From Rhizobium tropici CIAT 899 (GTDB taxonomy: Bacteria; Pseudomonadota; Alphaproteobacteria; Rhizobiales; Rhizobiaceae): DNA of 64,000 nt. The stretch lies in the NCBI RefSeq assembly GCF_000330885.1, contig NC_020062.1, positions 938,374 through 1,002,373 on the forward strand, read 5' to 3'. Numbering within the stretch: position 1 is the stretch's first letter; every line of letters starts with the position of its first letter. Made by a program: the position numbers and the translations under genes. Shown piece after piece: positions 1 to 64,000 of this stretch. The notes under the pieces were generated by a model. That model was not told the DNA's origin, made no database searches, and saw nothing but the letters and a program-made list of their open reading frames with translations.

Positions 1-794
1 GCAAGATCTATCGTCAGGGCGGCATGCTCAGCCGTCGTCATATCACAGCGGTTCGCGATGTCAGTCTGAGCCTGGGAGAGGAGCCGGAAATCCTCTCCAT
101 CGTCGGTGAGTCGGGCTCCGGCAAATCGACCATTGCGGCGATGATCCTCGGCCAGACGGCGGCAACATCGGGCAGCCTGAATTTTCGCGGAAGACCAGTG
201 GCCATTCATGGCCGATCCGAACGGCGCGCCTTCATGCGGGAGGTCCAGCCGGTCCTTCAGAATCCGTTCGAAGCGTTCAACCCGCTCAAGAGGGTCGATC
301 GATATCTCTTTGAAACGGCAAGGAATTTCGCGCCGACAGGCTCAAGGCCAAGCCGAGCGGACGTCGAGCGTATTGCCGACGAGGCGCTTGCCCATATCGG
401 CTTGACGCTTGCCGAGGTAAAGGGACGGTTTCCGCATGAGCTTTCGGGCGGCCAGTTGCAGAGAACCGCAATTGCCCGCGCGCTGATACCGCAGCCCCGT
501 TTGCTGGTAGCCGACGAGCCGGTTTCGATGGTCGATGCTTCGCTCAGAATGGCAATCGTCAATCTCTTCGGTCAGCTGAAGAAAGAGCTGGGGTTGTCGA
601 TCGTCTACATTACCCATGATCTGGCGACCGCTTATTATATCAGCGATCGCATCATCATCATGAAGAAAGGCGAGATCGTCGAGCAGGGCGGTGCGCGAGC
701 CGTCCTCGACAATCCGCAGCATCCATATTCGCGGGCTTTGAAGGAGGCTGTCTTGTCCACCACGCCCGAAATGGAGCCAGCATCGCTCGGTTGA
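1..794 (+). CDS. Oligopeptide/dipeptide-type ABC transporter ATP-binding protein (5' end outside window)
   Basis: The frame is open from base 3 and reads K-I-Y-R-Q-G-G before the first internal Met at base 24, so the gene begins upstream of the window. It shows the Walker A motif GESGSGKST, the ABC signature LSGGQLQR, the Walker B stretch LLVADEP, the H-loop ITHD, and the C-terminal NPQHPYSRAL segment typical of the DppF/OppF subfamily of the peptide/nickel family. It would energise import of peptides or similar solutes at the inner membrane; the cognate permeases and binding protein must lie upstream. It ends 9 bp before the convergent Lrp-type gene. The substrate cannot be inferred. Confidence 0.9.
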   Translation, partial: KIYRQGGMLSRRHITAVRDVSLSLGEEPEILSIVGESGSGKSTIAAMILGQTAATSGSLNFRGRPVAIHGRSERRAFMREVQPVLQNPFEAFNPLKRVDRYLFETARNFAPTGSRPSRADVERIADEALAHIGLTLAEVKGRFPHELSGGQLQRTAIARALIPQPRLLVADEPVSMVDASLRMAIVNLFGQLKKELGLSIVYITHDLATAYYISDRIIIMKKGEIVEQGGARAVLDNPQHPYSRALKEAVLSTTPEMEPASLG

Positions 795-803
795 CCGATG
801 CCT

Positions 804-1235
804 TCAACGCGAGATCCGGGTCGAAAGAATGATGGATGACAGGGTGCGTTCGACGCCGTCGATCGTGCCGATGCCGTCGATCAGCTGATCCAGCTCGGAG
901 ATCGACGGCGCCGCAATGATGGCGATCAGATCGAACGTGCCGCTGACGGAATGAAGCGTCGTTACCTCGGGGATCGCATTCAGCGATGCGGTCACCGCCG
1001 ACAGCGCCTTCGGCGCGATCGTGATCAGCACATGCGCCCGAATGAGGCCGGACAGATAGGTCTCCGACAGCCGCACGCCATAGCCCGCAATCACACCCTC
1101 CCGCTCCAGCCGTTCGAGCCTCGCCTGAACGGTGGTGCGCGACAGCGACAGCTTCTTGGCGAGAGTCGCGACGGGCATTCTGGCATTCTGGCCGAGCAAG
1201 GCGATCAGTTCGCGGTCTTTATCGGTCACCTGCAT
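804..1235 (-). CDS. Lrp/AsnC family transcriptional regulator
   Basis: A 143-residue protein with an N-terminal winged helix-turn-helix (about residues 5-55, containing ARMPVATLAKKLSLSRTTVQ) followed by an alpha/beta RAM ligand-binding domain, the standard length and layout of Lrp/AsnC proteins. The frame runs on to 1289, but the Met at 1235 (MQVTDKDREL) fits family length best, and the longer form would begin inside the palindrome cluster. It is divergent from the lysine dehydrogenase gene at 1374, and the intergenic region carries three perfect palindromes. I infer that it senses lysine or a related amino acid, controls that gene and regulates itself. The ligand is not shown by the sequence. 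Confidence 0.9.
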   Translation of the reverse strand: MQVTDKDRELIALLGQNARMPVATLAKKLSLSRTTVQARLERLEREGVIAGYGVRLSETYLSGLIRAHVLITIAPKALSAVTASLNAIPEVTTLHSVSGTFDLIAIIAAPSISELDQLIDGIGTIDGVERTLSSIILSTRISR

Positions 1236-1247
1236 GGCATTTCCTGC

Positions 1248-1301
1248 ATTTTGCAAAATAGTTTCGTCGATTTGTATGAATTCATACAACGAAATGCATT
1301 T
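1248..1301. promoter_or_regulatory. Cluster of three perfect palindromes, probable Lrp-type operator
   Basis: ATTTTGCAAAAT lies at 1248-1259, TTGTATGAATTCATACAA (18 bp) at 1272-1289 and AAATGCATTT at 1292-1301. All are perfect inverted repeats in the 138-bp region between the divergent Lrp-type regulator and the lysine dehydrogenase gene. Lrp-family proteins commonly bind AT-rich palindromes in such arrays. The position suggests combined autoregulation and control of lysine catabolism; this is inferred. Confidence 0.6.
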
Positions 1302-1373
1302 TTCGTCGCTATGAATCGTTCAGCTCCCGCTTACACTTATAAAAATCTTATCAATGAAATGCAGGGGAGTCAT

Positions 1374-2477
1374 ATGAAAGACATAGTGGTCATCGGCGCA
1401 GGCAAGATCGGTGGGGCGATCGCTCTGATGCTGGCTGAAACGGGCGATTACACGGTTGTTGTCGCCGACCGCAGCCAGGAACAGCTGGACAAGATCGACC
1501 ACCATCCTGCGATTTCCACCGCCGCCGTCGATATTGCCGACCGCGCCGGGCTTGTCGGTGTTCTGAAGGGCAAGTTCGCCGTCTTGTCGGCCGCACCGTT
1601 CCATCTCACGGGCTTCGTCGCGGAGGCGGCGCTTGCGGCCGGCGTCCATTATCTCGACCTCACCGAAGATGTGGCCACGACCAAGAAGGTCGAGGAACTG
1701 GCCCAGGGCGCCAACACTGCCTTCATCCCGCAATGCGGCCTGGCACCTGGCTTCATCTCGATCGTCGCTAATGATCTTGCCAAGCGCTTCGACAGTCTCG
1801 ACAGCGTCCGCATGCGCGTCGGCGCGCTACCGCAATATCCGTCCAACGCTCTGAACTACAATCTCACCTGGAGCACGGATGGCCTGATCAATGAATATAT
1901 CGAGCCCTGTGAAGCGATCGTCGAAGGCAAGCTCGTCACCGTGCCGGCCATGGAAGAGCGCGAGGAATTCTCGCTCGACGGCGTCACCTATGAAGCCTTC
2001 AACACGTCAGGCGGCCTCGGCACGCTCGCCAAGACGCTGGCCGGCCGCGTGCGCACGATGAATTACCGCACCATCCGCTATCCCGGCCATCAGGCCATCA
2101 TCAAGGCGCTGCTCAACGACCTCAACCTCAAGAACCGCCGCGACGTACTGAAGGATCTCTTCGAGAATGCGCTGCCCGCGACCATGCAGGACGTGGTCGT
2201 CGTTTTCGTCACCGTCTGCGGTTGGCGCGAAGGCCGCTACATGCAGGAGACTTATGCCAATAAGGTCTATGCAGGCATTGTTGCGGGCAAGAAGATGAGC
2301 GCCATTCAGATCACCACCGCGGCCGGCATTACCACCGTGCTCGATCTTCTCGCTCAGGGTAAACTGCCCTCCAAGGGCTTCGTCTGCCAGGAAGAAATCG
2401 ACTTCAGCGATTTCCTCGCCAACCGCTTCGGACAGGTTTACAGCCTCGAGAAGATCAGGATGAGAGAAGCCGTCTAA
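1374..2477 (+). CDS. lysDH: Probable L-lysine 6-dehydrogenase (saccharopine dehydrogenase fold)
   Basis: A 367-residue protein with an N-terminal Rossmann fold (VVIGAGKIGGAIA, residues 4-16) and a saccharopine-dehydrogenase-like C-terminal domain. L-lysine 6-dehydrogenases (EC 1.4.1.18) of Agrobacterium and Geobacillus have this size and architecture. They deaminate the epsilon-amino group to give 2-aminoadipate 6-semialdehyde, which cyclises to piperideine-6-carboxylate. The frame is open further upstream, but the ATG at 1374, preceded by CAGGGGAG, places the GAGKIGG motif at the expected N-terminus. The assignment rests on the neighbours, which encode the next four steps of lysine oxidation. 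A saccharopine-forming or other amino-acid dehydrogenase of the same fold remains possible. Confidence 0.8.
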   Translation: MKDIVVIGAGKIGGAIALMLAETGDYTVVVADRSQEQLDKIDHHPAISTAAVDIADRAGLVGVLKGKFAVLSAAPFHLTGFVAEAALAAGVHYLDLTEDVATTKKVEELAQGANTAFIPQCGLAPGFISIVANDLAKRFDSLDSVRMRVGALPQYPSNALNYNLTWSTDGLINEYIEPCEAIVEGKLVTVPAMEEREEFSLDGVTYEAFNTSGGLGTLAKTLAGRVRTMNYRTIRYPGHQAIIKALLNDLNLKNRRDVLKDLFENALPATMQDVVVVFVTVCGWREGRYMQETYANKVYAGIVAGKKMSAIQITTAAGITTVLDLLAQGKLPSKGFVCQEEIDFSDFLANRFGQVYSLEKIRMREAV

Positions 2478-2502
2478 GCGGCTACTTTATTTGATGTTTT
2501 GT

Positions 2503-2526
2503 ATGTGGCGCCTTCGGGCGCCACAT
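2503..2526. terminator. Bidirectional stem-loop between convergent genes
   Basis: A perfect 10-bp stem (ATGTGGCGCC / GGCGCCACAT) is closed by a TTCG tetraloop. It sits between the convergent ends of the lysine dehydrogenase and the D-2-hydroxyglutarate dehydrogenase genes. There is no strong T-tract on either side, but position and stability fit a shared terminator. Confidence 0.75.
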
Positions 2527-2558
2527 GTATTTCGGCTGTTGAGGAAACTTTCTGAAGG

Positions 2559-5500
2559 CTAATCAACCAGCCGCTCGAGGATCTCGATCGGGTGCGGGAT
2601 GATCTGATGATCGATCTTGGCGGCCTGTGAACGACAGGAAAAGCCGGTCGCCATCACCACCGTCTGATTGCCGTTTTCGGCGATCCTGTCCCGCCAGCTC
2701 ATCGCATAAAGCTTTTCCGAGAGGGCGCGATTGCGGACCTCGTGGCCGAAGGTGCCGGCCATGCCACAGCAGCCGACATCGGCCATATCTAGCTTGATCC
2801 CCAATTTCACGAAGAGCACGGACCATTGCTTGAGTGCAGCCGGGGCATTCGTTCGTTCGGTACAATGGGCAAGCAGCGTGAAGCGTTCGTGCGGCACAGC
2901 CTCTGATGCTGATATTCGGTCAATATTGGCCGCAAGCCATTCCTGAAGCAGCAGCACCGGCGCGTGCAGCTTGGCGGATGGAAGAGCTGCATATTCGCTG
3001 CGATAGGTCAGCGTCATTGACGGATCGATGCCGACAAGCGGAATGCTCATTTGCGAGATACGATCGAGATAATCACGCGATTTCGCTGCCGCCTTTTCGA
3101 AGCGACCGAGATAGCCATGCACATGCAGGGCCTTGCCGTTGTTCTCAGACATAGCGAGCAACGGTTTGAAGCCCATCTTCAGGGCGAGCTTGAGCGCGGC
3201 GATGACAACGGCTGGATCGAAATAGGTGGAGAAGACATCGGCTACAATGACGACCGCTTGGGCTCGCTCCTCTGTGGAGAGCTTTCTCAACCGTTCAGGA
3301 GTAGCAACCTGCACGCCGAGACGAGCAGCTTCCCTTTCCAGCGATACTGCAGGCATGGCGGGAAGCGCGGTGAGACCGGCAAGCCGCATCAAGCCCTGGC
3401 CGGCGGTCGATCCGGTCAGCAGATTGTAGCCTAGTTTGAAACGCGCCATTAGGGGCAGGGTCGTCTCGATGGCAGCAACGATTGGGTCCTTGAAGGGCCT
3501 CAGGTATCGGCCGTAATAGAGCTCGAGGAATTTCGATCGGAAAGCCGGAACGCTGACCTTGACGGGACATTGGCCGGCACATGCCTTGCAGGCGAGGCAG
3601 GTATCCATTGCCGCCCGCACCTCATGGGAGAAATCATTTCGATTGGCCGGGTTAAGGGAGTTGGCAATCCGCCGCAGGAGAACGCCGAAAGGGTTGCCAC
3701 GGCGTAGCACCACCGCCTCGCGTCGCGGATCGACCTTCCGTTCGGCGAGCAGGCGCAGCCATTCCCGCATCAGCGCCGCGCGGCCTTTTGGAGAATAGCG
3801 CCGATCACTCGTTGCCTTGAAGGAGGGGCACATCGGGCTTGTCGCATCGAAATCGAAGCAGGCGCCGTTCCCGTTGCAATAGGCTGAATTGTCGAAGGCG
3901 GCGCGGATATCGTTGCCGATGATACGATCGAAGTCGCCACGCAGAGATACTTCATCGATCTTGAGCAATGGACGTGATGCGCCGGATGCGATCTTGCCGG
4001 GATTGAGGCGATCTTCCGGATCAAACGCATGCTTGATGTCCTGCAGGCTCGGATAAAGCTCGCCGAAATATTCAGGAACATATTCGGAGCGCACGCCCTT
4101 GCCATGTTCGCCCCAGAGCACGCCGCCATATTTGCGGGTGAGGGCAACGACGCCGTCGCTGATCTTGCGGATGAGTGGCTGGTGGTCGGCGCGGGTAAGA
4201 TCGAGCGCTGGGCGAACATGCAGCACGCCGGCATCGACATGGCCGAACATGCCGTAATCCAGCCCCTCGGCATCGAGAAGCGCCCGGAACTCTCCGATAT
4301 AGGCGGCCAGATGCTCGGGTGGAACAGCGGTATCCTCGACGAACGGCACAGGCCGCACCGGTCCTTCGACATTGCCGAGCAGACCGACGGCGCGCTTGCG
4401 CATCGACCAGATCGCCTCGATCTCGGTCTTTTCATGGGCAACCGTATAGCCCTTGTGGCAGGCCGCCGAGAGGTCATCAAGAGCGGCGGTCACATCCGCC
4501 AGCTTCCGTTCCAGCTCGTCGCGATTGTCGGCCAGCACCTCGACGATATTGATGCCATTGGCGGAGCCGGATGCATCCTCGGGAAAGAAGCGGGCGATGC
4601 TGCTCCAGACGATATCGCCCTTCGCCAGACCCAACACCTTCTCGTCGACTGTCTCGACCGAGGCGACCTTCAGCGCCACCAGCTGCCGCGCATCTTCGAG
4701 CGCGATGTTGAAATTGTTATAGCGAATGTTGATGAGCGCCGAATGCGCCGGGATCGGCAGCACGTTGAGTTCGGCCTCGGCAATCAAAGCAAGCGTGCCT
4801 TCCGAGCCGCACAGCACCGCATTGAGATCGAAGAGGCCGTCGTCGCGCCTGATATGGGCGAGATTATAGCCGGTCATGTAGCGGTTGAGTTTCGGGAAGG
4901 TCGCCGCGATCAGCTCGCTTTTGTCCCTGGCAATTGCATCAACGACGCGGTGAATTTCGCCGATCCGATCGTCGCGCGCCTTGATCTCCTCCAGCTCGGT
5001 CTCGGCCAGCGGGCGCGACCACCAGTCGCTAGCGTCTGAGAGCACCACATGCAGCCCGAGAACATGGTTGCTGGTCTTCCCGTAGAGACACGAGCCCTGG
5101 CCGCATGCATCGGTGGAAATCATGCCGCCGATCGTGGCGCGGTTGGAGGTGGAAAGCTCAGGCGCGAAGAACAGACCGTATGGTTTCAGCGCCTTGTTGA
5201 GCTGATCCTTGACGACACCGGCCTCGACACGGGCGATCTTTCGGACCGGATCGATCTCCAGGATGCGGTTCATATGCCTGGAGCAATCGACGACGACGCC
5301 CGACGTCAGGGATTGTCCGTTCGTTCCGGTGCCCCCGCCGCGGGGAGCGATGACGAGATCGGAAAAGGCGGGCTCGGATATGGCTTTGGCGATAATTTTC
5401 AGATCTTCGACGCCGCGCGGATAGAGAATTGCCGTCGGCTTGACCTGATAGATGGAATTGTCGGTCGAGGCGACCGTCCTGGCACCATTGTCCATCTCCA

Positions 5501-5594
5501 CGTCGCCGCCAAAGCCGAGTGCTGACAGCCGACGGGTGAAGGCGTCGGTCTGATGTAGCGAACTGTCTTTCGCCGAAATGAGGCGTGGTATCAT
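2559..5594 (-). CDS. ydiJ: D-2-hydroxyglutarate dehydrogenase, FAD/Fe-S (YdiJ type)
   Basis: A 1011-residue fusion like E. coli YdiJ (about 1018 residues). The N-terminus is an FAD-binding PCMH domain with the APRGGGTGTNGQS motif near residues 83-95, followed by an FAD-oxidase C-terminal domain. Near residue 665 is a ferredoxin-like cluster motif, CLACKACAGQCP, and near residue 940 a heterodisulfide-reductase-type CCG box (VGCCGMAGTFGH). YdiJ-type enzymes oxidise D-2-hydroxyglutarate to 2-oxoglutarate and pass electrons on through Fe-S centres. This is the reaction needed to consume the product of the HglS homologue encoded upstream on the same strand. It is separated from the aminotransferase gene by a dispersed repeat, so it may have its own promoter. 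A D-lactate dehydrogenase role is the main alternative. Confidence 0.85.
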   Translation of the reverse strand: MIPRLISAKDSSLHQTDAFTRRLSALGFGGDVEMDNGARTVASTDNSIYQVKPTAILYPRGVEDLKIIAKAISEPAFSDLVIAPRGGGTGTNGQSLTSGVVVDCSRHMNRILEIDPVRKIARVEAGVVKDQLNKALKPYGLFFAPELSTSNRATIGGMISTDACGQGSCLYGKTSNHVLGLHVVLSDASDWWSRPLAETELEEIKARDDRIGEIHRVVDAIARDKSELIAATFPKLNRYMTGYNLAHIRRDDGLFDLNAVLCGSEGTLALIAEAELNVLPIPAHSALINIRYNNFNIALEDARQLVALKVASVETVDEKVLGLAKGDIVWSSIARFFPEDASGSANGINIVEVLADNRDELERKLADVTAALDDLSAACHKGYTVAHEKTEIEAIWSMRKRAVGLLGNVEGPVRPVPFVEDTAVPPEHLAAYIGEFRALLDAEGLDYGMFGHVDAGVLHVRPALDLTRADHQPLIRKISDGVVALTRKYGGVLWGEHGKGVRSEYVPEYFGELYPSLQDIKHAFDPEDRLNPGKIASGASRPLLKIDEVSLRGDFDRIIGNDIRAAFDNSAYCNGNGACFDFDATSPMCPSFKATSDRRYSPKGRAALMREWLRLLAERKVDPRREAVVLRRGNPFGVLLRRIANSLNPANRNDFSHEVRAAMDTCLACKACAGQCPVKVSVPAFRSKFLELYYGRYLRPFKDPIVAAIETTLPLMARFKLGYNLLTGSTAGQGLMRLAGLTALPAMPAVSLEREAARLGVQVATPERLRKLSTEERAQAVVIVADVFSTYFDPAVVIAALKLALKMGFKPLLAMSENNGKALHVHGYLGRFEKAAAKSRDYLDRISQMSIPLVGIDPSMTLTYRSEYAALPSAKLHAPVLLLQEWLAANIDRISASEAVPHERFTLLAHCTERTNAPAALKQWSVLFVKLGIKLDMADVGCCGMAGTFGHEVRNRALSEKLYAMSWRDRIAENGNQTVVMATGFSCRSQAAKIDHQIIPHPIEILERLVD

Positions 5595-5628
5595 GATGCG
5601 AAGACTTCCGGCGTTTTACGCGGTGATT

Positions 5629-5730
5629 GGAGCACTCCCGCTTTTAAACAGAATTACGGGAATGCTCTATCTCTTTGTTTTCACGCAGTTCCGGATGGAT
5701 AGCCGTTTTGTGCGTCGGTCGCAGTTGCTC
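5629..5730. repeat. Dispersed rhizobial intergenic repeat (RIME-like), copy 1
   Basis: Starts with GAGCACTCCCG, has an internal return arm CGGGAATGCTC, then TATCTCTTTGTTTTCACGCA and a GTTCCGGATGGA block, and ends in GTTGCTC. The order and core words match copy 2 at 62038-62130 (GAGCGGTTCC, ACGCAATTCCGGACGGAAAG). I recall elements of this kind as very common between genes in Rhizobium genomes. It lies in the 135-bp gap between the aminotransferase and D-2-hydroxyglutarate dehydrogenase genes and abuts the aminotransferase stop codon. Confidence 0.65.
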
Positions 5731-6965
5731 TAGCGCCGGAGCGCCACGCAGGCCCTTTCGATGCGATCAAGCGCTTCGACAAGATCGGTTTCCGACGTCG
5801 CGTAGGAAATGCGGAAATAGGGCGACAATCCGAAGGCCGAGCCGGGCACGACGGCGACATGGGCCTCATCGAGCAGATAGGTGCAGAAATCCGCATCCGT
5901 CTCGATCATCTTTCCGGATGGTGTCGTCGTTCCGAGTACGCCGGCGCAGCCGGAGAATGTGTAGAAGGCACCTTCCGGCATCAGGCAATCCAGGCCTTCG
6001 ATGGCATTCAGCCTGTTGACGACCAGATCGCGCCGGCGCTGGAAGCTTGCCTTGCGACCCTCAAGAAAGTCCTGCGGACCATTCAGCGCAGCGACGGCCG
6101 CGGCTTGGCTGACGGAGGAAGGGCAGGATGTCGCCTGGCTCTGGATGACCGCCATGGCCTTGATGAGAGCCTTGGGACCGCCGGCATAGCCGATGCGCCA
6201 GCCGGTCATGGCATAGGCCTTGGAGACGCCGTTGACGGTCAGCGTCCGACTCTTGAGGCTGGGCTCGATCGCAACGGGCGTGACGAACTCGAATCCGTCA
6301 TAGACGATGTGCTCATACATGTCGTCGACCATCAGCCAGACATGCGGATGGCGCGACAGCACCTCGATCAGAGGCATATAGTCGGCCTTGGAATAGGCGG
6401 CACCTGATGGATTCGATGGCGAGTTGAGGAGCAGCCAGCGCGTCTTCGGCGTGATCGCCTTTTCGAGCTGATCCGCCTTCAGGCGGAAGCCGGCCTTGGC
6501 ATCGCAAGGGATCAGAACCGGTACGCCGCCGCAAATCTCGACGATATCGGAATAGGAGGTCCAATAGGGTGTCGGGATGATGACCTCGTCGCCCGGATTG
6601 ATCGAGGCCATGAAAGCGTTGAACAGGATCTGCTTGGCACCTGCCGCCACGGTGATTTCGTCGAGCGCGTAGTCGATGCCGTTCTCGCGCTGAAACTTTC
6701 CGGCGATCGCCTTCTTCAGCTCCGGCGTGCCGTCGAGTGCGGTATATTTCGTTTCGCCGCGATCGATGGCGGCCTTGGCCGCTTCCTTCACGTTGTCGGG
6801 CGTATCGAAATCCGGTTCGCCTGCACCGAGAATGATGACGGGCAGGCCGTCACGCTTCATCGCGCTGGCGCGCGCGCCGATCTGAAGAATGGTGGAAACG
6901 CCGATGGAGGCGATCCGCGAAGCGGGCTTGAAGCCCGCCTCTTCGATTTTCGTGGCGATCGTCAT
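5730..6965 (-). CDS. PLP-dependent class I aminotransferase, probable 2-aminoadipate aminotransferase
   Basis: A 411-residue fold-type I aminotransferase of the AspC group. It carries the SKAYAMTGWRIGY motif around residue 245, whose Lys forms the Schiff base with pyridoxal phosphate, and the NSPSNPSGAAY segment that contacts the cofactor and substrate. It lies 5 bp downstream of the aldehyde dehydrogenase gene and is surely cotranscribed. In the proposed pathway it would convert L-2-aminoadipate plus 2-oxoglutarate to 2-oxoadipate plus glutamate. The specificity is inferred from context; the family also includes aspartate and aromatic aminotransferases. Confidence 0.9.
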   Translation of the reverse strand: MTIATKIEEAGFKPASRIASIGVSTILQIGARASAMKRDGLPVIILGAGEPDFDTPDNVKEAAKAAIDRGETKYTALDGTPELKKAIAGKFQRENGIDYALDEITVAAGAKQILFNAFMASINPGDEVIIPTPYWTSYSDIVEICGGVPVLIPCDAKAGFRLKADQLEKAITPKTRWLLLNSPSNPSGAAYSKADYMPLIEVLSRHPHVWLMVDDMYEHIVYDGFEFVTPVAIEPSLKSRTLTVNGVSKAYAMTGWRIGYAGGPKALIKAMAVIQSQATSCPSSVSQAAAVAALNGPQDFLEGRKASFQRRRDLVVNRLNAIEGLDCLMPEGAFYTFSGCAGVLGTTTPSGKMIETDADFCTYLLDEAHVAVVPGSAFGLSPYFRISYATSETDLVEALDRIERACVALRR

Positions 6966-6970
6966 GGAGG

Positions 6971-8503
6971 TTACTCGATGTCGAAGGAGACGCCTTGCGC
7001 CAGCGGCAAGGCCTTGGAGTAGTTCACGGTGTTGGTCGCGCGGCGCATATAGGCCTTCCAGGCATCCGAGCCGGATTCACGACCGCCGCCGGTTTCTTTC
7101 TCGCCGCCGAATGCGCCGCCGATTTCAGCGCCCGAGGTGCCGATATTGACGTTGGCGATACCGCAATCTGAGCCGTCGGCTGCCAGGAAACGTTCGGATT
7201 CCTGCATGTCGCGCGTGAAGATCGAGGAGGACAGGCCGGCGGCAACGGCATTGTGCTCGTCGATGACGGTGTCGAAATCGTCATAGGGCATGACATAGAG
7301 GATGGGCGCAAAGGTCTCTTCCATGACCGGGCCTGCCTGCTTCGGCATTTCCACCAGCGCCGGCTTTGTGTAATAGCCGTCGGTATGGCCGACATCGATG
7401 CGCTCGCCACCGGTGACGGAACCGCCATGGGCCTTAGCCTCAGCAATTGCCTTCTGCATGCCGTCGAACGCCGCCTTATCGATCAGCGGACCGACGAGCG
7501 CGGAGGAATGCAGGGGATCGCCGACCGATACGCTCTCGTAGGCCTTCTTCAGCCGCGGAACGAGCTGATCGTAGACGCTTGTGTGAACGAAGAGGCGGCG
7601 CAGCGTCGTGCAGCGCTGGCCGGCCGTGCCCATGGCGCCGAAGGCGATGGCGCGCAATGCCATGTCGAGATCGGCCGAAGGGCAGACGATGCCGGCATTG
7701 TTGCCGCCGAGTTCGAGAATGGCGCGAGCAAAGCGCTGGGCAAGCCGCGGCCCGACTTCACGGCCCATGCGGGTCGAGCCGGTTGCGGAGACGAGCGGCA
7801 CCTTCGGATGGTCGACCAGGATTTCGCCGATAGCGCGATCGCCGATCAGTACCTGCGAAAGACCTTCCGGCGCATCGCCGAAGCGGGCAAGCGCACGATC
7901 AAGGATGGCCTGCGAGGCAAGAGCGGTCAGGGGCGTCTTTTCCGACGGCTTCCAGACGACAGCGTCGCCGCAGATCAGCGCCAACGCTGCATTCCATGAC
8001 CAGACCGCGACCGGGAAATTGAAGGCTGAGATGATGCCGACGACGCCGAGCGGATGCCAGGTTTCCATCATGCGATGGCCCGGGCGCTCGGTGGCAATCG
8101 TCAGACCGTACAACTGGCGGGACAGGCCGACGGCGAAATCGCAGATGTCGATCATCTCCTGCACTTCGCCGAGGCCCTCGGAGCGGATTTTTCCGGCTTC
8201 GATCGACACCAGGCGGCCGAGATCGTCCTTGGCAGCGCGCAGTTCTTCGCCGAGCAGACGAACCAGTTCGCCGCGCTTCGGTGCCGGAACAAGGCGCCAG
8301 GCGCGGAATGCGGCATGCGCCTTCTCGATTTTCTTCGCCGCTTCATCGGCCGAAACGGTCTTGAGGCTGCCGATCTTCTCGCCGGTCACCGGAGAGTAGG
8401 AGGGCATGTCACCCTCAGTATAAAGCGCCTTGTCGACGCCAAGCTTTTCGAGAATGGCGGCAGCTTCGGCTGCAACGGAAGGGGTCTTGGCTGCGATATT
8501 CAT
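6971..8503 (-). CDS. amaB: Aldehyde dehydrogenase, ALDH7/AmaB type (2-aminoadipate semialdehyde dehydrogenase)
   Basis: A 510-residue NAD(P)+-dependent aldehyde dehydrogenase. The catalytic Glu lies in LELGGNNAGIV (about residue 262) and the nucleophilic Cys in AGQRCTTLRRLFVH (about residue 297). That Cys context is characteristic of the antiquitin/ALDH7 group, which oxidises 2-aminoadipate 6-semialdehyde (piperideine-6-carboxylate) to 2-aminoadipate. The frame continues to 8518, but the ATG at 8503 has GGAG nine bases upstream and gives the usual N-terminus. It is followed 5 bp later by the aminotransferase gene, the next step in the route. Confidence 0.88.
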   Translation of the reverse strand: MNIAAKTPSVAAEAAAILEKLGVDKALYTEGDMPSYSPVTGEKIGSLKTVSADEAAKKIEKAHAAFRAWRLVPAPKRGELVRLLGEELRAAKDDLGRLVSIEAGKIRSEGLGEVQEMIDICDFAVGLSRQLYGLTIATERPGHRMMETWHPLGVVGIISAFNFPVAVWSWNAALALICGDAVVWKPSEKTPLTALASQAILDRALARFGDAPEGLSQVLIGDRAIGEILVDHPKVPLVSATGSTRMGREVGPRLAQRFARAILELGGNNAGIVCPSADLDMALRAIAFGAMGTAGQRCTTLRRLFVHTSVYDQLVPRLKKAYESVSVGDPLHSSALVGPLIDKAAFDGMQKAIAEAKAHGGSVTGGERIDVGHTDGYYTKPALVEMPKQAGPVMEETFAPILYVMPYDDFDTVIDEHNAVAAGLSSSIFTRDMQESERFLAADGSDCGIANVNIGTSGAEIGGAFGGEKETGGGRESGSDAWKAYMRRATNTVNYSKALPLAQGVSFDIE

Positions 8504-8562
8504 CTTGTGAAACTCCACTTGTCTTGATCCGGGTGGCGCGCGGCTGATATCGCCGCATCACC

Positions 8563-9957
8563 TCACTCGGCGGCGTCTTGTTTGGAAAGGGCTCGTAGGC
8601 AGGCGTCGATCGACGCCTGTTCGATGCCGGCGTAATGGTCGAATTCGTTCAGCACCTTCATGCCGAGATCGGCTTCGAAGCGCTGCTGGTTTGGGCTGGC
8701 GACGAAGTCCTGCTGCGCGCCATCGCCGAGATTGGACTGGAAAATGCCGGCGGCGCTGACGGGAAGGAAATCCTCGTAGACGATCGGATCGAACTGGACG
8801 AAGCCCTGGTCGATCAGCGCGTCGATATCCCCATGGCTCGTTGCGGCGGCCTGGCCCTTGGCGGTCAGCGAATAGGTGAAATAGCCGAGCCCTTCGGCGC
8901 GGATTGTTGCCCAGTCATCCGGGAATTTGGCAAAGCTCTGGGCAAGTGCCGCCTCATAATCGCGCGCGTTCGATCCGTCGGCTGCGGGGCGTACGATCTT
9001 GCGCGACTGATCGAGCAGCCTGTCATAAAGCGCGCGGCCCTTCGGCGTCAGCGCAATGCCGCGCTGTTCGATCTCGCCGAAGCGCGCGGTATGCGAGCCG
9101 GCTTCCCAGACGCCATCGGCATTGCGGAAGGAAACGGGTTCCTCTAGCGCCTTAAACGAGGTCTGGCGTAGCAGGATCGGGCAGTTGCGTGTCGGAGGAC
9201 CCTCGACGACGGCCTTCGGGGCGATGTCATAATCCGGCATCAATGCCTGCACCTGATCGATATCGAGCGTGCGCGGCGTCAGATGATTGATGTGCGGCCC
9301 CTTGAAGGACACGACATCGGCAATCAAGCGATGGGCATCATGGAGGCGATGGTACATGCCGGCATCAACATTGGCCTCGTCATGCCAGCGGAAGGTTTCC
9401 AAAACCTCGCCGACGAAGCGCTGGGCGTCGTCCTTGTTCAGGCCGCCTTCGCGCTCTGCCTTTTCGGTGAGTGCTACGGCACCTTCCGTGAAAATCTGGC
9501 GCTTGGCGAGAATGTCCGCGGCGGCCTTGCGAAGATCTTCATCGGCGATGAGATCGAGCCGCAGCAGGGAGGTGAAGACGCGGAAGGGGTTGCGCTTCAG
9601 CTCCGCATCGCCGATCGGCCGGAAGGCGGTCGAATGAACCGGCACGCCGGCGGTCGAGAGGTCGTAATAGCCGACGGGATACATGCCCATGACGGCGAAG
9701 ACGCGGGCCATCATCGCAAGTTCCGCCGCCGTGCCGAGCCGGATGGCGCCATGCCGCTCCTCGGAGATACGATCGAGATAATCGGTCGCCTCCAGCCGCT
9801 CCTTCAGCTTGGGCTGTGCGATGAGCGTTTCGTCATTGACGCGAGCGACCAGCTCCATGAGCGTGCCATAGGCGGGGACTTCCTCGCGATACATCGCCGA
9901 CATGGCGGCTGAAAAAGCACTGCGAATATCGCTGGTCGAGACGTGATCAGGCTTCAT
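8563..9957 (-). CDS. hglS: 2-oxoadipate dioxygenase/decarboxylase (DUF1338, HglS/YdcJ family)
   Basis: 464 residues, the same length as I recall for Pseudomonas putida HglS. Family members are Fe(II) enzymes that convert 2-oxoadipate and O2 to D-2-hydroxyglutarate and CO2. Candidate metal ligands fall within one residue of those I recall for HglS: His69 in ERHGAIR, His225 in PHINHL and Glu295 in RFGEIE; Arg73 matches the substrate-binding Arg. It is first in the minus-strand run hglS, aldehyde dehydrogenase, aminotransferase, and is divergent from a LysR-type regulator. It fills the step between 2-oxoadipate and the D-2-hydroxyglutarate dehydrogenase gene nearby, the strongest sign that the cluster is for lysine breakdown. 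Confidence 0.9.
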   Translation of the reverse strand: MKPDHVSTSDIRSAFSAAMSAMYREEVPAYGTLMELVARVNDETLIAQPKLKERLEATDYLDRISEERHGAIRLGTAAELAMMARVFAVMGMYPVGYYDLSTAGVPVHSTAFRPIGDAELKRNPFRVFTSLLRLDLIADEDLRKAAADILAKRQIFTEGAVALTEKAEREGGLNKDDAQRFVGEVLETFRWHDEANVDAGMYHRLHDAHRLIADVVSFKGPHINHLTPRTLDIDQVQALMPDYDIAPKAVVEGPPTRNCPILLRQTSFKALEEPVSFRNADGVWEAGSHTARFGEIEQRGIALTPKGRALYDRLLDQSRKIVRPAADGSNARDYEAALAQSFAKFPDDWATIRAEGLGYFTYSLTAKGQAAATSHGDIDALIDQGFVQFDPIVYEDFLPVSAAGIFQSNLGDGAQQDFVASPNQQRFEADLGMKVLNEFDHYAGIEQASIDACLRALSKQDAAE

Positions 9958-10061
9958 GGGCGATCTCTTCCTGAAAGACTATGTCATTCCTATCTGGCAG
10001 AATATCTCTTGTTCGACGGCTGGTCTTGTGAGAGAAAATTCTAACTTGATGCAAAAATGGA

Positions 10062-10961
10062 ATGATCATGCGCCGCCGCCTCATCCCTGACATCGTCAAC
10101 CTGCAGGCATTCGAATGCGCCGCGCGCCATCAGAATTTTTCGCGTGCCGCCGAAGAACTCAATCTTACCCAAAGCGCCGTCAGCCGTCAGATCAGCGATC
10201 TGGAGCAACAGACAGGTCTGAAGCTGTTTGAGCGTGTTCGCCAGCGCGTCGTGTTGTCCGAGGCCGGGCTTCGGCTGTTACCGGAGGTGAAGGACCTGCT
10301 TCTGCGCTCCGAGCGGCTGATGATCGGCGCCGTTGCCGCCGGCCAGATGAAATTATCGCTGAAGGTCGCGACCTTGCCGACTTTCGGTACGCGTTGGCTG
10401 GTGCCGCGCCTCGGCCGGTTTCTCGACGAACATCGCGATGTCGCCATCACGGTAGAATCCCGGTCCAAGCCCTTCAATTTTGAGGAGGATAATTTCGATC
10501 TCGCCATTCACTACGGTCTGCCGGCATGGGCGGGAGCCGTCGCGACTTTTCTTTGTAACGAAACCGTTCTCCCCGTCGCCAGCCGGGAACTTGCCGGACG
10601 ACTGGGTCTGATCTCGCCGGACGAGCTGTCAGGAGCCCCGCTGCTGCACCTGACAACGCGTCCGAAGCTCTGGGCGCAATGGTTCGATCTGCAGGAGCTG
10701 CCGACGGAGAACGCCTATCCCGGCGCGCGCTTCGACCAGTTTTCCATGATCATCGCAGCAGCCATCGCCGGGCTCGGTGTGGCGCTTCTGCCCACCTATC
10801 TCATCGAGGATGAGCTCAAGGCCGGCACGCTTCTGCCGCTGTTTAATCTGCCGATGCCGACCGAGAACAGCTATTACGTCGTCATGCCGGAAAAGAAGCA
10901 GACGAATGAGACGGCGACATTGTTTCAAGATTGGCTGCTGAGCGAGGTCACCCCGCAGTAG
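10062..10961 (+). CDS. LysR family transcriptional regulator (GcvA-like)
   Basis: 299 residues, with an N-terminal winged helix-turn-helix (residues about 8-66, containing NFSRAAEELNLTQSAVSRQI) and a C-terminal periplasmic-binding-protein-like effector domain. A second in-frame ATG lies two codons downstream at 10068. It is divergent from hglS across a 104-bp region, the classic arrangement for a LysR activator of the neighbouring operon. I infer control of the hglS-aldehyde dehydrogenase-aminotransferase run by a lysine-pathway intermediate; the effector is unknown. Confidence 0.92.
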   Translation: MIMRRRLIPDIVNLQAFECAARHQNFSRAAEELNLTQSAVSRQISDLEQQTGLKLFERVRQRVVLSEAGLRLLPEVKDLLLRSERLMIGAVAAGQMKLSLKVATLPTFGTRWLVPRLGRFLDEHRDVAITVESRSKPFNFEEDNFDLAIHYGLPAWAGAVATFLCNETVLPVASRELAGRLGLISPDELSGAPLLHLTTRPKLWAQWFDLQELPTENAYPGARFDQFSMIIAAAIAGLGVALLPTYLIEDELKAGTLLPLFNLPMPTENSYYVVMPEKKQTNETATLFQDWLLSEVTPQ

Positions 10962-10982
10962 TCACCGCCTTTTCCAAGGTGG

Positions 10983-11900
10983 TCAAATCGTGTCGAATAT
11001 GGCCGATGCTACGATGACTTCCGTGCCCGCGAGGCCGACCGAACAGAAGAGCGTCGTGTCGAGGAGCGACGTTCGACCGGCCGTATGGCCGGCGACTATT
11101 GTCGCAAGATCGAGCATTCGCTCCTCGTGCATGGTTCCGGAAAGGAAAAATGGAGACGCATAGGCGCGCGTTTGCTCAAGGGAATCCGTGGCGATGATGC
11201 TGGCCATGTTCGCGACATCCAGGCCGAGTTCGTGCCCCTTGAGCGTCTTCGGGCCGATCGTATTGATATGGACGCCGGCTTTTACATCCGAAGCATCGAT
11301 CACCGGCCTGTCGCTGTTTGTTGCGCATAACACGATATCGGCATTGGCCACGGCTTTTGCGGCACTTGTAACCGGTTCAACGGCAATGCCGAGTTCCAAT
11401 TGCATCTCTTCAGCGAAGGCGACGCAGTTTCTTGGGTTCCGGCTGAAGACATGGACGGAGCTTATGTCGCGAACGGCGGCAGCGGCAATGAGTTGTGTTC
11501 GCGCCTGAGCACCGCTGCCAATGATGCCGACCGTGCGGGCGGCCGCGGCGCTGAGGAGACGGATGGCTACGCCTCCGATTGCCCCGGTCCTGATCTGGCC
11601 GAGCCGTTCGCCCAAGATGATCCCTTGAAGTTCAGCGGTATCAGCACGCCAAACTGCGACGACCTGTGAATGCTGGTGGCCATCAAAAGTCTCATAGGCA
11701 CGAAAGCCGGCAAGCGGCCGCTCGCCATCAATGCCGCCGACCGTGAACACGATGTCTCCACGATCGGGAAAGGAGACGTGATGGCGGGGTGGGGACACCA
11801 GCTTGCCGGCGGCCTTGGCTCGGAAAGCTGCTTCCAAGGCATCGATTGCCCCACGCATGACTGCGGCAGGGCATAAATCCTCGTCTTTCAATATCTTCAT
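10983..11900 (-). CDS. Ornithine cyclodeaminase family protein
   Basis: 305 residues of the ornithine cyclodeaminase/mu-crystallin family. The NAD-binding loop is GIIGSGAQARTQL at about residues 124-136, and the preceding substrate-domain segment GQIRTGAIGG matches the family RTGA box. Members deaminate ornithine to proline, or reduce cyclic imines such as pyrroline-2-carboxylate, or make unusual diamino acids (SbnB type). It lies 37 bp downstream of the argininosuccinate synthase gene on the same strand, which points to ornithine/citrulline/arginine metabolism. The exact reaction cannot be decided from the sequence. Confidence 0.85.
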   Translation of the reverse strand: MKILKDEDLCPAAVMRGAIDALEAAFRAKAAGKLVSPPRHHVSFPDRGDIVFTVGGIDGERPLAGFRAYETFDGHQHSQVVAVWRADTAELQGIILGERLGQIRTGAIGGVAIRLLSAAAARTVGIIGSGAQARTQLIAAAAVRDISSVHVFSRNPRNCVAFAEEMQLELGIAVEPVTSAAKAVANADIVLCATNSDRPVIDASDVKAGVHINTIGPKTLKGHELGLDVANMASIIATDSLEQTRAYASPFFLSGTMHEERMLDLATIVAGHTAGRTSLLDTTLFCSVGLAGTEVIVASAIFDTI

Positions 11901-11937
11901 TGCGGGTCGGCCTCATTATGCCAGCCACTCTGCAACC

Positions 11938-13185
11938 TCAAGTGCAGTTGAGGTCAATAGCAGAGGCGGCTATTCTAGCGTTTCGCGTTGCCCAGCTTTT
12001 CAGGCGCAAGCCATTGAGTTTGATGAAGCCCTCGGCGTCATGGTGGTCGTATGCTCCGGAGCTTTCCTCGAAGGTGACAAGATCGGTCGAGTAGAGCGAA
12101 GCGGGCGAGGTGCGCGCGATCACGCTGGCTGAACCCTTGCAGAGCTTGAGCGTCACTTCGCCGCTGACATGGATTTGGCTCCGGTCTATCAATGCCTGCA
12201 GCATTTCCCGCTCGGGCGAATACCAAAATCCGTTGTAGATCAGCACAGCATAGCGCGGCATGATCTCGTCCTTCAAATGTGCAGCGGCGCGGTCGAGCGT
12301 GATGGATTCGATGCCGCGATGAGCGGCAAGCAGGATCGTGCCGCCTGGAGTTTCGTAAACGCCGCGCGATTTCATCCCGACGAAACGGTTCTCGACAAGG
12401 TCAATCCTGCCGATGCCATGCCTGCCGCCCAATTCATTGAGCTTCGTCAGGAGTGTAGCTGGTGCCATTGCTTCGCCATTCAGGGAAACGGCATCGCCCC
12501 TTTCGAAGCCGATGATGACGATTTCCGGTTCGTCGGGTGCCTCCAGAGGATCGACGGTGCGCTGGTAGATATGGGATGGCGCGATCTCGGCCGGATCTTC
12601 AAGGACCTTGCCCTCGGTAGAGGTGTGCAGGAGATTTGCGTCGGTCGAAAAGGGAGCCTCGCCACGCTTATCCTTCGGCACTGGAATTTGGTGCGCTTCG
12701 GCATATTCGATCAGTTGGGTGCGCGATTGGATGGTCCACTCGCGCCATGGCGCGATGATCTTGATTGATGGATCAAGCGCATTGGCCGCCAGTTCGAAAC
12801 GCACCTGGTCATTGCCCTTGCCTGTGGAGCCGTGGGCTATGGCATCGGCACCCACCTCGCTTGCGATATTGACGAGATGCTTGGCGATGAGAGGGCGGGC
12901 GATGGAGGAGCCGAGGAGATATTGCCCCTCATAGAGCGTGTTTGCCCGGAACATCGGGAAAACGAAATCCCGAACGAATTCCTCGCGGACATCCTCGATC
13001 CTGATATCTGTCACGCCCAATTGCTCGGCCTTTCGGCGGGCGGGCTCAAGCTCTTCGCCCTGGCCAAGGTCGGCGGTAAAGGTCACGACTTCGCAGCCGT
13101 AGGTTTGCTGCAGCCATTTCAGGATGATGGATGTGTCCAGTCCTCCCGAATAGGCGAGCACGACTTTCTTGAGCTTTTTCGACAT
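11938..13185 (-). CDS. argG: Argininosuccinate synthase
   Basis: 415 residues. The N-type ATP pyrophosphatase loop AYSGGLDTS is at residues 10-18, with the family motifs [22 protein letters not shown] and [15 protein letters not shown]. The enzyme joins citrulline and aspartate with ATP to argininosuccinate in the cytoplasm. Compared from memory with the housekeeping ArgG of Rhizobium, this protein looks divergent, especially toward the C-terminus, so it may be a second copy serving a special pathway. It forms a putative two-gene unit with the ornithine cyclodeaminase gene and is divergent from an Lrp-type regulator. Confidence 0.93.
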
Positions 13186-13312
13186 CAGCTTTCATCTCCA
13201 TGTTGACGGCTGAAACGATAGGCCAATCCTCGCGCAATGAGCTTGCAAAGAGTTCAAGATTACGAGAGAGTTTGGCATATTATTCCACTGGATCGTTCTC
13301 AGGAGCTATATT

Positions 13313-13783
13313 GTGTCATCGACTCTTGACGAGATAGACCGGCGTATTCTCAAGGTGTTGCAGCGGGATGGACGCATTTCCAATGTCGATCTTGCGAAGG
13401 AAGTGGGGCTGTCGCCATCACCCTGTCTTCGCCGCGTGCGATTGCTGGAGGATGCCGGCATCATCGATCGCTATGTTGCCGTTCTGGACCCGGCAAAGGT
13501 GGGAGCGGGCCTCACCGTGTTCGCCCGCGTCTGGTTCAAGACGCAGGATGCGCAAGTCACCCTGCAGTTTGCGGAGGCTGTCAGGCGATTTCCTGAAGTC
13601 ATGGAATGTTATCTGACCACGGGTGAATGCGATGCCGTCCTGCGCATCGTTACGACTGATCTGCACAGCTATTGGCGTTTTCAGGCCGACCACTTGACGC
13701 GCATCCCGAGCGTATTGAACGTCAAGACCGATGTGCCGATGGAAACGCTGAAGCGAAGCTTCGAGTTGCCTTTGGCCTCGTAG
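13313..13783 (+). CDS. Lrp/AsnC family transcriptional regulator
   Basis: 156 residues with a GTG start (AGGAG eight bases upstream). The helix-turn-helix (residues 6-55, containing ISNVDLAKEVGLSPSPCLRRV) has the SPSPCLRR signature of the Lrp proper subgroup, followed by a RAM domain. It is divergent from argG across 127 bp. The arrangement suggests amino-acid-responsive control of the argG-cyclodeaminase unit, possibly by arginine or ornithine; this is inferred. It differs clearly from the other Lrp-type protein in the window. Confidence 0.92.
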   Translation: MSSTLDEIDRRILKVLQRDGRISNVDLAKEVGLSPSPCLRRVRLLEDAGIIDRYVAVLDPAKVGAGLTVFARVWFKTQDAQVTLQFAEAVRRFPEVMECYLTTGECDAVLRIVTTDLHSYWRFQADHLTRIPSVLNVKTDVPMETLKRSFELPLAS

Positions 13784-13912
13784 CATTGCAGCCAGCTGTC
13801 GGCCAATTATGGCGGCGGCGAAGTGCCGTTGAGCTTGCGGAGCCGATGCCTGCCTGCTCGGACCCTGGCGGGCATATCGGACCTGCAAGACAATTGATGT
13901 TTGGAGAGCGAA

Positions 13913-14660
13913 ATGAGCATATTCGAAACGGCGATGCAGGCGACACGCCCGGTTCGCAAGCCGTTTTCCGGACTATTCCTTTGCCTTTGCCTCAGGGTCG
14001 ATCATACGAGGCGAGGGAAGAAAGGGCTCCGACATCGATCTGGTCGTGGTCTTCGATCGGCTCGAAACCGCCTGGCGCGAAACCTTTATCGAGGGCGAGT
14101 TCCCATTCGAAGTGTTTGTTCACGACCCGGAGACGCTCAGCTGGTTCTTTGAGAGCGATATTGCGCGCGGCTATCCCGTTATCATTCATATGGTTGCGAC
14201 AGGCCAGATCCTCGGGCCAAATCCTGACAAGGGGCAGATCTGGAGGGACTATGCTGCCAGCATTCTCCATGCCAGCCCACCGGGGCTGGAAGGTGAGAAG
14301 CTGAATGCTCTGAAATATCAGATCACCGATCTTCTCGATGACCTTCATGGTGAGCCGGCGGCTCCGGAGATACAAGCGATTGCCGCGCAACTCTACCAGC
14401 CTTTGGCTGACCTTATGCTGCTGGGACGAGGAAGATGGTCGGGCAGGGGCAAATGGATTCCCCGCCTGCTTCGTGAGGTGGATTGGCACTTGGCCGATAG
14501 CTTCGACGATGCTTTCGGTCGGGCCTCAGCGGGAGATGTTGAGGCACTGTGCAACCTGACGCATACCGAACTGGACCGGCATGGTGGCCCGTTCTTCGCA
14601 GGCGACAAGCGCATGGCATCGCAACAGGCGAGACGAAAGAGCCTTGTGCCCGGTGGTTGA
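13913..14660 (+). pseudogene. Nucleotidyltransferase-domain protein interrupted by a +1 frameshift
   Basis: A good start (GGAGAGCGAA then ATG at 13913) reads M-S-I-F-E-T-A-M-Q-A-T. The reading then moves by one base near 13946 into a frame giving A-R-F-A-S-R-F-P-D-Y-S-F-A-F-A-S. That leads straight into GSIIRGEGRKGSDIDLVVV, the GSxxxG...SDIDL signature of DNA polymerase beta-like nucleotidyltransferases, and stays open to 14660. The downstream frame has an in-frame stop at 13914-13916 and no start before the motif; the internal Met at 14046 would lose the catalytic Asp pair. With one base removed the gene would encode about 248 residues. It could be a real inactivation or a sequencing error. 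Confidence 0.75.
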
Positions 14661-14788
14661 TTGTTAAGTGCTGATCGAAAAATTTTAAGCTTGAAATTTT
14701 TCTTGCCAACGCTCACACATTTTCCTTCGGGTCACTGCAGATTTTCGGCAGGATAGACGCGAGGTGAACTCGGGAGGAGGAAGCCGCC

Positions 14789-15880
14789 TTGAAGATGCAT
14801 CCGCTGAAGGGGCCGAACCGGCTGAAGCTCGGTGTTTTTTCTGCCAATGCGGATGGCGGCCTTGCCATCACCGATGTGCCGGAGCGCTGGACGGCAGGCT
14901 GGCAGGATAATCTGACCGCCGCACAGATCGCTGACCGGGCTGGGCTCGAGTTCTTTCTGCCGATTGCCCGCTGGCGCGGTTTTGGAGGCAAGAACCGCGT
15001 GCGCGAATGGTCGTTCGAGACCTTCACCTGGGCGGCCGCGCTTTCGGCCGCGACCGAGCGGATCGGCCTTTTCATGACGGTGCACGTGCCGCTCGTCCAT
15101 CCCCTTTATGCTGCGAAGTCGCTTGCGACGGTCGATCACATAAGTCAGGGGCGGGCGGGGTTGAACATTGTCTGCGGCTGGAACCCGAAGGAATTCGGTA
15201 TGTTCGGCGTGCCGCTAGTCGAAAAGGGCTACGACCAGGCGGGCGAATGGCTCGAAATTGTCGAGAGGCTCTATGCCTCTGATGAGCCGATCGACTATAT
15301 GGGCACCTATTACAATCTGAAGGAAGCCGTCAGCCGCCCTGCCAGCCTGCAGGCGCCGCGGCCGGTGACGATGAATGCGGCTTTCGGCGGCCCCGGCCGA
15401 GACTTTGCTGCCGCGCATTGCGACTATCTCTTCACCACCTTTACCGAGATTGATGAAGCCGGAAAGCATGTGACCGACATCGCTGCACGGGCGGAAGGCA
15501 CGGGCAGGCAGGTCGGCGTTTATACGGTCTGTCACGTCGTCTGCCGCGAGACGCAAGCGGAGGCGGAGGACTATTACACCCGCTATGCCGTGACCATGGC
15601 CGATCACGCCGCCGTCGATCAGCACATGGCCGGCAAGAAGGAGTTCTCGCAATCCCATGATCGCGAGGCCTATGAGCGCTACCGGCAGCGCTTTGCCGGT
15701 GGAGCTGGCAGCTATCCGCTGATCGGCACGCCGCAGCGCATTGCCGAAGAGATGATTGCCATTGCCGAGCAAGGCTATGCCGGCATCGCCTTGTCCTTCG
15801 TCAACTATACGCAGGAACTGCCTTATTTCTGCGATCGGGTGCTTCCGATTTTGAAGAAGGCTGGGCTTCGGGTGGAGTGA
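14789..15880 (+). CDS. LLM class flavin-dependent monooxygenase (RutA/SfnG-like)
   Basis: 363 residues of the bacterial luciferase TIM-barrel family. Segments such as ARWRGFGGKNR and the GRAGLNIVCGWNPKEFGMFG stretch recall the pyrimidine monooxygenase RutA and dimethylsulfone monooxygenase SfnG branch. Such enzymes use reduced FMN and O2. The TTG at 14789 has AGGAGG eight bases upstream; the ATG two codons later (14795) is an alternative. It stands alone, with no flavin reductase nearby, so the substrate is unknown; a carbon-sulfur or ring-nitrogen compound is the likely class. Confidence 0.85.
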   Translation: MKMHPLKGPNRLKLGVFSANADGGLAITDVPERWTAGWQDNLTAAQIADRAGLEFFLPIARWRGFGGKNRVREWSFETFTWAAALSAATERIGLFMTVHVPLVHPLYAAKSLATVDHISQGRAGLNIVCGWNPKEFGMFGVPLVEKGYDQAGEWLEIVERLYASDEPIDYMGTYYNLKEAVSRPASLQAPRPVTMNAAFGGPGRDFAAAHCDYLFTTFTEIDEAGKHVTDIAARAEGTGRQVGVYTVCHVVCRETQAEAEDYYTRYAVTMADHAAVDQHMAGKKEFSQSHDREAYERYRQRFAGGAGSYPLIGTPQRIAEEMIAIAEQGYAGIALSFVNYTQELPYFCDRVLPILKKAGLRVE

Positions 15881-16297
15881 ACGACTGCTTCAATGCTTTG
15901 CACCTCGCGACTCGCGGGAATGTGATCATCCCTTTGATGGAGACATATTTGTCGCCTCAAGGCTGGTTTTTCAGGCCACTCACAGCAACGTCGCTTTCGT
16001 GCCGCGGTGTCGCGGGTGCGACATGTGTGCAACGCAGCAAAAAACTTGAGGTCAAGGGGTTTACAAGCGTGGCCCCGGATGGGATTCTTTTAGACGAAGG
16101 ATGCTGCTTGATTGGAAGCGGCTTCATTCCCTTCAACCGGATGCCGCTAGTCTTGGCTCCGATGTGCCGCAATTTTGCTGGCGCTTAACCGAACAAAATC
16201 AATCCGAAGCCGGAATGCGGTTGCTCCCGTGTCTGGCTGTTGCCTTGTTGCGCCCTGAACATCACGAGGTCGGGGCATAGAGAATGCGGGCTTTAAC
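15881..16297. other. Intergenic region without recognisable gene
   Basis: 417 bp between the LLM monooxygenase and the exported protein. Short open frames exist on both strands but lack ribosome binding sites and plausible protein character. I see no RNA gene, clear operator or repeat here; a promoter for the gene at 16298 is presumably in its last part. Confidence 0.5.
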
Positions 16298-16960
16298 ATG
16301 GGCTTCAAGTCAAAACGCGTCCTCCGCGGCGTTCTTGGTCTTCTTGCGAGTGTCAGCTTGCCGCAGGTCACCAAAGCCAGCGATCTGATGATCTGGTCGC
16401 CGGTCAAGGTCGCACCCAGAACATACAAGGCCACTCTCGGTTTCCGGCTGCCGATGGCCTGGGACGTCAGCGCCGGCATGGATCTCGGGCTTGGTAGCGC
16501 CGCCACCGGCGCGATCTTGCGAAGCAGCAGCCTGGCAACGCTCTGGGGCACGGCAATCGACGATCACAAGCGCTTTTCGACCGTATGGCGCCGCGAGGTG
16601 TCGTTGAGGGTCGATGCGCTCAATAGCACGGGAGTGCTTTGCCTTGAGCGCTCGCGGAGCTGGACAGTGTCGGAAAACCTGGACATGAGCACTTCGAGGT
16701 CGCTGAACGTAAATTACGCGGGCACGCGGAGCGCGGCAAACTCCATCGTCGCGACGCAGGCCGTTACCGTTGCCGTTCCCTGGACAGGAACTTCGATCTC
16801 CGCGATCGGCAACCTGAAGGACGTCGGCAGTGCCTTTTCCAGCACGATCTCATTTCGCCAACCCTTGGCGCCGAACCTGAATTTCTCAGCGTCTTTTGCT
16901 GATCCGCAGACTTTGGCGCCAGCTGGCAATGTCCGTCTGGACTATCGCATCAAATGGTAG
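16298..16960 (+). CDS. Exported hypothetical protein, possible beta-barrel-type surface protein
   Basis: 220 residues, family not recognised. The N-terminus (MGFKSKRVLRGVLGLLASVSLP then QVTKAS) looks like a Sec signal peptide with cleavage near residue 28. The mature part is rich in Ser, Thr, Ala and alternating hydrophobic residues, predicts as beta-strands, and ends in a basic-aromatic YRIKW, as many outer-membrane strands do. It has no evident partner; the convergent neighbour is a mechanosensitive channel gene. The internal length is too short for a large porin but enough for an 8-10 strand barrel. Confidence 0.6.
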   Translation: MGFKSKRVLRGVLGLLASVSLPQVTKASDLMIWSPVKVAPRTYKATLGFRLPMAWDVSAGMDLGLGSAATGAILRSSSLATLWGTAIDDHKRFSTVWRREVSLRVDALNSTGVLCLERSRSWTVSENLDMSTSRSLNVNYAGTRSAANSIVATQAVTVAVPWTGTSISAIGNLKDVGSAFSSTISFRQPLAPNLNFSASFADPQTLAPAGNVRLDYRIKW

Positions 16961-17056
16961 GGTAACCGCAGAGTTCGGGTGATGCGGAACAAATGCGGCT
17001 AGCGGAAGTTTAGACCTCGCAAGAAATCGATCTTGCTTGAGGTGTCGTGCCTCGCA

Positions 17057-17096
17057 AAGCCTGCCGCTTGCTCAGCTCCCTGCCGGCGGCAGGCTT
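17057..17096. terminator. Stem-loop between convergent genes
   Basis: An 11-bp perfect stem, AAGCCTGCCGC at 17057-17067 and GCGGCAGGCTT at 17086-17096, with an 18-base loop. It lies between the end of the exported-protein gene and the end of mscS, which converge. Probable transcription terminator; no T-tract. Confidence 0.5.
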
Positions 17097-17110
17097 GGCT
17101 TTCGTTGAGG

Positions 17111-17950
17111 TCATTCGTCGGACCCACCCACGCCTGCGGCCGTTTTGATTGTAATGTCCGGTTCGGCAAGTCGAGCCTTCAGCTTGGACACCACGTCATG
17201 CCGGACATCCGACCAGGACGATGTTATCGTCCAGTATTCTATGTCGAGCACGGCTTGATCGGCCGACAGATCATCGAGATAGACCTTCGGTGCAGGCGCG
17301 GCCTTGATGCGCTGATCCGCTTTCAGGATGTCGAGGATTGTCTTGCGGGCAAGATCGATGTCGATTTTCTCACCCATGGCAACGGACAATTGCTGGCGGC
17401 GGTCCGGCTCGCGGCTGTGGTTGAGGATGGGCGTGTTCCAGAGCGTCGAGTTCGGCGCCATGAGGTAGAGACCGTCGGCCGTCCTCATCTCCGTCGCAAA
17501 GAGTCCGATCTCCTTGATATAGCCTTTGACGTTCGTCGTCTCGATATATTCGCCAACCCGGAACGGCCGCAGGATCAGCAACATGATGCCGGCGGCGATG
17601 TTTTGAAGCGTGCCCTGCAGCGCCAGGCCGATCGCGAGACCAGCAGCGCCGAGAGCGGCGATGATGGAGGCGGTCTGCACGCCGAACTGGCCAAGCACGG
17701 TGATGAACACAAGGATGAGCAAGCTGTAGTGCAGCACATTCTGGAAGAAGATCGCCAGCGTTTCGTCGATGCCGCGAATGCGTGAGATGACGCGATAGGC
17801 CGAGCGGCTGATAACGCCTGCAAGAAGCCAACCGCCGATCAGGAGAATGATCGCGCCAAGAAGCGAGAAACCATATTGAACCGCGAGCGCCGAGGCCTGG
17901 TCGAGCGCGGAGCGGGTTGCGACGACGATGTTGGCGGCTTGATCGTCCAT
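17111..17950 (-). CDS. mscS: Small-conductance mechanosensitive channel (MscS family)
   Basis: 279 residues from the ATG at 17950 (GGAG seven bases upstream); a TTG at 17980 would add ten residues without a better site. There are three N-terminal membrane segments within the first 120 residues. The pore-lining TM3 region is rich in Gly/Ala (AALGAAGLAIGLALQGTLQN), then comes the beta domain (RPFRVGEYIE) and an alpha/beta C-terminal domain, as in E. coli MscS (286 residues). It would release solutes from the cytoplasm on hypo-osmotic shock. Its upstream region carries ATAGACTATA at 18038-18047, similar to the sulfur-island motif. Confidence 0.93.
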   Translation of the reverse strand: MDDQAANIVVATRSALDQASALAVQYGFSLLGAIILLIGGWLLAGVISRSAYRVISRIRGIDETLAIFFQNVLHYSLLILVFITVLGQFGVQTASIIAALGAAGLAIGLALQGTLQNIAAGIMLLILRPFRVGEYIETTNVKGYIKEIGLFATEMRTADGLYLMAPNSTLWNTPILNHSREPDRRQQLSVAMGEKIDIDLARKTILDILKADQRIKAAPAPKVYLDDLSADQAVLDIEYWTITSSWSDVRHDVVSKLKARLAEPDITIKTAAGVGGSDE

Positions 17951-18073
17951 ATCAAAACTCCATCTTTCCCCGGGGGGCAAATGAGAACTCGCGATCTTTG
18001 TTCCCGGTGAGCGAGCCTGTGAAAACGGATTGTTTCAATAGACTATAGGGCTGCTCTAGCTGAGTGCCGGGCG

Positions 18074-19543
18074 TCAGGCGCCGTTCTTTGCCCGATGTGG
18101 GCGGGTGGCGGCGGCCGCGGCGTAATGAACCTTCTTCTGCTCGTACATGCCGAGATCCGCGCGCTTGATCATCGCTTCCATGGTCTCGCCAGGCTGGCTC
18201 GTTGCAACGCCGACGGAGACGTTGAGTGGCGCGCTGGAATAGAACTGGTTGTTGATCTTCAACAGCTCGTTGATCGTCTCGACCATTGCAGCGGCGGTGA
18301 TTTCATCGGCGCCTGGCAGAAGAACGGCAAATTCGTCGCCGCCGATGCGCGCCGCGTGATTTGGCAGCGAGACGACGCTGTTGAGCACCTCGCCCATGCG
18401 GCGCAACAGCGCGTCGCCGGCGTCGTGGCCGCTTTCGTCATTGGCTTCCTTGAGGCCATCGAGGTCGATGATGATGGCGGAGACAGGCCGAAGCGATTTG
18501 CGCTCCAGCCTGTTGAGCTCTTCCATATAGAAGGCGCGGTTGAAAAGCCGGGTGAGCACATCATGCTTGCCGAGATATTCGAGATAGGCTTCCGCTTTCT
18601 TGCGGGCGGTAATATCCGTCAGCGCCACCTGCACGAGCGACCAGTCGTTCTCGTAACCGGGAAATACGGAAAATTGCAGGAGAACATGGCGCTCCGATCC
18701 GTCGAGAGCGTAGTTCAGCACCTCGCGCTGATGGAAGAGGCGACCGTTCCACAATTCCATCAATTGCCCGCGAAAATGCTTCTCCATATCGCCGCGGAAC
18801 ACTTCACCGATCCGGTGAAGCAAGGTCTGGCGATCCGGCGCACAGAAGAGATCGAGGGTTGCCTGATTGACGTCAAGGACGCTGATTTCGCTCATGCATT
18901 GCTGGACGAATTCCGGATGCACATCGAGAAAGACCTGAAAGTCGACAATGCCGCGATCGCGGATTTTATCGAGCAGGATTTTCACGCGGCTGAAATCCTC
19001 GACCCAGAGAGAAACGGGCGAATGCTCGAACATGCCTTCCGCATAGCGGCGCTGGCGCTCTTCCTGTCTTCTTGCCTCCTCACGAGCCGTCACGTCCTCC
19101 GTGGTCAGCAGCAACCGGCTCCAGGAGCTCTCGTGACCCGGCAGGATGATGCCACGAAGCTGGATGTCGAGCCTTTTGCCGCCGAGCGAGTAGTTGACAG
19201 CCGTGCCGGAAAATTCGGTCTTGCCTTCCCAGAGCGCCACAAGTTCGTTCACATGGCTTTGCAGCATCTCGTCCCGGAAGACCTGCGAGAGATTTCCGAC
19301 AAGCGTTTCGAAGGAAGGCGCCTCGAAAAGCTCAAGCGTCCTGGCGTTGACGGCAAGAAGCCTGATCTTCTGCGAGCAGATCGCAACGCGCTGCAAATCG
19401 GCAAGCAGATAGGAACGCAGGTCCGTCACACCTTCAGCGCGCCAGAATTCGAACTGCTCCTTGACGCCGCTGAAGTCCTCCAGCCACATGGCGACGGGGG
19501 CAAGATCGAAAATGGTGCTGCTGAAGTCCTGGGCGTTCATCAT
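18074..19543 (-). CDS. PAS-PAS-GGDEF diguanylate cyclase
   Basis: 489 residues from the ATG at 19543 (a TTG at 19561 is possible). Two PAS-like sensor units are clear repeats of one another: FDLAPVAMWLEDFSGVK in the first matches FEHSPVSLWVEDFSRVK in the second, and both end in T.DVTAR/T.DITAR. A GGDEF domain follows with intact RIGGDEFAVLLPGA, so it should make cyclic di-GMP. The RxxD inhibitory site that normally sits just upstream of GGDEF is not seen (NHAARIGGDEF). There is no transmembrane segment, so it is probably a cytosolic sensor. It stands alone and its signal is unknown. Confidence 0.92.
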   Translation of the reverse strand: MMNAQDFSSTIFDLAPVAMWLEDFSGVKEQFEFWRAEGVTDLRSYLLADLQRVAICSQKIRLLAVNARTLELFEAPSFETLVGNLSQVFRDEMLQSHVNELVALWEGKTEFSGTAVNYSLGGKRLDIQLRGIILPGHESSWSRLLLTTEDVTAREEARRQEERQRRYAEGMFEHSPVSLWVEDFSRVKILLDKIRDRGIVDFQVFLDVHPEFVQQCMSEISVLDVNQATLDLFCAPDRQTLLHRIGEVFRGDMEKHFRGQLMELWNGRLFHQREVLNYALDGSERHVLLQFSVFPGYENDWSLVQVALTDITARKKAEAYLEYLGKHDVLTRLFNRAFYMEELNRLERKSLRPVSAIIIDLDGLKEANDESGHDAGDALLRRMGEVLNSVVSLPNHAARIGGDEFAVLLPGADEITAAAMVETINELLKINNQFYSSAPLNVSVGVATSQPGETMEAMIKRADLGMYEQKKVHYAAAAATRPHRAKNGA

Positions 19544-19759
19544 GATTCCCTGCGCCGGCAATAAAAATCAGTATTCGTAATACAAAGGCCGACAGTTCGC
19601 TAAGTTCTGGTTAGCAAGCCTTCGTAAAGCTTGCGTTGACATCAAGTAGCGGGTCAAGCCGGACGCTGCGCATCAATTTCTTTTGAACTCATTCTTGTTG
19701 AAAATATGCCCAGAAGAGGCTCTGGCTTGATTGCAATCGGTTTTGCCAGCTACAAGCAG

Positions 19760-20209
19760 TCACGTCTTCAAGAAACGCTCGAAGGCTTCGAGTGTCCGTT
19801 GGCTGACGTGATGTTCAATTCCTTCGGCATCATTTCTTGCCGTATCGGGATCGACGCCGAGACGGCAGAGAACCGCTTCCACGATCTCGTGACGTCGGCG
19901 GGTTGCCGCGGCCAGGCGCTGGCCTTCTTCGGTCAGAAAGACGCCGCGATAGGGGCGTTGTGTGATGAGGTTTTCCTCGGCTAGCCGCTTGAGCATCTTG
20001 GCAACTGTCGGCTGCGTTACTCCCAGCCTCTGTGCAATATCGGTCTGGCGTGCCTCGCCGGCATGTTCTATCAGATCGGCGATGAGCTCGACATAGTCTT
20101 CCATCAATTCCGTGCGTCGATCTTCGCGGCTTTTCTGAAAGGCCTCGGCGTGCGTCTCGATCTCGGTCGACGACAGACGGCTTTCCGCGGCGACAGGCAA
20201 TTTCGTCAA
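19760..20209 (-). CDS. mntR: Manganese-responsive transcriptional regulator MntR
   Basis: 149 residues of the DtxR/MntR family, close to E. coli MntR in layout and wording. The helix-turn-helix contains [20 protein letters not shown]. Candidate Mn(II) ligands match those of Bacillus MntR: Asp and Glu in MEDYVELI, His in [10 protein letters not shown], and Glu/Glu/His in DAEGIEHH. The C-terminal SH3-like domain of DtxR is absent, as is usual for MntR. It would repress manganese uptake genes when Mn is sufficient. No mntH or sitABCD homologue is in the window, so it acts at a distance. Confidence 0.92.
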
Positions 20210-20361
20210 GGCGGCTCATCTCCCCATGATTAAGAACCGTGTAATGATGTTTAGCCTCGACTATAAATAATTCAGCGACGTTATGAAACCCCGACGGCCG
20301 ATCTTGGTCGCCTGTGAAATCGAAATAGCCCTGCCTAAGCTGATATGGCGTCTGAGAGACT

Positions 20362-21432
20362 TCAGCCGCGTAAAAGCGGCAGCAGCTGCTCGCCCTGCCG
20401 TTTGATCTCCGGCAGATATGGCGTGTCCGAGAGGACGAAGTGCGTGATGCCGAGATCGCGGTATTTGCGCAAGGAGCGGGCGACATCCTCTGCGGAGCCG
20501 ACCAGCCAGGTGGTGCCGGCGCCGCCACCGCCAAACTTGCCGGGCGCGGTATAGAGATTGTCATCGAGTATGTCGCCGCGCGCGGCGAGATCGAATAGCC
20601 GTTTCTGGCCCACCGCGATCGATTGCCGGTGATCGTTCCAGCCGACGCCCTTATTCTCAGCCATCTCGGCGACTTTCGCCTCGGCATCGATCCAGGCCTG
20701 CTCCGTCGTGTCGCGCACCAGCGTCGTTATGCGCAGCCCGAATTCCAGCGGCGGCAGATCGCGATCAAGATCTCTGCTGAGTGTCTTGAGCCGGCTGATC
20801 CGCTCAGCGATGTCGGCGAGCGGCTCGCCCCAGAAAAGCTGCACATCGGCCTCCGCGGCGGAGACACGCTCTGCCGCATCCGAAGCGCCGCCGAAATAAA
20901 GCTTGGGATGCAGGCGTTTCCCGCGAGGCTCGATACGCGGCGCCGCCGTGGATTCACTGACGCGAAAATGTTCTCCCTCGTAGGTAACGTTCTCTTCGGT
21001 CCAGAGCCTGCGGGTGAGCCGCATGAATTCCTTGGTGCGGCTATAGCGATGGGCTTGATCACCCTCGCTGTCGCCATAGGCGGCAAGATTGTCCTTGCCG
21101 GAAACGATGTTGACGCGCACCCGGCCGCCGCTCAGCTGATCCAGCGTGGCGGCAGCGGAGGCGAAGTGCGCCGGCCGCCAGTAGCCGGGGCGGATTGCGA
21201 TGAGCGGCTCGAAGCTGGTGGTGCGTGCGGTAAGTGCGGCCGCGACGGTGAAGGTGTCGGGGCGGCCCCAGCCGGTGCCGATCAATGCGCCCTTCCAGCC
21301 GTGATCTTCCAGGGCCTTGGCATGGCTGGTCAGGGTCTCCAGGCTGTTATGATTCTCGACGGCGGAATCGCCGCGATGGCCCGGTTTGACATCATTGGGG
21401 ATGTACCAAAGAAATTCGCAATTGCTGCTCAT
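20362..21432 (-). CDS. SsuD-like FMN-dependent alkanesulfonate monooxygenase (LLM class)
   Basis: 356 residues of the luciferase-like family, close to alkanesulfonate monooxygenase SsuD: N-terminal LWYIPNDV, then RPGYWRPAHFA and the GGRVRVNIVSGKD stretch. SsuD uses FMNH2 and O2 to release sulfite from sulfonates. It is the last gene of a minus-strand run that starts with a taurine/sulfonate-type binding protein, ATPase and permease, so the imported compound is probably its substrate. No NADPH:FMN reductase (SsuE) is encoded in the window. Desulfonation of taurine normally uses TauD, which is absent. Confidence 0.88.
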   Translation of the reverse strand: MSSNCEFLWYIPNDVKPGHRGDSAVENHNSLETLTSHAKALEDHGWKGALIGTGWGRPDTFTVAAALTARTTSFEPLIAIRPGYWRPAHFASAAATLDQLSGGRVRVNIVSGKDNLAAYGDSEGDQAHRYSRTKEFMRLTRRLWTEENVTYEGEHFRVSESTAAPRIEPRGKRLHPKLYFGGASDAAERVSAAEADVQLFWGEPLADIAERISRLKTLSRDLDRDLPPLEFGLRITTLVRDTTEQAWIDAEAKVAEMAENKGVGWNDHRQSIAVGQKRLFDLAARGDILDDNLYTAPGKFGGGGAGTTWLVGSAEDVARSLRKYRDLGITHFVLSDTPYLPEIKRQGEQLLPLLRG

Positions 21433-21516
21433 GCTGTGCCTGTCAGTCTTCTGAACCCAACGAGGGACTTGATGGTGAGGAGAGCCGTCAGCGATCTCGG
21501 CTTCCGGCCGCTGCGA

Positions 21517-22371
21517 CTAAAGCTTGCCCTTCCACGGAACGAGGACCGCCTCGAGGATACGAATGGCGGCGGAAAATGCGAAGGCGCAGACAGCAATGAT
21601 GCCGATGCCGACGAAGACGACGTCGGTTGCAAGAAACTGCGATGCCGACATAATCATGAAGCCGATGCCGCGCGTCGAAGCGATGAGTTCCGCCGCCACC
21701 AGCGTTCCCCAGCCGATGCCGAAGGCGATCCGGATACCGGTCAGGATTTCCGGCAAGGCCGAGGGCAGGACGACATTCAGGAAAAGTTGCAGCCGGTTTG
21801 CCCCCAGCGAACGCGCGGCATTGACCCGCTCCAGTGGCAGCGAACGCACGCCGGCCTGGGCGGACAGGCAGATCGGCGCGAACATGGCGAGCACGAGAAG
21901 GGTGATCTTCGAGGTTTCGCCGATTCCAAGCCATATGATCATCAGCGGCAGGTAGGAAAGGGGAGGCAGAGGCCAATAGAATTCGATGGGCGTATCCAGA
22001 ATTCCCTTTGCCCAGCGGTTGAGGCCCATCAGCAGACCGACGGGAATGCCTATCCCGATTGCGATGGCCGCAGCAACGACGATACGAAACAAGCTCGCCA
22101 ATATGTGCTCGGAAAGCGAGGCGCCGGCATAGCCATCGCGGTAGACGACGCCGATCTGCGTCAGCACCTCGTCAGGTCGAGGCAGGAAGAGGTGCGACAC
22201 CAGACCGAGCTTGGCGACGAGCCACCACAGCGCCAGGCAGGCGACCGCCGTGGCGATGCTGATGGCGACGGTGGGTTTTTCACCAACACCGAAGCCGGGA
22301 ATGCGAACCAGCTTCGGGTGTGTTTCCTTTTCAGATCCGGCGATTGGGTGCGTTTCGATAATATCGCTCAT
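21517..22371 (-). CDS. tauC: Taurine/sulfonate-type ABC transporter permease
   Basis: 284 residues, an inner-membrane permease of the SsuC/TauC (BPD-transp-1) family with about six hydrophobic segments. It has the cytoplasmic EAA loop in [32 protein letters not shown], which docks with the ATPase. It overlaps the end of the ATPase gene by 4 bases (22368-22371), so the two are translationally coupled. It is followed 84 bp later by the SsuD-like monooxygenase gene. Sulfonate specificity is inferred from the binding protein and monooxygenase. Confidence 0.9.
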
Positions 22372-23156
22372 GCCGCACTCCTGACGTGATCGGCGCTGTG
22401 AAGGATCGCGCGAATTTCGTCCCGAAGATTGCCGAATTCGGGTGATGACAGGATTGCTCTCGTATCGCCGCTGGCGGCAAAGCGATGTACGAAATCGAGT
22501 TCGAAACGCGCAACGACACGCCCCGGTCTCGGAGACATGACCAGAACCTCCGTTCCGAGGAAAAGCGCCTCCTCGATCGAGTGGGTAATGAAGAAAATAC
22601 GTTTGTCGGTTCTGGCCCAGACGGAGACCAGCAGTTCCTGCATCTGCTCGCGCGTCAGGCTGTCGAGCGCGCCGAAGGGTTCGTCCATCAGCAATATGTC
22701 GGGATCGGTAGCGAGTGCCCGGGCAATGCCGACGCGCTGGCGCATGCCGCCCGACAATTCATAGGGCAGAGCATTGGCAAAGTCGGTGAGGCCCACCAGC
22801 CGCAAAAGCTCGGATGCGCGATCGCGGCGTTCCCGCTTGCCCAGTCCGGCAAATTGCAGGCCGAGCGCCACGTTGTCGATGACGGACTTCCATGGCAGCA
22901 GCGAATCCTTCTGGAAGACGACGCCTCGATCGGCACCTGGCCTGGAAACGGGCCTTCCGTCGAGCGTGATCTTCCCCTCGGACAACGGCAGGAAGCCGGC
23001 GATCGCATTGAGCAAGGTGGATTTGCCGCAGCCGGACGCGCCGAGCGCTACGACGATACCGCGCTCCGGAATGTTGAAGGAAACGCGATCGAGCGCGTGA
23101 ACGGTTCTGCCGTCACGCGCTGCAAAGAAGACGCTGGCATGGTCGACTTGAAGCAT
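22368..23156 (-). CDS. tauB: Taurine/sulfonate-type ABC transporter ATP-binding protein
   Basis: 262 residues from the ATG at 23156 ([11 protein letters not shown]); the frame continues upstream to 23258, but that extension is not conserved in the family. Walker A is GASGCGKST, the signature [15 protein letters not shown], Walker [13 protein letters not shown] and the H-loop ITHS, as in TauB/SsuB. It powers the adjacent permease. Confidence 0.92.
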
Positions 23157-23211
23157 GGGCTTTCTCGATATTGCGACGCCGGCGCGACAAGCGCGCCGAC
23201 GCCAGGGAGGA

Positions 23212-24225
23212 TCAGTTGCTTGCGCTGACAAGCGCGTCAGCAGTGACGAATGCACCATAGTTCGGCAGGACTTCGGAGACTTTTCCCTGGCTCTTCAGGA
23301 AGGCCGCAGTATCCTTGAGGATCTTGGCAGCGCCGGATTGGTCGCCACCGCCGAGCCATGCTGCCGATGCCTGCACATCGGGCGTCAGCAGCGTGAGGTT
23401 CTTGAGCGCGGCGGCCTGCTGGTCCGCCGTGCCGCCGAGCAGCTTTGCGAGCGCCTTGGCGTTGTCGCTGTCCGGCCCCCAGGCGGCCTTATCCGCTGCG
23501 AACGAGGCGTAGTATTTGTTGATCACCGAGGCGTAGGCCTTCAGGAATTTCGGATTGTCTGCGGCAAATTTCGAGGTTGCGACCCAGGCGGAAAACGTCG
23601 GAGCGCCTTTGTCAGCGACGTCCTTGGATGTCACCAGCACCTTGCCGTTCTTCTTCAGCTCGGTGAGCGCCGGGTCCCAGACAAAACCGCCGTCGATATC
23701 GCCGCGATTGTAGCTTGCGACGATTTCCGGCTGCGGAACGGCGAAGACCTGTACGTCCTTTTCGCTCAGGCCAAGAGACTTGATGAGAGCGAGCAGCTGA
23801 TAGTGGTCGGTGGAAACGGGGGCCGCCGCGAGCTTCTTGCCCTTCAAATCGGCGAGTGTGTTGATGCCGGAGCCATTACGCACCACGAGCGCTTCATCGA
23901 CGCCGGAGATGGACGAGAGGTAGAATGCCTTCACCTCCAGCCCGCGCGAGGCGGCAGCGGCAAACGGGCTTGAGCCGACATAGCCGATCTGGACGTCGCC
24001 GGATGCGATGGCGGCGAAGATCTCAGCTCCGGAATTGAATTTGCGGAAATCGATCTCATAGCCGGTCTCTTTGGCGAACTCGCCGTTGGCGATCGCGACA
24101 GAGGAGGGCAGGGCATCGGTCTGATAGGCGACGACGACCTTCTTGTCGGCAGCGGCCGCGCCGACCGCCATCGAAATGCTGGCGAGACCCATCACGGCCG
24201 CAGTGATCAGTGTGTTGAACTTCAT
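23212..24225 (-). CDS. tauA: Taurine-type ABC transporter substrate-binding protein
   Basis: 337 residues with a Sec signal peptide ([20 protein letters not shown], cleavage near AAA-AD). The mature protein follows E. coli TauA in wording: [15 protein letters not shown], the [19 protein letters not shown] stretch, [21 protein letters not shown]. It binds sulfonates in the periplasm and delivers them to the permease. It is the first gene of the minus-strand operon, with a 299-bp upstream region carrying the TATAGACTATA motif at 24331-24341. Taurine is the best guess; other aliphatic sulfonates are possible. Confidence 0.88.
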
Positions 24226-24326
24226 AACTAGTCCCCTTGGCCGGATCAGATCTGCCGGCGGTTCCGTGAGTGCAATGCGCAGAACCTAGCGAAATCGGGG
24301 AGTGGATCGATAGAAATAGCAAACTA

Positions 24327-24341
24327 TTTTTATAGACTATA
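24327..24341. promoter_or_regulatory. Sulfur-island motif, copy upstream of tauA
   Basis: TTTTTATAGACTATA, containing the 11-bp palindrome TATAGACTATA (TATAG-N-CTATA). The same 15 bases occur at 24968-24982 in front of the divergent monooxygenase operon. It lies about 105 bp upstream of the tauA start. It is a probable regulator-binding site or a promoter element shared by both sulfur operons. Confidence 0.55.
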
Positions 24342-24524
24342 ATAGGAATTGTTTGTCTGAATTCGTACAGACTGCGACCGTGGCATCTTTCCAGCAAAGG
24401 AAACAACCGGCAGCCATCAACATATGAACTGTAGCGCCTACCCTCGTGAGGACAGCCGACCCACGCCTCGATAGCGAAAGAGCCGAAATTTAAGGTCGCT
24501 TGCGACGTGACCCGGATGGGGCCA

Positions 24525-24758
24525 TCAGGTCATCCGCCGGAGCAATGCAATCAAAGCATCTGCGTTGTCATTGGTTTCAAGCGAGAGCAGGTGCTTGTCC
24601 GCGAGCTCACCAATCGCAAGAACGACCTCGCGTTCCGCCCATCCCGCCATGATCGCAGCGCTCACCAATTCTCGATAAGCGGCTTGAAGCGCGTCCTGGC
24701 AGCGAATGTCCCGATCAGGGTCATCATCGGTCACGAATGGTCGTGCGATATCTGGCAT
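24525..24758 (-). CDS. Conserved hypothetical small protein (77 residues)
   Basis: 77 residues, acidic, mostly helical, with no signal peptide or membrane segment: DALQAAYRELVSAAIMAGW, then EREVVLAIGELADKHLLSL. The composition and third-base GC fit a real gene, and short proteins with this wording are familiar to me as hypothetical proteins in Rhizobium. It stands between the two divergent sulfur operons on the tauA strand, about 300 bp upstream of tauA. Its function is unknown. Confidence 0.6.
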   Translation of the reverse strand: MPDIARPFVTDDDPDRDIRCQDALQAAYRELVSAAIMAGWAEREVVLAIGELADKHLLSLETNDNADALIALLRRMT

Positions 24759-24967
24759 GGCCGAAAGGTGAACTGATTTGCGGGGTTTGGCAATCTATTG
24801 CATGCAATTGCTGTAGACATGGCCTCCACGGCTGAACTGGCTATCCGTCGAGGTTCTCGCCGGGCATCGTCAATGCCGCTACGCAATTTTCTCGAGCAAC
24901 TGCCGATTTTTTCCGCATCCGGCGGAAGAAAAAGAAAGCTGTTTCTTAAATAACTTAAAATCTATGT

Positions 24968-24982
24968 TTTTTATAGACTATA
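24968..24982. promoter_or_regulatory. Sulfur-island motif, copy upstream of the S-substituted cysteine salvage operon
   Basis: TTTTTATAGACTATA with the palindrome TATAGACTATA at 24972-24982, identical over 15 bases to the copy upstream of tauA. It ends 43 bp before the ATG at 25026, consistent with an operator over or next to a promoter. Confidence 0.55.
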
Positions 24983-25025
24983 GCGCTCCATGGTCGACAT
25001 TGAGCGAAAACATGGATGAAACGGC

Positions 25026-26018
25026 ATGTCTTATCTCCTTAGTCTTCTCGACAAGAGTCCGATCGAACAGGGGCTCAGTTCCACCGATGCGCTTGGCGCC
25101 ACGACACGGTTGGCCGTTAGGGCCGAAGAACTTGGCTATCATCGCTTTTGGGTCGCCGAACACCATAATATGACGAACCTTGCAAGTTCAGCGCCAGAAG
25201 TCCTGATTGCCCATCTTCTTGCCCGAACTTCGAGGATCCGCGTCGGCTCCGGCGGCATCATGCTGCAGCATTACAGCGCCTACAAGGTTGCCGAGACTTT
25301 CAATCTCCTGGCTTCGTTGGCGCCGGGGCGCGTGGATCTCGGTGTCGGCAAGGCGCCGGGTGGATTTCCGCTCTCGACGCGGGCATTGCAGCGCGCGTTC
25401 GATCAAGAAAAGAAGCCTGACTTCGCCGAGCAGCTTTCCGATATCAACAGCTATCTTGCGGCCGACCTTCATTCCGATGGCGCGCTGGCGACGCCGTTTC
25501 CGCCACGCGCGCCGGAGCGCTTCCTTCTTGGCGCCAGCGTCGAGAGTGCGAAGCTCGCCGCGGAGAAGGGCTGGAGGCTGGTGTTTGCCGGCCATCTGAA
25601 CGGCGATCCGGAAAATCTGCGCAATACCTTCGAAGCCTACGCAAATGCGACGGGCGGCAAGGTGCCGATCCTGGCGCTCGCAGCCTTTGCTGCCGAAAGC
25701 CAAGCCCATGCCCGTGAGCGTGTCGGTCAGCTGCGCATCGTCAAGCTCTTCCTGCCCAACGGTCAAAGCGTCAATGTCGGCACCCAGGAGCAGGCGGCGG
25801 AATTTGCGCGTCAGGCGGGCTTTTCGGAATTCCGGACCGAGGAGAAGGCGCCGAGCGTGCTGCATGGCACGGCGGCGCAGATCCGCGCCGAGCTTGACGC
25901 GCTCCATCACCGTTACGGCGTCGAGGAATTCGTGCTCGACACGCCGGCGCTGACCGCGATCGAACGGCTCAACTCCATAGAATTGCTCGCCAAAGAACGC
26001 CTTTCCCTCGTTGCCTGA
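25026..26018 (+). CDS. LLM class flavin-dependent monooxygenase (MsnO8/YtmO-CmoO-like)
   Basis: 330 residues of the luciferase-like family in the small MsnO8 branch: N-terminal DKSPIEQGLSSTDA, RFWVAEHHN, VGSGGIMLQHYS, and GRVDLGVGKAPGG. B. subtilis YtmO (CmoO), which oxidises N-acetyl S-alkylcysteines to sulfoxides, belongs to this branch. It is first in an eight-gene plus-strand operon and is followed after 24 bp by a second, larger LLM monooxygenase gene. The role as S-oxidase is inferred from gene order and family, not from specific residues. Confidence 0.82.
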   Translation: MSYLLSLLDKSPIEQGLSSTDALGATTRLAVRAEELGYHRFWVAEHHNMTNLASSAPEVLIAHLLARTSRIRVGSGGIMLQHYSAYKVAETFNLLASLAPGRVDLGVGKAPGGFPLSTRALQRAFDQEKKPDFAEQLSDINSYLAADLHSDGALATPFPPRAPERFLLGASVESAKLAAEKGWRLVFAGHLNGDPENLRNTFEAYANATGGKVPILALAAFAAESQAHARERVGQLRIVKLFLPNGQSVNVGTQEQAAEFARQAGFSEFRTEEKAPSVLHGTAAQIRAELDALHHRYGVEEFVLDTPALTAIERLNSIELLAKERLSLVA

Positions 26019-26042
26019 GCGGCCTGTCCCAGGAGGATCATC

Positions 26043-27392
26043 ATGGCTCAAAAACACGTCACTTTCGGTATCATGCTGCAGGGTCCCGGCGGCCACATGA
26101 ATGCCTGGAAGCATCCGAGCGTTCCGGCCGATGCCAGCACCAATCTGAACTTCTTCGTCAGGACCGCCCGCAAGGCCGAAGAGGCGGGTATTGCCTTTGC
26201 CTTCGTCGCGGACGGACTTTACATCAACGAACAGTCGATCCCGCATTTCCTCAATCGCTTTGAGCCGCTGACCATTCTGTCCGCGCTTGCCGCCTTCACG
26301 ACGAAACTTGGGCTGGTTGGCACAGTTTCGACATCCTATAGCGATCCCTTCACCATCGCACGGCAGTTTGCCTCGCTCGATCTCATCAGCGGCGGCCGCG
26401 CCGGCTGGAACGCGGTGACCTCACCGCTCGAAGGCTCCGGCCGCAACTATAGCCGCGAGCATCCCGAGCATGAGTTGCGCTACGAGATCGCCGACGAATA
26501 TCTCGATGCGATCAAGGGGCTCTGGGACTCGTGGGACGACGATGCCTTCGTGCGCGACCGCGAGACCGGCGTCTACGCCGACAAATCCAAGCTGCATCGC
26601 CTGAACCACAAGGGCCGTTTCTTCCGCATCGAAGGCCCCCTCAATATCGGTCGCTCCAAGCAGGGCCAGCCGGTGGTCTTCCAGGCCGGCGCCTCCGATT
26701 CGGGCATCCGGCTGGCCGGCAAACATGCGGATGCCGTCTTCACCAATGGCGGGCCGCTGGAAGACGCGAAGATCTTCTACAAGCAGGTCAAACAATCCGC
26801 GATCGCGCATGGCCGCAGCGCCGCCGATGTCGGCATCTTCCCCGGCATCGGCCCGATCGTCGGCGCGACCCAGGAGGAGGCGGAAGCCAAGTATCAGGCG
26901 ATCCGCAATCTCGTCACCATCGAGGAGGCGCTCGTCTATCTCGGTCGCTTCTTCGATCATCACGATTTCAGCGCCTATCCGCTGGACGAGTCGTTTCCCG
27001 ATCTTGGCGATATCGGCCGCAACAACTTCCGCGCTACGACCGATCGTATCAAGAAGACGGCGCGGGAGAAGGGGCTCTCCTTGCGCGAGGTGGCGCTCGA
27101 TGCGGCAACGCCGCGAACCTCCTTCATCGGCACGGCCGAGCACATTGCCAGTGAAATCATCCGCTGGGTGGACGAAGAGGGCGCCGACGGCTTCATCCTC
27201 GGCTTCCCCGTTATCGGTGAAGGCTTCGACGATTTCTCCAGGCATGTCCTGCCGATCCTGACCGAGCGCGGCTATTTCGATCCCGCTTTGAAAGGCGAGA
27301 CGCTCCGTGATCATCTCGGGCTCCCATATCGCGAAAGCCGTTATGCGGCAGAGACTGCCGATATCGAACCCGCAAAGGCCGTAGGCGCTTGA
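26043..27392 (+). CDS. NtaA/SnaA/DmoA-type FMN-dependent monooxygenase (CmoJ/YtnJ-like)
   Basis: 449 residues, the longer LLM class typified by nitrilotriacetate monooxygenase NtaA and dimethylsulfide monooxygenase DmoA: FGIMLQGPGGHMNAWKHP near the N-terminus, GTVSTSYSDPFTIARQFASL, and AGWNAVTSP. B. subtilis YtnJ (CmoJ), which cleaves the C-S bond of S-alkylcysteine sulfoxides, is in this class. AGGAGG lies just upstream of the ATG. It is followed after 15 bp by the M20 amidohydrolase gene. Confidence 0.85.
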   Translation: MAQKHVTFGIMLQGPGGHMNAWKHPSVPADASTNLNFFVRTARKAEEAGIAFAFVADGLYINEQSIPHFLNRFEPLTILSALAAFTTKLGLVGTVSTSYSDPFTIARQFASLDLISGGRAGWNAVTSPLEGSGRNYSREHPEHELRYEIADEYLDAIKGLWDSWDDDAFVRDRETGVYADKSKLHRLNHKGRFFRIEGPLNIGRSKQGQPVVFQAGASDSGIRLAGKHADAVFTNGGPLEDAKIFYKQVKQSAIAHGRSAADVGIFPGIGPIVGATQEEAEAKYQAIRNLVTIEEALVYLGRFFDHHDFSAYPLDESFPDLGDIGRNNFRATTDRIKKTAREKGLSLREVALDAATPRTSFIGTAEHIASEIIRWVDEEGADGFILGFPVIGEGFDDFSRHVLPILTERGYFDPALKGETLRDHLGLPYRESRYAAETADIEPAKAVGA

Positions 27393-27407
27393 GCCAGGAC
27401 GATCACC

Positions 27408-28607
27408 ATGAACGCCATCATCAAAACCGCTTCGATTACCGATCCAATCGAGACAGGGATCGCCGCCTATCTCGATGAAATCATCGCGCTTAGGCACGAC
27501 CTGCATCAATATCCCGAACTGGCCTTTCAGGAGCATCGCACCGCCAAAAAGGTGGCCTCGCTGCTCGCGGAATGGGGATACGACGTAGCAACAGGTATCG
27601 CTGGTACAGGTGTAGTCGCGACCCTGAGGCGAGGTAACGGCAACCGCAGCATCGGTATCCGCGCCGACATGGATGCCCTGCCGATCGAAGAGGCGTCCGG
27701 GCTCGCCTATGAGAGTGCCAATCCCGGCGTCATGCACGCCTGCGGTCACGATGGACATACGTCGATCTTGCTGGCCGCTGCCCGCTATCTTGCCGAAAGC
27801 GGCAATTTCAGCGGCACGGTGCGGTTGATTTTCCAGCCGGCCGAAGAAATCGGCGCAGGTGCACGCAAAATGTTGTCGGAGGGACTTTTCGATCACTTCC
27901 CGGTCGATGCGGTCTTCGGCCTGCACAATTGGCCCGGCGTGCCGGCGGGGCAATTTGGCTTCGTTGCCGGCCCGGCGATGGCCTCAGTCGATAAGGCGGT
28001 CATCACGATCGTTGGAAAGGGCGGGCATGGTGCCGAGCCGCATCGTGCGGTCGACCCGGTGCTGGCTTCGGCCTCGTTCATCACGGCCCTGCAAAGCGTC
28101 GTCTCGCGCAATATCGATCCTCAGGAAATGGCGGTCGCAACGGTCGGTTCCATTCATGCCGGTTCGGCTTCGAACGTCATCCCGGAAAGCGTGGAGATGA
28201 AGCTGACCGTGCGTGCCTACAATGAGACTGTTCGGGCGAGATTGCAGGAACGAATTTCCGCCCTGGCGCGCGCGCAGGCGGAAAGCTTTGGCGCCGTGGC
28301 GGAGGTCGATTACCGCCTCGGTTTTCCCGCGCTCGTCAATCATGCCGAAGAGACGGAATTCGCCCGCAATGTCGCCTTGCAGGCGCTTGGGGCCGCTGCC
28401 GTGGAGGCGGATTTCCGGCCGCGGACTGCGAGCGAAGACTTTGCCTTCCTGCTGCAGGCAAAGCCCGGAAGCTACCTCTTCGTCGGCAATGGCGACAGCG
28501 CGCCGCTGCATAGTGCCCGCTACGATTTCAACGATGCCATCATCGCGCCGGCAGCCCGCTACTGGGTGCGGCTGGCCGAAACTTTCCTCGCGAATGACAA
28601 CGGGTGA
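27408..28607 (+). CDS. M20 family amidohydrolase (N-acyl amino acid deacylase, YtnL/YxeP-like)
   Basis: 399 residues of the M20D/HipO family, a two-metal hydrolase. The metal site is visible as HACGHDGH (about residues 109-116) and the catalytic Glu pair in QPAEEIGAGA; the lid domain contains GKGGHGAEPH. Family members remove acetyl or other acyl groups from amino acids. In the Bacillus ytm and yxe operons a homologue deacetylates N-acetylcysteine at the end of the salvage route. Here it lies between the monooxygenase and the acetyltransferase genes, which supports the same role. Confidence 0.88.
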   Translation: MNAIIKTASITDPIETGIAAYLDEIIALRHDLHQYPELAFQEHRTAKKVASLLAEWGYDVATGIAGTGVVATLRRGNGNRSIGIRADMDALPIEEASGLAYESANPGVMHACGHDGHTSILLAAARYLAESGNFSGTVRLIFQPAEEIGAGARKMLSEGLFDHFPVDAVFGLHNWPGVPAGQFGFVAGPAMASVDKAVITIVGKGGHGAEPHRAVDPVLASASFITALQSVVSRNIDPQEMAVATVGSIHAGSASNVIPESVEMKLTVRAYNETVRARLQERISALARAQAESFGAVAEVDYRLGFPALVNHAEETEFARNVALQALGAAAVEADFRPRTASEDFAFLLQAKPGSYLFVGNGDSAPLHSARYDFNDAIIAPAARYWVRLAETFLANDNG

Positions 28608-28615
28608 CGAACGAC

Positions 28616-29164
28616 ATGAGCGACACGTTTCTTTATACGACCACGCTGGACCCGCGCGCCAAGCCCCTGATCGACGAACTGATCCACGAATATGACAGTC
28701 GCTACGGCAGCTATTTCAATGCTGAAGGGGCGGCTGCCGAACTCAACCGCTATCCGCCGGAGGCCTTCGCGCCACCGCATGGCAATTTCCTGCTCCTTCT
28801 CCGAAACGGGGAGACGATCGGCGGCGGCGCTTTCAAGCACTATGACGAGCAAACCGCCGAATTCAAACGGATTTGGACGCGGCACGATCTCCGTCGTCAG
28901 GGATTGGCGCGTAGGCTGCTTGTCGAACTGGAGGTCCAGGCGGCGCGGCAAGGCTATCGCCGCATCTACCTGACGACAGGCTTTCGCCAACCCGAGGCGG
29001 TCGGGCTTTATCTCAACAACGGCTACACAGCCCTGTTCGATACCTCCGTCGATCCGGAAATCTACAAGAGCCTGCCTTTCGAGAAGGATATCAGCCATTT
29101 GGCTCTGGCCTATATCGCCGAAACCTCGGGCTCGCAGCAGCGCTTGGCAGCTGCGGGCCGGTAA
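28616..29164 (+). CDS. GNAT family N-acetyltransferase (SnaA/YxeL-like)
   Basis: 182 residues from the ATG at 28616; a GTG at 28604 overlapping the amidohydrolase stop is an alternative. The GNAT acetyl-CoA loop is visible as RHDLRRQGLARRLL (R-x-x-G-x-A), then the C-terminal helix EAVGLYLNNGYTAL. In B. subtilis the first step of S-substituted cysteine breakdown is N-acetylation by a GNAT enzyme (SnaA or YxeL). The pairing with an M20 deacylase and two LLM monooxygenases makes this the likely function. Confidence 0.83.
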   Translation: MSDTFLYTTTLDPRAKPLIDELIHEYDSRYGSYFNAEGAAAELNRYPPEAFAPPHGNFLLLLRNGETIGGGAFKHYDEQTAEFKRIWTRHDLRRQGLARRLLVELEVQAARQGYRRIYLTTGFRQPEAVGLYLNNGYTALFDTSVDPEIYKSLPFEKDISHLALAYIAETSGSQQRLAAAGR

Positions 29165-29204
29165 TGCGTAGCGGATCAACGACAATCAAAAAGGGGTAAG
29201 CATT

Positions 29205-30986
29205 ATGGCGCTGACGACGGGTTTTGCAGATGTCGATCGAAGCACTGGAGCCGCCGAGACGAAGACTGATTATTCGCGTTATCGCATCGTGCCGGCGAGG
29301 CACCCTGGGCGAACCGCCGGCACGATCTTTGCCGCACTCGTCATGGCGGTCGTCCTCTACTCCACCTTTACCAATCCGCGATGGGGCTGGGGCGTCTTCG
29401 CCGAGTGGTTCTTTGCGGAGCCGGTGCTGGTTGGCCTTGGCAGGACGCTGCTTCTGACAGCGCTTGCTGCGGTCTCGGGCTCCATCCTCGGAACGGCATT
29501 GGCTCTGGCGCGTGTATCGAAGTCGCCCCTGCTTGCGAGCCTCTCTTGGGGCTATATCTGGCTGCTGCGTTCGATCCCGATGATCGTGCTGCTGCTGGTT
29601 CTCAACAATCTCGGCTATCTCTATGAAACCATTAGCATTGGAGTCCCGTTCAGCGACAAGGTTCTGTTCGATTATCCGACCACGCAGCTCCTGACGCCGT
29701 TTGCTGCGGCCTTTCTCGGGCTGACGCTGAACCAGTCGGCCTTCTTTGCCGAAATCGTGCGCGGCGGCATTCTTTCGGTCGATCAGGGGCAACTGGAAGC
29801 GGCCGCGTCCCTCGGTCTGTCGCGCCGCCGTCAGGCGTTCCGCATCGTTCTGCCGCAGGCGATGCGCTCCATCCTGCCCACGGGCTTCAACGAGATCATC
29901 GGCCTCGCCAAGAGTACCTCCATGGTCTACGTGCTGGCCCTGCCGGAACTCTTCTACACGGTGCAGGTCATCTACCGCCGCAATCTGGAAGTCATTCCAC
30001 TGCTGATGGTGGCAACCGTCTGGTATCTCGTCATCATGACCGTGCTATCGATTGCCCAGCACTATATCGAGCGCTATTTCTCCAAGGGTGCGGTGCGCAA
30101 TCCGACACCTTTGCCGTTTCAGGCATTCTTCAAACGCTTCCAGCGGCCGCTGCCCGCTACTGTAGACGGTAGTTCGGACACCAGGGCATTCGCCGCTTTT
30201 CGGAGCGTGACAGATCTTCGTGCCAAGGGCGGTGCCGTGCGCATTCACGGTATTTCGAAGAGCTTCGGCACGCTGAAAGTTCTCGACGATGTCGAGCTTA
30301 ACCTGCCGGCCGGCAGCGTGACGGCTATCATCGGCCCGTCGGGCTCGGGAAAATCGACGCTGCTGCGCGCCATCAATCATCTCGAGCGCGTCGACAGCGG
30401 CTTCATCTCCGTCGATGGCGAACTTGTCGGTTACACGCAGAAGGGCGAGGTGCTCTATGAGCTCAAGGAGAAGGATATTCTGAAACGCCGGACCGACATC
30501 GGCATGGTCTTTCAGAACTTCAACTTGTTCCCGCATCTCACAGTTTTAGAAAACATTATCGAGGCACCCATCCAGGTACGTGGGGTGAGCCGCGACGAGG
30601 CGACCGCCTTGGCGCAAGAGCTTCTCGCTCGCGTCGGCCTTAGCGATAAGATCGATGCCTATCCCCGCCAGCTCTCCGGCGGCCAGCAGCAGCGTGTTGC
30701 CATCGCCCGTGCCTTGGCACTGCGGCCGAAGGTCCTCCTCTTCGACGAGCCGACCTCCGCACTTGATCCTGAGCTCGTGGGCGAAGTGCTCGATGTGATC
30801 AAGGAGCTTGCGCGCACCGGCACGACGCTCGTCATCGTCACCCACGAGATCGGCTTTGCCCGCGAGGTCGCCGATAGCATCGTCTTCATGGAGGGCGGCC
30901 ACGTTATCGAAGCCGGCACGCCCACACAGATCCTCAACGATGCGAGGCATCCGCGCACGCGCGCTTTCCTCGCCAAGGTTCTCTAG
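29205..30986 (+). CDS. Fused amino-acid ABC transporter permease and ATP-binding protein
   Basis: 593 residues. Residues 1-290 form a polar-amino-acid permease with about five membrane segments and the EAA loop in [17 protein letters not shown]. Residues 340-593 form an ATPase with Walker [10 protein letters not shown] (about 377), signature LSGGQQQR (about 488) and Walker [14 protein letters not shown]. The single chain replaces the separate permease and ATPase subunits of the cystine-type transporters (TcyL, TcyM, TcyN). Two binding-protein genes follow. The substrate is probably an S-substituted cysteine or related sulfur amino acid, inferred from the operon. Confidence 0.9.
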
Positions 30987-31079
30987 CAGTCGCAGGCAAG
31001 CATTCGACGCTCCGACGCGGCAGGCGTCCGGATCATTATAACAGCATCAACAACTTATAATTGAAAAAGGAGAAGGAAA

Positions 31080-32024
31080 ATGACATTCATTGAGAGAGCA
31101 AGATATATCGTTGCCGGCGTTCTGACGGCGGTAGCGATGAGTGGGACGCCGACGATTGCGGCCGAAAAGTTCAACCTGAGCCCGGATACATCCAATCGCA
31201 TCCGTGCCGAGAAGGACGAGGCAGCGATCAAGGCGATTGCGCCGGGCTTCAAGTTCGTCAATCCCGGCAAGTTCACGGTCGCGATCAACCCGTGGGATCC
31301 GCCGATCGCTACCTACGCGACCGACGCGAAAACGGTCGTCGGCACCGATCCCGATATCGCGCAGTTGCTCGCCGACTCCCTCGGCCTGCAGCTCGACCTG
31401 GTACCGGTCGCCTGGGAGGACTGGCCGCTCGGCGTTTCCTCAGGAAAGTATGATGCTGTCATTTCCAACGTGACGGTTACGGAAGAGCGCAAGCTGAAGT
31501 TCGATTTCTCCACCTATCGCAGGGACGTACTCGGCTTCTACGTGAAGGCCGACAGCAAGATTACCTCGATCAAGGAACCCAAGGATGTCGCGGGTCTCAA
31601 GGTGATCACCGGGGCCGGCACCAATCAGGAGAAGATCATTCTGGAATGGGACCGGCAGAATGTGGCAGCCGGCCTGAAGCCCATCGAGGTTCAATATTAC
31701 GACGACCGTGCCGCCGCCGATCTTGCCTTGCAGTCCGGTCGTGCCGATGTCGAATTCAATCCGAATGCGACCCAGGCCTATAAGGCGGCCATCAACGGCA
31801 CGAGGAAGCTTGTCGGCACCGTCTCAGGCGGTTGGCCGCTGACGGCCGAAATCGCCGTGACGACGAAAAAGGGCGCCGGCCTTGCCGATGCCATCACCCT
31901 CGCACTCAACGATCTGATCAAGAACGGCAAGTATGGCGAAGTGCTGAAGCGCTGGAGCCTGACTGCCGAAGCGGTCGATCAATCCAAGACCAACCCTGCG
32001 GGCCTGCCGAAGAGCGGTTCGTAA
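31080..32024 (+). CDS. Amino-acid ABC transporter substrate-binding protein 1
   Basis: 314 residues with a Sec signal peptide ending near TIAAEKF. It is a family 3 (polar amino acid) binding protein with a lengthened N-terminal segment (FNLSPDTSNRIRAEKDEAAI) before the core, and the LPVAWEDWPLGVSSGKYD-type and DFSTYR regions. AGGAGAAGGA precedes the ATG. The next gene is a paralogue with the same layout, like the tandem TcyJ and TcyK of Bacillus. It would capture the imported sulfur amino acid in the periplasm for the fused permease-ATPase. Confidence 0.9.
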   Translation: MTFIERARYIVAGVLTAVAMSGTPTIAAEKFNLSPDTSNRIRAEKDEAAIKAIAPGFKFVNPGKFTVAINPWDPPIATYATDAKTVVGTDPDIAQLLADSLGLQLDLVPVAWEDWPLGVSSGKYDAVISNVTVTEERKLKFDFSTYRRDVLGFYVKADSKITSIKEPKDVAGLKVITGAGTNQEKIILEWDRQNVAAGLKPIEVQYYDDRAAADLALQSGRADVEFNPNATQAYKAAINGTRKLVGTVSGGWPLTAEIAVTTKKGAGLADAITLALNDLIKNGKYGEVLKRWSLTAEAVDQSKTNPAGLPKSGS

Positions 32025-32101
32025 TGTTGGTCGGGCGGACCGGCGTCAGTGGGGCTCACGTCGGTCCGCTCCCATCCATCTCAAATGGAGATACAGGTTC
32101 C

Positions 32102-33040
32102 GTGACTATCCGCACTATTTTCAGAACTGCGCTTGCTGCCACAGTGATGGTTGCCCTGACCGGTCTTGCTCCGGCAATGGCAGCCGAAGATTTCGATCTG
32201 AGCCCGGAACAGCCGGGACGTCTTCACGCGGCGAAAAACGAAGCGGCGATTGCCGCTATTCCGAAGGATTTCAAGTTCGTTACATCAGGCACATTCACCG
32301 TGGCGGTCGCACCAGGCGGTCCGCCGCTTGCCACCTATGCGACGGACGCCAAGACGGTGGTCGGTGCCGATCCCGATTATGCCTATGCGGTTGCCGATGT
32401 GCTCGGACTGAAGCTCGAGCTTGTCCCGGTCGCCTGGATCGACTGGCCGCTCGGGCTGACCTCGGGCAAATACGACGCCGTCATCTCCAATGTCGGCGTT
32501 ACCGAGCAGCGCAAGGAGAAGTTCGATTTCTCCACCTATCGACAGGGCCTGCACGGCTTCTTCGTCAAGAACGACAGCAAGATCACTGGTATCAAGGAGC
32601 CGAAGGACGCTGCCGGCCTGCGCATCATTGTCGGCGCCGGTACAAACCAGGAGCGCATCCTGCTGAAATGGAGCGATGAGGATGTCAAAGCCGGCCTGAA
32701 GCCGATCGAGCTGCAATATTACGACGACGAGGCGGCGAGCCTTCTGGCTCTGCGTTCTAACCGCGCCGATGTCATCGTGCAGCCGCACGCCCAGCTTGTC
32801 TACATCGCCGCTCGCGACAAGAACATCAAGCGCGTGGGCACGCTGAGCGCCGGTTGGCCGGATCGCTCGGATGTCGCGATCACCACGCGAAAGGGCAGTG
32901 GCCTTGCGCCGGCCCTGACGCTCGCGACGAATGGACTGATCAAGGATGGCACCTATGCCAAGATCCTCGATCATTGGCATCTTGCCGAGGAAGCCTTGCC
33001 GACGTCGGAAACCAATCCGCCAGGCCTGCCGAAATTTTGA
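32102..33040 (+). CDS. Amino-acid ABC transporter substrate-binding protein 2 (paralogue of the preceding gene)
   Basis: 312 residues from the GTG at 32102, which gives a clean signal peptide (VTIRTIFRTALAATVMVAL, cleavage near AMAAED). An ATG at 32024 overlapping the previous stop would add 26 residues before the signal. Shared words with the preceding protein include YATDAKTVVGADPD versus YATDAKTVVGTDPD, WPLGLTSGKYDAVISN and KFDFSTYR, so the two arose by tandem duplication. The pair may widen the substrate range of one transporter. Confidence 0.87.
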   Translation: MTIRTIFRTALAATVMVALTGLAPAMAAEDFDLSPEQPGRLHAAKNEAAIAAIPKDFKFVTSGTFTVAVAPGGPPLATYATDAKTVVGADPDYAYAVADVLGLKLELVPVAWIDWPLGLTSGKYDAVISNVGVTEQRKEKFDFSTYRQGLHGFFVKNDSKITGIKEPKDAAGLRIIVGAGTNQERILLKWSDEDVKAGLKPIELQYYDDEAASLLALRSNRADVIVQPHAQLVYIAARDKNIKRVGTLSAGWPDRSDVAITTRKGSGLAPALTLATNGLIKDGTYAKILDHWHLAEEALPTSETNPPGLPKF

Positions 33041-33052
33041 GGAGACAGCCGC

Positions 33053-34093
33053 ATGAGCCGCCAAGCCCCATCGATCAACCATATCGGCTTTCTCACACCT
33101 GGAAATTATCCGGACGAGGATCCACTCGCCGGTCTGGAACAGACCCTGCAATTGCTCGAATACGGAGAGCAGAGGGGATTCAACAGCGCCTGGGTTCGCC
33201 AGCGGCACTTGGAGCCCGGGATTTCCTCGGCGAGTGCCTTTCTGGCGGCTGCGACCCAGCGCACGCGCCGTATCGAGCTTGGCACCGCCGTCATACCCAT
33301 CGGCTATGAAAGCCCCTATCGGCTGGCCGAGGATCTGGCGACCGTGGATGTGCTCTCCCGCGGCCGGTTGAACATCGGCCTCAGTGCCGGCCGTCCGTTG
33401 CATGCGGACCTGATCGGGCCGCTTGCTTTCGATGGCGATTGGGAGAACCATGATTTCTCCCACCAAAGGGTGCTGCGCTTTGCCGATAATCTGAGAGGAA
33501 CCTATGTCGGCAATCACGATACGCTTATCAAGACACCGTTCGGCCCGCAGCGTCCGCGCCTCCAGCCCTATGCGAAAGGGTTGATCGATCGCATCTGGTA
33601 TGGCGGCGGCTCGCTGCGTTCGGCCGAATGGGCCGGCCGTAACGGCTTCAATCTGCTGATCGGCAATGTCACAACAGGCGAGCAGACCGACGATTTCTTC
33701 GTTGCTCAATCGCGACAGCTGGAAACCTATCGCGCGTCTGGCGGCGATACGAGGCGGATGGCGCTCGGACGGGTCATCGTGCCCTTCGACAGCGCGGATG
33801 CGATCACGCGCAAACGCTATACGGACTACGCCGCCGGCCGCTATGAGCGCACACTTTCACCTCAGGGCGAACGCCGCACGCTTTTCGCCCGCGATATCGT
33901 CGGCTCCTCGGACGAGATAGTGGAGCGTCTGCGCAAGGATCCGATCTTGCCTCATGTCAACGAATTCCGGCTGGAGCTGCCCTATGAGTTCCACGACGAG
34001 GAATATCGGCAGATCATCCATGATTTCGTGACGCTGATCGCTCCGGAGCTTGGCTGGAAGGAGACCACGCTCCTGCGACGATCCGCATCCTGA
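33053..34093 (+). CDS. LLM class flavin-dependent monooxygenase
   Basis: 346 residues of the luciferase-like family: IGFLTPGNYPDEDP, GFNSAWVRQRHLEPG, ELGTAVIPIGYESPYRLAED, GRLNIGLSAGRP. GGAGACAGCC lies before the ATG, 12 bp after the second binding-protein gene, so it is the last gene of the operon. It is the third LLM enzyme in this operon and has no obvious counterpart in the Bacillus ytm operon. It may act on a different oxidised sulfur intermediate. Confidence 0.85.
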   Translation: MSRQAPSINHIGFLTPGNYPDEDPLAGLEQTLQLLEYGEQRGFNSAWVRQRHLEPGISSASAFLAAATQRTRRIELGTAVIPIGYESPYRLAEDLATVDVLSRGRLNIGLSAGRPLHADLIGPLAFDGDWENHDFSHQRVLRFADNLRGTYVGNHDTLIKTPFGPQRPRLQPYAKGLIDRIWYGGGSLRSAEWAGRNGFNLLIGNVTTGEQTDDFFVAQSRQLETYRASGGDTRRMALGRVIVPFDSADAITRKRYTDYAAGRYERTLSPQGERRTLFARDIVGSSDEIVERLRKDPILPHVNEFRLELPYEFHDEEYRQIIHDFVTLIAPELGWKETTLLRRSAS

Positions 34094-34193
34094 GGGCTGC
34101 GGCCGCCCACATCCGCGATGTTGGATCGACGGGCTCTCGCCCGTCAGATCCGGTTCGCTTCTGTCCTGAAGACCGCTCGGGCTATAGCGCCGG

Positions 34194-34619
34194 TTAGCAG
34201 GCGAGAGAGCTCGCGGCGTCCTTTCCTTTGAGAATCCGCTCGGCGAGATGCAGCGCTTCCTCACGGGACGCGACGATTTCCATTTTTATGCCGAATGCCT
34301 TCGTTGCAAGGCTCATCTGCAGCTGCATGGCGCCACGCTTGATTGCGCTTGCCTCGATACCGATGACTGCCTTGCAAACCGTTGCGAGTGCCGCCTTGTT
34401 TTTCTTCAGCCATATGCCGCGTGCTTTGCGATCCTTATGCTCTTCGGCGTGCTCGTCGCCTTCCATGATGATGACAAAGGGCATTGAAATGGCAAGCAGG
34501 GCGTCCATCTCGTGCTCCCATTGTTTAGAATAACCCGGCTGGATAGCCGCAGCGGAATGGCGCACGATCGGCCAAAGAGAGACGTCGTGAAAGGTGAAGG
34601 TAGCCGCATCGATTGTCAT
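34194..34619 (-). CDS. Hypothetical protein (141 residues) next to FAD monooxygenase
   Basis: 141 residues, no signal or membrane segment: an N-terminal beta-alpha stretch, TFHDVSLWPIVRHSAAAIQP, then ISMPFVIIMEGDEHAEEHKD and a helical C-terminal half ending EALHLAERILKG. The alternating layout resembles SpoIIAA/STAS-like folds, but I do not recognise the family with confidence. It follows the FAD monooxygenase gene by 8 bp and is probably cotranscribed, so it may assist or regulate that enzyme. Confidence 0.7.
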   Translation of the reverse strand: MTIDAATFTFHDVSLWPIVRHSAAAIQPGYSKQWEHEMDALLAISMPFVIIMEGDEHAEEHKDRKARGIWLKKNKAALATVCKAVIGIEASAIKRGAMQLQMSLATKAFGIKMEIVASREEALHLAERILKGKDAASSLAC

Positions 34620-34627
34620 GGTGTTCC

Positions 34628-35818
34628 TCAGGCGATCTTATCGGTGATGGCCGCAAACAGCATGGCCGCGCCGCGTTCCGACGTGTCGATGGCGCAAGTC
34701 GCCCGCTCGCGCATGTCGGCTTCGTAATCCAGCAAGGCCGTGCAGGTGGTCTTTGTCTCCCTGCCGGCTTCGGCCAGGATCTGCGCCAGCATGCGGGCAT
34801 CTTCGAGCGCGGTATTGGCACCTAGTCCGCCGGCAGGGCTCATCGCATGGATGGCATCGCCCAAAAGCGTCACTGGACCGAACGGCCAAAGGGCGTCGGG
34901 GCGCCCGCTTCTGACCGAGAGCGCGGCAACGGCAGTCGCTCTGCTCCGGCTGACGATCTGCTTCAGCTCCGGATGCCAGCCGCGCATGACGGTTCTCAGC
35001 AAGACGGGCAGATCTTGGGTATGGTCATATGTTTCCAGTCCAAGCCTTTGCCGCGGACCGATCAGTGCCCAATAGAGATAATCGGTAACCGACGTCAGCT
35101 TGCAATCGGGCGCGAGAATGGCGGCAAGGTTCGGAAGATCGTTGCGGAAGCGCATGAGATCGAAGATCGCCGTGCACCCATCGGCAAAGACTACCGTCGT
35201 TCCATTCCCAAGCAGGTCGGCAGCATCGTTCAGTGGCATTTCGCTTTTGCCGTAGACACATATAGAACCTGTATCCGCTGGCTCGGCATAGGGTGCCAGC
35301 TGGCGGCGTACCTGCGAGTTCACGCCGTCGGCGCCGACCAACAGATTGCAGGAAACCGGGGCGGCACCGTCGAACTGCACCTCGACGCGACCGTGGTCCA
35401 TGCAGCGATAGTGGGTGAAAGCATGTCCGAGATGAACATGATCTTCGATCCCCGACAGCAGGATTTCGCGAAGGGTGAGGCGATTGACACTCAGATCGCC
35501 GTCGTCGTCATTCTCGCCCGTATCCCAGCTCGCCGGCGTGCGGCCCGTAACGGGCAGAAGCTGAGGGGTCAGGAAGCACGCGGATCGAGGGCTCGTCGAG
35601 GCGGTCGCTCGAAAGAGGTCAAACAGAGCGGTCGGCAGGCATGATGCCAGCGCTTGCTGCCCGTTTGCGTCGATACGAATGCGATAGCCTTGAAGGCGGC
35701 TATCGGCAGCCGGGTCGCGCTCATATACGTCAAAACGGATGCCGGCGCGCTTCAATCCCTGTGCGAGGCACAAGCCACCGAGGCCAGCGCCGATGATGAC
35801 AACATGAAAGTCCTGCAT
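34628..35818 (-). CDS. FAD-dependent aromatic-ring-hydroxylase-like monooxygenase
   Basis: 396 residues of the group A (PHBH-fold) flavin monooxygenases. The dinucleotide site VVIIGAGLGGLCLAQGLKRAG is at residues 5-25. The second FAD motif, LLGDAIHAMSPAGGLGANTALEDA, lies near residues 318-341, and NLLVGADGVNSQVRR carries the DG motif. Such enzymes use NAD(P)H and O2 to hydroxylate aromatics or drug-like compounds. It is divergent from an AraC regulator gene 119 bp away and followed by a small unknown gene. The substrate is unknown. Confidence 0.9.
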   Translation of the reverse strand: MQDFHVVIIGAGLGGLCLAQGLKRAGIRFDVYERDPAADSRLQGYRIRIDANGQQALASCLPTALFDLFRATASTSPRSACFLTPQLLPVTGRTPASWDTGENDDDGDLSVNRLTLREILLSGIEDHVHLGHAFTHYRCMDHGRVEVQFDGAAPVSCNLLVGADGVNSQVRRQLAPYAEPADTGSICVYGKSEMPLNDAADLLGNGTTVVFADGCTAIFDLMRFRNDLPNLAAILAPDCKLTSVTDYLYWALIGPRQRLGLETYDHTQDLPVLLRTVMRGWHPELKQIVSRSRATAVAALSVRSGRPDALWPFGPVTLLGDAIHAMSPAGGLGANTALEDARMLAQILAEAGRETKTTCTALLDYEADMRERATCAIDTSERGAAMLFAAITDKIA

Positions 35819-35937
35819 GGGTCTTCTATTCCATTCATTGGTCGATTTCGATCTTTCGAGAGAAAATATAGCCGAAGGCCGCCGGAGCGTGATAACGACA
35901 TTCGGTCTTTAAATGTTGCAAAGCGGCCAAACGAAAC

Positions 35938-36732
35938 ATGGGCATCGAAGATATTGGCGACCGTCTCGACGGGCCGCCGCTCATCGCCTTTTGGGGATCG
36001 GATGAACCCGGCAGCGCCTTCCGTCTCGGCACTCAGGAATATGATTGGCACGCGCATAGCCGCGGTCAGCTTTTCTGCATTGAGAGCGGGCTCGTCCGTG
36101 TCGATACGCCAGGCGGTTCATGGTTGCTACCGCCGCAGCGTGCGGGCTGGATTCCGCCTGGTGTCATGCACAAGGCGGGGATCAACGGCGTGCTGAGCGG
36201 CTGGGGCATTCTCTTGACGCCCGACGCCAGCGCCGGTTTGCCGGTGACGCCTTGTGTTCTGAGCGTCAGTGACGTGTTGCGAGCATTGGTGCGCCGGGCA
36301 ACCACATGGCATTGGGAGGAAAAGCTGTCGGCGCAGCAGCGTCGCCTCGCAGCCGTTCTACTCGATGAGGTTCGGGCCGCACCGCGTGAAAGCCTGCATC
36401 TGCCGATGCCGACGGACCGGCGTGTTCTGCGCATCACGGACGCCGTACTGCAGGACCCTGCCAGCGAGGAGACCTTTCAATCACTGGCGCAGCGGGCGGG
36501 CATATCCGAGCGTTCAGCCAGGCGGCTGTTCCATGCAGAAACGGGCATGTCTTTCGCAAATTGGCGCCAGCAGGCTCGGCTGTTGCTGGCACTGGAGCAT
36601 CTGAGCGCGGGAGCACCGATCGCTGAGGTGGCGGACAGCTTGGGCTATGCGAGCGCGAGCAGCTTCATCGCCATGTTCCGGAAGGCATTCGGCCTGTCGC
36701 CGCGCCGTTATCTGTCCGCCAGGAGATCTTGA
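35938..36732 (+). CDS. AraC family transcriptional regulator (cupin sensor)
   Basis: 264 residues. The N-terminal half is an AraC-type cupin (YDWHAHSRGQLFCIESG, then PPQRAGWIPPGVMH). The C-terminal half has two helix-turn-helix motifs (LAQRAGISERSARRLF; IAEVADSLGYASASSFIAMFRKAFGLSP). It is divergent from the FAD monooxygenase gene, so it is the likely regulator of that gene, probably responding to its substrate. It converges with the P-type ATPase gene. Confidence 0.92.
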   Translation: MGIEDIGDRLDGPPLIAFWGSDEPGSAFRLGTQEYDWHAHSRGQLFCIESGLVRVDTPGGSWLLPPQRAGWIPPGVMHKAGINGVLSGWGILLTPDASAGLPVTPCVLSVSDVLRALVRRATTWHWEEKLSAQQRRLAAVLLDEVRAAPRESLHLPMPTDRRVLRITDAVLQDPASEETFQSLAQRAGISERSARRLFHAETGMSFANWRQQARLLLALEHLSAGAPIAEVADSLGYASASSFIAMFRKAFGLSPRRYLSARRS

Positions 36733-36760
36733 TCTCTTTGCAATCTCGGAATTGATATCA

Positions 36761-36786
36761 GGGCGCCGGCCTGTTCGTCGGCGCCC
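36761..36786. terminator. Stem-loop between AraC regulator and P-type ATPase ends
   Basis: GGGCGCCG at 36761-36768 pairs with CGGCGCCC at 36779-36786 across a 10-base loop. It lies in the 63-bp space between convergent stop codons and is a likely bidirectional terminator. Confidence 0.6.
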
Positions 36787-36795
36787 GTCAACAAT

Positions 36796-39147
36796 TCAGA
36801 CTGCGACCCGGCGCGGCTTTAAGGCGAGCAAGCGAAGCGCATTCATGGTGACCAGTACGGTTGCGCCGGTATCGGCGAGGATTGCCGGCCAGAGCCCCGT
36901 AATGCCGACGATCGTGGTCACCAGGAACACACCCTTGAGGCCGAGCGCGATGGTGATGTTCTGGCCGATATTGCTCATCGTCCGCTTGGAAAGGTCGATC
37001 ATCTCGATGACATCTCCGACGCGGCCATGCAGCACGGCGGCATCCGCCGTTTCCAGCGCAACGTCGGTACCGCCGCCCATGGCAATCCCGACATCGGCGG
37101 CTGCGAGCGCCGGCGCATCGTTGATGCCGTCGCCGACCTTGGCGACCCGCAAGCCTTGCCGCTTCAGCTCACCAACGATCCGCTGCTTGTCTTCGGGCAG
37201 CAATTGCGCGCGAACCTCTATGCCGAGCGTTTTGCCGATTGCCTGTGCCGTGCGCTGATTGTCGCCCGTCAGCATGATCGTCTTGATGCCCGCGTTGGCC
37301 AGCGCCTTAAGACCAGCTGCGGTATCGGCGCGCGGTTCGTCGCGCATGGCGAGCAGGCCGGCGGCCGCACCTTTGGCAACCACGACGGAAACCGTTTTCC
37401 CCTCATCATTGAGTGCAGCGATGCGGGCAGACTGCTCCGAGGTCAATAATACGTGGTCGGTGGCTGCCTGTGGCGATCCGAGGAACACGTCCAAACCATC
37501 GACCGTGCCGCTGACGCCCTTTCCGCCGATCGCTTTGGCATCGATGACCTGAGGGATATCCGTTCCGGCTTCAGCTGCGCGGTCGAGGATGGCGCGGGCA
37601 AGGGGATGGCTGGAGCCGGTTTCGAGCGCGGCTGCCAGGCGCAATACGTCCGTTTCATTCATGCCGAGACCGATAATATCGGTGACCTTGGGCTTGCCTT
37701 CGGTCAAGGTGCCGGTCTTGTCGAAAGCAACGGCGGTGACCTTGCCGATATTCTCAAGCACGGCGCCACCCTTCAGCAGCAGACCGCGGCGGGCGCCTGA
37801 AGACAGTGATGCCGCGATTGCCGCCGGCGTCGAGATGACCAGGGCGCATGGGCACCCGATCAGCAGGATGGCAAGGCCCTTGTAGACCCACTCGTTCCAG
37901 CTGCCGCCCAGGAACAGAGGCGGGACGATGGCGACGAGCGCGCCGACAACGACGACGCCGGGCGTGTAATAACGCGAGAAGCGATCGATGAAACGCTCGG
38001 TGGGAGCCTTCGATTCCTGCGCCTCTTCGACCAGCTTGACGACGCGGGCAATGGTATTGTCCGATGCTGCCGCCGTTACCCGAACACGCAGCGCGGCGTC
38101 ACCATTGACCGTGCCAGCAAAGACGCTTGCATCCAGGCCCTTGCGCACCGGCGTGCTTTCGCCTGTCACCGGCGCCTCGTCGATGGCGCTTTCGCCGGAA
38201 ACGATCACGCCGTCGGCCGGAACGCGGTCGCCGGGGCGCACCAGGATGATGGCGCCGACAGCAAGGCTTTCAGCCTGCACTTCGCGGGTCTTGCCATTCT
38301 CCTCGATGAGCGCGGTCTTGGGCACCAGATCCGTGAGGGACTGGATGCTGGCGCGCGCCTTGCCGGCCGCAACGCCTTCCAGCAGTTCGCCGATCAGGAA
38401 GAGGAAGACGACGGCAGCTGCTTCCTCGCTGGCACCGATGATAACGGCGCCGATGGCGGCGATCGTCATCAGCATCTCGATCGAGAACGGCGTGCCCATC
38501 CTTGCGGCCATGAAGGCGCGTCTGGCGATCGGTAACAGGCCGACCAACATGGCCACGCTGAAGATCCAGACGTCCAGTGCCGGAACCAGCTTGCCGATAC
38601 CGCAGGCGGCGGCGAGCGCCATACCGCTTGCGATCGTCAGGCGGCCCTTGGCGGATTTCCACCATGGCCCGCTGGTCGGTCCATGATCGTGACCGTGGAG
38701 GCCGGCAACCGAAGCATCGCGCTCATCCGAAGCGTGGTTGTGGCCGGAATGATCATGTCGATGCCCGTCGGCGCCGTGATCGTGGTCGCCGCCGTGATCA
38801 TGCTCGTGGTCGTGACCCGTATGACCATGGTTGCGGCCATCGGATTCGTGCGTGTGATGGTCGTGCCCGCAGCCGCAGGCTTGATCGCTCTCTTCGACCC
38901 TTGGCGCAGCGGCATTGCTTTGCGGCAGTGGAAAAAGCTTGTAGCCCAGTCCAGTGACACGCTTTGCGATGCTCGGCAGCAGGTCCGGGTCGCTCTGATG
39001 CTTGATCGTCATCGTGCCTGCGGTGACCGAGACGGAAACATCCTCGACACCCTGCAGCCGGCGAACGGCCGTGTCGATTTTCGCGGCGCAGGAGGCGCAA
39101 TCCATGCCCTCTACGCGATAGCGGCTCTGTTGTGTTGGCGATGTCAT
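36796..39147 (-). CDS. zntA: Zn/Cd/Pb-translocating P1B-type ATPase with histidine-rich linker
   Basis: 783 residues. The N-terminal heavy-metal-associated domain has GMDCASC (residues 14-20). A linker of about 65 residues holds some 20 histidines (around residues 92-156). Then come the membrane segments with the metal-site CPC in LLIGCPCALV, the phosphorylation motif DKTGTLTEG, the nucleotide-domain GSSHPLA and the hinge VGDGINDAPALA. The last helix has DTGATVLVTMNALRLL, whose Asp is typical of the Zn/Cd subgroup (P1B-2). It would export excess Zn, Cd or Pb across the inner membrane. A MerR-type operator lies 40 bp upstream, but its regulator gene is not in the window. Confidence 0.92.
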   Translation of the reverse strand: MTSPTQQSRYRVEGMDCASCAAKIDTAVRRLQGVEDVSVSVTAGTMTIKHQSDPDLLPSIAKRVTGLGYKLFPLPQSNAAAPRVEESDQACGCGHDHHTHESDGRNHGHTGHDHEHDHGGDHDHGADGHRHDHSGHNHASDERDASVAGLHGHDHGPTSGPWWKSAKGRLTIASGMALAAACGIGKLVPALDVWIFSVAMLVGLLPIARRAFMAARMGTPFSIEMLMTIAAIGAVIIGASEEAAAVVFLFLIGELLEGVAAGKARASIQSLTDLVPKTALIEENGKTREVQAESLAVGAIILVRPGDRVPADGVIVSGESAIDEAPVTGESTPVRKGLDASVFAGTVNGDAALRVRVTAAASDNTIARVVKLVEEAQESKAPTERFIDRFSRYYTPGVVVVGALVAIVPPLFLGGSWNEWVYKGLAILLIGCPCALVISTPAAIAASLSSGARRGLLLKGGAVLENIGKVTAVAFDKTGTLTEGKPKVTDIIGLGMNETDVLRLAAALETGSSHPLARAILDRAAEAGTDIPQVIDAKAIGGKGVSGTVDGLDVFLGSPQAATDHVLLTSEQSARIAALNDEGKTVSVVVAKGAAAGLLAMRDEPRADTAAGLKALANAGIKTIMLTGDNQRTAQAIGKTLGIEVRAQLLPEDKQRIVGELKRQGLRVAKVGDGINDAPALAAADVGIAMGGGTDVALETADAAVLHGRVGDVIEMIDLSKRTMSNIGQNITIALGLKGVFLVTTIVGITGLWPAILADTGATVLVTMNALRLLALKPRRVAV

Positions 39148-39186
39148 GTTGCGGTTCCAGATTTTCTCTTGGAACCATCGCTACAT

Positions 39187-39203
39187 CCTCTAGTAACTAG
39201 AGG
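39187..39203 (-). promoter_or_regulatory. MerR/ZntR/CadR-type operator in the zntA promoter
   Basis: CCTCTAG-TAA-CTAGAGG, a 7-3-7 perfect inverted repeat, reads on the zntA strand after a TTGTCC -35-like box and before a TAGCGA -10-like box, with about 19 bp between them. The long spacer and the CTCTAG..CTAGAG core are typical of metal-responsive MerR-family promoters such as those of PbrR, CadR and ZntR. Confidence 0.75.
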
Positions 39204-39324
39204 GACAAGAGCAATTCTGCAAATTTTTACGCAATCGTTCGCAGGCGCTGCAATCGATCCAGCCGCGTGCCACCAAGCCGCCCCAGCCGTCTGCTGCTGC
39301 GGCTACGCCAAGGCCCAGGAAAAC

Positions 39325-40305
39325 CTATAGCAGTTTCAGCAGAACCTTGCCGGTCTTGCCGGGCGCCAGCGATGATTTCACAGCTTCCGAGATATCGGTG
39401 ATGTCGTAGGCTGCCTCCACGGGCAGCTTGACTTCGCCTGAGGCGACGCGTGTGATGAGTTCGCTGATCAGCCGTCGCCGCTCTTCCGCCGGCATGGCGG
39501 CGCTGATCTTGATGCCCCAGAAGCCCTTGATCGTAAGCTGCTTGAAGATGACGGCCCTCGAGGCGATCTGCATCGGCTTGCCGGCAGCAGTGCCGAAGGA
39601 AACCAGCAGGCCGTTTTCGCCCAGCAGGTCTGCCAGGTCGTTGCTCGCAACACCACCGACGGAATCGACTGCGGCACGGATCGGCGCGTCGCCGATCATG
39701 GCGCGCACCTTGGCCTTCCAATCCGGCGCCGCGGTCGAGACGGCATTGCCGATACCGAATGCGGATAGCTCATCGATGCCGCCGTCTCGCCGAACGAGAT
39801 TGATCATGTGTATGCCGCGGCTATGTGCCAGCATGGCCAGGGTCTTGCCGACAGCACCGTTCGCTGCGTTCTGGATGATCCAGTCGCCGCGCTCGACATT
39901 GAGGAATTCCAAAAGCGAGATAGCGCTGAACGGCATGGCGATCAGCTGCGCTGCGGCTTCGTCGGAGATCACGTCAGGCACCGGAACAAGGCTTGCTGCC
40001 GGCGCCGTGAATTGCTCTGCCCAGGTGCCATGGACGCCGGCCGCAACGACGCGCTTGCCGATCAGCGCCTTGTCGACGTCAGGCCCGACAGCATCGACAA
40101 AGCCAACCGCCTCGCTGCCGCCAATGGCAGGCAAAACCGGCTTATAGCCATAGGCGCCGCGCACGGTCCAAAGGTCATGATTGTGGATGGGGGAGAGAAT
40201 GGTGCGAATGCGCACGTCTCCGGCGGCAGGCTCCGGCAGTGGCATGTCGGCCAAATAAAGGACCGAAGCCGGATCGCCGAAGACATCGTGGATGGCACTG
40301 CGCAT
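39325..40305 (-). CDS. Zinc-independent medium-chain alcohol dehydrogenase/quinone oxidoreductase
   Basis: 326 residues from the ATG at 40305 (AGGA seven bases upstream); the longer frame to 40350 would overlap the TetR gene. It is an MDR-family protein with the N-terminal GroES-like fold (PEPAAGDVRIRTILSPIH) and a nucleotide-binding stretch containing QNAANGAVGKTLAMLAHSRG. It lacks the structural zinc cysteines, as in NADPH:quinone oxidoreductases and trans-2-enoyl reductases. It lies 41 bp downstream of a TetR gene on the same strand and is likely controlled by it, suggesting a role in reductive detoxification of electrophiles. Confidence 0.85.
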   Translation of the reverse strand: MRSAIHDVFGDPASVLYLADMPLPEPAAGDVRIRTILSPIHNHDLWTVRGAYGYKPVLPAIGGSEAVGFVDAVGPDVDKALIGKRVVAAGVHGTWAEQFTAPAASLVPVPDVISDEAAAQLIAMPFSAISLLEFLNVERGDWIIQNAANGAVGKTLAMLAHSRGIHMINLVRRDGGIDELSAFGIGNAVSTAAPDWKAKVRAMIGDAPIRAAVDSVGGVASNDLADLLGENGLLVSFGTAAGKPMQIASRAVIFKQLTIKGFWGIKISAAMPAEERRRLISELITRVASGEVKLPVEAAYDITDISEAVKSSLAPGKTGKVLLKLL

Positions 40306-40346
40306 TGTATTTTCCTTGTGTGTTGACATACTGGTCCTGCTTTGGA

Positions 40347-40949
40347 TCAAAGGCCGCCGGGTGCCGAAAGGGCTTGCTCAGTGGCAAGCATGGCCTGGTC
40401 GAGCGGTGTCTTGTCTTTTCCTAGCTTCGCCAGGATTGCCGCCCCGAGCCATAGGCTATAGAGCGAACGAGCCGTCTTTTCCGGGATGCAGGATGGCGAA
40501 ATCGAACCGTCCTCGCGTCCCTCGGTGATTGTTTTGGTGATGCGGCGAATGAGGTCCTCGACGCCGCCGAGCAGGATCACGCGCATATTGTCTGAGAGAT
40601 CGGAGATCTCGGCGGCAAGTTTTACGACCAGGCACCGGTCAGCGAGGCTGGCCGTATTGCCATCGGAAAGCCAGGCATTCCAATAGAGCATCAGGCGCTG
40701 GCGGCCATTGCCTTTCCAGCCGAAGAGCGTGTCGAGCCGCTCCGCGTAGTCGGAACAATATTGCTTCAGCAGAGCGCAGCCGAAGGCCTCTTTGGATGCG
40801 AAATAGTAATAGAATGAACCTTTCGGCACGGCGCTCTGCTCGAGCAGCTCCTTCAGGCCCACGCCTCCGAAACCCTTGCGCAGCACCAGTTCCCGCCCGA
40901 TTGCGAGAATATGGCTGCGAGTCAGCTCCGATTTCCTCTTCGTCATCAT
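40347..40949 (-). CDS. TetR family transcriptional regulator
   Basis: 200 residues. The N-terminal TetR helix-turn-helix contains GFGGVGLKELLEQSAVPKGSF then YYYFASKEAF, residues about 20-60. The C-terminal ligand domain resembles the AcuR/NemR-like group that controls reductases. The palindrome CGACCGGTCG lies 22 bp upstream of its start. It is cotranscribed with the downstream oxidoreductase gene, so it is probably an autorepressor relieved by an electrophile or quinone. Confidence 0.9.
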   Translation of the reverse strand: MMTKRKSELTRSHILAIGRELVLRKGFGGVGLKELLEQSAVPKGSFYYYFASKEAFGCALLKQYCSDYAERLDTLFGWKGNGRQRLMLYWNAWLSDGNTASLADRCLVVKLAAEISDLSDNMRVILLGGVEDLIRRITKTITEGREDGSISPSCIPEKTARSLYSLWLGAAILAKLGKDKTPLDQAMLATEQALSAPGGL

Positions 40950-40970
40950 GAGCGGTCCCTAACAAATAAT

Positions 40971-40980
40971 CGACCGGTCG
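40971..40980. promoter_or_regulatory. Candidate TetR operator
   Basis: CGACCGGTCG is a perfect 10-bp palindrome in the short space between the tetR start (40949) and the end of the ArsB-like gene start side (41006 is its stop). The flank GTCTATAA gives a NemR-box-like GACCGGTCGTCTA. Probable autoregulatory site. Confidence 0.5.
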
Positions 40981-41005
40981 TCTATAAACTCGATGTTGTT
41001 CACAG

Positions 41006-42262
41006 TCAGATCAGTGCGAGGGCCGCAAGCGAGAGGATCAAAGCCGGAAACATCACGAGAGCGCCGATCCTCAGAAACGCCAGCGCTCCCATATGCAGCC
41101 CTTCGCGGCGAAGAGCGGCAAGCCAGAGGATGGTGGCGAGCGAGCCGGTGACGGAGAGGTTGGGGCCGAGATCGACGCCGATCAGCACTGCGCCGGCAAT
41201 GGAATCAGGAACATGGGCGGCCTGCACCGCGCTGCCGGCGAAAAGACCGGCCGGCAAATTGTTGACGAGGTTGGAGACGATTGCAACGGAAAGCCCGGCA
41301 GCGCCGACCGCCTGTGTCTGCGACTGAGTCGCCAGCAACGCCAGCTTTTCGGACAGGAGGGCGGTGAGCCCGGTGTGGTTGACCGCCTCGACGATCACGA
41401 AAAGGCCCGCAACCAGAGGTATTACGCTCCAGCTGATGCCGCGAACCGTCTCCAGCGGATTTTGCCGGGTAAGAACGAGAACGATGACGGTCGTGAGGAG
41501 GCCCGCGACAAATGTCGGGATGCCGAGATCGACATTCATGGCCGACGCCACGATCAGAATGAGGGCGGTGACTATCAGCCCCCATCCTGCCAGCTTGGCG
41601 CTATGGGAAAGGGCGGGTTGGCCAACCTCGCGGGCGATCGTGTCTTCCGCCAGTGCATGGCGCTGCGTCCAGTAGAGGCAGGCGAAGGTGACGATGATCG
41701 ACACGATGGATGGCAGCAGAAAGGTCTGCATCCAGTGCGACAGGGATGGCATCTCGCCGCCGGCGAAGATCACCAGATTGGCCGGATTGGAGATCGGCAG
41801 CACGAAGCTTGCGGCATTGGCGATGAAGGCGCAGACCAGCAGATATGGCATGGGGTCCTTCACCCGTGCCGCACGGCAGGCTGCGTAGACGGCCGGCGTG
41901 AGTACGACGGCGGTTGCGTCGTTCGACAGGAATACCGTCACGACCACGCCGACGACATAGACAAGCACGAACAGCCGGCGAGGAGAGCCCTTGGCATGCG
42001 CGGTGGCGATTGCCGCCACCCAGTCGAAGAGCCCTTCGCGCCGTGCGAGCTCCGACAAAAGCATCATGCCGATCAGGAAGAGATAGACATCGAACCCTTT
42101 GGATATGCCTGTCCATACATCGGCTGGACCGATGAGCCGAAGCGCAACGAGAAGCGCTGCTCCGAGAACAGCCCAGATCGCTTCTGGCCATCGGAACGGG
42201 CGTGTAACGACGCCGATAGCTGTCAGGCCGGCGATGCTCCAGGTGATGGCGGATTCAGTCAT
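41006..42262 (-). CDS. ArsB/NhaD-type transporter (arsenite efflux pump homologue)
   Basis: 418 residues, strongly hydrophobic, with about 10-12 membrane segments. Wording is that of the ArsB/SLC13 ion transporter superfamily: FLIGMMLLSELARREGLFDW, FLSNDATAVVLTPAVY, FVLPISNPANLVIF, and GVDLGPNLSVTGSLATILW. ArsB exports arsenite/antimonite in exchange for protons; close relatives carry other anions. No arsR, arsC or arsH gene is adjacent, so arsenite is only a possibility. Confidence 0.85.
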   Translation of the reverse strand: MTESAITWSIAGLTAIGVVTRPFRWPEAIWAVLGAALLVALRLIGPADVWTGISKGFDVYLFLIGMMLLSELARREGLFDWVAAIATAHAKGSPRRLFVLVYVVGVVVTVFLSNDATAVVLTPAVYAACRAARVKDPMPYLLVCAFIANAASFVLPISNPANLVIFAGGEMPSLSHWMQTFLLPSIVSIIVTFACLYWTQRHALAEDTIAREVGQPALSHSAKLAGWGLIVTALILIVASAMNVDLGIPTFVAGLLTTVIVLVLTRQNPLETVRGISWSVIPLVAGLFVIVEAVNHTGLTALLSEKLALLATQSQTQAVGAAGLSVAIVSNLVNNLPAGLFAGSAVQAAHVPDSIAGAVLIGVDLGPNLSVTGSLATILWLAALRREGLHMGALAFLRIGALVMFPALILSLAALALI

Positions 42263-42380
42263 TCATCTCGTCTTGGATTTGAGGTCGGAGCGGCTATGTA
42301 GCATCACCACGGGACAGCGCAAACCGTAACCGAGCTATATTCGCAGACAACCCAGCATGAAAGGCCACGCCGAGGGAGCG

Positions 42381-42839
42381 TTATGCCTTCTTCGCCGTAT
42401 CCGCTTTCCCAGCGATATCGTCATGCGATTTGTCGGCTCGCTCGACAAGGACGGAGCATTCCGCATGACGGATGACGTATTCGACCGTCGAACCGAATAT
42501 GCGATCGATGATATCGGACGTATGCGTTGCGAGGATAATCAGATCGGCCTTCTTCTCCTTGGCGATGGTCAGCAGCGTCGTCGATGCCGTGCCCATGCGC
42601 ACATCGATGGTCGCGGTAATGCCGAGACGCCTGCACAAGGCATTGAGCTTTTCCTCGGCTTCCGTGATCGCTGAGACAGCCCATTCGTCCGGGCTTTCCC
42701 GCCCCGAGAGGAAGCGCTCGATAACGTGGGCGACCGTTAATTCGCCGTCTGGAGACAGAAGTGCGTGGGATGTGCGCAACAGGCGTTCGGCGCGTTCGCG
42801 TGAGCCGAGCCCAATGGCGCAAATGATATTGTCATACAT
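42381..42839 (-). CDS. Universal stress protein (UspA family)
   Basis: 152 residues from the ATG at 42839 (GGGAG six bases upstream); the frame is open to 42992 but the extension is not family-like. It starts MYDNIICAIGLGSRE and ends with ADLIILATHTSD, then IFGSTVEYVIRHAECSVLV. The usual G-x2-G-x9-G(S/T) ATP motif is altered at its first part (THTSD), so nucleotide binding is uncertain. It is a cytoplasmic stress protein of unknown specific role. Confidence 0.88.
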   Translation of the reverse strand: MYDNIICAIGLGSRERAERLLRTSHALLSPDGELTVAHVIERFLSGRESPDEWAVSAITEAEEKLNALCRRLGITATIDVRMGTASTTLLTIAKEKKADLIILATHTSDIIDRIFGSTVEYVIRHAECSVLVERADKSHDDIAGKADTAKKA

Positions 42840-43165
42840 TGCATTCTCCCAAAACACCCCGGCCGCAGTCGTTCTTGGCGTCACTGGCATCTGTCCGGTT
42901 GCGACGAGCAGGGCGAGCATACGAATGTTCAACACATCGATAATGGCGGGATTCGTCAAGTCTCGCCGCCGCTGTGATGCAAACCAAACCATGCATATCT
43001 ACGCGCTCCGTCGCCGTGTGGCTTCGATTTATCCCACTTTGCACGAAGACAGCTGCGTCATTCTGGCAACTGGACTCGATCATTCCATTCATTGTACATA
43101 TATTGTATGCATTCAACTTACCAATTGATTGCATTCATTTGCGAGACTGAATCAGGAGTAATGTC
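42840..43165. other. Intergenic region with direct repeats upstream of the DUF983 gene
   Basis: 326 bp between the divergent usp and DUF983 genes, AT-rich in the right half. Two similar 15-base words, ATTGTATGCATTCAA (43102-43116) and ATTGATTGCATTCAT (43124-43138), lie 22 bases apart, two helical turns. They could be a tandem operator. I see no gene or RNA structure here. Confidence 0.4.
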
Positions 43166-43561
43166 ATGGATATTGACTATCCCCCGCTGAGCCCATTGCA
43201 GACTGGTCTCCGGTGCCGCTGCCCGCGCTGCGGTCAGGGGCGCATGTTCGACGGATTTCTGACCCTGCGCAAACGATGCGAGGCGTGTGGGCTTGACTAT
43301 TCCTTTGCCGATCCGGCCGACGGCCCGGCATTTTTCGTCATCTGTTTCGCCTGTATCCCGAGCGTTCTTCTCGGCGTCTGGCTGGAGGTGGCCTTCTCCG
43401 CTCCGGTCTGGGTGCAGTTTCTGTTGACTGGCCCCTTCATGGTGGCGACCTGCATCCCCCCTCTACGCCCGCTGAAGGGTTGGCTTGTCGCCAGTCAGTA
43501 CTTTTATAAGGCCGAGGAAGGCAAGCTCGTCCGCCTGCCGGCAACCGAGACGCCGCACTAA
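43166..43561 (+). CDS. DUF983 family membrane protein
   Basis: 131 residues. The N-terminus has two CxxC pairs (CRCPRCGQG and CEACGL, residues 17-46) that look like a zinc ribbon, followed by two membrane segments (residues about 55-100). This is the standard DUF983 layout; some family members sit near cytochrome oxidase genes. GGAG precedes the ATG. It has no clear partner here; the function is unknown. Confidence 0.85.
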   Translation: MDIDYPPLSPLQTGLRCRCPRCGQGRMFDGFLTLRKRCEACGLDYSFADPADGPAFFVICFACIPSVLLGVWLEVAFSAPVWVQFLLTGPFMVATCIPPLRPLKGWLVASQYFYKAEEGKLVRLPATETPH

Positions 43562-43766
43562 GCGAGCTAGGTTTGTGGGCCTTATCTCGAATTGATGACC
43601 GTCGCGGCGAGATGGACGATAGCACCGCTATGTCGTGCGGACGGGAATATCATGATCGAAGTTGGATTCGACGATGGTTTGAACAAAAAATAAAGCTGCC
43701 AGAGCATCAGTTTCGGGGTGGTGCTCCTCACGATAAATAGTGTCAACTAGCCTGGAAATATTCGAA
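43562..43766. other. Intergenic region without recognisable gene
   Basis: 205 bp between the DUF983 gene and the 35-residue membrane protein. AT content rises toward the right end, where the promoter of the small gene would be. No operator or repeat stands out. Confidence 0.4.
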
Positions 43767-43874
43767 ATGTGGGATTGGTTCCCTTTAGTCTTCATTCTGT
43801 TCAAGGTTCTCGTGTTAGGCACGGGCATGTTCTTCGCCATCAAGTGGCATCACGATCAAGGGAAGCAGAAATAA
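43767..43874 (+). CDS. Small membrane protein, 35 residues
   Basis: Encodes MWDWFPLVFILFKVLVLG followed by TGMFFAIKWHHDQGKQK and a stop. It has one membrane helix (residues about 5-27) with an aromatic N-terminal cap and a basic cytoplasmic tail, the pattern of genuine bacterial small membrane proteins. I believe near-identical peptides occur in other rhizobia as hypothetical proteins. The ribosome binding site is weak. The function is unknown; such proteins often modulate transporters or oxidases. Confidence 0.65.
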   Translation: MWDWFPLVFILFKVLVLGTGMFFAIKWHHDQGKQK

Positions 43875-44151
43875 CGAAACCGGCGGACATACCTTTGACG
43901 CCTCGGATCAAAGCGAAATTCTCGGCGCTCGATACCGGATATCGACCCTTCGGCATCGCAGTGCCTATGCCGCACTGCACATTTCGCCAAATAAGTCACC
44001 CTTCAAGTCAAAAAAGTATCAGTCGAGCGTACAAGGCGTAGTAGCGGCAGGCGCGTATGAGGGGTAGGTTTACCACATAGAAGACGTGATGGCCTCTGGG
44101 AGGAGGCGCCGCAACCGTTGCTATGCGGACGGATGAAAAGGAGGCTTGCCG

Positions 44152-45036
44152 ATGAACCCCGATTTGGAAGTGGTCGCGATCGGCAGCGGAGAATCCTTCA
44201 AGGCGTGGGAACACGGTTATCCCTACCGCACGGTTCGCTGGCATTTCCATCCCGAATATGAAATCCACCACGTCGTCGCGACGACGGGCCAATATTTCAT
44301 CGGCGACTTCATTGGTGAGTTCGAACCGGGCAATCTCGTGCTGACGGGACCGAACCTGCCGCACAATTGGGTGAGCGATGTGCCCGTCGGCGTCACCTTG
44401 CCGCTGCGCTGCCGCGTGCTGCAATTTTCCGAATCCTTTTTTGCCGATGCCAGTAAAGTCTTTCCGGAACTGTCGGCCTGCGCAGGTATTCTTGAAACGA
44501 GCCGCCGTGGTGCGCTCTTCACGCCTGAGACGGCTGTCATCGTCGGCCCGATCCTCGGTGAGCTGGTCGAGGCATCGGGCATCCGCCGTATCGAACTCTT
44601 CATGAATATTCTCGACGCCATGAGCCGTGCCGAGGGCACGCGCACGCTCGCCAGCGCCGGCTATCAGCCGGACCCATCCGGCTTCATGTCGGCGGGTGTC
44701 AATCAGGCGCTGGCTTACATCAACGCGCATCTGACCGAGCCGTTCAGCGAGTGCGATCTGGCCGAATTGACCGGCCAGAGCCCGAGCGCCTTTTCCCGCA
44801 GCTTTCGTCGCCATACCGGCATGGCGCTGGTGCAATATGTCAATCGTCTGCGCATCAACTTCGCCTGCCACCTCTTGATGAGCAAGGCCGACATGACGAT
44901 CACCGACATCTGCTTCGCGGCAGGCTTCAACAATATTTCGAACTTCAATCGGCGTTTTCTGGATCAGAAGGGCATGGCGCCCTCTCGGTTCAGATCGCTC
45001 TTGGCACAGCACGCACGTGCGGTGGAGGCCGCCTAA
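44152..45036 (+). CDS. AraC family transcriptional regulator of the ribitol operon
   Basis: 294 residues from the ATG at 44152, with AGGAGG seven bases upstream (a TTG at 44146 is less likely). An N-terminal cupin sensor contains WHFHPEYEIHHVVATTGQ and GPNLPHNW. The C-terminal AraC domain has both helix-turn-helix units (CDLAELTGQSPSAFSRSFRR; ITDICFAAGFNNISNFNRRF). It is 204 bp upstream of the sugar ABC operon on the same strand and is its likely activator. Confidence 0.92.
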   Translation: MNPDLEVVAIGSGESFKAWEHGYPYRTVRWHFHPEYEIHHVVATTGQYFIGDFIGEFEPGNLVLTGPNLPHNWVSDVPVGVTLPLRCRVLQFSESFFADASKVFPELSACAGILETSRRGALFTPETAVIVGPILGELVEASGIRRIELFMNILDAMSRAEGTRTLASAGYQPDPSGFMSAGVNQALAYINAHLTEPFSECDLAELTGQSPSAFSRSFRRHTGMALVQYVNRLRINFACHLLMSKADMTITDICFAAGFNNISNFNRRFLDQKGMAPSRFRSLLAQHARAVEAA

Positions 45037-45240
45037 AAAAAGGGAGGACAGGGAGGAGAGACAAAATTCAGGGCAAGCGAACGGGCAGGCACATTTGCCG
45101 TCCGAAGGAGAAGGCTTGTCCGAAAATACCGCCGCGTCGGCCCGATGGCCGTTGTTTGCGGACAACCAAACAAGAGCATCGCGTGCGAACGGCCGCGATG
45201 ATCGAGGGAAACCATTACCAATTGGAACGGAGAAATTCCA

Positions 45241-46326
45241 ATGACCCATTTCGCACTGAAAGTCGCCGGCATAGCCGTGCTTGCCGCCGGTCTTCTGGCC
45301 GGCACCGCCGCCTTTGCGCAATCCGCCAAGGTGACGGATGCGACCGTCGCCTTCCTGATGCCGGACCAGAGCTCCACTCGCTATGAAGAGCATGATTTCC
45401 CCGGCTTCCAGGCGGAAATGAAGAAGCTCTGCGCCGGCTGCAAGGTCATCTACCAGAATGCCAATGGCGATGCTTCGCGTCAGCAGCAGCAGTTCAATTC
45501 GGCGATCTCGCAGGGTGCAAAGGCCATCGTGCTCGATCCGGTTGATTCCACTGCCGCCGCTTCGCTGGTGAAGCTCGCGCAAAGCCAGGGTGTAAAGGTC
45601 ATCGCCTACGACCGCCCGATCCCGTCGGCTGCCGCCGACTACTACGTCTCCTTCAACAATGAAGAGATCGGCAAGATGATCGCCAAGTCGCTGGTCGATC
45701 ACCTGAAAGCCAAGGGCGTGAAGGCGGGTGACGGCGGCCTTCTCGAAATCAACGGTTCGCCGACCGATGCTGCTGCGGGCTTGATCAAGAAGGGGATCCA
45801 TGCCGGTCTGGCCGATGGCGGCTATCCGGTGCTTGCGGAATTCGACACGCCGGAATGGGCGCCGCCGAAGGCGCAGCAATGGGCAAGCGGTCAGATCACC
45901 CGCTTCGGCAAGAAGATCCTCGGTGTCGTTGCCGCCAATGACGGCACGGGCGGGGCAGCCGTCGCCGCATTCAAGGCCGCCGGCTACGATCCGGTGCCGC
46001 CGGTCACAGGCAACGACGCGACCATCGCCGGTCTGCAGCTCATCATTTCCGGCGACCAGTACAACACGATCTCCAAGCCGAGCGAGATCGTGGCCGCCGC
46101 CGCCGCCAATGTCGCGATCGAATTACTATCAGGCCAGGCGCCGAAGGCCGACACGAAGCTCTTCGACACGCCGACCAAGCTCTTCACGCCGGCATTGGTC
46201 ACCTCTGAAAACCTGAAGGCCGAGATCATCGACAAGACTGTGAACGGCAAGCCGATCCAGACGCCGGACCAGCTCTGCATCGACCGCTATGCCGATGGCT
46301 GCAAGAAGCTCGGTATCGGCAGCTGA
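45241..46326 (+). CDS. Sugar/polyol ABC transporter substrate-binding protein (CUT2 type)
   Basis: 361 residues with a Sec signal peptide (cleavage near AAFAQSAK). It is a periplasmic-binding-protein-like domain of the ribose/xylose type (Peripla_BP_4): TVAFLMPDQSSTRYEEHDFP, AIVLDPVDSTAA, VVAANDGTGGAAVAAFKAAG, PPVTGNDATIAG. It most resembles XylF-like proteins. GGAG lies eight bases upstream of the ATG. It is the first gene of the operon with ATPase, permease, ribitol dehydrogenase and kinase, so ribitol or another pentitol is the likely ligand. Confidence 0.9.
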   Translation: MTHFALKVAGIAVLAAGLLAGTAAFAQSAKVTDATVAFLMPDQSSTRYEEHDFPGFQAEMKKLCAGCKVIYQNANGDASRQQQQFNSAISQGAKAIVLDPVDSTAAASLVKLAQSQGVKVIAYDRPIPSAAADYYVSFNNEEIGKMIAKSLVDHLKAKGVKAGDGGLLEINGSPTDAAAGLIKKGIHAGLADGGYPVLAEFDTPEWAPPKAQQWASGQITRFGKKILGVVAANDGTGGAAVAAFKAAGYDPVPPVTGNDATIAGLQLIISGDQYNTISKPSEIVAAAAANVAIELLSGQAPKADTKLFDTPTKLFTPALVTSENLKAEIIDKTVNGKPIQTPDQLCIDRYADGCKKLGIGS

Positions 46327-46401
46327 GCCTTGCCTCATCCAGATCCGGCCGCTTCGGCGGCCGGAAACCAACAGCATTTCAACCCGAGAAGGTGGCTTGT
46401 C

Positions 46402-47223
46402 ATGAGTGACGCTTCCGACCAAAGAGCCCCATCGGGCGAGCTTGTGCTCAGCCTCAAAGGGATCTCCAAACACTTCGGCGCCGTCTCGGCTCTGACGGAT
46501 ATCAACCTCGATGTGCATGCCGGCGAAGTCGTGGCTCTTGTTGGCGACAATGGCGCGGGCAAATCGACGCTCGTCAAGGTTCTGGCCGGCGTTCACCAGC
46601 CGAGTTCAGGTACGATCACATTCCGCGGCAAGCAGGTCACGCTCAGCGATCCCGCGACCGCGCTTGATCTCGGTATTGCCACGGTTTTTCAAGATCTGGC
46701 GCTTTGCGAAAATCTCGATGTCGTCGCGAACATCTTCCTCGGCCGGGAATTGAGCCCGATGAAGCTCGATGAGACCGCCATGGAGGTTCGCGCCTGGACC
46801 TTGCTCAATGAGCTTGCGGCGCGCATTCCGAGCGTGCGTATCCCGATCGCATCGCTTTCGGGCGGCCAGCGGCAGACGGTGGCGATCGCCCGCTCGCTGC
46901 TGCTTGAGCCGAAACTCATCATGCTTGACGAGCCGACTGCAGCGCTTGGCGTCGCACAAACCGCCGAGGTGCTGAACCTCATCGAGCGCGTTCGCGACAA
47001 GGGGCTCGGCGTCATCATGATCAGCCACAACATGGAGGACGTGCGCGCCGTCGCCGACCGCATCGTCGTGCTGCGCCTCGGCCGCAACAACGGGATCTTC
47101 TATCCCGACACGTCAAATCAGGAACTCGTCAGCGCTATCACCGGAGCCACGGAAAATGCCGTGTCGCGACGGGCAGGGCGACGTCAGGCCCAACAGGAAC
47201 TCAGAGAAGGGGGCCAGCCATGA
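46402..47223 (+). CDS. Sugar ABC transporter ATP-binding protein (single-domain CUT2 type)
   Basis: 273 residues from the ATG at 46402, with Walker A GDNGAGKST, signature LSGGQRQTVAIARSL and Walker B LIMLDEPTAALGV. The QR-Q-x-VAIAR wording and single-domain size match FrcA-type ATPases of rhizobial CUT2 sugar importers rather than the 500-residue RbsA form. It overlaps the permease gene by 4 bases. Confidence 0.92.
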   Translation: MSDASDQRAPSGELVLSLKGISKHFGAVSALTDINLDVHAGEVVALVGDNGAGKSTLVKVLAGVHQPSSGTITFRGKQVTLSDPATALDLGIATVFQDLALCENLDVVANIFLGRELSPMKLDETAMEVRAWTLLNELAARIPSVRIPIASLSGGQRQTVAIARSLLLEPKLIMLDEPTAALGVAQTAEVLNLIERVRDKGLGVIMISHNMEDVRAVADRIVVLRLGRNNGIFYPDTSNQELVSAITGATENAVSRRAGRRQAQQELREGGQP

Positions 47224-48470
47224 GCGAGAATGGCAAGCAATCCACCCTGCTGCTCGACCGCAGCGACGTCCGCGTCAACCATGATACCGGGCTTGCGGCC
47301 ACCATCCGCTCCTCCATCGATAAGGTCCGCTCCGGCGATTTAGGCTCGCTGCCCGTCGTCGTCGGGCTCGTGATCATCTGGACGGTGTTCGGCACGCTCA
47401 ACCCGACCTTCCTGTCCAGCAACAACCTGGCAAACCTGCTGTTCGACGCCTCGACAGTCGGCATCATCTCTCTCGGCATCGTCTGCGTGCTGATGGTTGG
47501 CGAGATCGATCTTTCCGTGGGGTCGATCAGCGGCTTCGCATCCGCCATGGTCGGTATGCTCTGGGTCAACGAGGGCTGGCCGGTGGCCTTGGCGATCCTG
47601 GCGGCGCTTGTCGTCGGCGGCGCGATCGGCGCCATCTATGCCGTACTGTTCAACCGGCTAGGCATGCCGAGTTTCGTTGCCACATTGGCAGGCCTTCTCG
47701 CCGTACTTGGCATGCAGCTCTATCTGCTTGGAGCGACGGGGTCGATCAATCTGCCCTATGGCTCGGCCATCGTGAACTTCGGCCAGCTTCTCGTCATTCC
47801 TCGACCGCTTGCGTATCTCTTCGCGCTCATTCCGGGTGCGGTCCTGTTGTTGACCGGCTTAGGTACCGTGCGGCGGCGCAAGCAGGCGAACCTCTCCGCG
47901 CCCTCCGTCGGTGGCCTGCTGGCGAAGGCGGCCGTCATTACCGTGGCGTTGGAATTCGTCGCCTTCTATCTCAATCAGGATCGCGGCATTCCCTGGATGT
48001 TCGCCCTGTTCGTGGTGCTGGCCATCGTCATGAATTATGCGCTGACGCGCACGCAATGGGGCCGGTCGATGTCCGCCGTCGGCGGCAATCGCGAGGCCGC
48101 TCGCCGCGCCGGCATCAATGTGCGGCGGATCTATACCAGCGCCTTCGTTCTATGCGCCATGTTCGCAGCCCTTGGTGGTGTACTCGCGGCAGCGCGCCTG
48201 GCCTCGGCCAGCCAGCAGGCTGGTACCGGCGACGTCAATCTGAATGCGATCGCGGCGGCCGTCATCGGCGGCACCAGCCTTTTCGGCGGCCGCGGCAGCG
48301 CCTATTCGGCACTGCTCGGCATCGTCGTCACCCAGTCGATCGCCAGCGGCCTCACCATGCTCGATCTGTCGTCGGCGCTTCGCTACATGATTACAGGCGC
48401 AGTTCTTGCCATTGCCGTCATCGTCGACTCGCTCGCCCGTCGTTCCCGCGCCTCGCATGGGCGCGGCTGA
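47220..48470 (+). CDS. Sugar ABC transporter permease (CUT2 type)
   Basis: 416 residues, longer than RbsC (about 320) but like XylH (about 390). About 10-12 membrane segments; the cytoplasmic docking loop is [24 protein letters not shown], and the last third contains [23 protein letters not shown], typical of the family. It starts within the ATPase gene stop (ATGA overlap) and is followed by the dehydrogenase gene after 25 bp. Confidence 0.92.
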
Positions 48471-48495
48471 TTTCTTCAAGAAGGTAAGGATTGCT

Positions 48496-49224
48496 ATGAG
48501 ACAGGATTTTGCCGGCAAGGTCGCCGCCATCACTGGGGCTGCGTCCGGAATTGGCCTGGAATGCGCCAAATCGCTATTGAACGAGGGCGCCAGCGTCGCC
48601 CTCGTCGACCGGGCCGAAGACAGCCTGAAAAACCTCTGCGCCGAATTGGGACCGAACGCTCATCCCGTGGTCGTCGATCTTCTGAAGCCCGAGAGCGTGG
48701 CAACGATGATGCCGCAGATCCTGGAGAAATTCGGCAGGCTCGACATCTTCCATGCCAATGCCGGCGCCTATATCGGCGGCGAGGTTGCAGAAGGCGATCC
48801 CGATGCCTGGGACCGGATGCTTGACCTCAATATCAACGCGGCCTTTCGGTCCGTTCGGATGGTGCTGCCGCATATGATCGAGCGCAAGACCGGCGATATC
48901 ATCATGACGAGTTCGATCGCCGGTCTGGTGCCCGTGGTCTGGGAGCCGATCTACACGGCCTCGAAGCATGCCGTTCAGGCCTTTACGCACACGGTGCGGC
49001 GCCAGGTCGCCAAGCATGGCATCCGTGTGGGTGCCGTGGCGCCGGGGCCGGTGGTGACGGCACTGATCAGCGATTGGCCGCAGGCAAAGCTCGATGAGGC
49101 GATCGCGGCAGGCGGTCTCATGGAGGCGACCGAAGTGGCGGATGCGGTGCTCTTCATGCTATCGAGACCGCGGAACATCGTAATCCGGGATCTGGTGATC
49201 CTGCCCTTGAGTACGGATCTCTGA
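48496..49224 (+). CDS. rbtD: Ribitol 2-dehydrogenase (SDR family)
   Basis: 242 residues, a classical short-chain dehydrogenase: cofactor site [11 protein letters not shown] at residues 12-22, HANAGAY, Ser of MTSSIAG and the YTASK catalytic Tyr-Lys. Several stretches match the ribitol dehydrogenase of Klebsiella as I recall it: [61 protein letters not shown]. The enzyme oxidises ribitol to D-ribulose with NAD+. The frame is open to 48406 but the ATG at 48496 with AAGGT-AAGG ahead fits. It overlaps the kinase gene start by one base (TGATG). Confidence 0.9.
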
Positions 49225-50855
49225 TGACGGCACCTTATTTCATCGGCATCGATGTCGGCACCGGCAGCGCCCGGGCCGGAATTTTCGATGCGCATGGTCA
49301 TCTGCTTGGTGCGGCCAAGCAGCCGATCACCATCTGGCACGGGGCTGGCAGCATCGTCGAACAATCGAGCGAGCAGATATGGAAGGCCGTCTGCGATAGC
49401 GTCAAAGAGGCTATCGCCACGGCAAAGATAGCGGCCGGTGACGTTTCGGGCATCGGCTTCGATGCAACCTGTTCGCTGGTCGCGGTCAAGGTGGATGGTC
49501 GGCCCGTGGCCGTTGGCCCGTCTGGGGACGCCAATCGCAACATCATCGTCTGGATGGATCATCGCGCGGCCGGCGAGGCGGCGGAGATCAATGCCGGAGG
49601 TCATGCTGTGCTGCGCTATGTCGGCGGCCGCATCTCGCCGGAGATGGAGACGCCGAAGCTTTTGTGGCTGAAGCGAAACCTGCCGCGCTCCTTTGCGGCA
49701 ACTGATCATTTCTTCGATCTTGCCGATTATCTGACCTGGCGCGCGACGGGTTCGCTGCAGAGATCGGTGTGCACGGTGACGTGCAAGTGGACCTATCTGG
49801 CCCACGAAAAGCGCTGGGACGCCCAATATTTCAAGGATATCGGTCTTGGTGAGCTAGCGGACGAAGGTTTTGTACGGATCGGCACCGAGATCGTCGAGCC
49901 GGGTACGGCGCTTGGCGAGGGCTTGAACGAAAGCGCCGCCCGCGATCTTGGCCTTGTCGTTGGTACGCCGGTCGGCGCATCGCTCATCGATGCCCATGCC
50001 GGCGGTGTCGGCACGCTTGGCGGGCAGGGACCGGATGGTAAAGCCGATGTCAGGAACAGGCTCGCCTATATCTTCGGCACATCCGCCTGCTCGATGGCAT
50101 CGAGCGAAGCGGCCATCTTCGTCGATGGCGTCTGGGGACCTTATTTTTCGGCCATGGTGCCCGGCCTCTGGCTGACCGAAGGCGGCCAATCTGCGGCAGG
50201 GGCCGCGATCGATCATCTCGTTACCATGCATCCTGCGTCCGGCGAGGCGCGTCAGAAGGCGGAGGCCGAGGGCTTGTCGCTGGTCGCCTGGCTTGATCGA
50301 CAGGCCATGCAGGCGAGCGGCAACGCGTCCGACGCCGTGAAGCTCGCGCAATCCATCCAAGTGGTTCCCGAATTTCTCGGCAACCGCTCACCCTATGCCG
50401 ATCCCGATGCACGCGCCGTCATCTCCGGCCTCGGGTTGGAAACAGGCATCGACGATCTCATCGCTCTGTACGTTGCCGGCCTCTGCGGTATCGGCTATGG
50501 CCTCAAGCAGTTGCTCGAAAAGCTGGCGAAGGACGGCATTGCCTGCGATCTCGTCATTGCGAGCGGCGGTGCTGCGCAGAGCGGATTGGTCCGTCAGCTT
50601 CTCGCGGATACGACCGGCAGACCTGTCGCTGTGGCCGATACGGAAGAGCCCGTTCTTCTCGGCGCAGCCATGCTCGGTGCCACGGCTGGCGGCCATTGCG
50701 GCTCGCTCTTGGAAGCCATGACAACCATGTCGCGACTGGCGAAGAAGTTCGAGCCGGCGGACGGTGCCGTCAAGGCGTTGCATGCACGGCGTTACGAAGC
50801 TTTCGAACTGCTGCAATCGGCAGATCGCAGCATCCGGGCCTTGATGGCGTCGTAA
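49224..50855 (+). CDS. FGGY-family carbohydrate kinase, probable D-ribulokinase
   Basis: 543 residues with the two actin-like FGGY domains: FIGIDVGTGSARAGIFD at the N-terminus, GIGFDATCSLVAVK, and ASGGAAQSGLVRQLLAD near residue 450. The wording (IIVWMDHRAAGEA; ETPKLLWLKRNLP) is that of the YpCarbK/human FGGY branch, whose members phosphorylate D-ribulose. With ribitol dehydrogenase it would turn ribitol into D-ribulose 5-phosphate for the pentose phosphate pathway. ATG overlaps the dehydrogenase stop, so expression is coupled. Confidence 0.9.
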   Translation: MTAPYFIGIDVGTGSARAGIFDAHGHLLGAAKQPITIWHGAGSIVEQSSEQIWKAVCDSVKEAIATAKIAAGDVSGIGFDATCSLVAVKVDGRPVAVGPSGDANRNIIVWMDHRAAGEAAEINAGGHAVLRYVGGRISPEMETPKLLWLKRNLPRSFAATDHFFDLADYLTWRATGSLQRSVCTVTCKWTYLAHEKRWDAQYFKDIGLGELADEGFVRIGTEIVEPGTALGEGLNESAARDLGLVVGTPVGASLIDAHAGGVGTLGGQGPDGKADVRNRLAYIFGTSACSMASSEAAIFVDGVWGPYFSAMVPGLWLTEGGQSAAGAAIDHLVTMHPASGEARQKAEAEGLSLVAWLDRQAMQASGNASDAVKLAQSIQVVPEFLGNRSPYADPDARAVISGLGLETGIDDLIALYVAGLCGIGYGLKQLLEKLAKDGIACDLVIASGGAAQSGLVRQLLADTTGRPVAVADTEEPVLLGAAMLGATAGGHCGSLLEAMTTMSRLAKKFEPADGAVKALHARRYEAFELLQSADRSIRALMAS

Positions 50856-50993
50856 GTCCGGCGAGAAACGACATTTATTGCTCCAATTCATGAGTCTATA
50901 CGCGGATGGCCCCCTACCGCTTTGTCAATTGCGGGCTAAATTGCCCTCATGCAGCCGAGCCGTCACGGTTCATCGCAGGAAAGGATGGTCATC

Positions 50994-51392
50994 ATGGATA
51001 TCACGAGGAACGGTGCGCAACCCTCCGGCAAAGGCCCTTCGGACTGGTTCACCGGTACAGTCCGCATCGACCCGGTCTTCGCGGCTAATGATGCGCGGCG
51101 AGCCGCAGCCAGCAGCGTCACGTTTGAACCCGGCGCAAGAACTGCGTGGCATACCCACCCGCGCGGTCAGACCTTGATCGTCACGGCTGGCCTGGGTCTC
51201 GTTCAGCGGGAAGGCGGCCCGGTCGAGGAGATCCGCCCCGGGGATATCGTCTGGTTCGAACCGGACGAGAAGCACTGGCACGGCGCTTCGCCGACGACAG
51301 CCATGACCCATGTCGCCATCCACGAACACCTCGACGGCAAGGTGGTGGATTGGCTGGAGCATGTGACGGACGAGCAATATCAGGCAAGGTAA
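50994..51392 (+). CDS. Cupin-domain protein
   Basis: 132 residues from the ATG at 50994 (AAGG nine bases upstream; another ATG lies at 50985). A single cupin fold with metal-ligand motif 1 [20 protein letters not shown] and motif 2 [17 protein letters not shown]. It resembles the small carboxymuconolactone-decarboxylase-associated cupins (YurT/quercetinase-like). It follows the kinase gene after 138 bp and is probably separate. Function unknown. Confidence 0.85.
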
Positions 51393-51589
51393 AGGTCCAG
51401 CCCCGCGATCGGGCCAGTATCGAGCGGATCGCTCGCGAGCACCTAACGCTTGCCATGGCTTGGCCATAAGTCGGCCGCACGAGGTCAGTACAGACGGAAC
51501 TCTGCCGCTTCGACGGCGCCGGCCTAACGATCGAATGCCCCGCGACGGCACTGACCTCGCGATGGCAGCAACACGGATGGGGAAATATC
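51393..51589. other. Intergenic region without recognisable gene
   Basis: 197 bp after the cupin gene. Open frames on both strands are short and lack start signals. The only candidate in this gap is the small frame at 51590-51712. Confidence 0.4.
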
Positions 51590-51712
51590 ATGCTTCGGCT
51601 TGTGATTGGCGCAGCTCTCGCGCTTGCAATGCTCACATGGTCCAATGCGCAATGCATGCAGATGCCGACGGGTTTTTTCCTGCTGTCGAGCAGCGTATTT
51701 GTGCCCGATTGA
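51590..51712 (+). CDS. Possible small secreted protein, 40 residues
   Basis: Reads MLRLVIGAALALAMLTWSNA then QCMQMPTGFFLLSSSVFVPD and a stop. The first 20 residues look like a Sec signal peptide with an Ala-Gln cleavage site, and GGGGA lies six bases before the ATG. The mature part would be only 20 residues. The start signal and hydrophobic pattern support it, but there is no known family, so it could be chance. Confidence 0.4.
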   Translation: MLRLVIGAALALAMLTWSNAQCMQMPTGFFLLSSSVFVPD

Positions 51713-51826
51713 ACTCGACGCAATCAGGCAGATGTCGCCATCGCAGCGGTGCTGGCCGTAGGCAGATAAGCGTTCGGTTGCATCGCCGCGTAGTTTCGAT
51801 CCAATGGCACGAATCGAGGATATCCG

Positions 51827-52747
51827 ATGACCTCTGCTGAGCGTCCTATGCCGAGCGAGGCAGGCATCTTGCAGTTCATGGAGATTTGCGATTCTTTCTA
51901 TCCGCCGGATGCGGTTGCGGCCTCCATCGCACAGCAGCGCCAATGGTATGACGCATTATGCGCGCGCTTCGATCGCCCTTTGCCGAAGGGCATGCAGACC
52001 AGAGATGACCTTGTATCCGGAACGATTCCCGTCAGGCATTACAAGCCCGCCAATATCCGCACGGCAACGAACCTGCTCTATCTCCACGGTGGCGGCTTCG
52101 TCGTCGGCTCGCTCGAGAGCCATCATGCCATCTGCGCCGAGATCGCCGATCATGCCGGCGCTGAACTGATCTCGGTCGATTATCGGCTGGCGCCGGAATA
52201 TCGCTGGCCGGCACAAACGGATGACTGTTTCAGCGTCCTCAAACAGCTGCTTGCCGAGAGGAAGTCGGTCGTGCTGATCGGCGACAGTGCCGGCGGTAAT
52301 CTGGCGGCTGGATTGGCGGTGCGGGCGCAAGCCGAGGGGCTTTCGGGGATTGTCGGCCAGATCTTGATCTATCCCGCACTCGGCGGCGATCTCGTCTCGG
52401 GTTCCTATGAGGAGATGGCCGAGGCGCTAGGCCTCACGACGGCCGATGTCGCCTATTACCGCACTATTCTGCAGGCGCCGGAAGGCGATCCGGTCTCGGG
52501 GCCGCTTGCTTTGTCGTCTCTAGCTGGCCTTCCGCCCACCTTTATTACCGTGGCCCATTACGATCCGCTGCGCGATGATGGACGCAATTATGCGGCCCGT
52601 CTGGCGCAGGCTGGTGTCGAGGTTTGGTTCCGTGAGGAGCCGCAGATGGTGCATGCCTGGCTACGGGCACGGCATATGAGCGAAGGTGCGCGGGCCGGCT
52701 TTGCCGCCATCTGCGCAGCGGCAAGCCGGTTTGCGGGGTCGCGCTGA
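51827..52747 (+). CDS. Alpha/beta hydrolase (HSL-type esterase)
   Basis: 306 residues of the hormone-sensitive-lipase family of esterases: oxyanion-hole motif LYLHGGGFVVGS (about residues 85-96), nucleophile GDSAGGNLAAG (about residues 150-160), then Asp in TVAHYDPLRDDG and His in QMVHAWL. Small-ester hydrolysis is expected. Its stop codon is one base from the stop of the convergent CocE-type gene, so there is no room for a terminator. Confidence 0.9.
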   Translation: MTSAERPMPSEAGILQFMEICDSFYPPDAVAASIAQQRQWYDALCARFDRPLPKGMQTRDDLVSGTIPVRHYKPANIRTATNLLYLHGGGFVVGSLESHHAICAEIADHAGAELISVDYRLAPEYRWPAQTDDCFSVLKQLLAERKSVVLIGDSAGGNLAAGLAVRAQAEGLSGIVGQILIYPALGGDLVSGSYEEMAEALGLTTADVAYYRTILQAPEGDPVSGPLALSSLAGLPPTFITVAHYDPLRDDGRNYAARLAQAGVEVWFREEPQMVHAWLRARHMSEGARAGFAAICAAASRFAGSR

Positions 52748-52748
52748 C

Positions 52749-54758
52749 CTACATCAGGTCACGGGCGATGCGCTTCTCCTCGAATATCTTCCTGAAAATC
52801 TCGGTCTCCCCCTCATAGGCAACGACCGAGGCACTTATGACCCAATCCTTCGCCGTGCAGGATATCGAGGATGTTGCGACCGTGCGGACGAACCAGCCAG
52901 GGCGTCGCATGTCGCAGGTCCATGTCGATATGCCGGACATCGACAATGGATCGTTCGGCGCGATCGACCAGACCTCCTCGCGCAGCTGCCGGGTGGAAAG
53001 CCCTGTGCCGGGATGTTCGGAAAGGCCGGTATCCTCATGGATTTCATAGCGGGTGACGCCGGCCGAGAGATCGCGCACCACCTGTCGTTTCGTTGATCCC
53101 GGTGCATGTTCGATATACTTCGGCAGCGGATCGGGATTGTCGGGCTGCTTGATGTCGATGATCTCATGCGCGCCGAGCTTAGGCAACGCAAGGCCGATGG
53201 AGGCGATATCGATCGTCAGGCCCGGATCTTCCGGTGGCGGCAGCACCATCGGCCAATAGGCTGTCGACAACGACAGGCGGATGCGGTGCCCCTTGCGGAA
53301 ACGATAGCCGCAGGCATCGAGCGTTAAGGTCACTCTGACCTGCTGCCCCTTGCTCAGCGGCTCCGGCGCAGCATTGCCGTTGTGATGAGCGAGATTGAGC
53401 ACGCCGAAGGAAACGCGCGTTGCCGTGCCGTCCGGATGGATATCGACGAGCCTTGCGCAGAGATTGGCGGTTTCGGCGTCGCACTGCAGCGTCAAGGTGA
53501 CGATGGGGCGGCCGAGATAATCATGATCCTCGACCAACGGCGTGGTCTGGAAGGTCAGCGATCCGGCATCGTCGATGCGCTGATCGATCGCCATTTCCGC
53601 GTCCGGCTTCAGAGTGAACCATTCGCCCGAGGCCGTGCCTGTGTCGAGTGGTGAGCGCAGATAGACGGGATGTTCCGGCGCATGCGGGATCGGCATGCCT
53701 TCCATCAGCGTACCGAACTGCTCGACATAGAAGCACTGCATCTCCGGCTGCTGCCACTCTTTCTTGGCAATCCAGAAACCGGGGTCGAAATCGCGGCGCA
53801 TGGCGGGTTTGGCGGCGTCGAGAATATAGGCACGCACCGATGGCATGGCTTCGGCGCCGTTGCGCTCGCCGCGCAGCCAGCGGTTCCACCAGGCAATCGC
53901 TTCTCCATGGAAATCGACCCGCGGCTTCGGCCAAGCGAAATGCGGATATTTGTGAACCCATGGGCCAATCAGCGCCTTCGCCTTATCGCGCAGCCCTTCG
54001 ACGGCCAGCAGCGGCGTGTTGCGATAACCGTCAGCCCAGCCGGCGATGACGATGGCGGGAATATCGAAGCCGGCGAAGTCTTCGCAGATCGACCCATGCC
54101 GCCAGAGGTCATCGCGGCGCTGATGCTGGAGCCATTCTTCCATGAAGAAGGGTTCCTGCTCCAGGCGTTCCAGCCACATATCGCGCCAATCGTCACCAAC
54201 GATGGCCGGATCGGGTGAGCGAGACTGATAGCCGAGCATGGTCGCCGCCCAGGAAAGCTGGGCGGAGAGATGGCAGCCGTTCTTGTAGTGGATGTCGTCA
54301 TTATAACGGTCGACCGTAGAGGCGATCGAAATCACCGCTTTCAGTGCAGGGGGCTTCAGGGCCGCGACCTGCAGGCAGTTGAAGCCGCCCCAGGAAATGC
54401 CCATCATGCCGACAGAACCGTTCGACCAAGGTTGTGCTGCGATCCAGGCAATCAGCTCGCAGGCATTGGCAAGCTCCAGTTCGGTATATTCGCCATCGAT
54501 AACGCCGCCGGATTCGCCGGAGCCTCTGATGTCGACACGCACGCCGGCAATGCCGGCTGCAGCGAAGACCGGATATGTCGATTCGTCACGCGGACTTGTC
54601 CCGTCGCGCTTGCGGTAAGGCAGGAACTCGAAAACGGCAGGCACGGGATCGCTTTCCGCGCCATCCGGCATCCAGATGCGCGCGGCAAGCCGCGTTCCGT
54701 CCTTCAGCGTGATCCACTGATTTTCGATGGTGGTGAAGCTGCGCTCGGCCATGATCAT
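52749..54758 (-). CDS. CocE/NonD family hydrolase (X-Pro dipeptidyl-peptidase-like)
   Basis: 669 residues. An N-terminal alpha/beta-hydrolase domain has the nucleophile motif GMMGISWGGFN (about residues 120-130), and RVDIRGSGESGG precedes it. A C-terminal jelly-roll domain (PepX-C) spans about residues 330-560, with RLSLSTAYWP. Relatives include cocaine esterase, glutaryl-7-ACA acylase and X-Pro dipeptidyl peptidases. It lies 15 bp downstream of a peptide-type binding protein gene, so it probably hydrolyses the imported ester or amide. Two further Met codons follow the start closely. Confidence 0.9.
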   Translation of the reverse strand: MIMAERSFTTIENQWITLKDGTRLAARIWMPDGAESDPVPAVFEFLPYRKRDGTSPRDESTYPVFAAAGIAGVRVDIRGSGESGGVIDGEYTELELANACELIAWIAAQPWSNGSVGMMGISWGGFNCLQVAALKPPALKAVISIASTVDRYNDDIHYKNGCHLSAQLSWAATMLGYQSRSPDPAIVGDDWRDMWLERLEQEPFFMEEWLQHQRRDDLWRHGSICEDFAGFDIPAIVIAGWADGYRNTPLLAVEGLRDKAKALIGPWVHKYPHFAWPKPRVDFHGEAIAWWNRWLRGERNGAEAMPSVRAYILDAAKPAMRRDFDPGFWIAKKEWQQPEMQCFYVEQFGTLMEGMPIPHAPEHPVYLRSPLDTGTASGEWFTLKPDAEMAIDQRIDDAGSLTFQTTPLVEDHDYLGRPIVTLTLQCDAETANLCARLVDIHPDGTATRVSFGVLNLAHHNGNAAPEPLSKGQQVRVTLTLDACGYRFRKGHRIRLSLSTAYWPMVLPPPEDPGLTIDIASIGLALPKLGAHEIIDIKQPDNPDPLPKYIEHAPGSTKRQVVRDLSAGVTRYEIHEDTGLSEHPGTGLSTRQLREEVWSIAPNDPLSMSGISTWTCDMRRPGWFVRTVATSSISCTAKDWVISASVVAYEGETEIFRKIFEEKRIARDLM

Positions 54759-54773
54759 ATATCCAGAAGAGTT

Positions 54774-56354
54774 TTAGGCATTAAACCATACACGGCTGCC
54801 GATGTAGCCGTTGGACATATCGTTGCCGATGTCGTCGACATATCCCTTCAGCGTTTTCGCAGAGGCCATGATGTAGTCGTTGAAGACGGGCAGGATCAGG
54901 CCACCATCGTCTCGCACCGTGAGCGCCAGCTGTCGATAAAGCACCTTGCGCTTGGCTTCATCGAGCTCGGACCGTGCCTGCAGCACCAACTTGTCGAAGT
55001 CGGGGTGCTTGAAACGCGTATCGTTCCATTCCGCGTTCGACAGGTAGGAGGTGGAATAGCGCGAATCCTGCGTCGGACGACCGCCCCAGAAGGAGGCGCA
55101 GAAAGGCTGCTTGTTCCAGACATTGGTCCAGTAGCCGTCTTCCGGCTCGCGTTTGACGTCGATCGTGATGCCGGCCTTGCGCGCGCTTTGCTGGAACAGG
55201 ATCGCCGCATCCACGGCGCCCGGAAAGGCTGCATCGGACGTGAGCAACTGAACGGGGCGGTCGACACCCGACTTCTTGAAGTGGAAGGTGGCCTTGTCCG
55301 GATCATATGGCCGCTGCTCGATATCGGTCGGCGCAAGCGCATAGTTGGAGTTGACTGGATAGTCGTTGCCGATCGTTCCATAGCCGCCCAGAACCTTGTC
55401 GAGGATCGACTGGCGATCGATGGCATATTTCAGCGCGAGACGAAGATCGGCGTTGTCGAAGGGCGCCGTGTCGCAATGCATCAGGAAGCAGTAGAAGCCT
55501 TTGCCGGCGTTTCGGAGGATGTCGACGGTCGGTGCCCGCTGCAGCATCGGTACGGTCTTCGGATCGACATTGTTGACGAAATGGACCTGACCGGAGGCGA
55601 GCGCTGCAATGCGGGCGGTGTTATCGTTGATGACGAGGATTTCGACGCTGTTGACAAAGCCTCGGTCGGAGCGCCAATCCTTTGCGTTCTTCTCGAAGGT
55701 GGCGCGAACACCCGGTTCAAAGCTTTTTAGAATGTAAGGGCCGGTGCCAACGGCCGCCGCCGGCTTGTCGACGCCACCCTTCGGCTGGATGATCAGGTGG
55801 TAGTCGGTGAGAAGGAGCGGCAGGTCCGCATTGCCTTCCGAAAGCGTCAGAACAAGATCACCCGCTTTTTCTTCGATGCCGGTGATCGAGGCCATGAGCC
55901 CAAGAGCGCCCGACTGCGAATTCTTGTCCGCGTGTCGCTTCAGGGTCGCGACGATATCGGCAACGGTCATCTTGCTGCCGTCGTGAAACTGCACGTCGTT
56001 CCTGATCTTGAAGGTCCAGGTAGATGCATCCGCTGACGGCGTCCAGGAAGTTGCCAGCGACGGTAGGGGAGCGCCGGTTTTGGGGTCGGATTCGACAAGC
56101 GTATCGCCCCAGAGGCGGCCAATGACGAACAATACGGAGGCACTATAGGTCGCCGGATCGAGCGCGTCACTGGTGGCGCCGCCTTTGAGACCAAGCTTCA
56201 GATGGCCACCACGCTTTGCTTCCTGCGCGCGGGCATCGTGCGGCACCAAGAGGCCGGAGGCGAGGGCAGGCAAAGCGCCCAGTGCGACGGCACCGCCCAG
56301 GAAGTGGCGGCGGCCTATGCTCAGAGGCGATGATTGATCTTTTTCACGCGTCAT
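54774..56354 (-). CDS. Peptide/nickel-family ABC transporter substrate-binding protein, Tat-exported (1)
   Basis: 526 residues from the ATG at 56354 (AAGGGA upstream; a start at 56372 adds six residues). The N-terminus has a twin-arginine signal, IGRRHFLGGAVALG, then cleavage near ARAQE. The mature part is an SBP_bac_5 protein: KRGGHLKLGLKGG, DPATY, the KNDVQFHDG-like RNDVQFHDGSKM. It shares extended wording with the protein at 62217-63806 (IGNDMSNGY at both C-termini), so the two are paralogues. It is cotranscribed with the CocE-type hydrolase gene and is divergent from an XRE regulator. Confidence 0.92.
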   Translation of the reverse strand: MTREKDQSSPLSIGRRHFLGGAVALGALPALASGLLVPHDARAQEAKRGGHLKLGLKGGATSDALDPATYSASVLFVIGRLWGDTLVESDPKTGAPLPSLATSWTPSADASTWTFKIRNDVQFHDGSKMTVADIVATLKRHADKNSQSGALGLMASITGIEEKAGDLVLTLSEGNADLPLLLTDYHLIIQPKGGVDKPAAAVGTGPYILKSFEPGVRATFEKNAKDWRSDRGFVNSVEILVINDNTARIAALASGQVHFVNNVDPKTVPMLQRAPTVDILRNAGKGFYCFLMHCDTAPFDNADLRLALKYAIDRQSILDKVLGGYGTIGNDYPVNSNYALAPTDIEQRPYDPDKATFHFKKSGVDRPVQLLTSDAAFPGAVDAAILFQQSARKAGITIDVKREPEDGYWTNVWNKQPFCASFWGGRPTQDSRYSTSYLSNAEWNDTRFKHPDFDKLVLQARSELDEAKRKVLYRQLALTVRDDGGLILPVFNDYIMASAKTLKGYVDDIGNDMSNGYIGSRVWFNA

Positions 56355-56476
56355 TGCAGTTCCCTTTTTCAACTTTGTTGGGAGGGAACGTAGAGGTCAG
56401 GCTGCTTCATGCAATTTCGCGACTTGACGCATCTTTAAGCGAGTTTACGCTAGTTCGTTCCAAGACGGAGTTATGG

Positions 56477-57262
56477 ATGCCTCACCTGGCCGAGAACCTC
56501 AAAATTGCCTGCGCAACGCAACGTTCCATTTCGCAGCTGTGCCGTGCAATCGACATCAACCGGCAACAATTCAACCGATATATCAACGGTCAGACGCGGC
56601 CGTCTGCCCATAATCTCGCGCGTATAGCCAAGTACTTCGATCTCGACGCAGCCGACTTTGGTCTCGCTCCCATGCTCTTTCGCGAGCGGCTTCGCAAACC
56701 GGCCCTGGACCTCAATCAAAGTTCCGAATTGTTAAAGGCGTTCCCCGGAGATCTAACCGCGCTCCGGCGCCATATCGGCTATTTCCAGACCTACCATCGC
56801 TCACCGTCCTGGCCTGGAATGGTTGTCTGTTCCTGCAGTCGCATTATCGAGCAGGGTGGGCTGATGCATGTCAAATCGATGGAGCGTCTGCGTGACCCTG
56901 GAAACGGCATCCAGCAGTTTTCCAAATATGTGGGTTTGGCAGCCTTCTATCGAAACCGGATCTTCATTACCGAGCGTGTGGTCGGCCCGAATCCCATACT
57001 GTCACAGACGATCCTCCTGCCATTCGACGAGTATCAGCGCGTCTATCTGCGCGGGACGACGATGGGAGTTTCCTGGCGAAAGGAAAACCTCCCTTATGCG
57101 TCGCGGATGATCTGGCGCCATGTCGGCACCGAGCCGGATCTTCGTGAACTTCTCTCGCGCTGCGGACCTCTGCCGCTATCGTCGCGCCGGCTGCCGCCGA
57201 CGGTGCGCTCATTCCTCGCCGATCCATCCGCAGAAGTATATGCGGTGCCGGCAGAATATTGA
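56477..57262 (+). CDS. XRE-type helix-turn-helix transcriptional regulator
   Basis: 261 residues from the ATG at 56477 (GGAG six bases upstream); the open frame upstream is not coding-like. The N-terminal helix-turn-helix (residues 5-55) contains SISQLCRAIDINRQQFNRYIN then RPSAHNLARIAKYF, the Cro/CI pattern. The rest (about 200 residues) is an unrecognised domain that could bind a ligand. It is 122 bp from the divergent binding-protein gene and so probably regulates the transporter/hydrolase unit. Confidence 0.85.
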   Translation: MPHLAENLKIACATQRSISQLCRAIDINRQQFNRYINGQTRPSAHNLARIAKYFDLDAADFGLAPMLFRERLRKPALDLNQSSELLKAFPGDLTALRRHIGYFQTYHRSPSWPGMVVCSCSRIIEQGGLMHVKSMERLRDPGNGIQQFSKYVGLAAFYRNRIFITERVVGPNPILSQTILLPFDEYQRVYLRGTTMGVSWRKENLPYASRMIWRHVGTEPDLRELLSRCGPLPLSSRRLPPTVRSFLADPSAEVYAVPAEY

Positions 57263-57425
57263 GGAGCCGATTGCCTGGTTTGGTTAGTCTTCGGCCGTTC
57301 AAGGGCGAAAACTCCCAAATACAATAGAAAGTTGTGCTTTTACAGAATATATTAAGGGTCGATTTATAAGATTGCAGTCTATCTTGAGGTTGGCGGCACA
57401 TGCTTTGATATTCGGGGGCGGTTAG

Positions 57426-58535
57426 ATGCTTTTCTCTGCGAGAACGGGTGCAGATCCCAGCCCTCATACCTATGTCAGTGACCTGTTTCGCCAGGAAGCA
57501 AAGGTTGATTTGCGCGACGACGCAGACATTCCCGAAGCTGTCTCAGTCAACCGTGTCTTGAATTTCATCAAGCATTTGTGGAGCGAAACCGGCGAGGAGC
57601 TGGATGTCAATGTCTTCTATCGTCATCGCACCCTTGATGCCCTCAGCCTTGCAATTTCCAATCACGAAGATCTCTCTGTCTCGCCGAAAATCATAGAGCT
57701 CCGAGGCGGAGAAGGTCGTGCACCCCTGCTGCTATTTGCCGGTGGAGCAAGCTGCTTCCTGGAAATGCAGCAACTCATCAAGGAAATCCGCTTTCCCGGG
57801 CCTATTCTCGGCGTGGCATTGACGGCCTTCAACCGCGATCGTCACCATCCGGCAACGGTGGAAGACGAGGTTCAAAGCACGCTGAAAGCGTTGCAGGCAG
57901 CCGGGATTGACGGACCCTATCGATTGCTCGGCTATTCTTTCGGCGGTGTTTTTGCCTTGGAGCTTGCGCGTGCATTGAAGGCACAAGGGCAAAAGATCGC
58001 GTTCCTCGGGATGCTCGATACCCCCTTGGGCGAGCAAGAATGGCCGCTGATGACCTGGGGCAGCTTCATGTGGCAACGCTGGAGGCGAGCTCATACCCGA
58101 AAGAAGAATCTGAGGAAGACCGATCCTCAACCACGCCATCGAACATCAATCCAGGCCAATAGGCCGACGACCGAGCGACGGGAATTCCTCGCAAAGAAAC
58201 TGAAACCACTTTCTTTTCGCTACGCCGACCCCCGCACGGCATATTATCCGGAACTGGCGCCGCAATGGATGGGGGATTATCCTCCGCTTTACGATGTGGC
58301 TGCCAGACAACTTCTGCGCATGAAAGGCCTTTATAGACCAAACCGTTACGACGGCGAATTGACCTTCTACCGCAGCCTGCAAGGCTCACCGGTCGATTGC
58401 GATCCGAAGACCATATGGGGACGCTTTCTTGCGCATGCCGACTGGATCGATGTTTCCGGCAACCACCAGAGCATGATCGTCGGCCGCAACGCCGGTACGC
58501 TCGCGCGCGAACTCAGCGCGCGCCTTACGCGCTGA
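57426..58535 (+). CDS. Stand-alone thioesterase with an apparent C-terminal half of a carrier domain
   Basis: 369 residues. About residues 88-369 form a type I (NRPS/PKS-like) thioesterase of the alpha/beta-hydrolase fold: nucleophile in LLGYSFGGVFALELA (Ser about 171), Asp in GMLDTPL (about 197) and His in GNHQSMI (about 346). Residues 38-78 (SVNRVLNFIKHLWSETGEEL then DVNVFYRHRTLDALSLAI) follow the pattern of the last two helices of a peptidyl-carrier domain (…G-x-E-L-x-x-x-x-x-F-x-x-x-T-x-x-x-L). No GGxS phosphopantetheine site is seen. No NRPS or PKS gene is in the window. It may be a relic, or a hydrolase acting on carrier-bound or CoA substrates. Confidence 0.82.
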   Translation: MLFSARTGADPSPHTYVSDLFRQEAKVDLRDDADIPEAVSVNRVLNFIKHLWSETGEELDVNVFYRHRTLDALSLAISNHEDLSVSPKIIELRGGEGRAPLLLFAGGASCFLEMQQLIKEIRFPGPILGVALTAFNRDRHHPATVEDEVQSTLKALQAAGIDGPYRLLGYSFGGVFALELARALKAQGQKIAFLGMLDTPLGEQEWPLMTWGSFMWQRWRRAHTRKKNLRKTDPQPRHRTSIQANRPTTERREFLAKKLKPLSFRYADPRTAYYPELAPQWMGDYPPLYDVAARQLLRMKGLYRPNRYDGELTFYRSLQGSPVDCDPKTIWGRFLAHADWIDVSGNHQSMIVGRNAGTLARELSARLTR

Positions 58536-58562
58536 GCCCACGGGATCGAAATAATCCAGCGC

Positions 58563-60194
58563 TCAATTGCCGGCGCTCTCCATCTTCCGCGTCGTTAGCA
58601 CGCGCTCCAGCCACCCGATCTCCATTTCCGGCACGGATTTCAGCAGCAAGTCGGTATAATCGTCGAAGGGCGGCGAAAGCGCTTGCGATTTCGGGCCGAA
58701 GCGGACGAGCTTGCCGCGATGCATCACCGCGACACTGTCTGCGATGGCGCGAACGATGGCGATATCGTGGGTGATGAAGACGTAGGAGAGATGCGCCTCT
58801 TCCTGTAGCTTCAAGAGCAGTTTCAGAATGCCTTCGGCAACCAGCGGATCGAGTGCCGATGTCGGCTCATCGCAAAGAATGAGTTCCGGCTTGGCCGCAA
58901 GCGCTCTGGCGATGGCGACGCGCTGTTTCTGGCCGCCCGAAAGCTCGGCCGGATAGCGGTCGATGAAACCGTTACCCATCTCGATCTGATCCAGCAGCTC
59001 TTTCACGCGCGCCGTCTTTGCCGCGCCACGCAGGCCGTCATAGAAGGTCAGCGGACGACCAATGATATCGCGCACGGTCTGGCGCGGGTTCATCGCCGTA
59101 TCGGCCATCTGGTAGATCAGCTGGATACGCCGCAGCTCTTGCCGCGAACGGTCTTTCAAGGCAGGCGTCAGCGGCTTGCCGTCGAAGGAAATCCGCCCGT
59201 CGCTCGGCGGCAGGAGGCCGGTAATCACGCGCGCAAGCGTCGATTTTCCGGAGCCGGACTCGCCGACCACCGCCAATGTCTGGCCTTTAGGAACGTGTAG
59301 AGAAACATCGTGCAATACCTTGAAACCATTCGAGTATTGCGCGCTGATATTCTCGACTTTCAAAAGCGCACCCGTCTGATCGGCGGCTTCGGCACGTGCC
59401 TCCTGGCGAACGTTGACGAGGGCGCGGGTATAATCCTGCCGCGGCTCCTCGATGATCTGCTGGACGCTGCCATATTCCACCGTCTTGCCATGCCTCAACA
59501 CCATGATGTCGTCTGAAATCTGGGCGACGACGGCAAGGTCATGGGTGATGTAAAGCGCAGCCGTATGCGTTTCCTCTATCGCATGCTTGATTGCCGCGAG
59601 CACGTCGATCTGCGTGGTGACGTCGAGCGCGGTCGTCGGTTCGTCGAAGACGATCAGTTCGGGATTGGAGCAGAGCGCCATAGCGGTCATGGCGCGTTGC
59701 AGCTGGCCGCCGGAGACCTGATGCGGATAGCGGTCCCCGAAGGTTTCCGGATTGGGCAAGCCAAGCACCCGGAAGAGATAGAGGGCGCGCGTTCTTGCTT
59801 CTTCCTTCGACATCAGGCGATGCTTGACAGTTGCTTCGATCACCTGATCGCCCAGCCGATGCGCCGGATTGAAGGCGGCAGCGGCCGATTGGGCGACATA
59901 ACAGACCCGCGCGCCGCGAATCCTGCGGATGCCGGATTTGCCGAGCGGCAGAATGTCTGCGCCATCGAGCAATACCTGGCCGCCGGTAATTTCCGCACCG
60001 CCGCGGCCATAGGCGAGGGCGGAGAGGCCGATAGTGGACTTGCCGGCGCCGGACTCGCCGATCAGGCCAAGGACTTTGCCTTTCTGCAGATCGAAGGAGA
60101 CGCCATCGACGATGGTGACGCGCTTCGGCGGCTCGCCCGGTGGATAGCTGGTCGCCTCGATCTTGAGACCGCGAACGGAAAGAAGCTCAGGCAT
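58563..60194 (-). CDS. Peptide/nickel-family ABC transporter, double ATP-binding protein
   Basis: 543 residues with two complete ATPase domains: Walker A GESGAGKST and GESGSGKST, signatures VSGGQLQRAM and [15 protein letters not shown], Walker B LIVFDEPTTALD and [12 protein letters not shown]. This is the DppD-DppF fusion common in alphaproteobacteria. The start at 60194 overlaps the permease stop by 8 bases (ATGCCTGA), showing translational coupling. It serves the permeases encoded upstream, and possibly both binding proteins. Confidence 0.93.
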   Translation of the reverse strand: MPELLSVRGLKIEATSYPPGEPPKRVTIVDGVSFDLQKGKVLGLIGESGAGKSTIGLSALAYGRGGAEITGGQVLLDGADILPLGKSGIRRIRGARVCYVAQSAAAAFNPAHRLGDQVIEATVKHRLMSKEEARTRALYLFRVLGLPNPETFGDRYPHQVSGGQLQRAMTAMALCSNPELIVFDEPTTALDVTTQIDVLAAIKHAIEETHTAALYITHDLAVVAQISDDIMVLRHGKTVEYGSVQQIIEEPRQDYTRALVNVRQEARAEAADQTGALLKVENISAQYSNGFKVLHDVSLHVPKGQTLAVVGESGSGKSTLARVITGLLPPSDGRISFDGKPLTPALKDRSRQELRRIQLIYQMADTAMNPRQTVRDIIGRPLTFYDGLRGAAKTARVKELLDQIEMGNGFIDRYPAELSGGQKQRVAIARALAAKPELILCDEPTSALDPLVAEGILKLLLKLQEEAHLSYVFITHDIAIVRAIADSVAVMHRGKLVRFGPKSQALSPPFDDYTDLLLKSVPEMEIGWLERVLTTRKMESAGN

Positions 60195-61014
60195 CGCCAC
60201 GCCCTCCCTTGAGGCTGGAGGTGCGCCGCAAGAGCCAGTCGACCACCAGATTGACACAGATTGCCAGCGCCGCAATGGCGGAGCCCGGCACGAGCGCGGC
60301 AGAGATGCCGAAGATGATGCCGTCCTTGTTGTCCTTCACCATGCCGCCCCAGTCGGCCGCCGGCGGCTGGATGCCGAGGCCGAGAAAGGAGAGCGTGGAG
60401 AGGAAGAGGATCGAGAAGGCAAAGCGCAGCCCGAATTCCGCCAGCAGCGGCGACAGCGTATTCGGCAGAATCTCGCGGAAGATGATCCAGATCTTGCCTT
60501 CGCCGCGAAGCTTGGCGGCCTCCACGAATTCCATGACTGCGACATCGAGCGCCACGGCGCGGCCGAGGCGATAGACGCGGGTGGAATCGAGGATGGCCAT
60601 GACGAGGATCAGCACGATCAGGTTCTGCGGCAGGACGGCCAGAACGACGAGCGCGAAGATCAGCGTCGGGATCGACATCATCAGGTCGTTGAAGCGCGAG
60701 AAGACCATGTCGATCCATCCACGCGAGACGGCGGCGGTGAAGCTCAGGATGATGCCGAGCGAGAAGGAGATAATCGTCGCCGCCAGCGCGACGAAGAGGG
60801 TCGTGCGGGTGCCGTAGATCAGACGCGACAGGATATCGCGGCCGAGATTGTCGAGGCCGAAGAAATATTGCGCATCGGCGGGCTGCCAGACATTGCCGAC
60901 GACTTCCGTTTCGCCGTAAGGGGCGATCCAGGGGGCGAAGATCGCGCAGATGAAGGCGATCAGGATACCGATGATGCCGATCCAGGCGGTGATGGGGATA
61001 TCTCTCAATCTCAT
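60187..61014 (-). CDS. Peptide/nickel-family ABC transporter permease (DppC type)
   Basis: 275 residues, inner-membrane permease with about six segments. The N-terminal OppC-like part includes FGLDNLGRDILSRLIYGTRTT, and the EAA loop reads FVEAAKLRGEGKIWIIFREILPN. It overlaps the upstream permease stop by 4 bases and the downstream ATPase start by 8, so the three are one operon. The partner permease is at 61011-62018. Confidence 0.93.
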   Translation of the reverse strand: MRLRDIPITAWIGIIGILIAFICAIFAPWIAPYGETEVVGNVWQPADAQYFFGLDNLGRDILSRLIYGTRTTLFVALAATIISFSLGIILSFTAAVSRGWIDMVFSRFNDLMMSIPTLIFALVVLAVLPQNLIVLILVMAILDSTRVYRLGRAVALDVAVMEFVEAAKLRGEGKIWIIFREILPNTLSPLLAEFGLRFAFSILFLSTLSFLGLGIQPPAADWGGMVKDNKDGIIFGISAALVPGSAIAALAICVNLVVDWLLRRTSSLKGGRGDA

Positions 61015-62018
61015 CGTGGATGCCTCAGACGCGGATTGGCGACGATGGCGAGAATGTCGGCCGTCATGTTGAGGAAGATGTAGACGGCGGCAAAGATCAG
61101 GCCGCAGGCCTGGACCACAGGCATGTCGCGTACCGTTACGGCGTCGACCATGTACTGACCCATGCCGGGATAGACGAAGACGACTTCGACGACGACAACG
61201 CCGACGATGAGATAGGCAAGGTTCAGCGCGATGACGTTGATGATCGGCGCCAGCGCATTGGGCGCGGCGTGCTTGACGATGGCGCGGAAGGCGGAGAGGC
61301 CCTTCAGCTCGGCCGTTTCCATATAGGCCGACGACATCACGGAGAGGATGGCCGCCCGCGTCATGCGCATCATATGCGCGAGCACGACGAGAACCAGAGT
61401 CGCGGTCGGGAGTGCGATCGCCTTCAGCCGGTCGACGAAGCCCATGCCGTCGAACACCGTCGCCGGAAAGGTGGCGATGCCGAATTTCACGGAGAAGAAC
61501 ATGATGAGGAGATAGCCGATGAAGAATTCCGGCAGCGAGATCGCCGCCAATGAGATGACGTTGATGATCTTGTCCGGCATGCGGTTCCTGTAGTGGACGG
61601 CGAGCATGCCCAGGGAGACCGCCAGCGGCACGGAGATCAGGGCGGCAAAGCCTGCCAGAAACAGCGAGTTGCCGAGGCGCTTGCCGATTTGCTCGCCGAC
61701 GGAATTCTTGCTCGCCCAGGAGGTGCCGAAATCGCCCTTAACCGCGTTGCCCAGCCATTCCACATAGCGGGTCACGACGGGCCGGTTGAGACCGAGCTCC
61801 TCGCGGATATTGGCGACAGCCTGCGGCGTTGCCGACTGGCCGAGATAGGTGGTGGCGAAATCGCCGGGCAGGGCTTCGAGCCCGCCGAAGATCAGGACGG
61901 AGACCGCAAACAGCAGGATGATACTGAGCACGCAACGCTCGATGATGAGGGACAGCAGCGGAAAACGCTGCTTGAACCTCAGCCCGGGCAGAACGGTGCC
62001 GGGGGGCAGATTGGACAT
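61011..62018 (-). CDS. Peptide/nickel-family ABC transporter permease (DppB type)
   Basis: 335 residues with about six membrane segments. The DppB signature regions are LGLNRPVVTRYVEWLGNAVKGDFGTSW and the EAA loop METAELKGLSAFRAIVKHAAPNA. An alternate start would not fit the hydrophilic N-terminus. It is 198 bp downstream of the binding-protein gene, and a dispersed repeat lies in that gap. Confidence 0.93.
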   Translation of the reverse strand: MSNLPPGTVLPGLRFKQRFPLLSLIIERCVLSIILLFAVSVLIFGGLEALPGDFATTYLGQSATPQAVANIREELGLNRPVVTRYVEWLGNAVKGDFGTSWASKNSVGEQIGKRLGNSLFLAGFAALISVPLAVSLGMLAVHYRNRMPDKIINVISLAAISLPEFFIGYLLIMFFSVKFGIATFPATVFDGMGFVDRLKAIALPTATLVLVVLAHMMRMTRAAILSVMSSAYMETAELKGLSAFRAIVKHAAPNALAPIINVIALNLAYLIVGVVVVEVVFVYPGMGQYMVDAVTVRDMPVVQACGLIFAAVYIFLNMTADILAIVANPRLRHPR

Positions 62019-62037
62019 GGCCGATGCCTCGCACTTG

Positions 62038-62130
62038 GAGCGGTTCCATGTTTCAGGGAATCGTTGAGCCGCTCGATCTTGTTGTCTTACGCAATTCCGG
62101 ACGGAAAGCAGCTAAGCAATTTTCCGGGGA
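62038..62130. repeat. Dispersed rhizobial intergenic repeat (RIME-like), copy 2
   Basis: GAGCGGTTCC followed by an internal return arm TTGAGCCGCTC, then a CTTACGCAATTCCGGACGGA block and the ending TTTTCCGGGGATTGCC. It can fold into two hairpins and matches copy 1 at 5629-5730 in order of its words. It lies between the binding-protein gene and the permease gene of one transporter operon. Confidence 0.7.
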
Positions 62131-62216
62131 TTGCCTGAAACGTCGGGAGGACCGCGAAGGGCTTTCGCGGTCCCGGCTGCGTCGGAGATGAGGGCGGTTT
62201 CGCCCGGATTCGGGCG

Positions 62217-63806
62217 TCAGGCGTCGAGCCAGACGCGGGTCGCGACGTAGCCGTTCGACATGTCGTTGCCGATATCGTGAACGTAGCCCTTCACCTGCTT
62301 GGTGGAGGCGTTCACGAAATCGTTGAACATCGGCAGGATGACGCCGCCTTCGTCGCGCACCATCATCGCCATGGCGCGGTAGAGCTCCTTGCGCTTGGCT
62401 TCGTCCAGTTCGGAGCGGGCCTGAAGCAGAAGCTTGTCGAAGTCGGGTCGCTTGAAGCGCGTGTCGTTCCAGTCCGCCGTCGAAAGATAGGCGGTGGAAT
62501 ACATCTGGTCCTGCGTCGGTCGTCCGCCCCAATAGGAGGTGGAGAAGGGCTGAACGTTCCAGACATTCGTCCAGTAGCCATCGCCCGGCTCGCGCTTGAC
62601 CTCGATGTTGATGCCAGCCTTCTTGCAGCTTTCCTGATAGAGAACGGCCGCATCGACCGCGCCGGGGAAGGCCACTTCCGACGTGCGAAGCAGCACGGAA
62701 CCACTGTGACCGGACTTCTTGTAGTGGAAGGCGGCCTTGTCGGGATCGTATTTGCGCTGCTCTATCCCTTCGGGGAAGAGCGCATAGGTGCTGTTGATCG
62801 GGAAGTCGTTACCGACTTTGCCGTAGCCGCCGAGGATCTTCTTGACCATGGTCTCGCGATCCATGGCGTATTTCAGCGCCAGACGCAGGTCGTTGTTGTC
62901 AAAGGGCGCCTTGTCACAATGCATGATGAAGACATAATGGCCGCGGCCGGCGGTGGCCAGAATCTCGACGTTCGGAGCACGCTTCAAAAGATCCACGGTC
63001 TTCGGGTCGACGCGGTTGATGTAATGGACCTGGCCGGATGAGAGCGCCGCGATACGGGCTGTGGCATCGTTCATGCAGATGATTTCGATGCTGTCGACGA
63101 AGCCGCGGTCGGTACGCCAGTCGTCCTTGTTGCGCTCGAATGTGGCGCGCACGCCGGGCTCGAAGCTGACCTGCTTGTAGGGACCGGTGCCGATCGAGGC
63201 GAGCGGATCGTCATAGCCGCCATTCGGCTGGATGACGAGGTGATAGTCGGTCAGGAGCAACGGCAAGTCGGCGTTGCCTTCGGTCAGCGTCAGGACGAGG
63301 TTGTCGCCGTCGGCCTTGATCTCCTTGATCGACTTCACGACGCCGAGCGCGCCCGATTCCGATTTCGCATCGGTATGGCGCTTGAGCGTGGCGACCACGT
63401 CGTCGATCGTCAGTTCCTTGCCGTTGTGAAACTTGACGCCCTTGCGGATCTTGAAGGTCCAGGTGGCGGCATCTTTCGACGGCTCCCAGGATTCTGCGAG
63501 CGACGGAACGGCGGCACCCGTCAGCGGATGGGATTCCACCAGCATGTCACCCCAGCAGCGGCCGATGCAGAACATGACCTGCGACAGGAATTTTGCCGGG
63601 TCTTTTGAATCGGTCGCAGCACCGCCTTCAAGGCCAAGTTTCAGATGACCGCCGCGCTTCGGTTCGGCCGCCATTGCACTTTCGGTGAAGAGTTTGTCGG
63701 CGAGCGTCAAAGTCACGCCCGCTGCCATTGCGCGTCCCATGAATTCGCGGCGGCTGAGACCACCCGCGGTGACGCGGCCTGCAAGATATTTCGTATAGTC
63801 GTTCAT
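62217..63806 (-). CDS. Peptide/nickel-family ABC transporter substrate-binding protein, Tat-exported (2)
   Basis: 529 residues from the ATG at 63806 (AAGGA upstream; the frame is open to 63851). The Tat signal is LSRREFMGRAMAAGV, cleavage near AMAAEP. It is an SBP_bac_5 protein starting KRGGHLKLGLEGG, with RKGVKFHNGKE and the C-terminal KGYVHDIGNDMSNGY. It is first of the operon with the two permeases and the double ATPase, and is a close paralogue of the protein at 54774-56354. The true substrate is unknown; family members carry peptides, nickel chelates, opines or plant compounds. Confidence 0.93.
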   Translation of the reverse strand: MNDYTKYLAGRVTAGGLSRREFMGRAMAAGVTLTLADKLFTESAMAAEPKRGGHLKLGLEGGAATDSKDPAKFLSQVMFCIGRCWGDMLVESHPLTGAAVPSLAESWEPSKDAATWTFKIRKGVKFHNGKELTIDDVVATLKRHTDAKSESGALGVVKSIKEIKADGDNLVLTLTEGNADLPLLLTDYHLVIQPNGGYDDPLASIGTGPYKQVSFEPGVRATFERNKDDWRTDRGFVDSIEIICMNDATARIAALSSGQVHYINRVDPKTVDLLKRAPNVEILATAGRGHYVFIMHCDKAPFDNNDLRLALKYAMDRETMVKKILGGYGKVGNDFPINSTYALFPEGIEQRKYDPDKAAFHYKKSGHSGSVLLRTSEVAFPGAVDAAVLYQESCKKAGINIEVKREPGDGYWTNVWNVQPFSTSYWGGRPTQDQMYSTAYLSTADWNDTRFKRPDFDKLLLQARSELDEAKRKELYRAMAMMVRDEGGVILPMFNDFVNASTKQVKGYVHDIGNDMSNGYVATRVWLDA

Positions 63807-63932
63807 TCCCCTGTTCCTTCTTCTTGCCGTGTTGACAAAGCTATCGAGCAAGCCACCTCAGGTCACGGTTCCTCTTCCGCCTGAAGCCTGTCGCCCGTGA
63901 GCATGCGGGAAATTCAGCGGTTGCCGCCGCCT

Positions 63933-64000
63933 CTACCTTCCTTTCCAGATGGGGGCTCGCTTCTCCGCAAAAGCCCGTGCGCCTTCCAATTGATCTTCGC
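63933..64000 (-). CDS. C-terminal fragment, probable enoyl-CoA hydratase/isomerase
   Basis: The last 22 codons of a minus-strand gene read EDQLEGARAFAEKRAPIWKGR and a TAG stop; the gene continues past the window end. EGxxAFxEKRxPxWxG is the typical end of crotonase-family enoyl-CoA hydratases. It ends 127 bp upstream of the binding-protein gene on the same strand. Confidence 0.75.
   Translation of the reverse strand, partial: EDQLEGARAFAEKRAPIWKGR

Follow-up and report, generated by a model that had tools for sequence, protein, structure and literature searches.

A putative CmoO/CmoJ-type salvage operon for S-substituted cysteines in Rhizobium tropici CIAT 899, preceded by an operator associated with sulfur genes

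Gene content and conservation of the operon

The window, a 64,000-nucleotide stretch of contig NC_020062.1 of Rhizobium tropici CIAT 899, contains eight plus-strand ORFs at 25026-34093 separated by 24, 15, −4, 40, 93, 77 and 12 bp (Table 1), which in this soil and root-nodule bacterium most likely form an operon that imports blocked forms of cysteine and frees their sulfur, with a DNA switch common to other sulfur-scavenging genes. A sequence-only reading of this stretch had assigned the eight genes to named families, and the ORFs and profile matches confirm these assignments, including the fused permease-ATPase, the two binding proteins and the third LLM monooxygenase. For gene 7 the GTG startcodon at 32102 was preferred for the signal peptide it gives, the mechanical ORF beginning at 31832.

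Table 1. Features of the salvage operon and its upstream region (window positions)
Feature	Position	Strand	Basis or remark
Divergent operon behind the half-operator: TauA-like binding protein, ATPase, permease, SsuD-like LLM	20362..24225	-	ORFs
Half-operator TATAGACTATA	24331..24341	.	~105 bp before first gene of divergent sulfonate-type operon
Conserved RAA-N5-TTYCTTAWAW element	24934..24951	+	upstream of operator
Operator TCTATGTTTTTTATAGA(CTATA), TCTA-N9-TAGA palindrome	24961..24982	+	43 bp 5' of gene 1
Gene 1, CmoO-like MsnO8-family LLM monooxygenase	25026..26018	+	TIGR03558
Gene 2, CmoJ (YtnJ)-type LLM monooxygenase	26043..27392	+	PDB match and tree
Gene 3, M20 aminoacylase	27408..28607	+	TIGR01891, Pfam M20
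Gene 4, GNAT N-acetyltransferase	28604..29164	+	Pfam PF00583
Gene 5, fused permease-ATPase, amino-acid ABC importer	29205..30986	+	PF00528 and PF00005
Gene 6, amino-acid binding protein 1	31080..32024	+	SBP_bac_3
Gene 7, amino-acid binding protein 2	32102..33040	+	SBP_bac_3; GTG start
Gene 8, third LLM monooxygenase, luciferase-type	33053..34093	+	PF00296

Gene order and strand are unchanged in 84/86 related loci, the two exceptions being a contig that starts within the operon (L029) and a locus with no cmoJ match (L035); as these loci were selected for resembling the operon DNA, CmoJ or the third LLM, they do not measure the frequency of each gene. The eight-gene arrangement is not due to chance. 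In a CmoJ-anchored sample the third LLM was found in 6/10 operons, and this gene, while present here as first proposed, is a facultative part of the operon. The description of the operon as alphaproteobacterial proved too narrow, since the eight-gene layout also occurs in the betaproteobacterium Comamonas, while a stretch of Pantoea vagans pPag3 (L105; Gammaproteobacteria) contains an MsnO8 LLM, an amidohydrolase, a CmoJ (58% identical), a GNAT and an importer with two binding proteins. Unlike the Rhizobium operon, the Pantoea cluster has a separate permease and ATPase, a different gene order and no third LLM in the stretch examined. Elsewhere the neighbours include SsuE (Comamonas), cysteine synthase (Haematobacter, Roseomonas) and MalY (Terrarubrum), which favours a role in sulfur salvage.

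The two leading monooxygenases

In profile searches gene 2 scored 501 bits with TIGR03860 (NtaA/DmoA, cut-off 280), and its best PDB match was YtnJ (1tvl/1yw1, 550 bits), followed by the next distinct family at 291 bits and DszA at 254 bits; the B. subtilis YtnJ is ~57% identical to close relatives of gene 2. A 41-row tree unites gene 2, YtnJ and the forms from Bacillota and Pantoea in a single 30-row group (support 97/98), with 11 NtaA-type paralogs of 31-43% identity outside it. The sequence places gene 2 among the CmoJ (YtnJ)-type C-S monooxygenases, so that the grouping with another subfamily named beforehand as grounds for dropping the proposal was not seen for this gene, and by this placement it would cleave the C-S bond of a sulfoxide. 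Gene 1 matched TIGR03558 (MsnO8) with 332 bits (cut-off 167) and is 43-44% identical to homologues at two Bacillota CmoJ loci, while no Bacillus CmoO was present among the best 120 of 5608 homologues, where the named entries were Rhizobiaceae and one Brucellaceae; its presumed reaction is the S-oxidation of N-acetyl-S-alkylcysteine. With an MsnO8-type enzyme next to the CmoJ-type gene 2, the layout corresponds to that of B. subtilis ytm/cmo S-alkylcysteine salvage and not to that of yxe.

Deacylase, acetyltransferase, importer and third monooxygenase

Gene 3 matched the TIGR01891 amidohydrolase model with 367 bits (cut-off 154) as well as Pfam M20, which places it in the M20 proteins at the level of the family and suggests a role as N-acetylcysteine deacetylase. 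Its top PDB match was YxeP/ScmP (1ysj, 262 bits), a match which does not discriminate, as no YtnL-named entry was found among its 15 PDB matches. Gene 4 scored above cut-off in Pfam only (PF00583), and would provide the first step of the pathway, N-acetylation; the GNAT family assignment stands, while the resemblance of gene 4 to a GNAT encoded in the vicinity of a Bacillota CmoJ gene is slight (28% over 65 residues). The single 593-aa chain of gene 5 contains BPD_transp_1 (PF00528, residues 93-290) and ABC_tran (PF00005, residues 360-518), and the binding proteins encoded by genes 6 and 7 are 63% identical to each other. A specifically TcyJ/K-like importer is not borne out, with YtmK matching binding protein 1 at E 1.7e-5 only and ranking behind many other binding proteins in the PDB search. 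Gene 8 contains Bac_luciferase (PF00296), with as nearest named family TIGR04027 (KPN_01858; 93.9 bits, below the cut-off of 412.9), and its AlphaFold model (pLDDT 86) lies among the luciferase-like monooxygenases, with 8k74 as nearest fold (TM 0.72), a match which at 24-25% identity does not fix the reaction. No match to Bacillus counterparts was established for the importer, the acetyltransferase or the third monooxygenase.

A conserved operator upstream of the operon

Just 5' of the operon lies a palindrome with the consensus TTAGTCTACTAATTTTATAGACTAA, and its TCTA-N9-TAGA core was found in 77/91 cmoO upstream regions, with ~0.009 expected per region; the 14 regions lacking it include both Microvirga and all five hand-added more distant genera. 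The exact TCTAYNNNNTTTATAGA occurs at 5 places in the genome versus 0 for the reversed pattern, and at 33 places versus 1 reversed control in the 13 genomes of the genus, this one included. Outside the genus there was no clear enrichment of the exact operator, with 16 places versus 9 reversed in 99 family genomes, by which it was rejected as a family-wide element, and 1 place versus 1 in eight genomes of other families.

The half-operator matches TATAGWCTATA exactly, which in the 6.69-Mb genome is true of just one other site. If one mismatch is tolerated, 20 such sites are found versus 51 for the reversed pattern, making most of them background. Strict TATAGWCTATA was also rejected as the whole operator, as its overlap with TCTA-N9-TAGA is limited to one half. 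In the tauA upstream regions of relatives (n=28) ATAGWCTAT is present exactly in 22, with one mismatch in 5 and with two mismatches in 1. The SsuD-like gene of the divergent operon scored 225-226 bits with alkanesulfonate monooxygenase models, below their cut-offs, and the tauA, ATPase and permease genes are annotated as such in homologues of relatives.

Association of the operator with sulfur genes and Rrf2 regulators

Allowing up to one mismatch, TCTAYNNNNTTTATAGA is found at 13 places in the genome, the site of the operon itself included. Eight of the 12 other sites precede sulfur genes or operons, compared with 0/7 adjacent for reversed-pattern controls (Fisher p 0.0065), the sulfur labels having been assigned by us after the genes were seen; the control sites were handled like the real ones, using wider stretches and profile searches of nearby genes. 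The genes behind these sites comprise cysHDN (CysH 267 bits, CysD 528, CysN 698) and cysG (543 bits), MetQ/NlpA, NtaA-SfnB and MsuE (250 bits), all above cut-off, and an SsuD-like LLM (191 bits, below cut-off), while two further counted sites precede ABC operons ending in LLM genes. Since L112 and L121 were counted solely via LLM genes some kilobases further along, the immediate genes alone give 6/12 sites versus 0/7 controls (p 0.034), and as control site L125 is 0.7 kb away from real site L118, the controls become 1/7 by wider context (versus 8/12, p 0.040). The four uncounted sites precede FAD/NAD(P)-binding genes (two), a sugar-type ABC operon (one) and nothing clear (one). An operator or half-operator site also precedes SfnG. 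The operator is associated with sulfur genes, which gives independent support for sulfur control.

Four Rrf2 genes in the genome score above cut-off, and two of these (A and B) lie at or near operator sites and near sulfur genes. For both, CymR (NF047409) was the best-scoring equivalog model, yet its cut-off of 195 was not reached (79.6 bits each), with the IscR model nearly as high (74.7 and 78.9 bits); each has four cysteines grouped within its C-terminal half. In the relative G498 the gene divergent from cmoO encodes an Rrf2 protein with 83% identity to one of the two, and GTCTACTGATTTTATA lies between these genes. By these similarities and positions, sulfur scavenging is most likely controlled by a CymR-like Rrf2 switch, and A and/or B may be what binds TCTA-N9-TAGA. 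CysB-like LysR control was considered as well; it is two Rrf2 genes that are found at the sites or close to them.

It is the regulation which is new here, the S-alkylcysteine pathway itself being of a known kind. A search of the Rrf2 and sulfur gene literature (titles and abstract openings of open-access papers) gave no report of this operator or regulon, and in a Rhizobium phaseoli root-exudate transcriptome (PMC8581550) sulfur and luciferase terms matched once, in a reference.

Comparison with Bacillus systems and proposed pathway

The ytmI (cmo) operon of B. subtilis encodes SnaA, TcyJKLMN, CmoO, CmoI, CmoJ, RibR and SndA/YtnL, and is controlled by CymR. It has in common with the Rhizobium operon a CmoJ-type monooxygenase and probably a CmoO-type one, a GNAT, an M20 deacylase and an ABC importer for amino acids with a pair of binding proteins; sulfur control of the Rrf2 type is plausible for both. 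In contrast, the Rhizobium permease and ATPase are fused in one chain, a third LLM is added, a riboflavin kinase is absent from the eight genes, and the GNAT and binding proteins are not demonstrably orthologous; the gene order differs as well. The operon shares the acetylate-oxygenate-deacetylate logic and the GNAT/LLM/M20/ABC families with the B. subtilis yxe (scm) operon (PMC9706529, PMC12757645), but differs from it in its CmoO-type gene and in the absence of an S-(2-succino) lyase from the eight gene families. The original proposal of a ytm/yxe counterpart is supported for the ytm type, including the M20, GNAT and importer families, and not for yxe.

Taken from sequence comparison, this is probably a CmoO/CmoJ-type operon for salvage of S-substituted cysteines, induced by sulfur shortage, with its operator most likely bound by a CymR-like Rrf2 protein. 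We infer the reactions, the substrates and the induction as follows. S-alkylcysteine, or its sulfoxide, would enter through the fused ABC transporter, served by the two binding proteins, and be N-acetylated by the GNAT, after which gene 1 would S-oxidise the N-acetylated form and gene 2 would cleave the sulfoxide, releasing an aldehyde and the sulfenic acid of N-acetylcysteine, the latter being reduced and then deacetylated by the M20 enzyme to give cysteine. FMNH2 could be supplied by the MsuE-type reductase, whose gene lies elsewhere behind an operator of this type, the third LLM may take a further substrate, stereoisomer or product, and transcription would most likely be controlled at TCTA-N9-TAGA by one or both of the CymR-like Rrf2 proteins. 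Such a pathway could serve in detoxification as well. The CmoO/CmoJ chemistry is published, and S-alkyl glutathione breakdown is given as the main source of S-alkylcysteine (PMC10863075), YtnL, YhaA and ScmP deacetylate N-acetylcysteine (PMC12757645), and the CmoO/CmoJ-type pathway is in print as widespread among soil bacteria.

An S-(2-succino)cysteine pathway of the yxe/scm type, in which N-acetylation is followed by a direct oxygenation that gives oxaloacetate and N-acetylcysteine, and then by deacetylation, would share the set of GNAT, NtaA-family LLM, M20 and ABC genes and fit YxeP as top PDB match of gene 3, and would leave genes 1 and 8 to do something else. The MsnO8-type gene opens the operon and accompanies gene 2 in 84/86 loci, the yxe locus as defined in PMC9706529 has no CmoO-type gene, and gene 2 groups with YtnJ; on the CmoO-type gene and this grouping yxe was rejected as the main reading, and we consider such a pathway improbable here. 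Equally unlikely is a role in detoxification or mercapturate-type clearance of the glutathione conjugates of electrophiles with sulfur recovery as by-product, which the GGCT-like and DsbA-like genes near the operon (17/86 and 44/86 loci) and the glutathione origin of S-alkylcysteine named in PMC10863075 would suit. Against it, the operon has an importer of its own with a pair of binding proteins, and its operator recurs at cysHDN, at cysG and at operons for flavin monooxygenases, both of which indicate scavenging of external sources. Less likely still is a use of the operon on another class of organosulfur compounds (sulfones, thioethers or sulfonates) in which the genes for acetylation would act on a different substrate. 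It would fit the operator or half-operator sites in front of SfnG, the NtaA-SfnB operon and an SsuD-like gene, as well as a third LLM of an unassigned subfamily, but a GNAT for acetylation paired with an M20 enzyme for deacetylation, and binding proteins of the amino-acid type, suit an amino acid substrate.

Under the favoured CmoO/CmoJ-type salvage, a known pathway is now placed in named, culturable legume symbionts, where it gains a testable regulatory context and a hint of natural substrate, and the operator offers a means of listing uncharacterised sulfur genes in Rhizobium. In common bean, most S-methylcysteine is kept as the gamma-glutamyl dipeptide. Tentatively, and with more doubt than confidence, we suggest that a Rhizobium regulon of the operator TTAGTCTACTAATTTTATAGACTAA, run by two CymR-like Rrf2 paralogs, could link the genes of sulfate assimilation (cysHDN, cysG) with numerous operons for two-component flavin monooxygenases, that the S-alkylcysteine operon might feed symbionts on S-methylcysteine stored by the legume host, and that the third monooxygenase might extend the pathway, for example to the aldehyde released by CmoJ or to the other sulfoxide isomer.

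Finally, the RAA-N5-TTYCTTAWAW element upstream of the operator has 3 places in the genome versus 2 for the reversed pattern, and may be a second regulatory site; letters resembling it are visible in many of the cmoO upstream regions inspected.

Organisation and conservation of the operon

The sequence-only reading had placed eight plus-strand genes at 25026-34093 of the window and assigned a family to each; the genes do lie there, separated by -4 to 93 bp, and profile searches confirmed every family. In the source genome (6.69 Mb, four contigs) the window corresponds to C4:938374-1002373, and plasmid p11515TR-A of Rhizobium sp. 11515TR is ~90% identical to window positions 20000-36500, which places the source close to the R. 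tropici group. We compared 86 loci from Rhizobium, Pararhizobium, Ensifer, Sinorhizobium, Microvirga and further Rhizobiales, made up of 80 from a scan of contigs for gene 8 (the third LLM monooxygenase; best 80 of 244 relatives) and six plasmid loci, and 84 of these carry all eight genes on one strand and in unchanged order. The operon is a well-conserved rhizobial variant of a known pathway class. The full eight-gene set in this order was also seen in Comamonas, where ssuE precedes, in Haematobacter (L107), where a cysteine synthase family gene follows, and in Terrarubrum, where an ssu-type operon and malY flank the eight genes. The second binding protein of Agrobacterium vitis is closer to binding protein 1 than to protein 2, and Roseomonas (L191) keeps the gene order without the M20 gene and has a cysteine synthase family gene near the operon. 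Neither the second binding protein nor gene 8 was found within the stretch fetched from Phyllobacterium, nor was gene 8 within that from Pantoea vagans, in which permease and ATPase are separate genes, in contrast to the fused gene of the window operon.

Accessory genes found anywhere in the 86 loci, which are of unequal lengths, were DsbA-like (44), MsuE-like (24), GGCT-like (17) and tauA (28). In both R. phaseoli and R. ruizarguesonis the plasmid-borne operon is followed by DsbA, MsuE and GGCT genes and then by a divergent tauABC. Common bean reportedly accumulates S-methylcysteine mostly as the gamma-glutamyl dipeptide (PMC6572574), and the GGCT-annotated gene of bean-nodule isolates such as R. 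phaseoli would agree with gamma-glutamyl-S-methylcysteine as a possible substrate; the window's own operon has no GGCT gene. Excerpts of PMC12757645 show N-acetylcysteine deacetylase activity for three M20 enzymes of B. subtilis and call the S-alkylcysteines targeted by the ytn and yha clusters unclear; the yxe loci are defined in an excerpt of PMC9706529, and rhizobia are not named in the excerpted pathway accounts.

Relationships of gene 2 and occurrence of gene 8

Among PDB matches of gene 2 (the CmoJ-type LLM monooxygenase), B. subtilis YtnJ scored 550 bits, whereas the following distinct PDB family reached 291 and DszA 254; the top match (655 bits) was an entry from Burkholderia named nitrilotriacetate monooxygenase. 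Close relatives of gene 2 are ~57% identical to YtnJ. In a midpoint-rooted maximum-likelihood tree of 41 rows, the window's gene 2 falls in a 19-row proteobacterial clade (support 100/100), which together with Pantoea-type, Bacillota and YtnJ sequences forms a 27-row group (90/94), itself part of a 30-row group (97/98). Outside the latter fall 11 paralogs at 31-43% identity; the three long-branch rows of the tree are all paralogs. Nearest to the rest within the 30-row group are three rows of 49-51% identity, which come from stretches with sulfonate-type ABC genes.

CmoJ relatives, counted at E 1e-120 or better and with the source genome included in both samples, were present in 3/289 genomes sampled across the class and 13/199 across the family. 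Gene 1 (CmoO-like), gene 2 and the transporter occur together in 10 of 15 CmoJ neighbourhoods compared (L174-L188, the window's own left out), namely L174-L183, while L184-L188 contain CmoJ-like genes without the operon's transporter. Gene 8 is found in six of these ten and is missing from L174, L177, L181 and L183, and is therefore a facultative member of the operon; in the same comparison L183 gave no M20 match either, and gene 2 of L179 contains one stop as read. The predicted structure of gene 8 has good model confidence (pLDDT 86), with 8k74, 2i7g, PuwE and luciferases as closest folds, and two Bacillota CmoJ loci contain LLM genes 26-27% identical to it.

A putative operator shared with other sulfur genes

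The sequence TATAGWCTATA has two places in the genome, both within the 800-bp gap between the operon and the divergent sulfonate-type operon. The larger palindrome TCTA-N9-TAGA was found in 77/91 upstream regions, which are not independent because many are near-identical, and not in the other 14 (L014, L026, L042, L075, L076, L078-L081 and the five distant genera L103, L106, L107, L109 and L110). The source genome contains TCTAYNNNNTTTATAGA at 5 exact and 8 one-mismatch places, versus 0 exact and 7 one-mismatch places for the reversed-pattern control. The consensus of 37 distinct operator sites is TTAGTCTACTAATTTTATAGACTAA, the core of which is partly given because sites were found using part of the pattern. 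The half-operator WATAGWCTATW has six genome places, three of them inside the window and AATAGACTATA counting among the six. A related half-operator lies upstream of a gene that scores 613 bits as SfnG (cut-off 383), and near one of the six places, C1:3699628, no sulfur gene was recognised.

Operator sites in the source genome and further features of the window and related stretches
Stretch	Position	Feature	Sulfur count
Window	14789-15880	Further LLM monooxygenase gene, near sulfonate-type operon	
Window	17111-17980 (-)	MscS-type channel gene	
Window	18037-18047	AATAGACTATA half-operator, 57 bp before MscS-type channel gene	
Window	34628-35818 (-)	FAD monooxygenase gene shortly downstream of operon, apparently unrelated to it	
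Window	35938-36732 (+)	AraC-family regulator gene shortly downstream of operon, apparently unrelated to it	
L104 (Paracoccus aminophilus pAMI4)	8372-16021	GNAT gene, then an unbroken run of six LLM monooxygenase genes, including one with 47% identity to gene 8 and one with 50% to gene 1	
L111		MetQ/NlpA	counted
L112, L194		Cystine-type binding protein, transporter genes (by eye), NtaA-family LLM ~4 kb on	counted
L115		SsuD-like LLM, best model below cut-off	counted
L116, L198		cysHDN divergent from Rrf2 A	counted
L117, L199		cysG, then nitrite/sulfite-reductase-like gene meeting no cut-off	counted
L119, L204		NtaA-family LLM, then SfnB, second SfnB-like gene (by eye), another LLM	counted
L121, L196		SBP5 transporter, LLM ~5 kb on	counted
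L122		MsuE, then hydrolase-like gene (by eye)	counted
L113	1706-3016	NAD_binding_9 gene	uncounted
L118	4-1416	NAD_binding_9 gene, then Rrf2 B, SfnB gene beyond	uncounted
L120, L123			uncounted

With the window's operon excluded, sulfur genes by our own post hoc labels were present at 8/12 operator sites versus 0/7 control sites (Fisher p 0.0065), and at 6/12 when only immediate genes were considered and L112 and L121 dropped (p 0.034). A profile search recognised no sulfur gene among nine control-site neighbours, which comprise PEP carboxykinase, a response regulator, LigA, CDP-diacylglycerol diphosphatase, TrbL, a hypothetical protein family and three unmatched genes. The proteins of the putative regulon had no match in the 11.5-kb stretches of the seven control sites except at L125, a control at a distance of 0.7 kb from operator site L118; scoring it as sulfur gives 8/12 vs 1/7 (p 0.040).

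Across 13 genomes of the genus there were 33 exact operator places (5 of these in the source genome) versus 1 reversed; 8 genomes from other families gave 1 versus 1. Outside the source genome there are 29 such places, and adjoining genes were inspected at 27: nine are ahead of cmoO, four between cysH and Rrf2, two each ahead of SsuD-like and NtaA-like LLM genes, and one each ahead of MetQ, an SBP5-type gene, an SfnB-like gene and a sugar-type ABC gene, with two TauD/AhpD-like, two OsmC-like and two unexplained (L136, L142); the SfnB-, TauD- and OsmC-like genes score below their cut-offs. An exact site accompanies the sugar-type ABC ATPase gene in a relative (89% identical), and the source genome has the operator at this gene too (L123, L139). 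NAD_binding_9 (FAD/NAD(P)-binding) proteins sit at two operator sites, and in R. phaseoli a FAD/NAD(P)-binding gene faces tauA.

Candidate Rrf2 regulators

Four Rrf2 genes of the source genome exceed the Pfam threshold, and one further match falls below it. Two of the Rrf2 genes, here Rrf2 A and Rrf2 B, are linked by position to operator sites and are candidate regulators: Rrf2 A starts ~240 bp from the cysH operator site, and Rrf2 B is ~1.75 kb from the L118 site with one gene between. For both, CymR is the best-scoring equivalog model, yet the scores are below the CymR cut-off. No description of the sulfur operator with candidate Rrf2 regulators was found among open-access titles and the opening lines of abstracts on Rrf2 with sulfur genes. 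In the relative genome G498, an Rrf2 gene 83% identical to Rrf2 B is divergent from cmoO, and between the two lies GTCTACTGATTTTATA, the second arm of which is degenerate.
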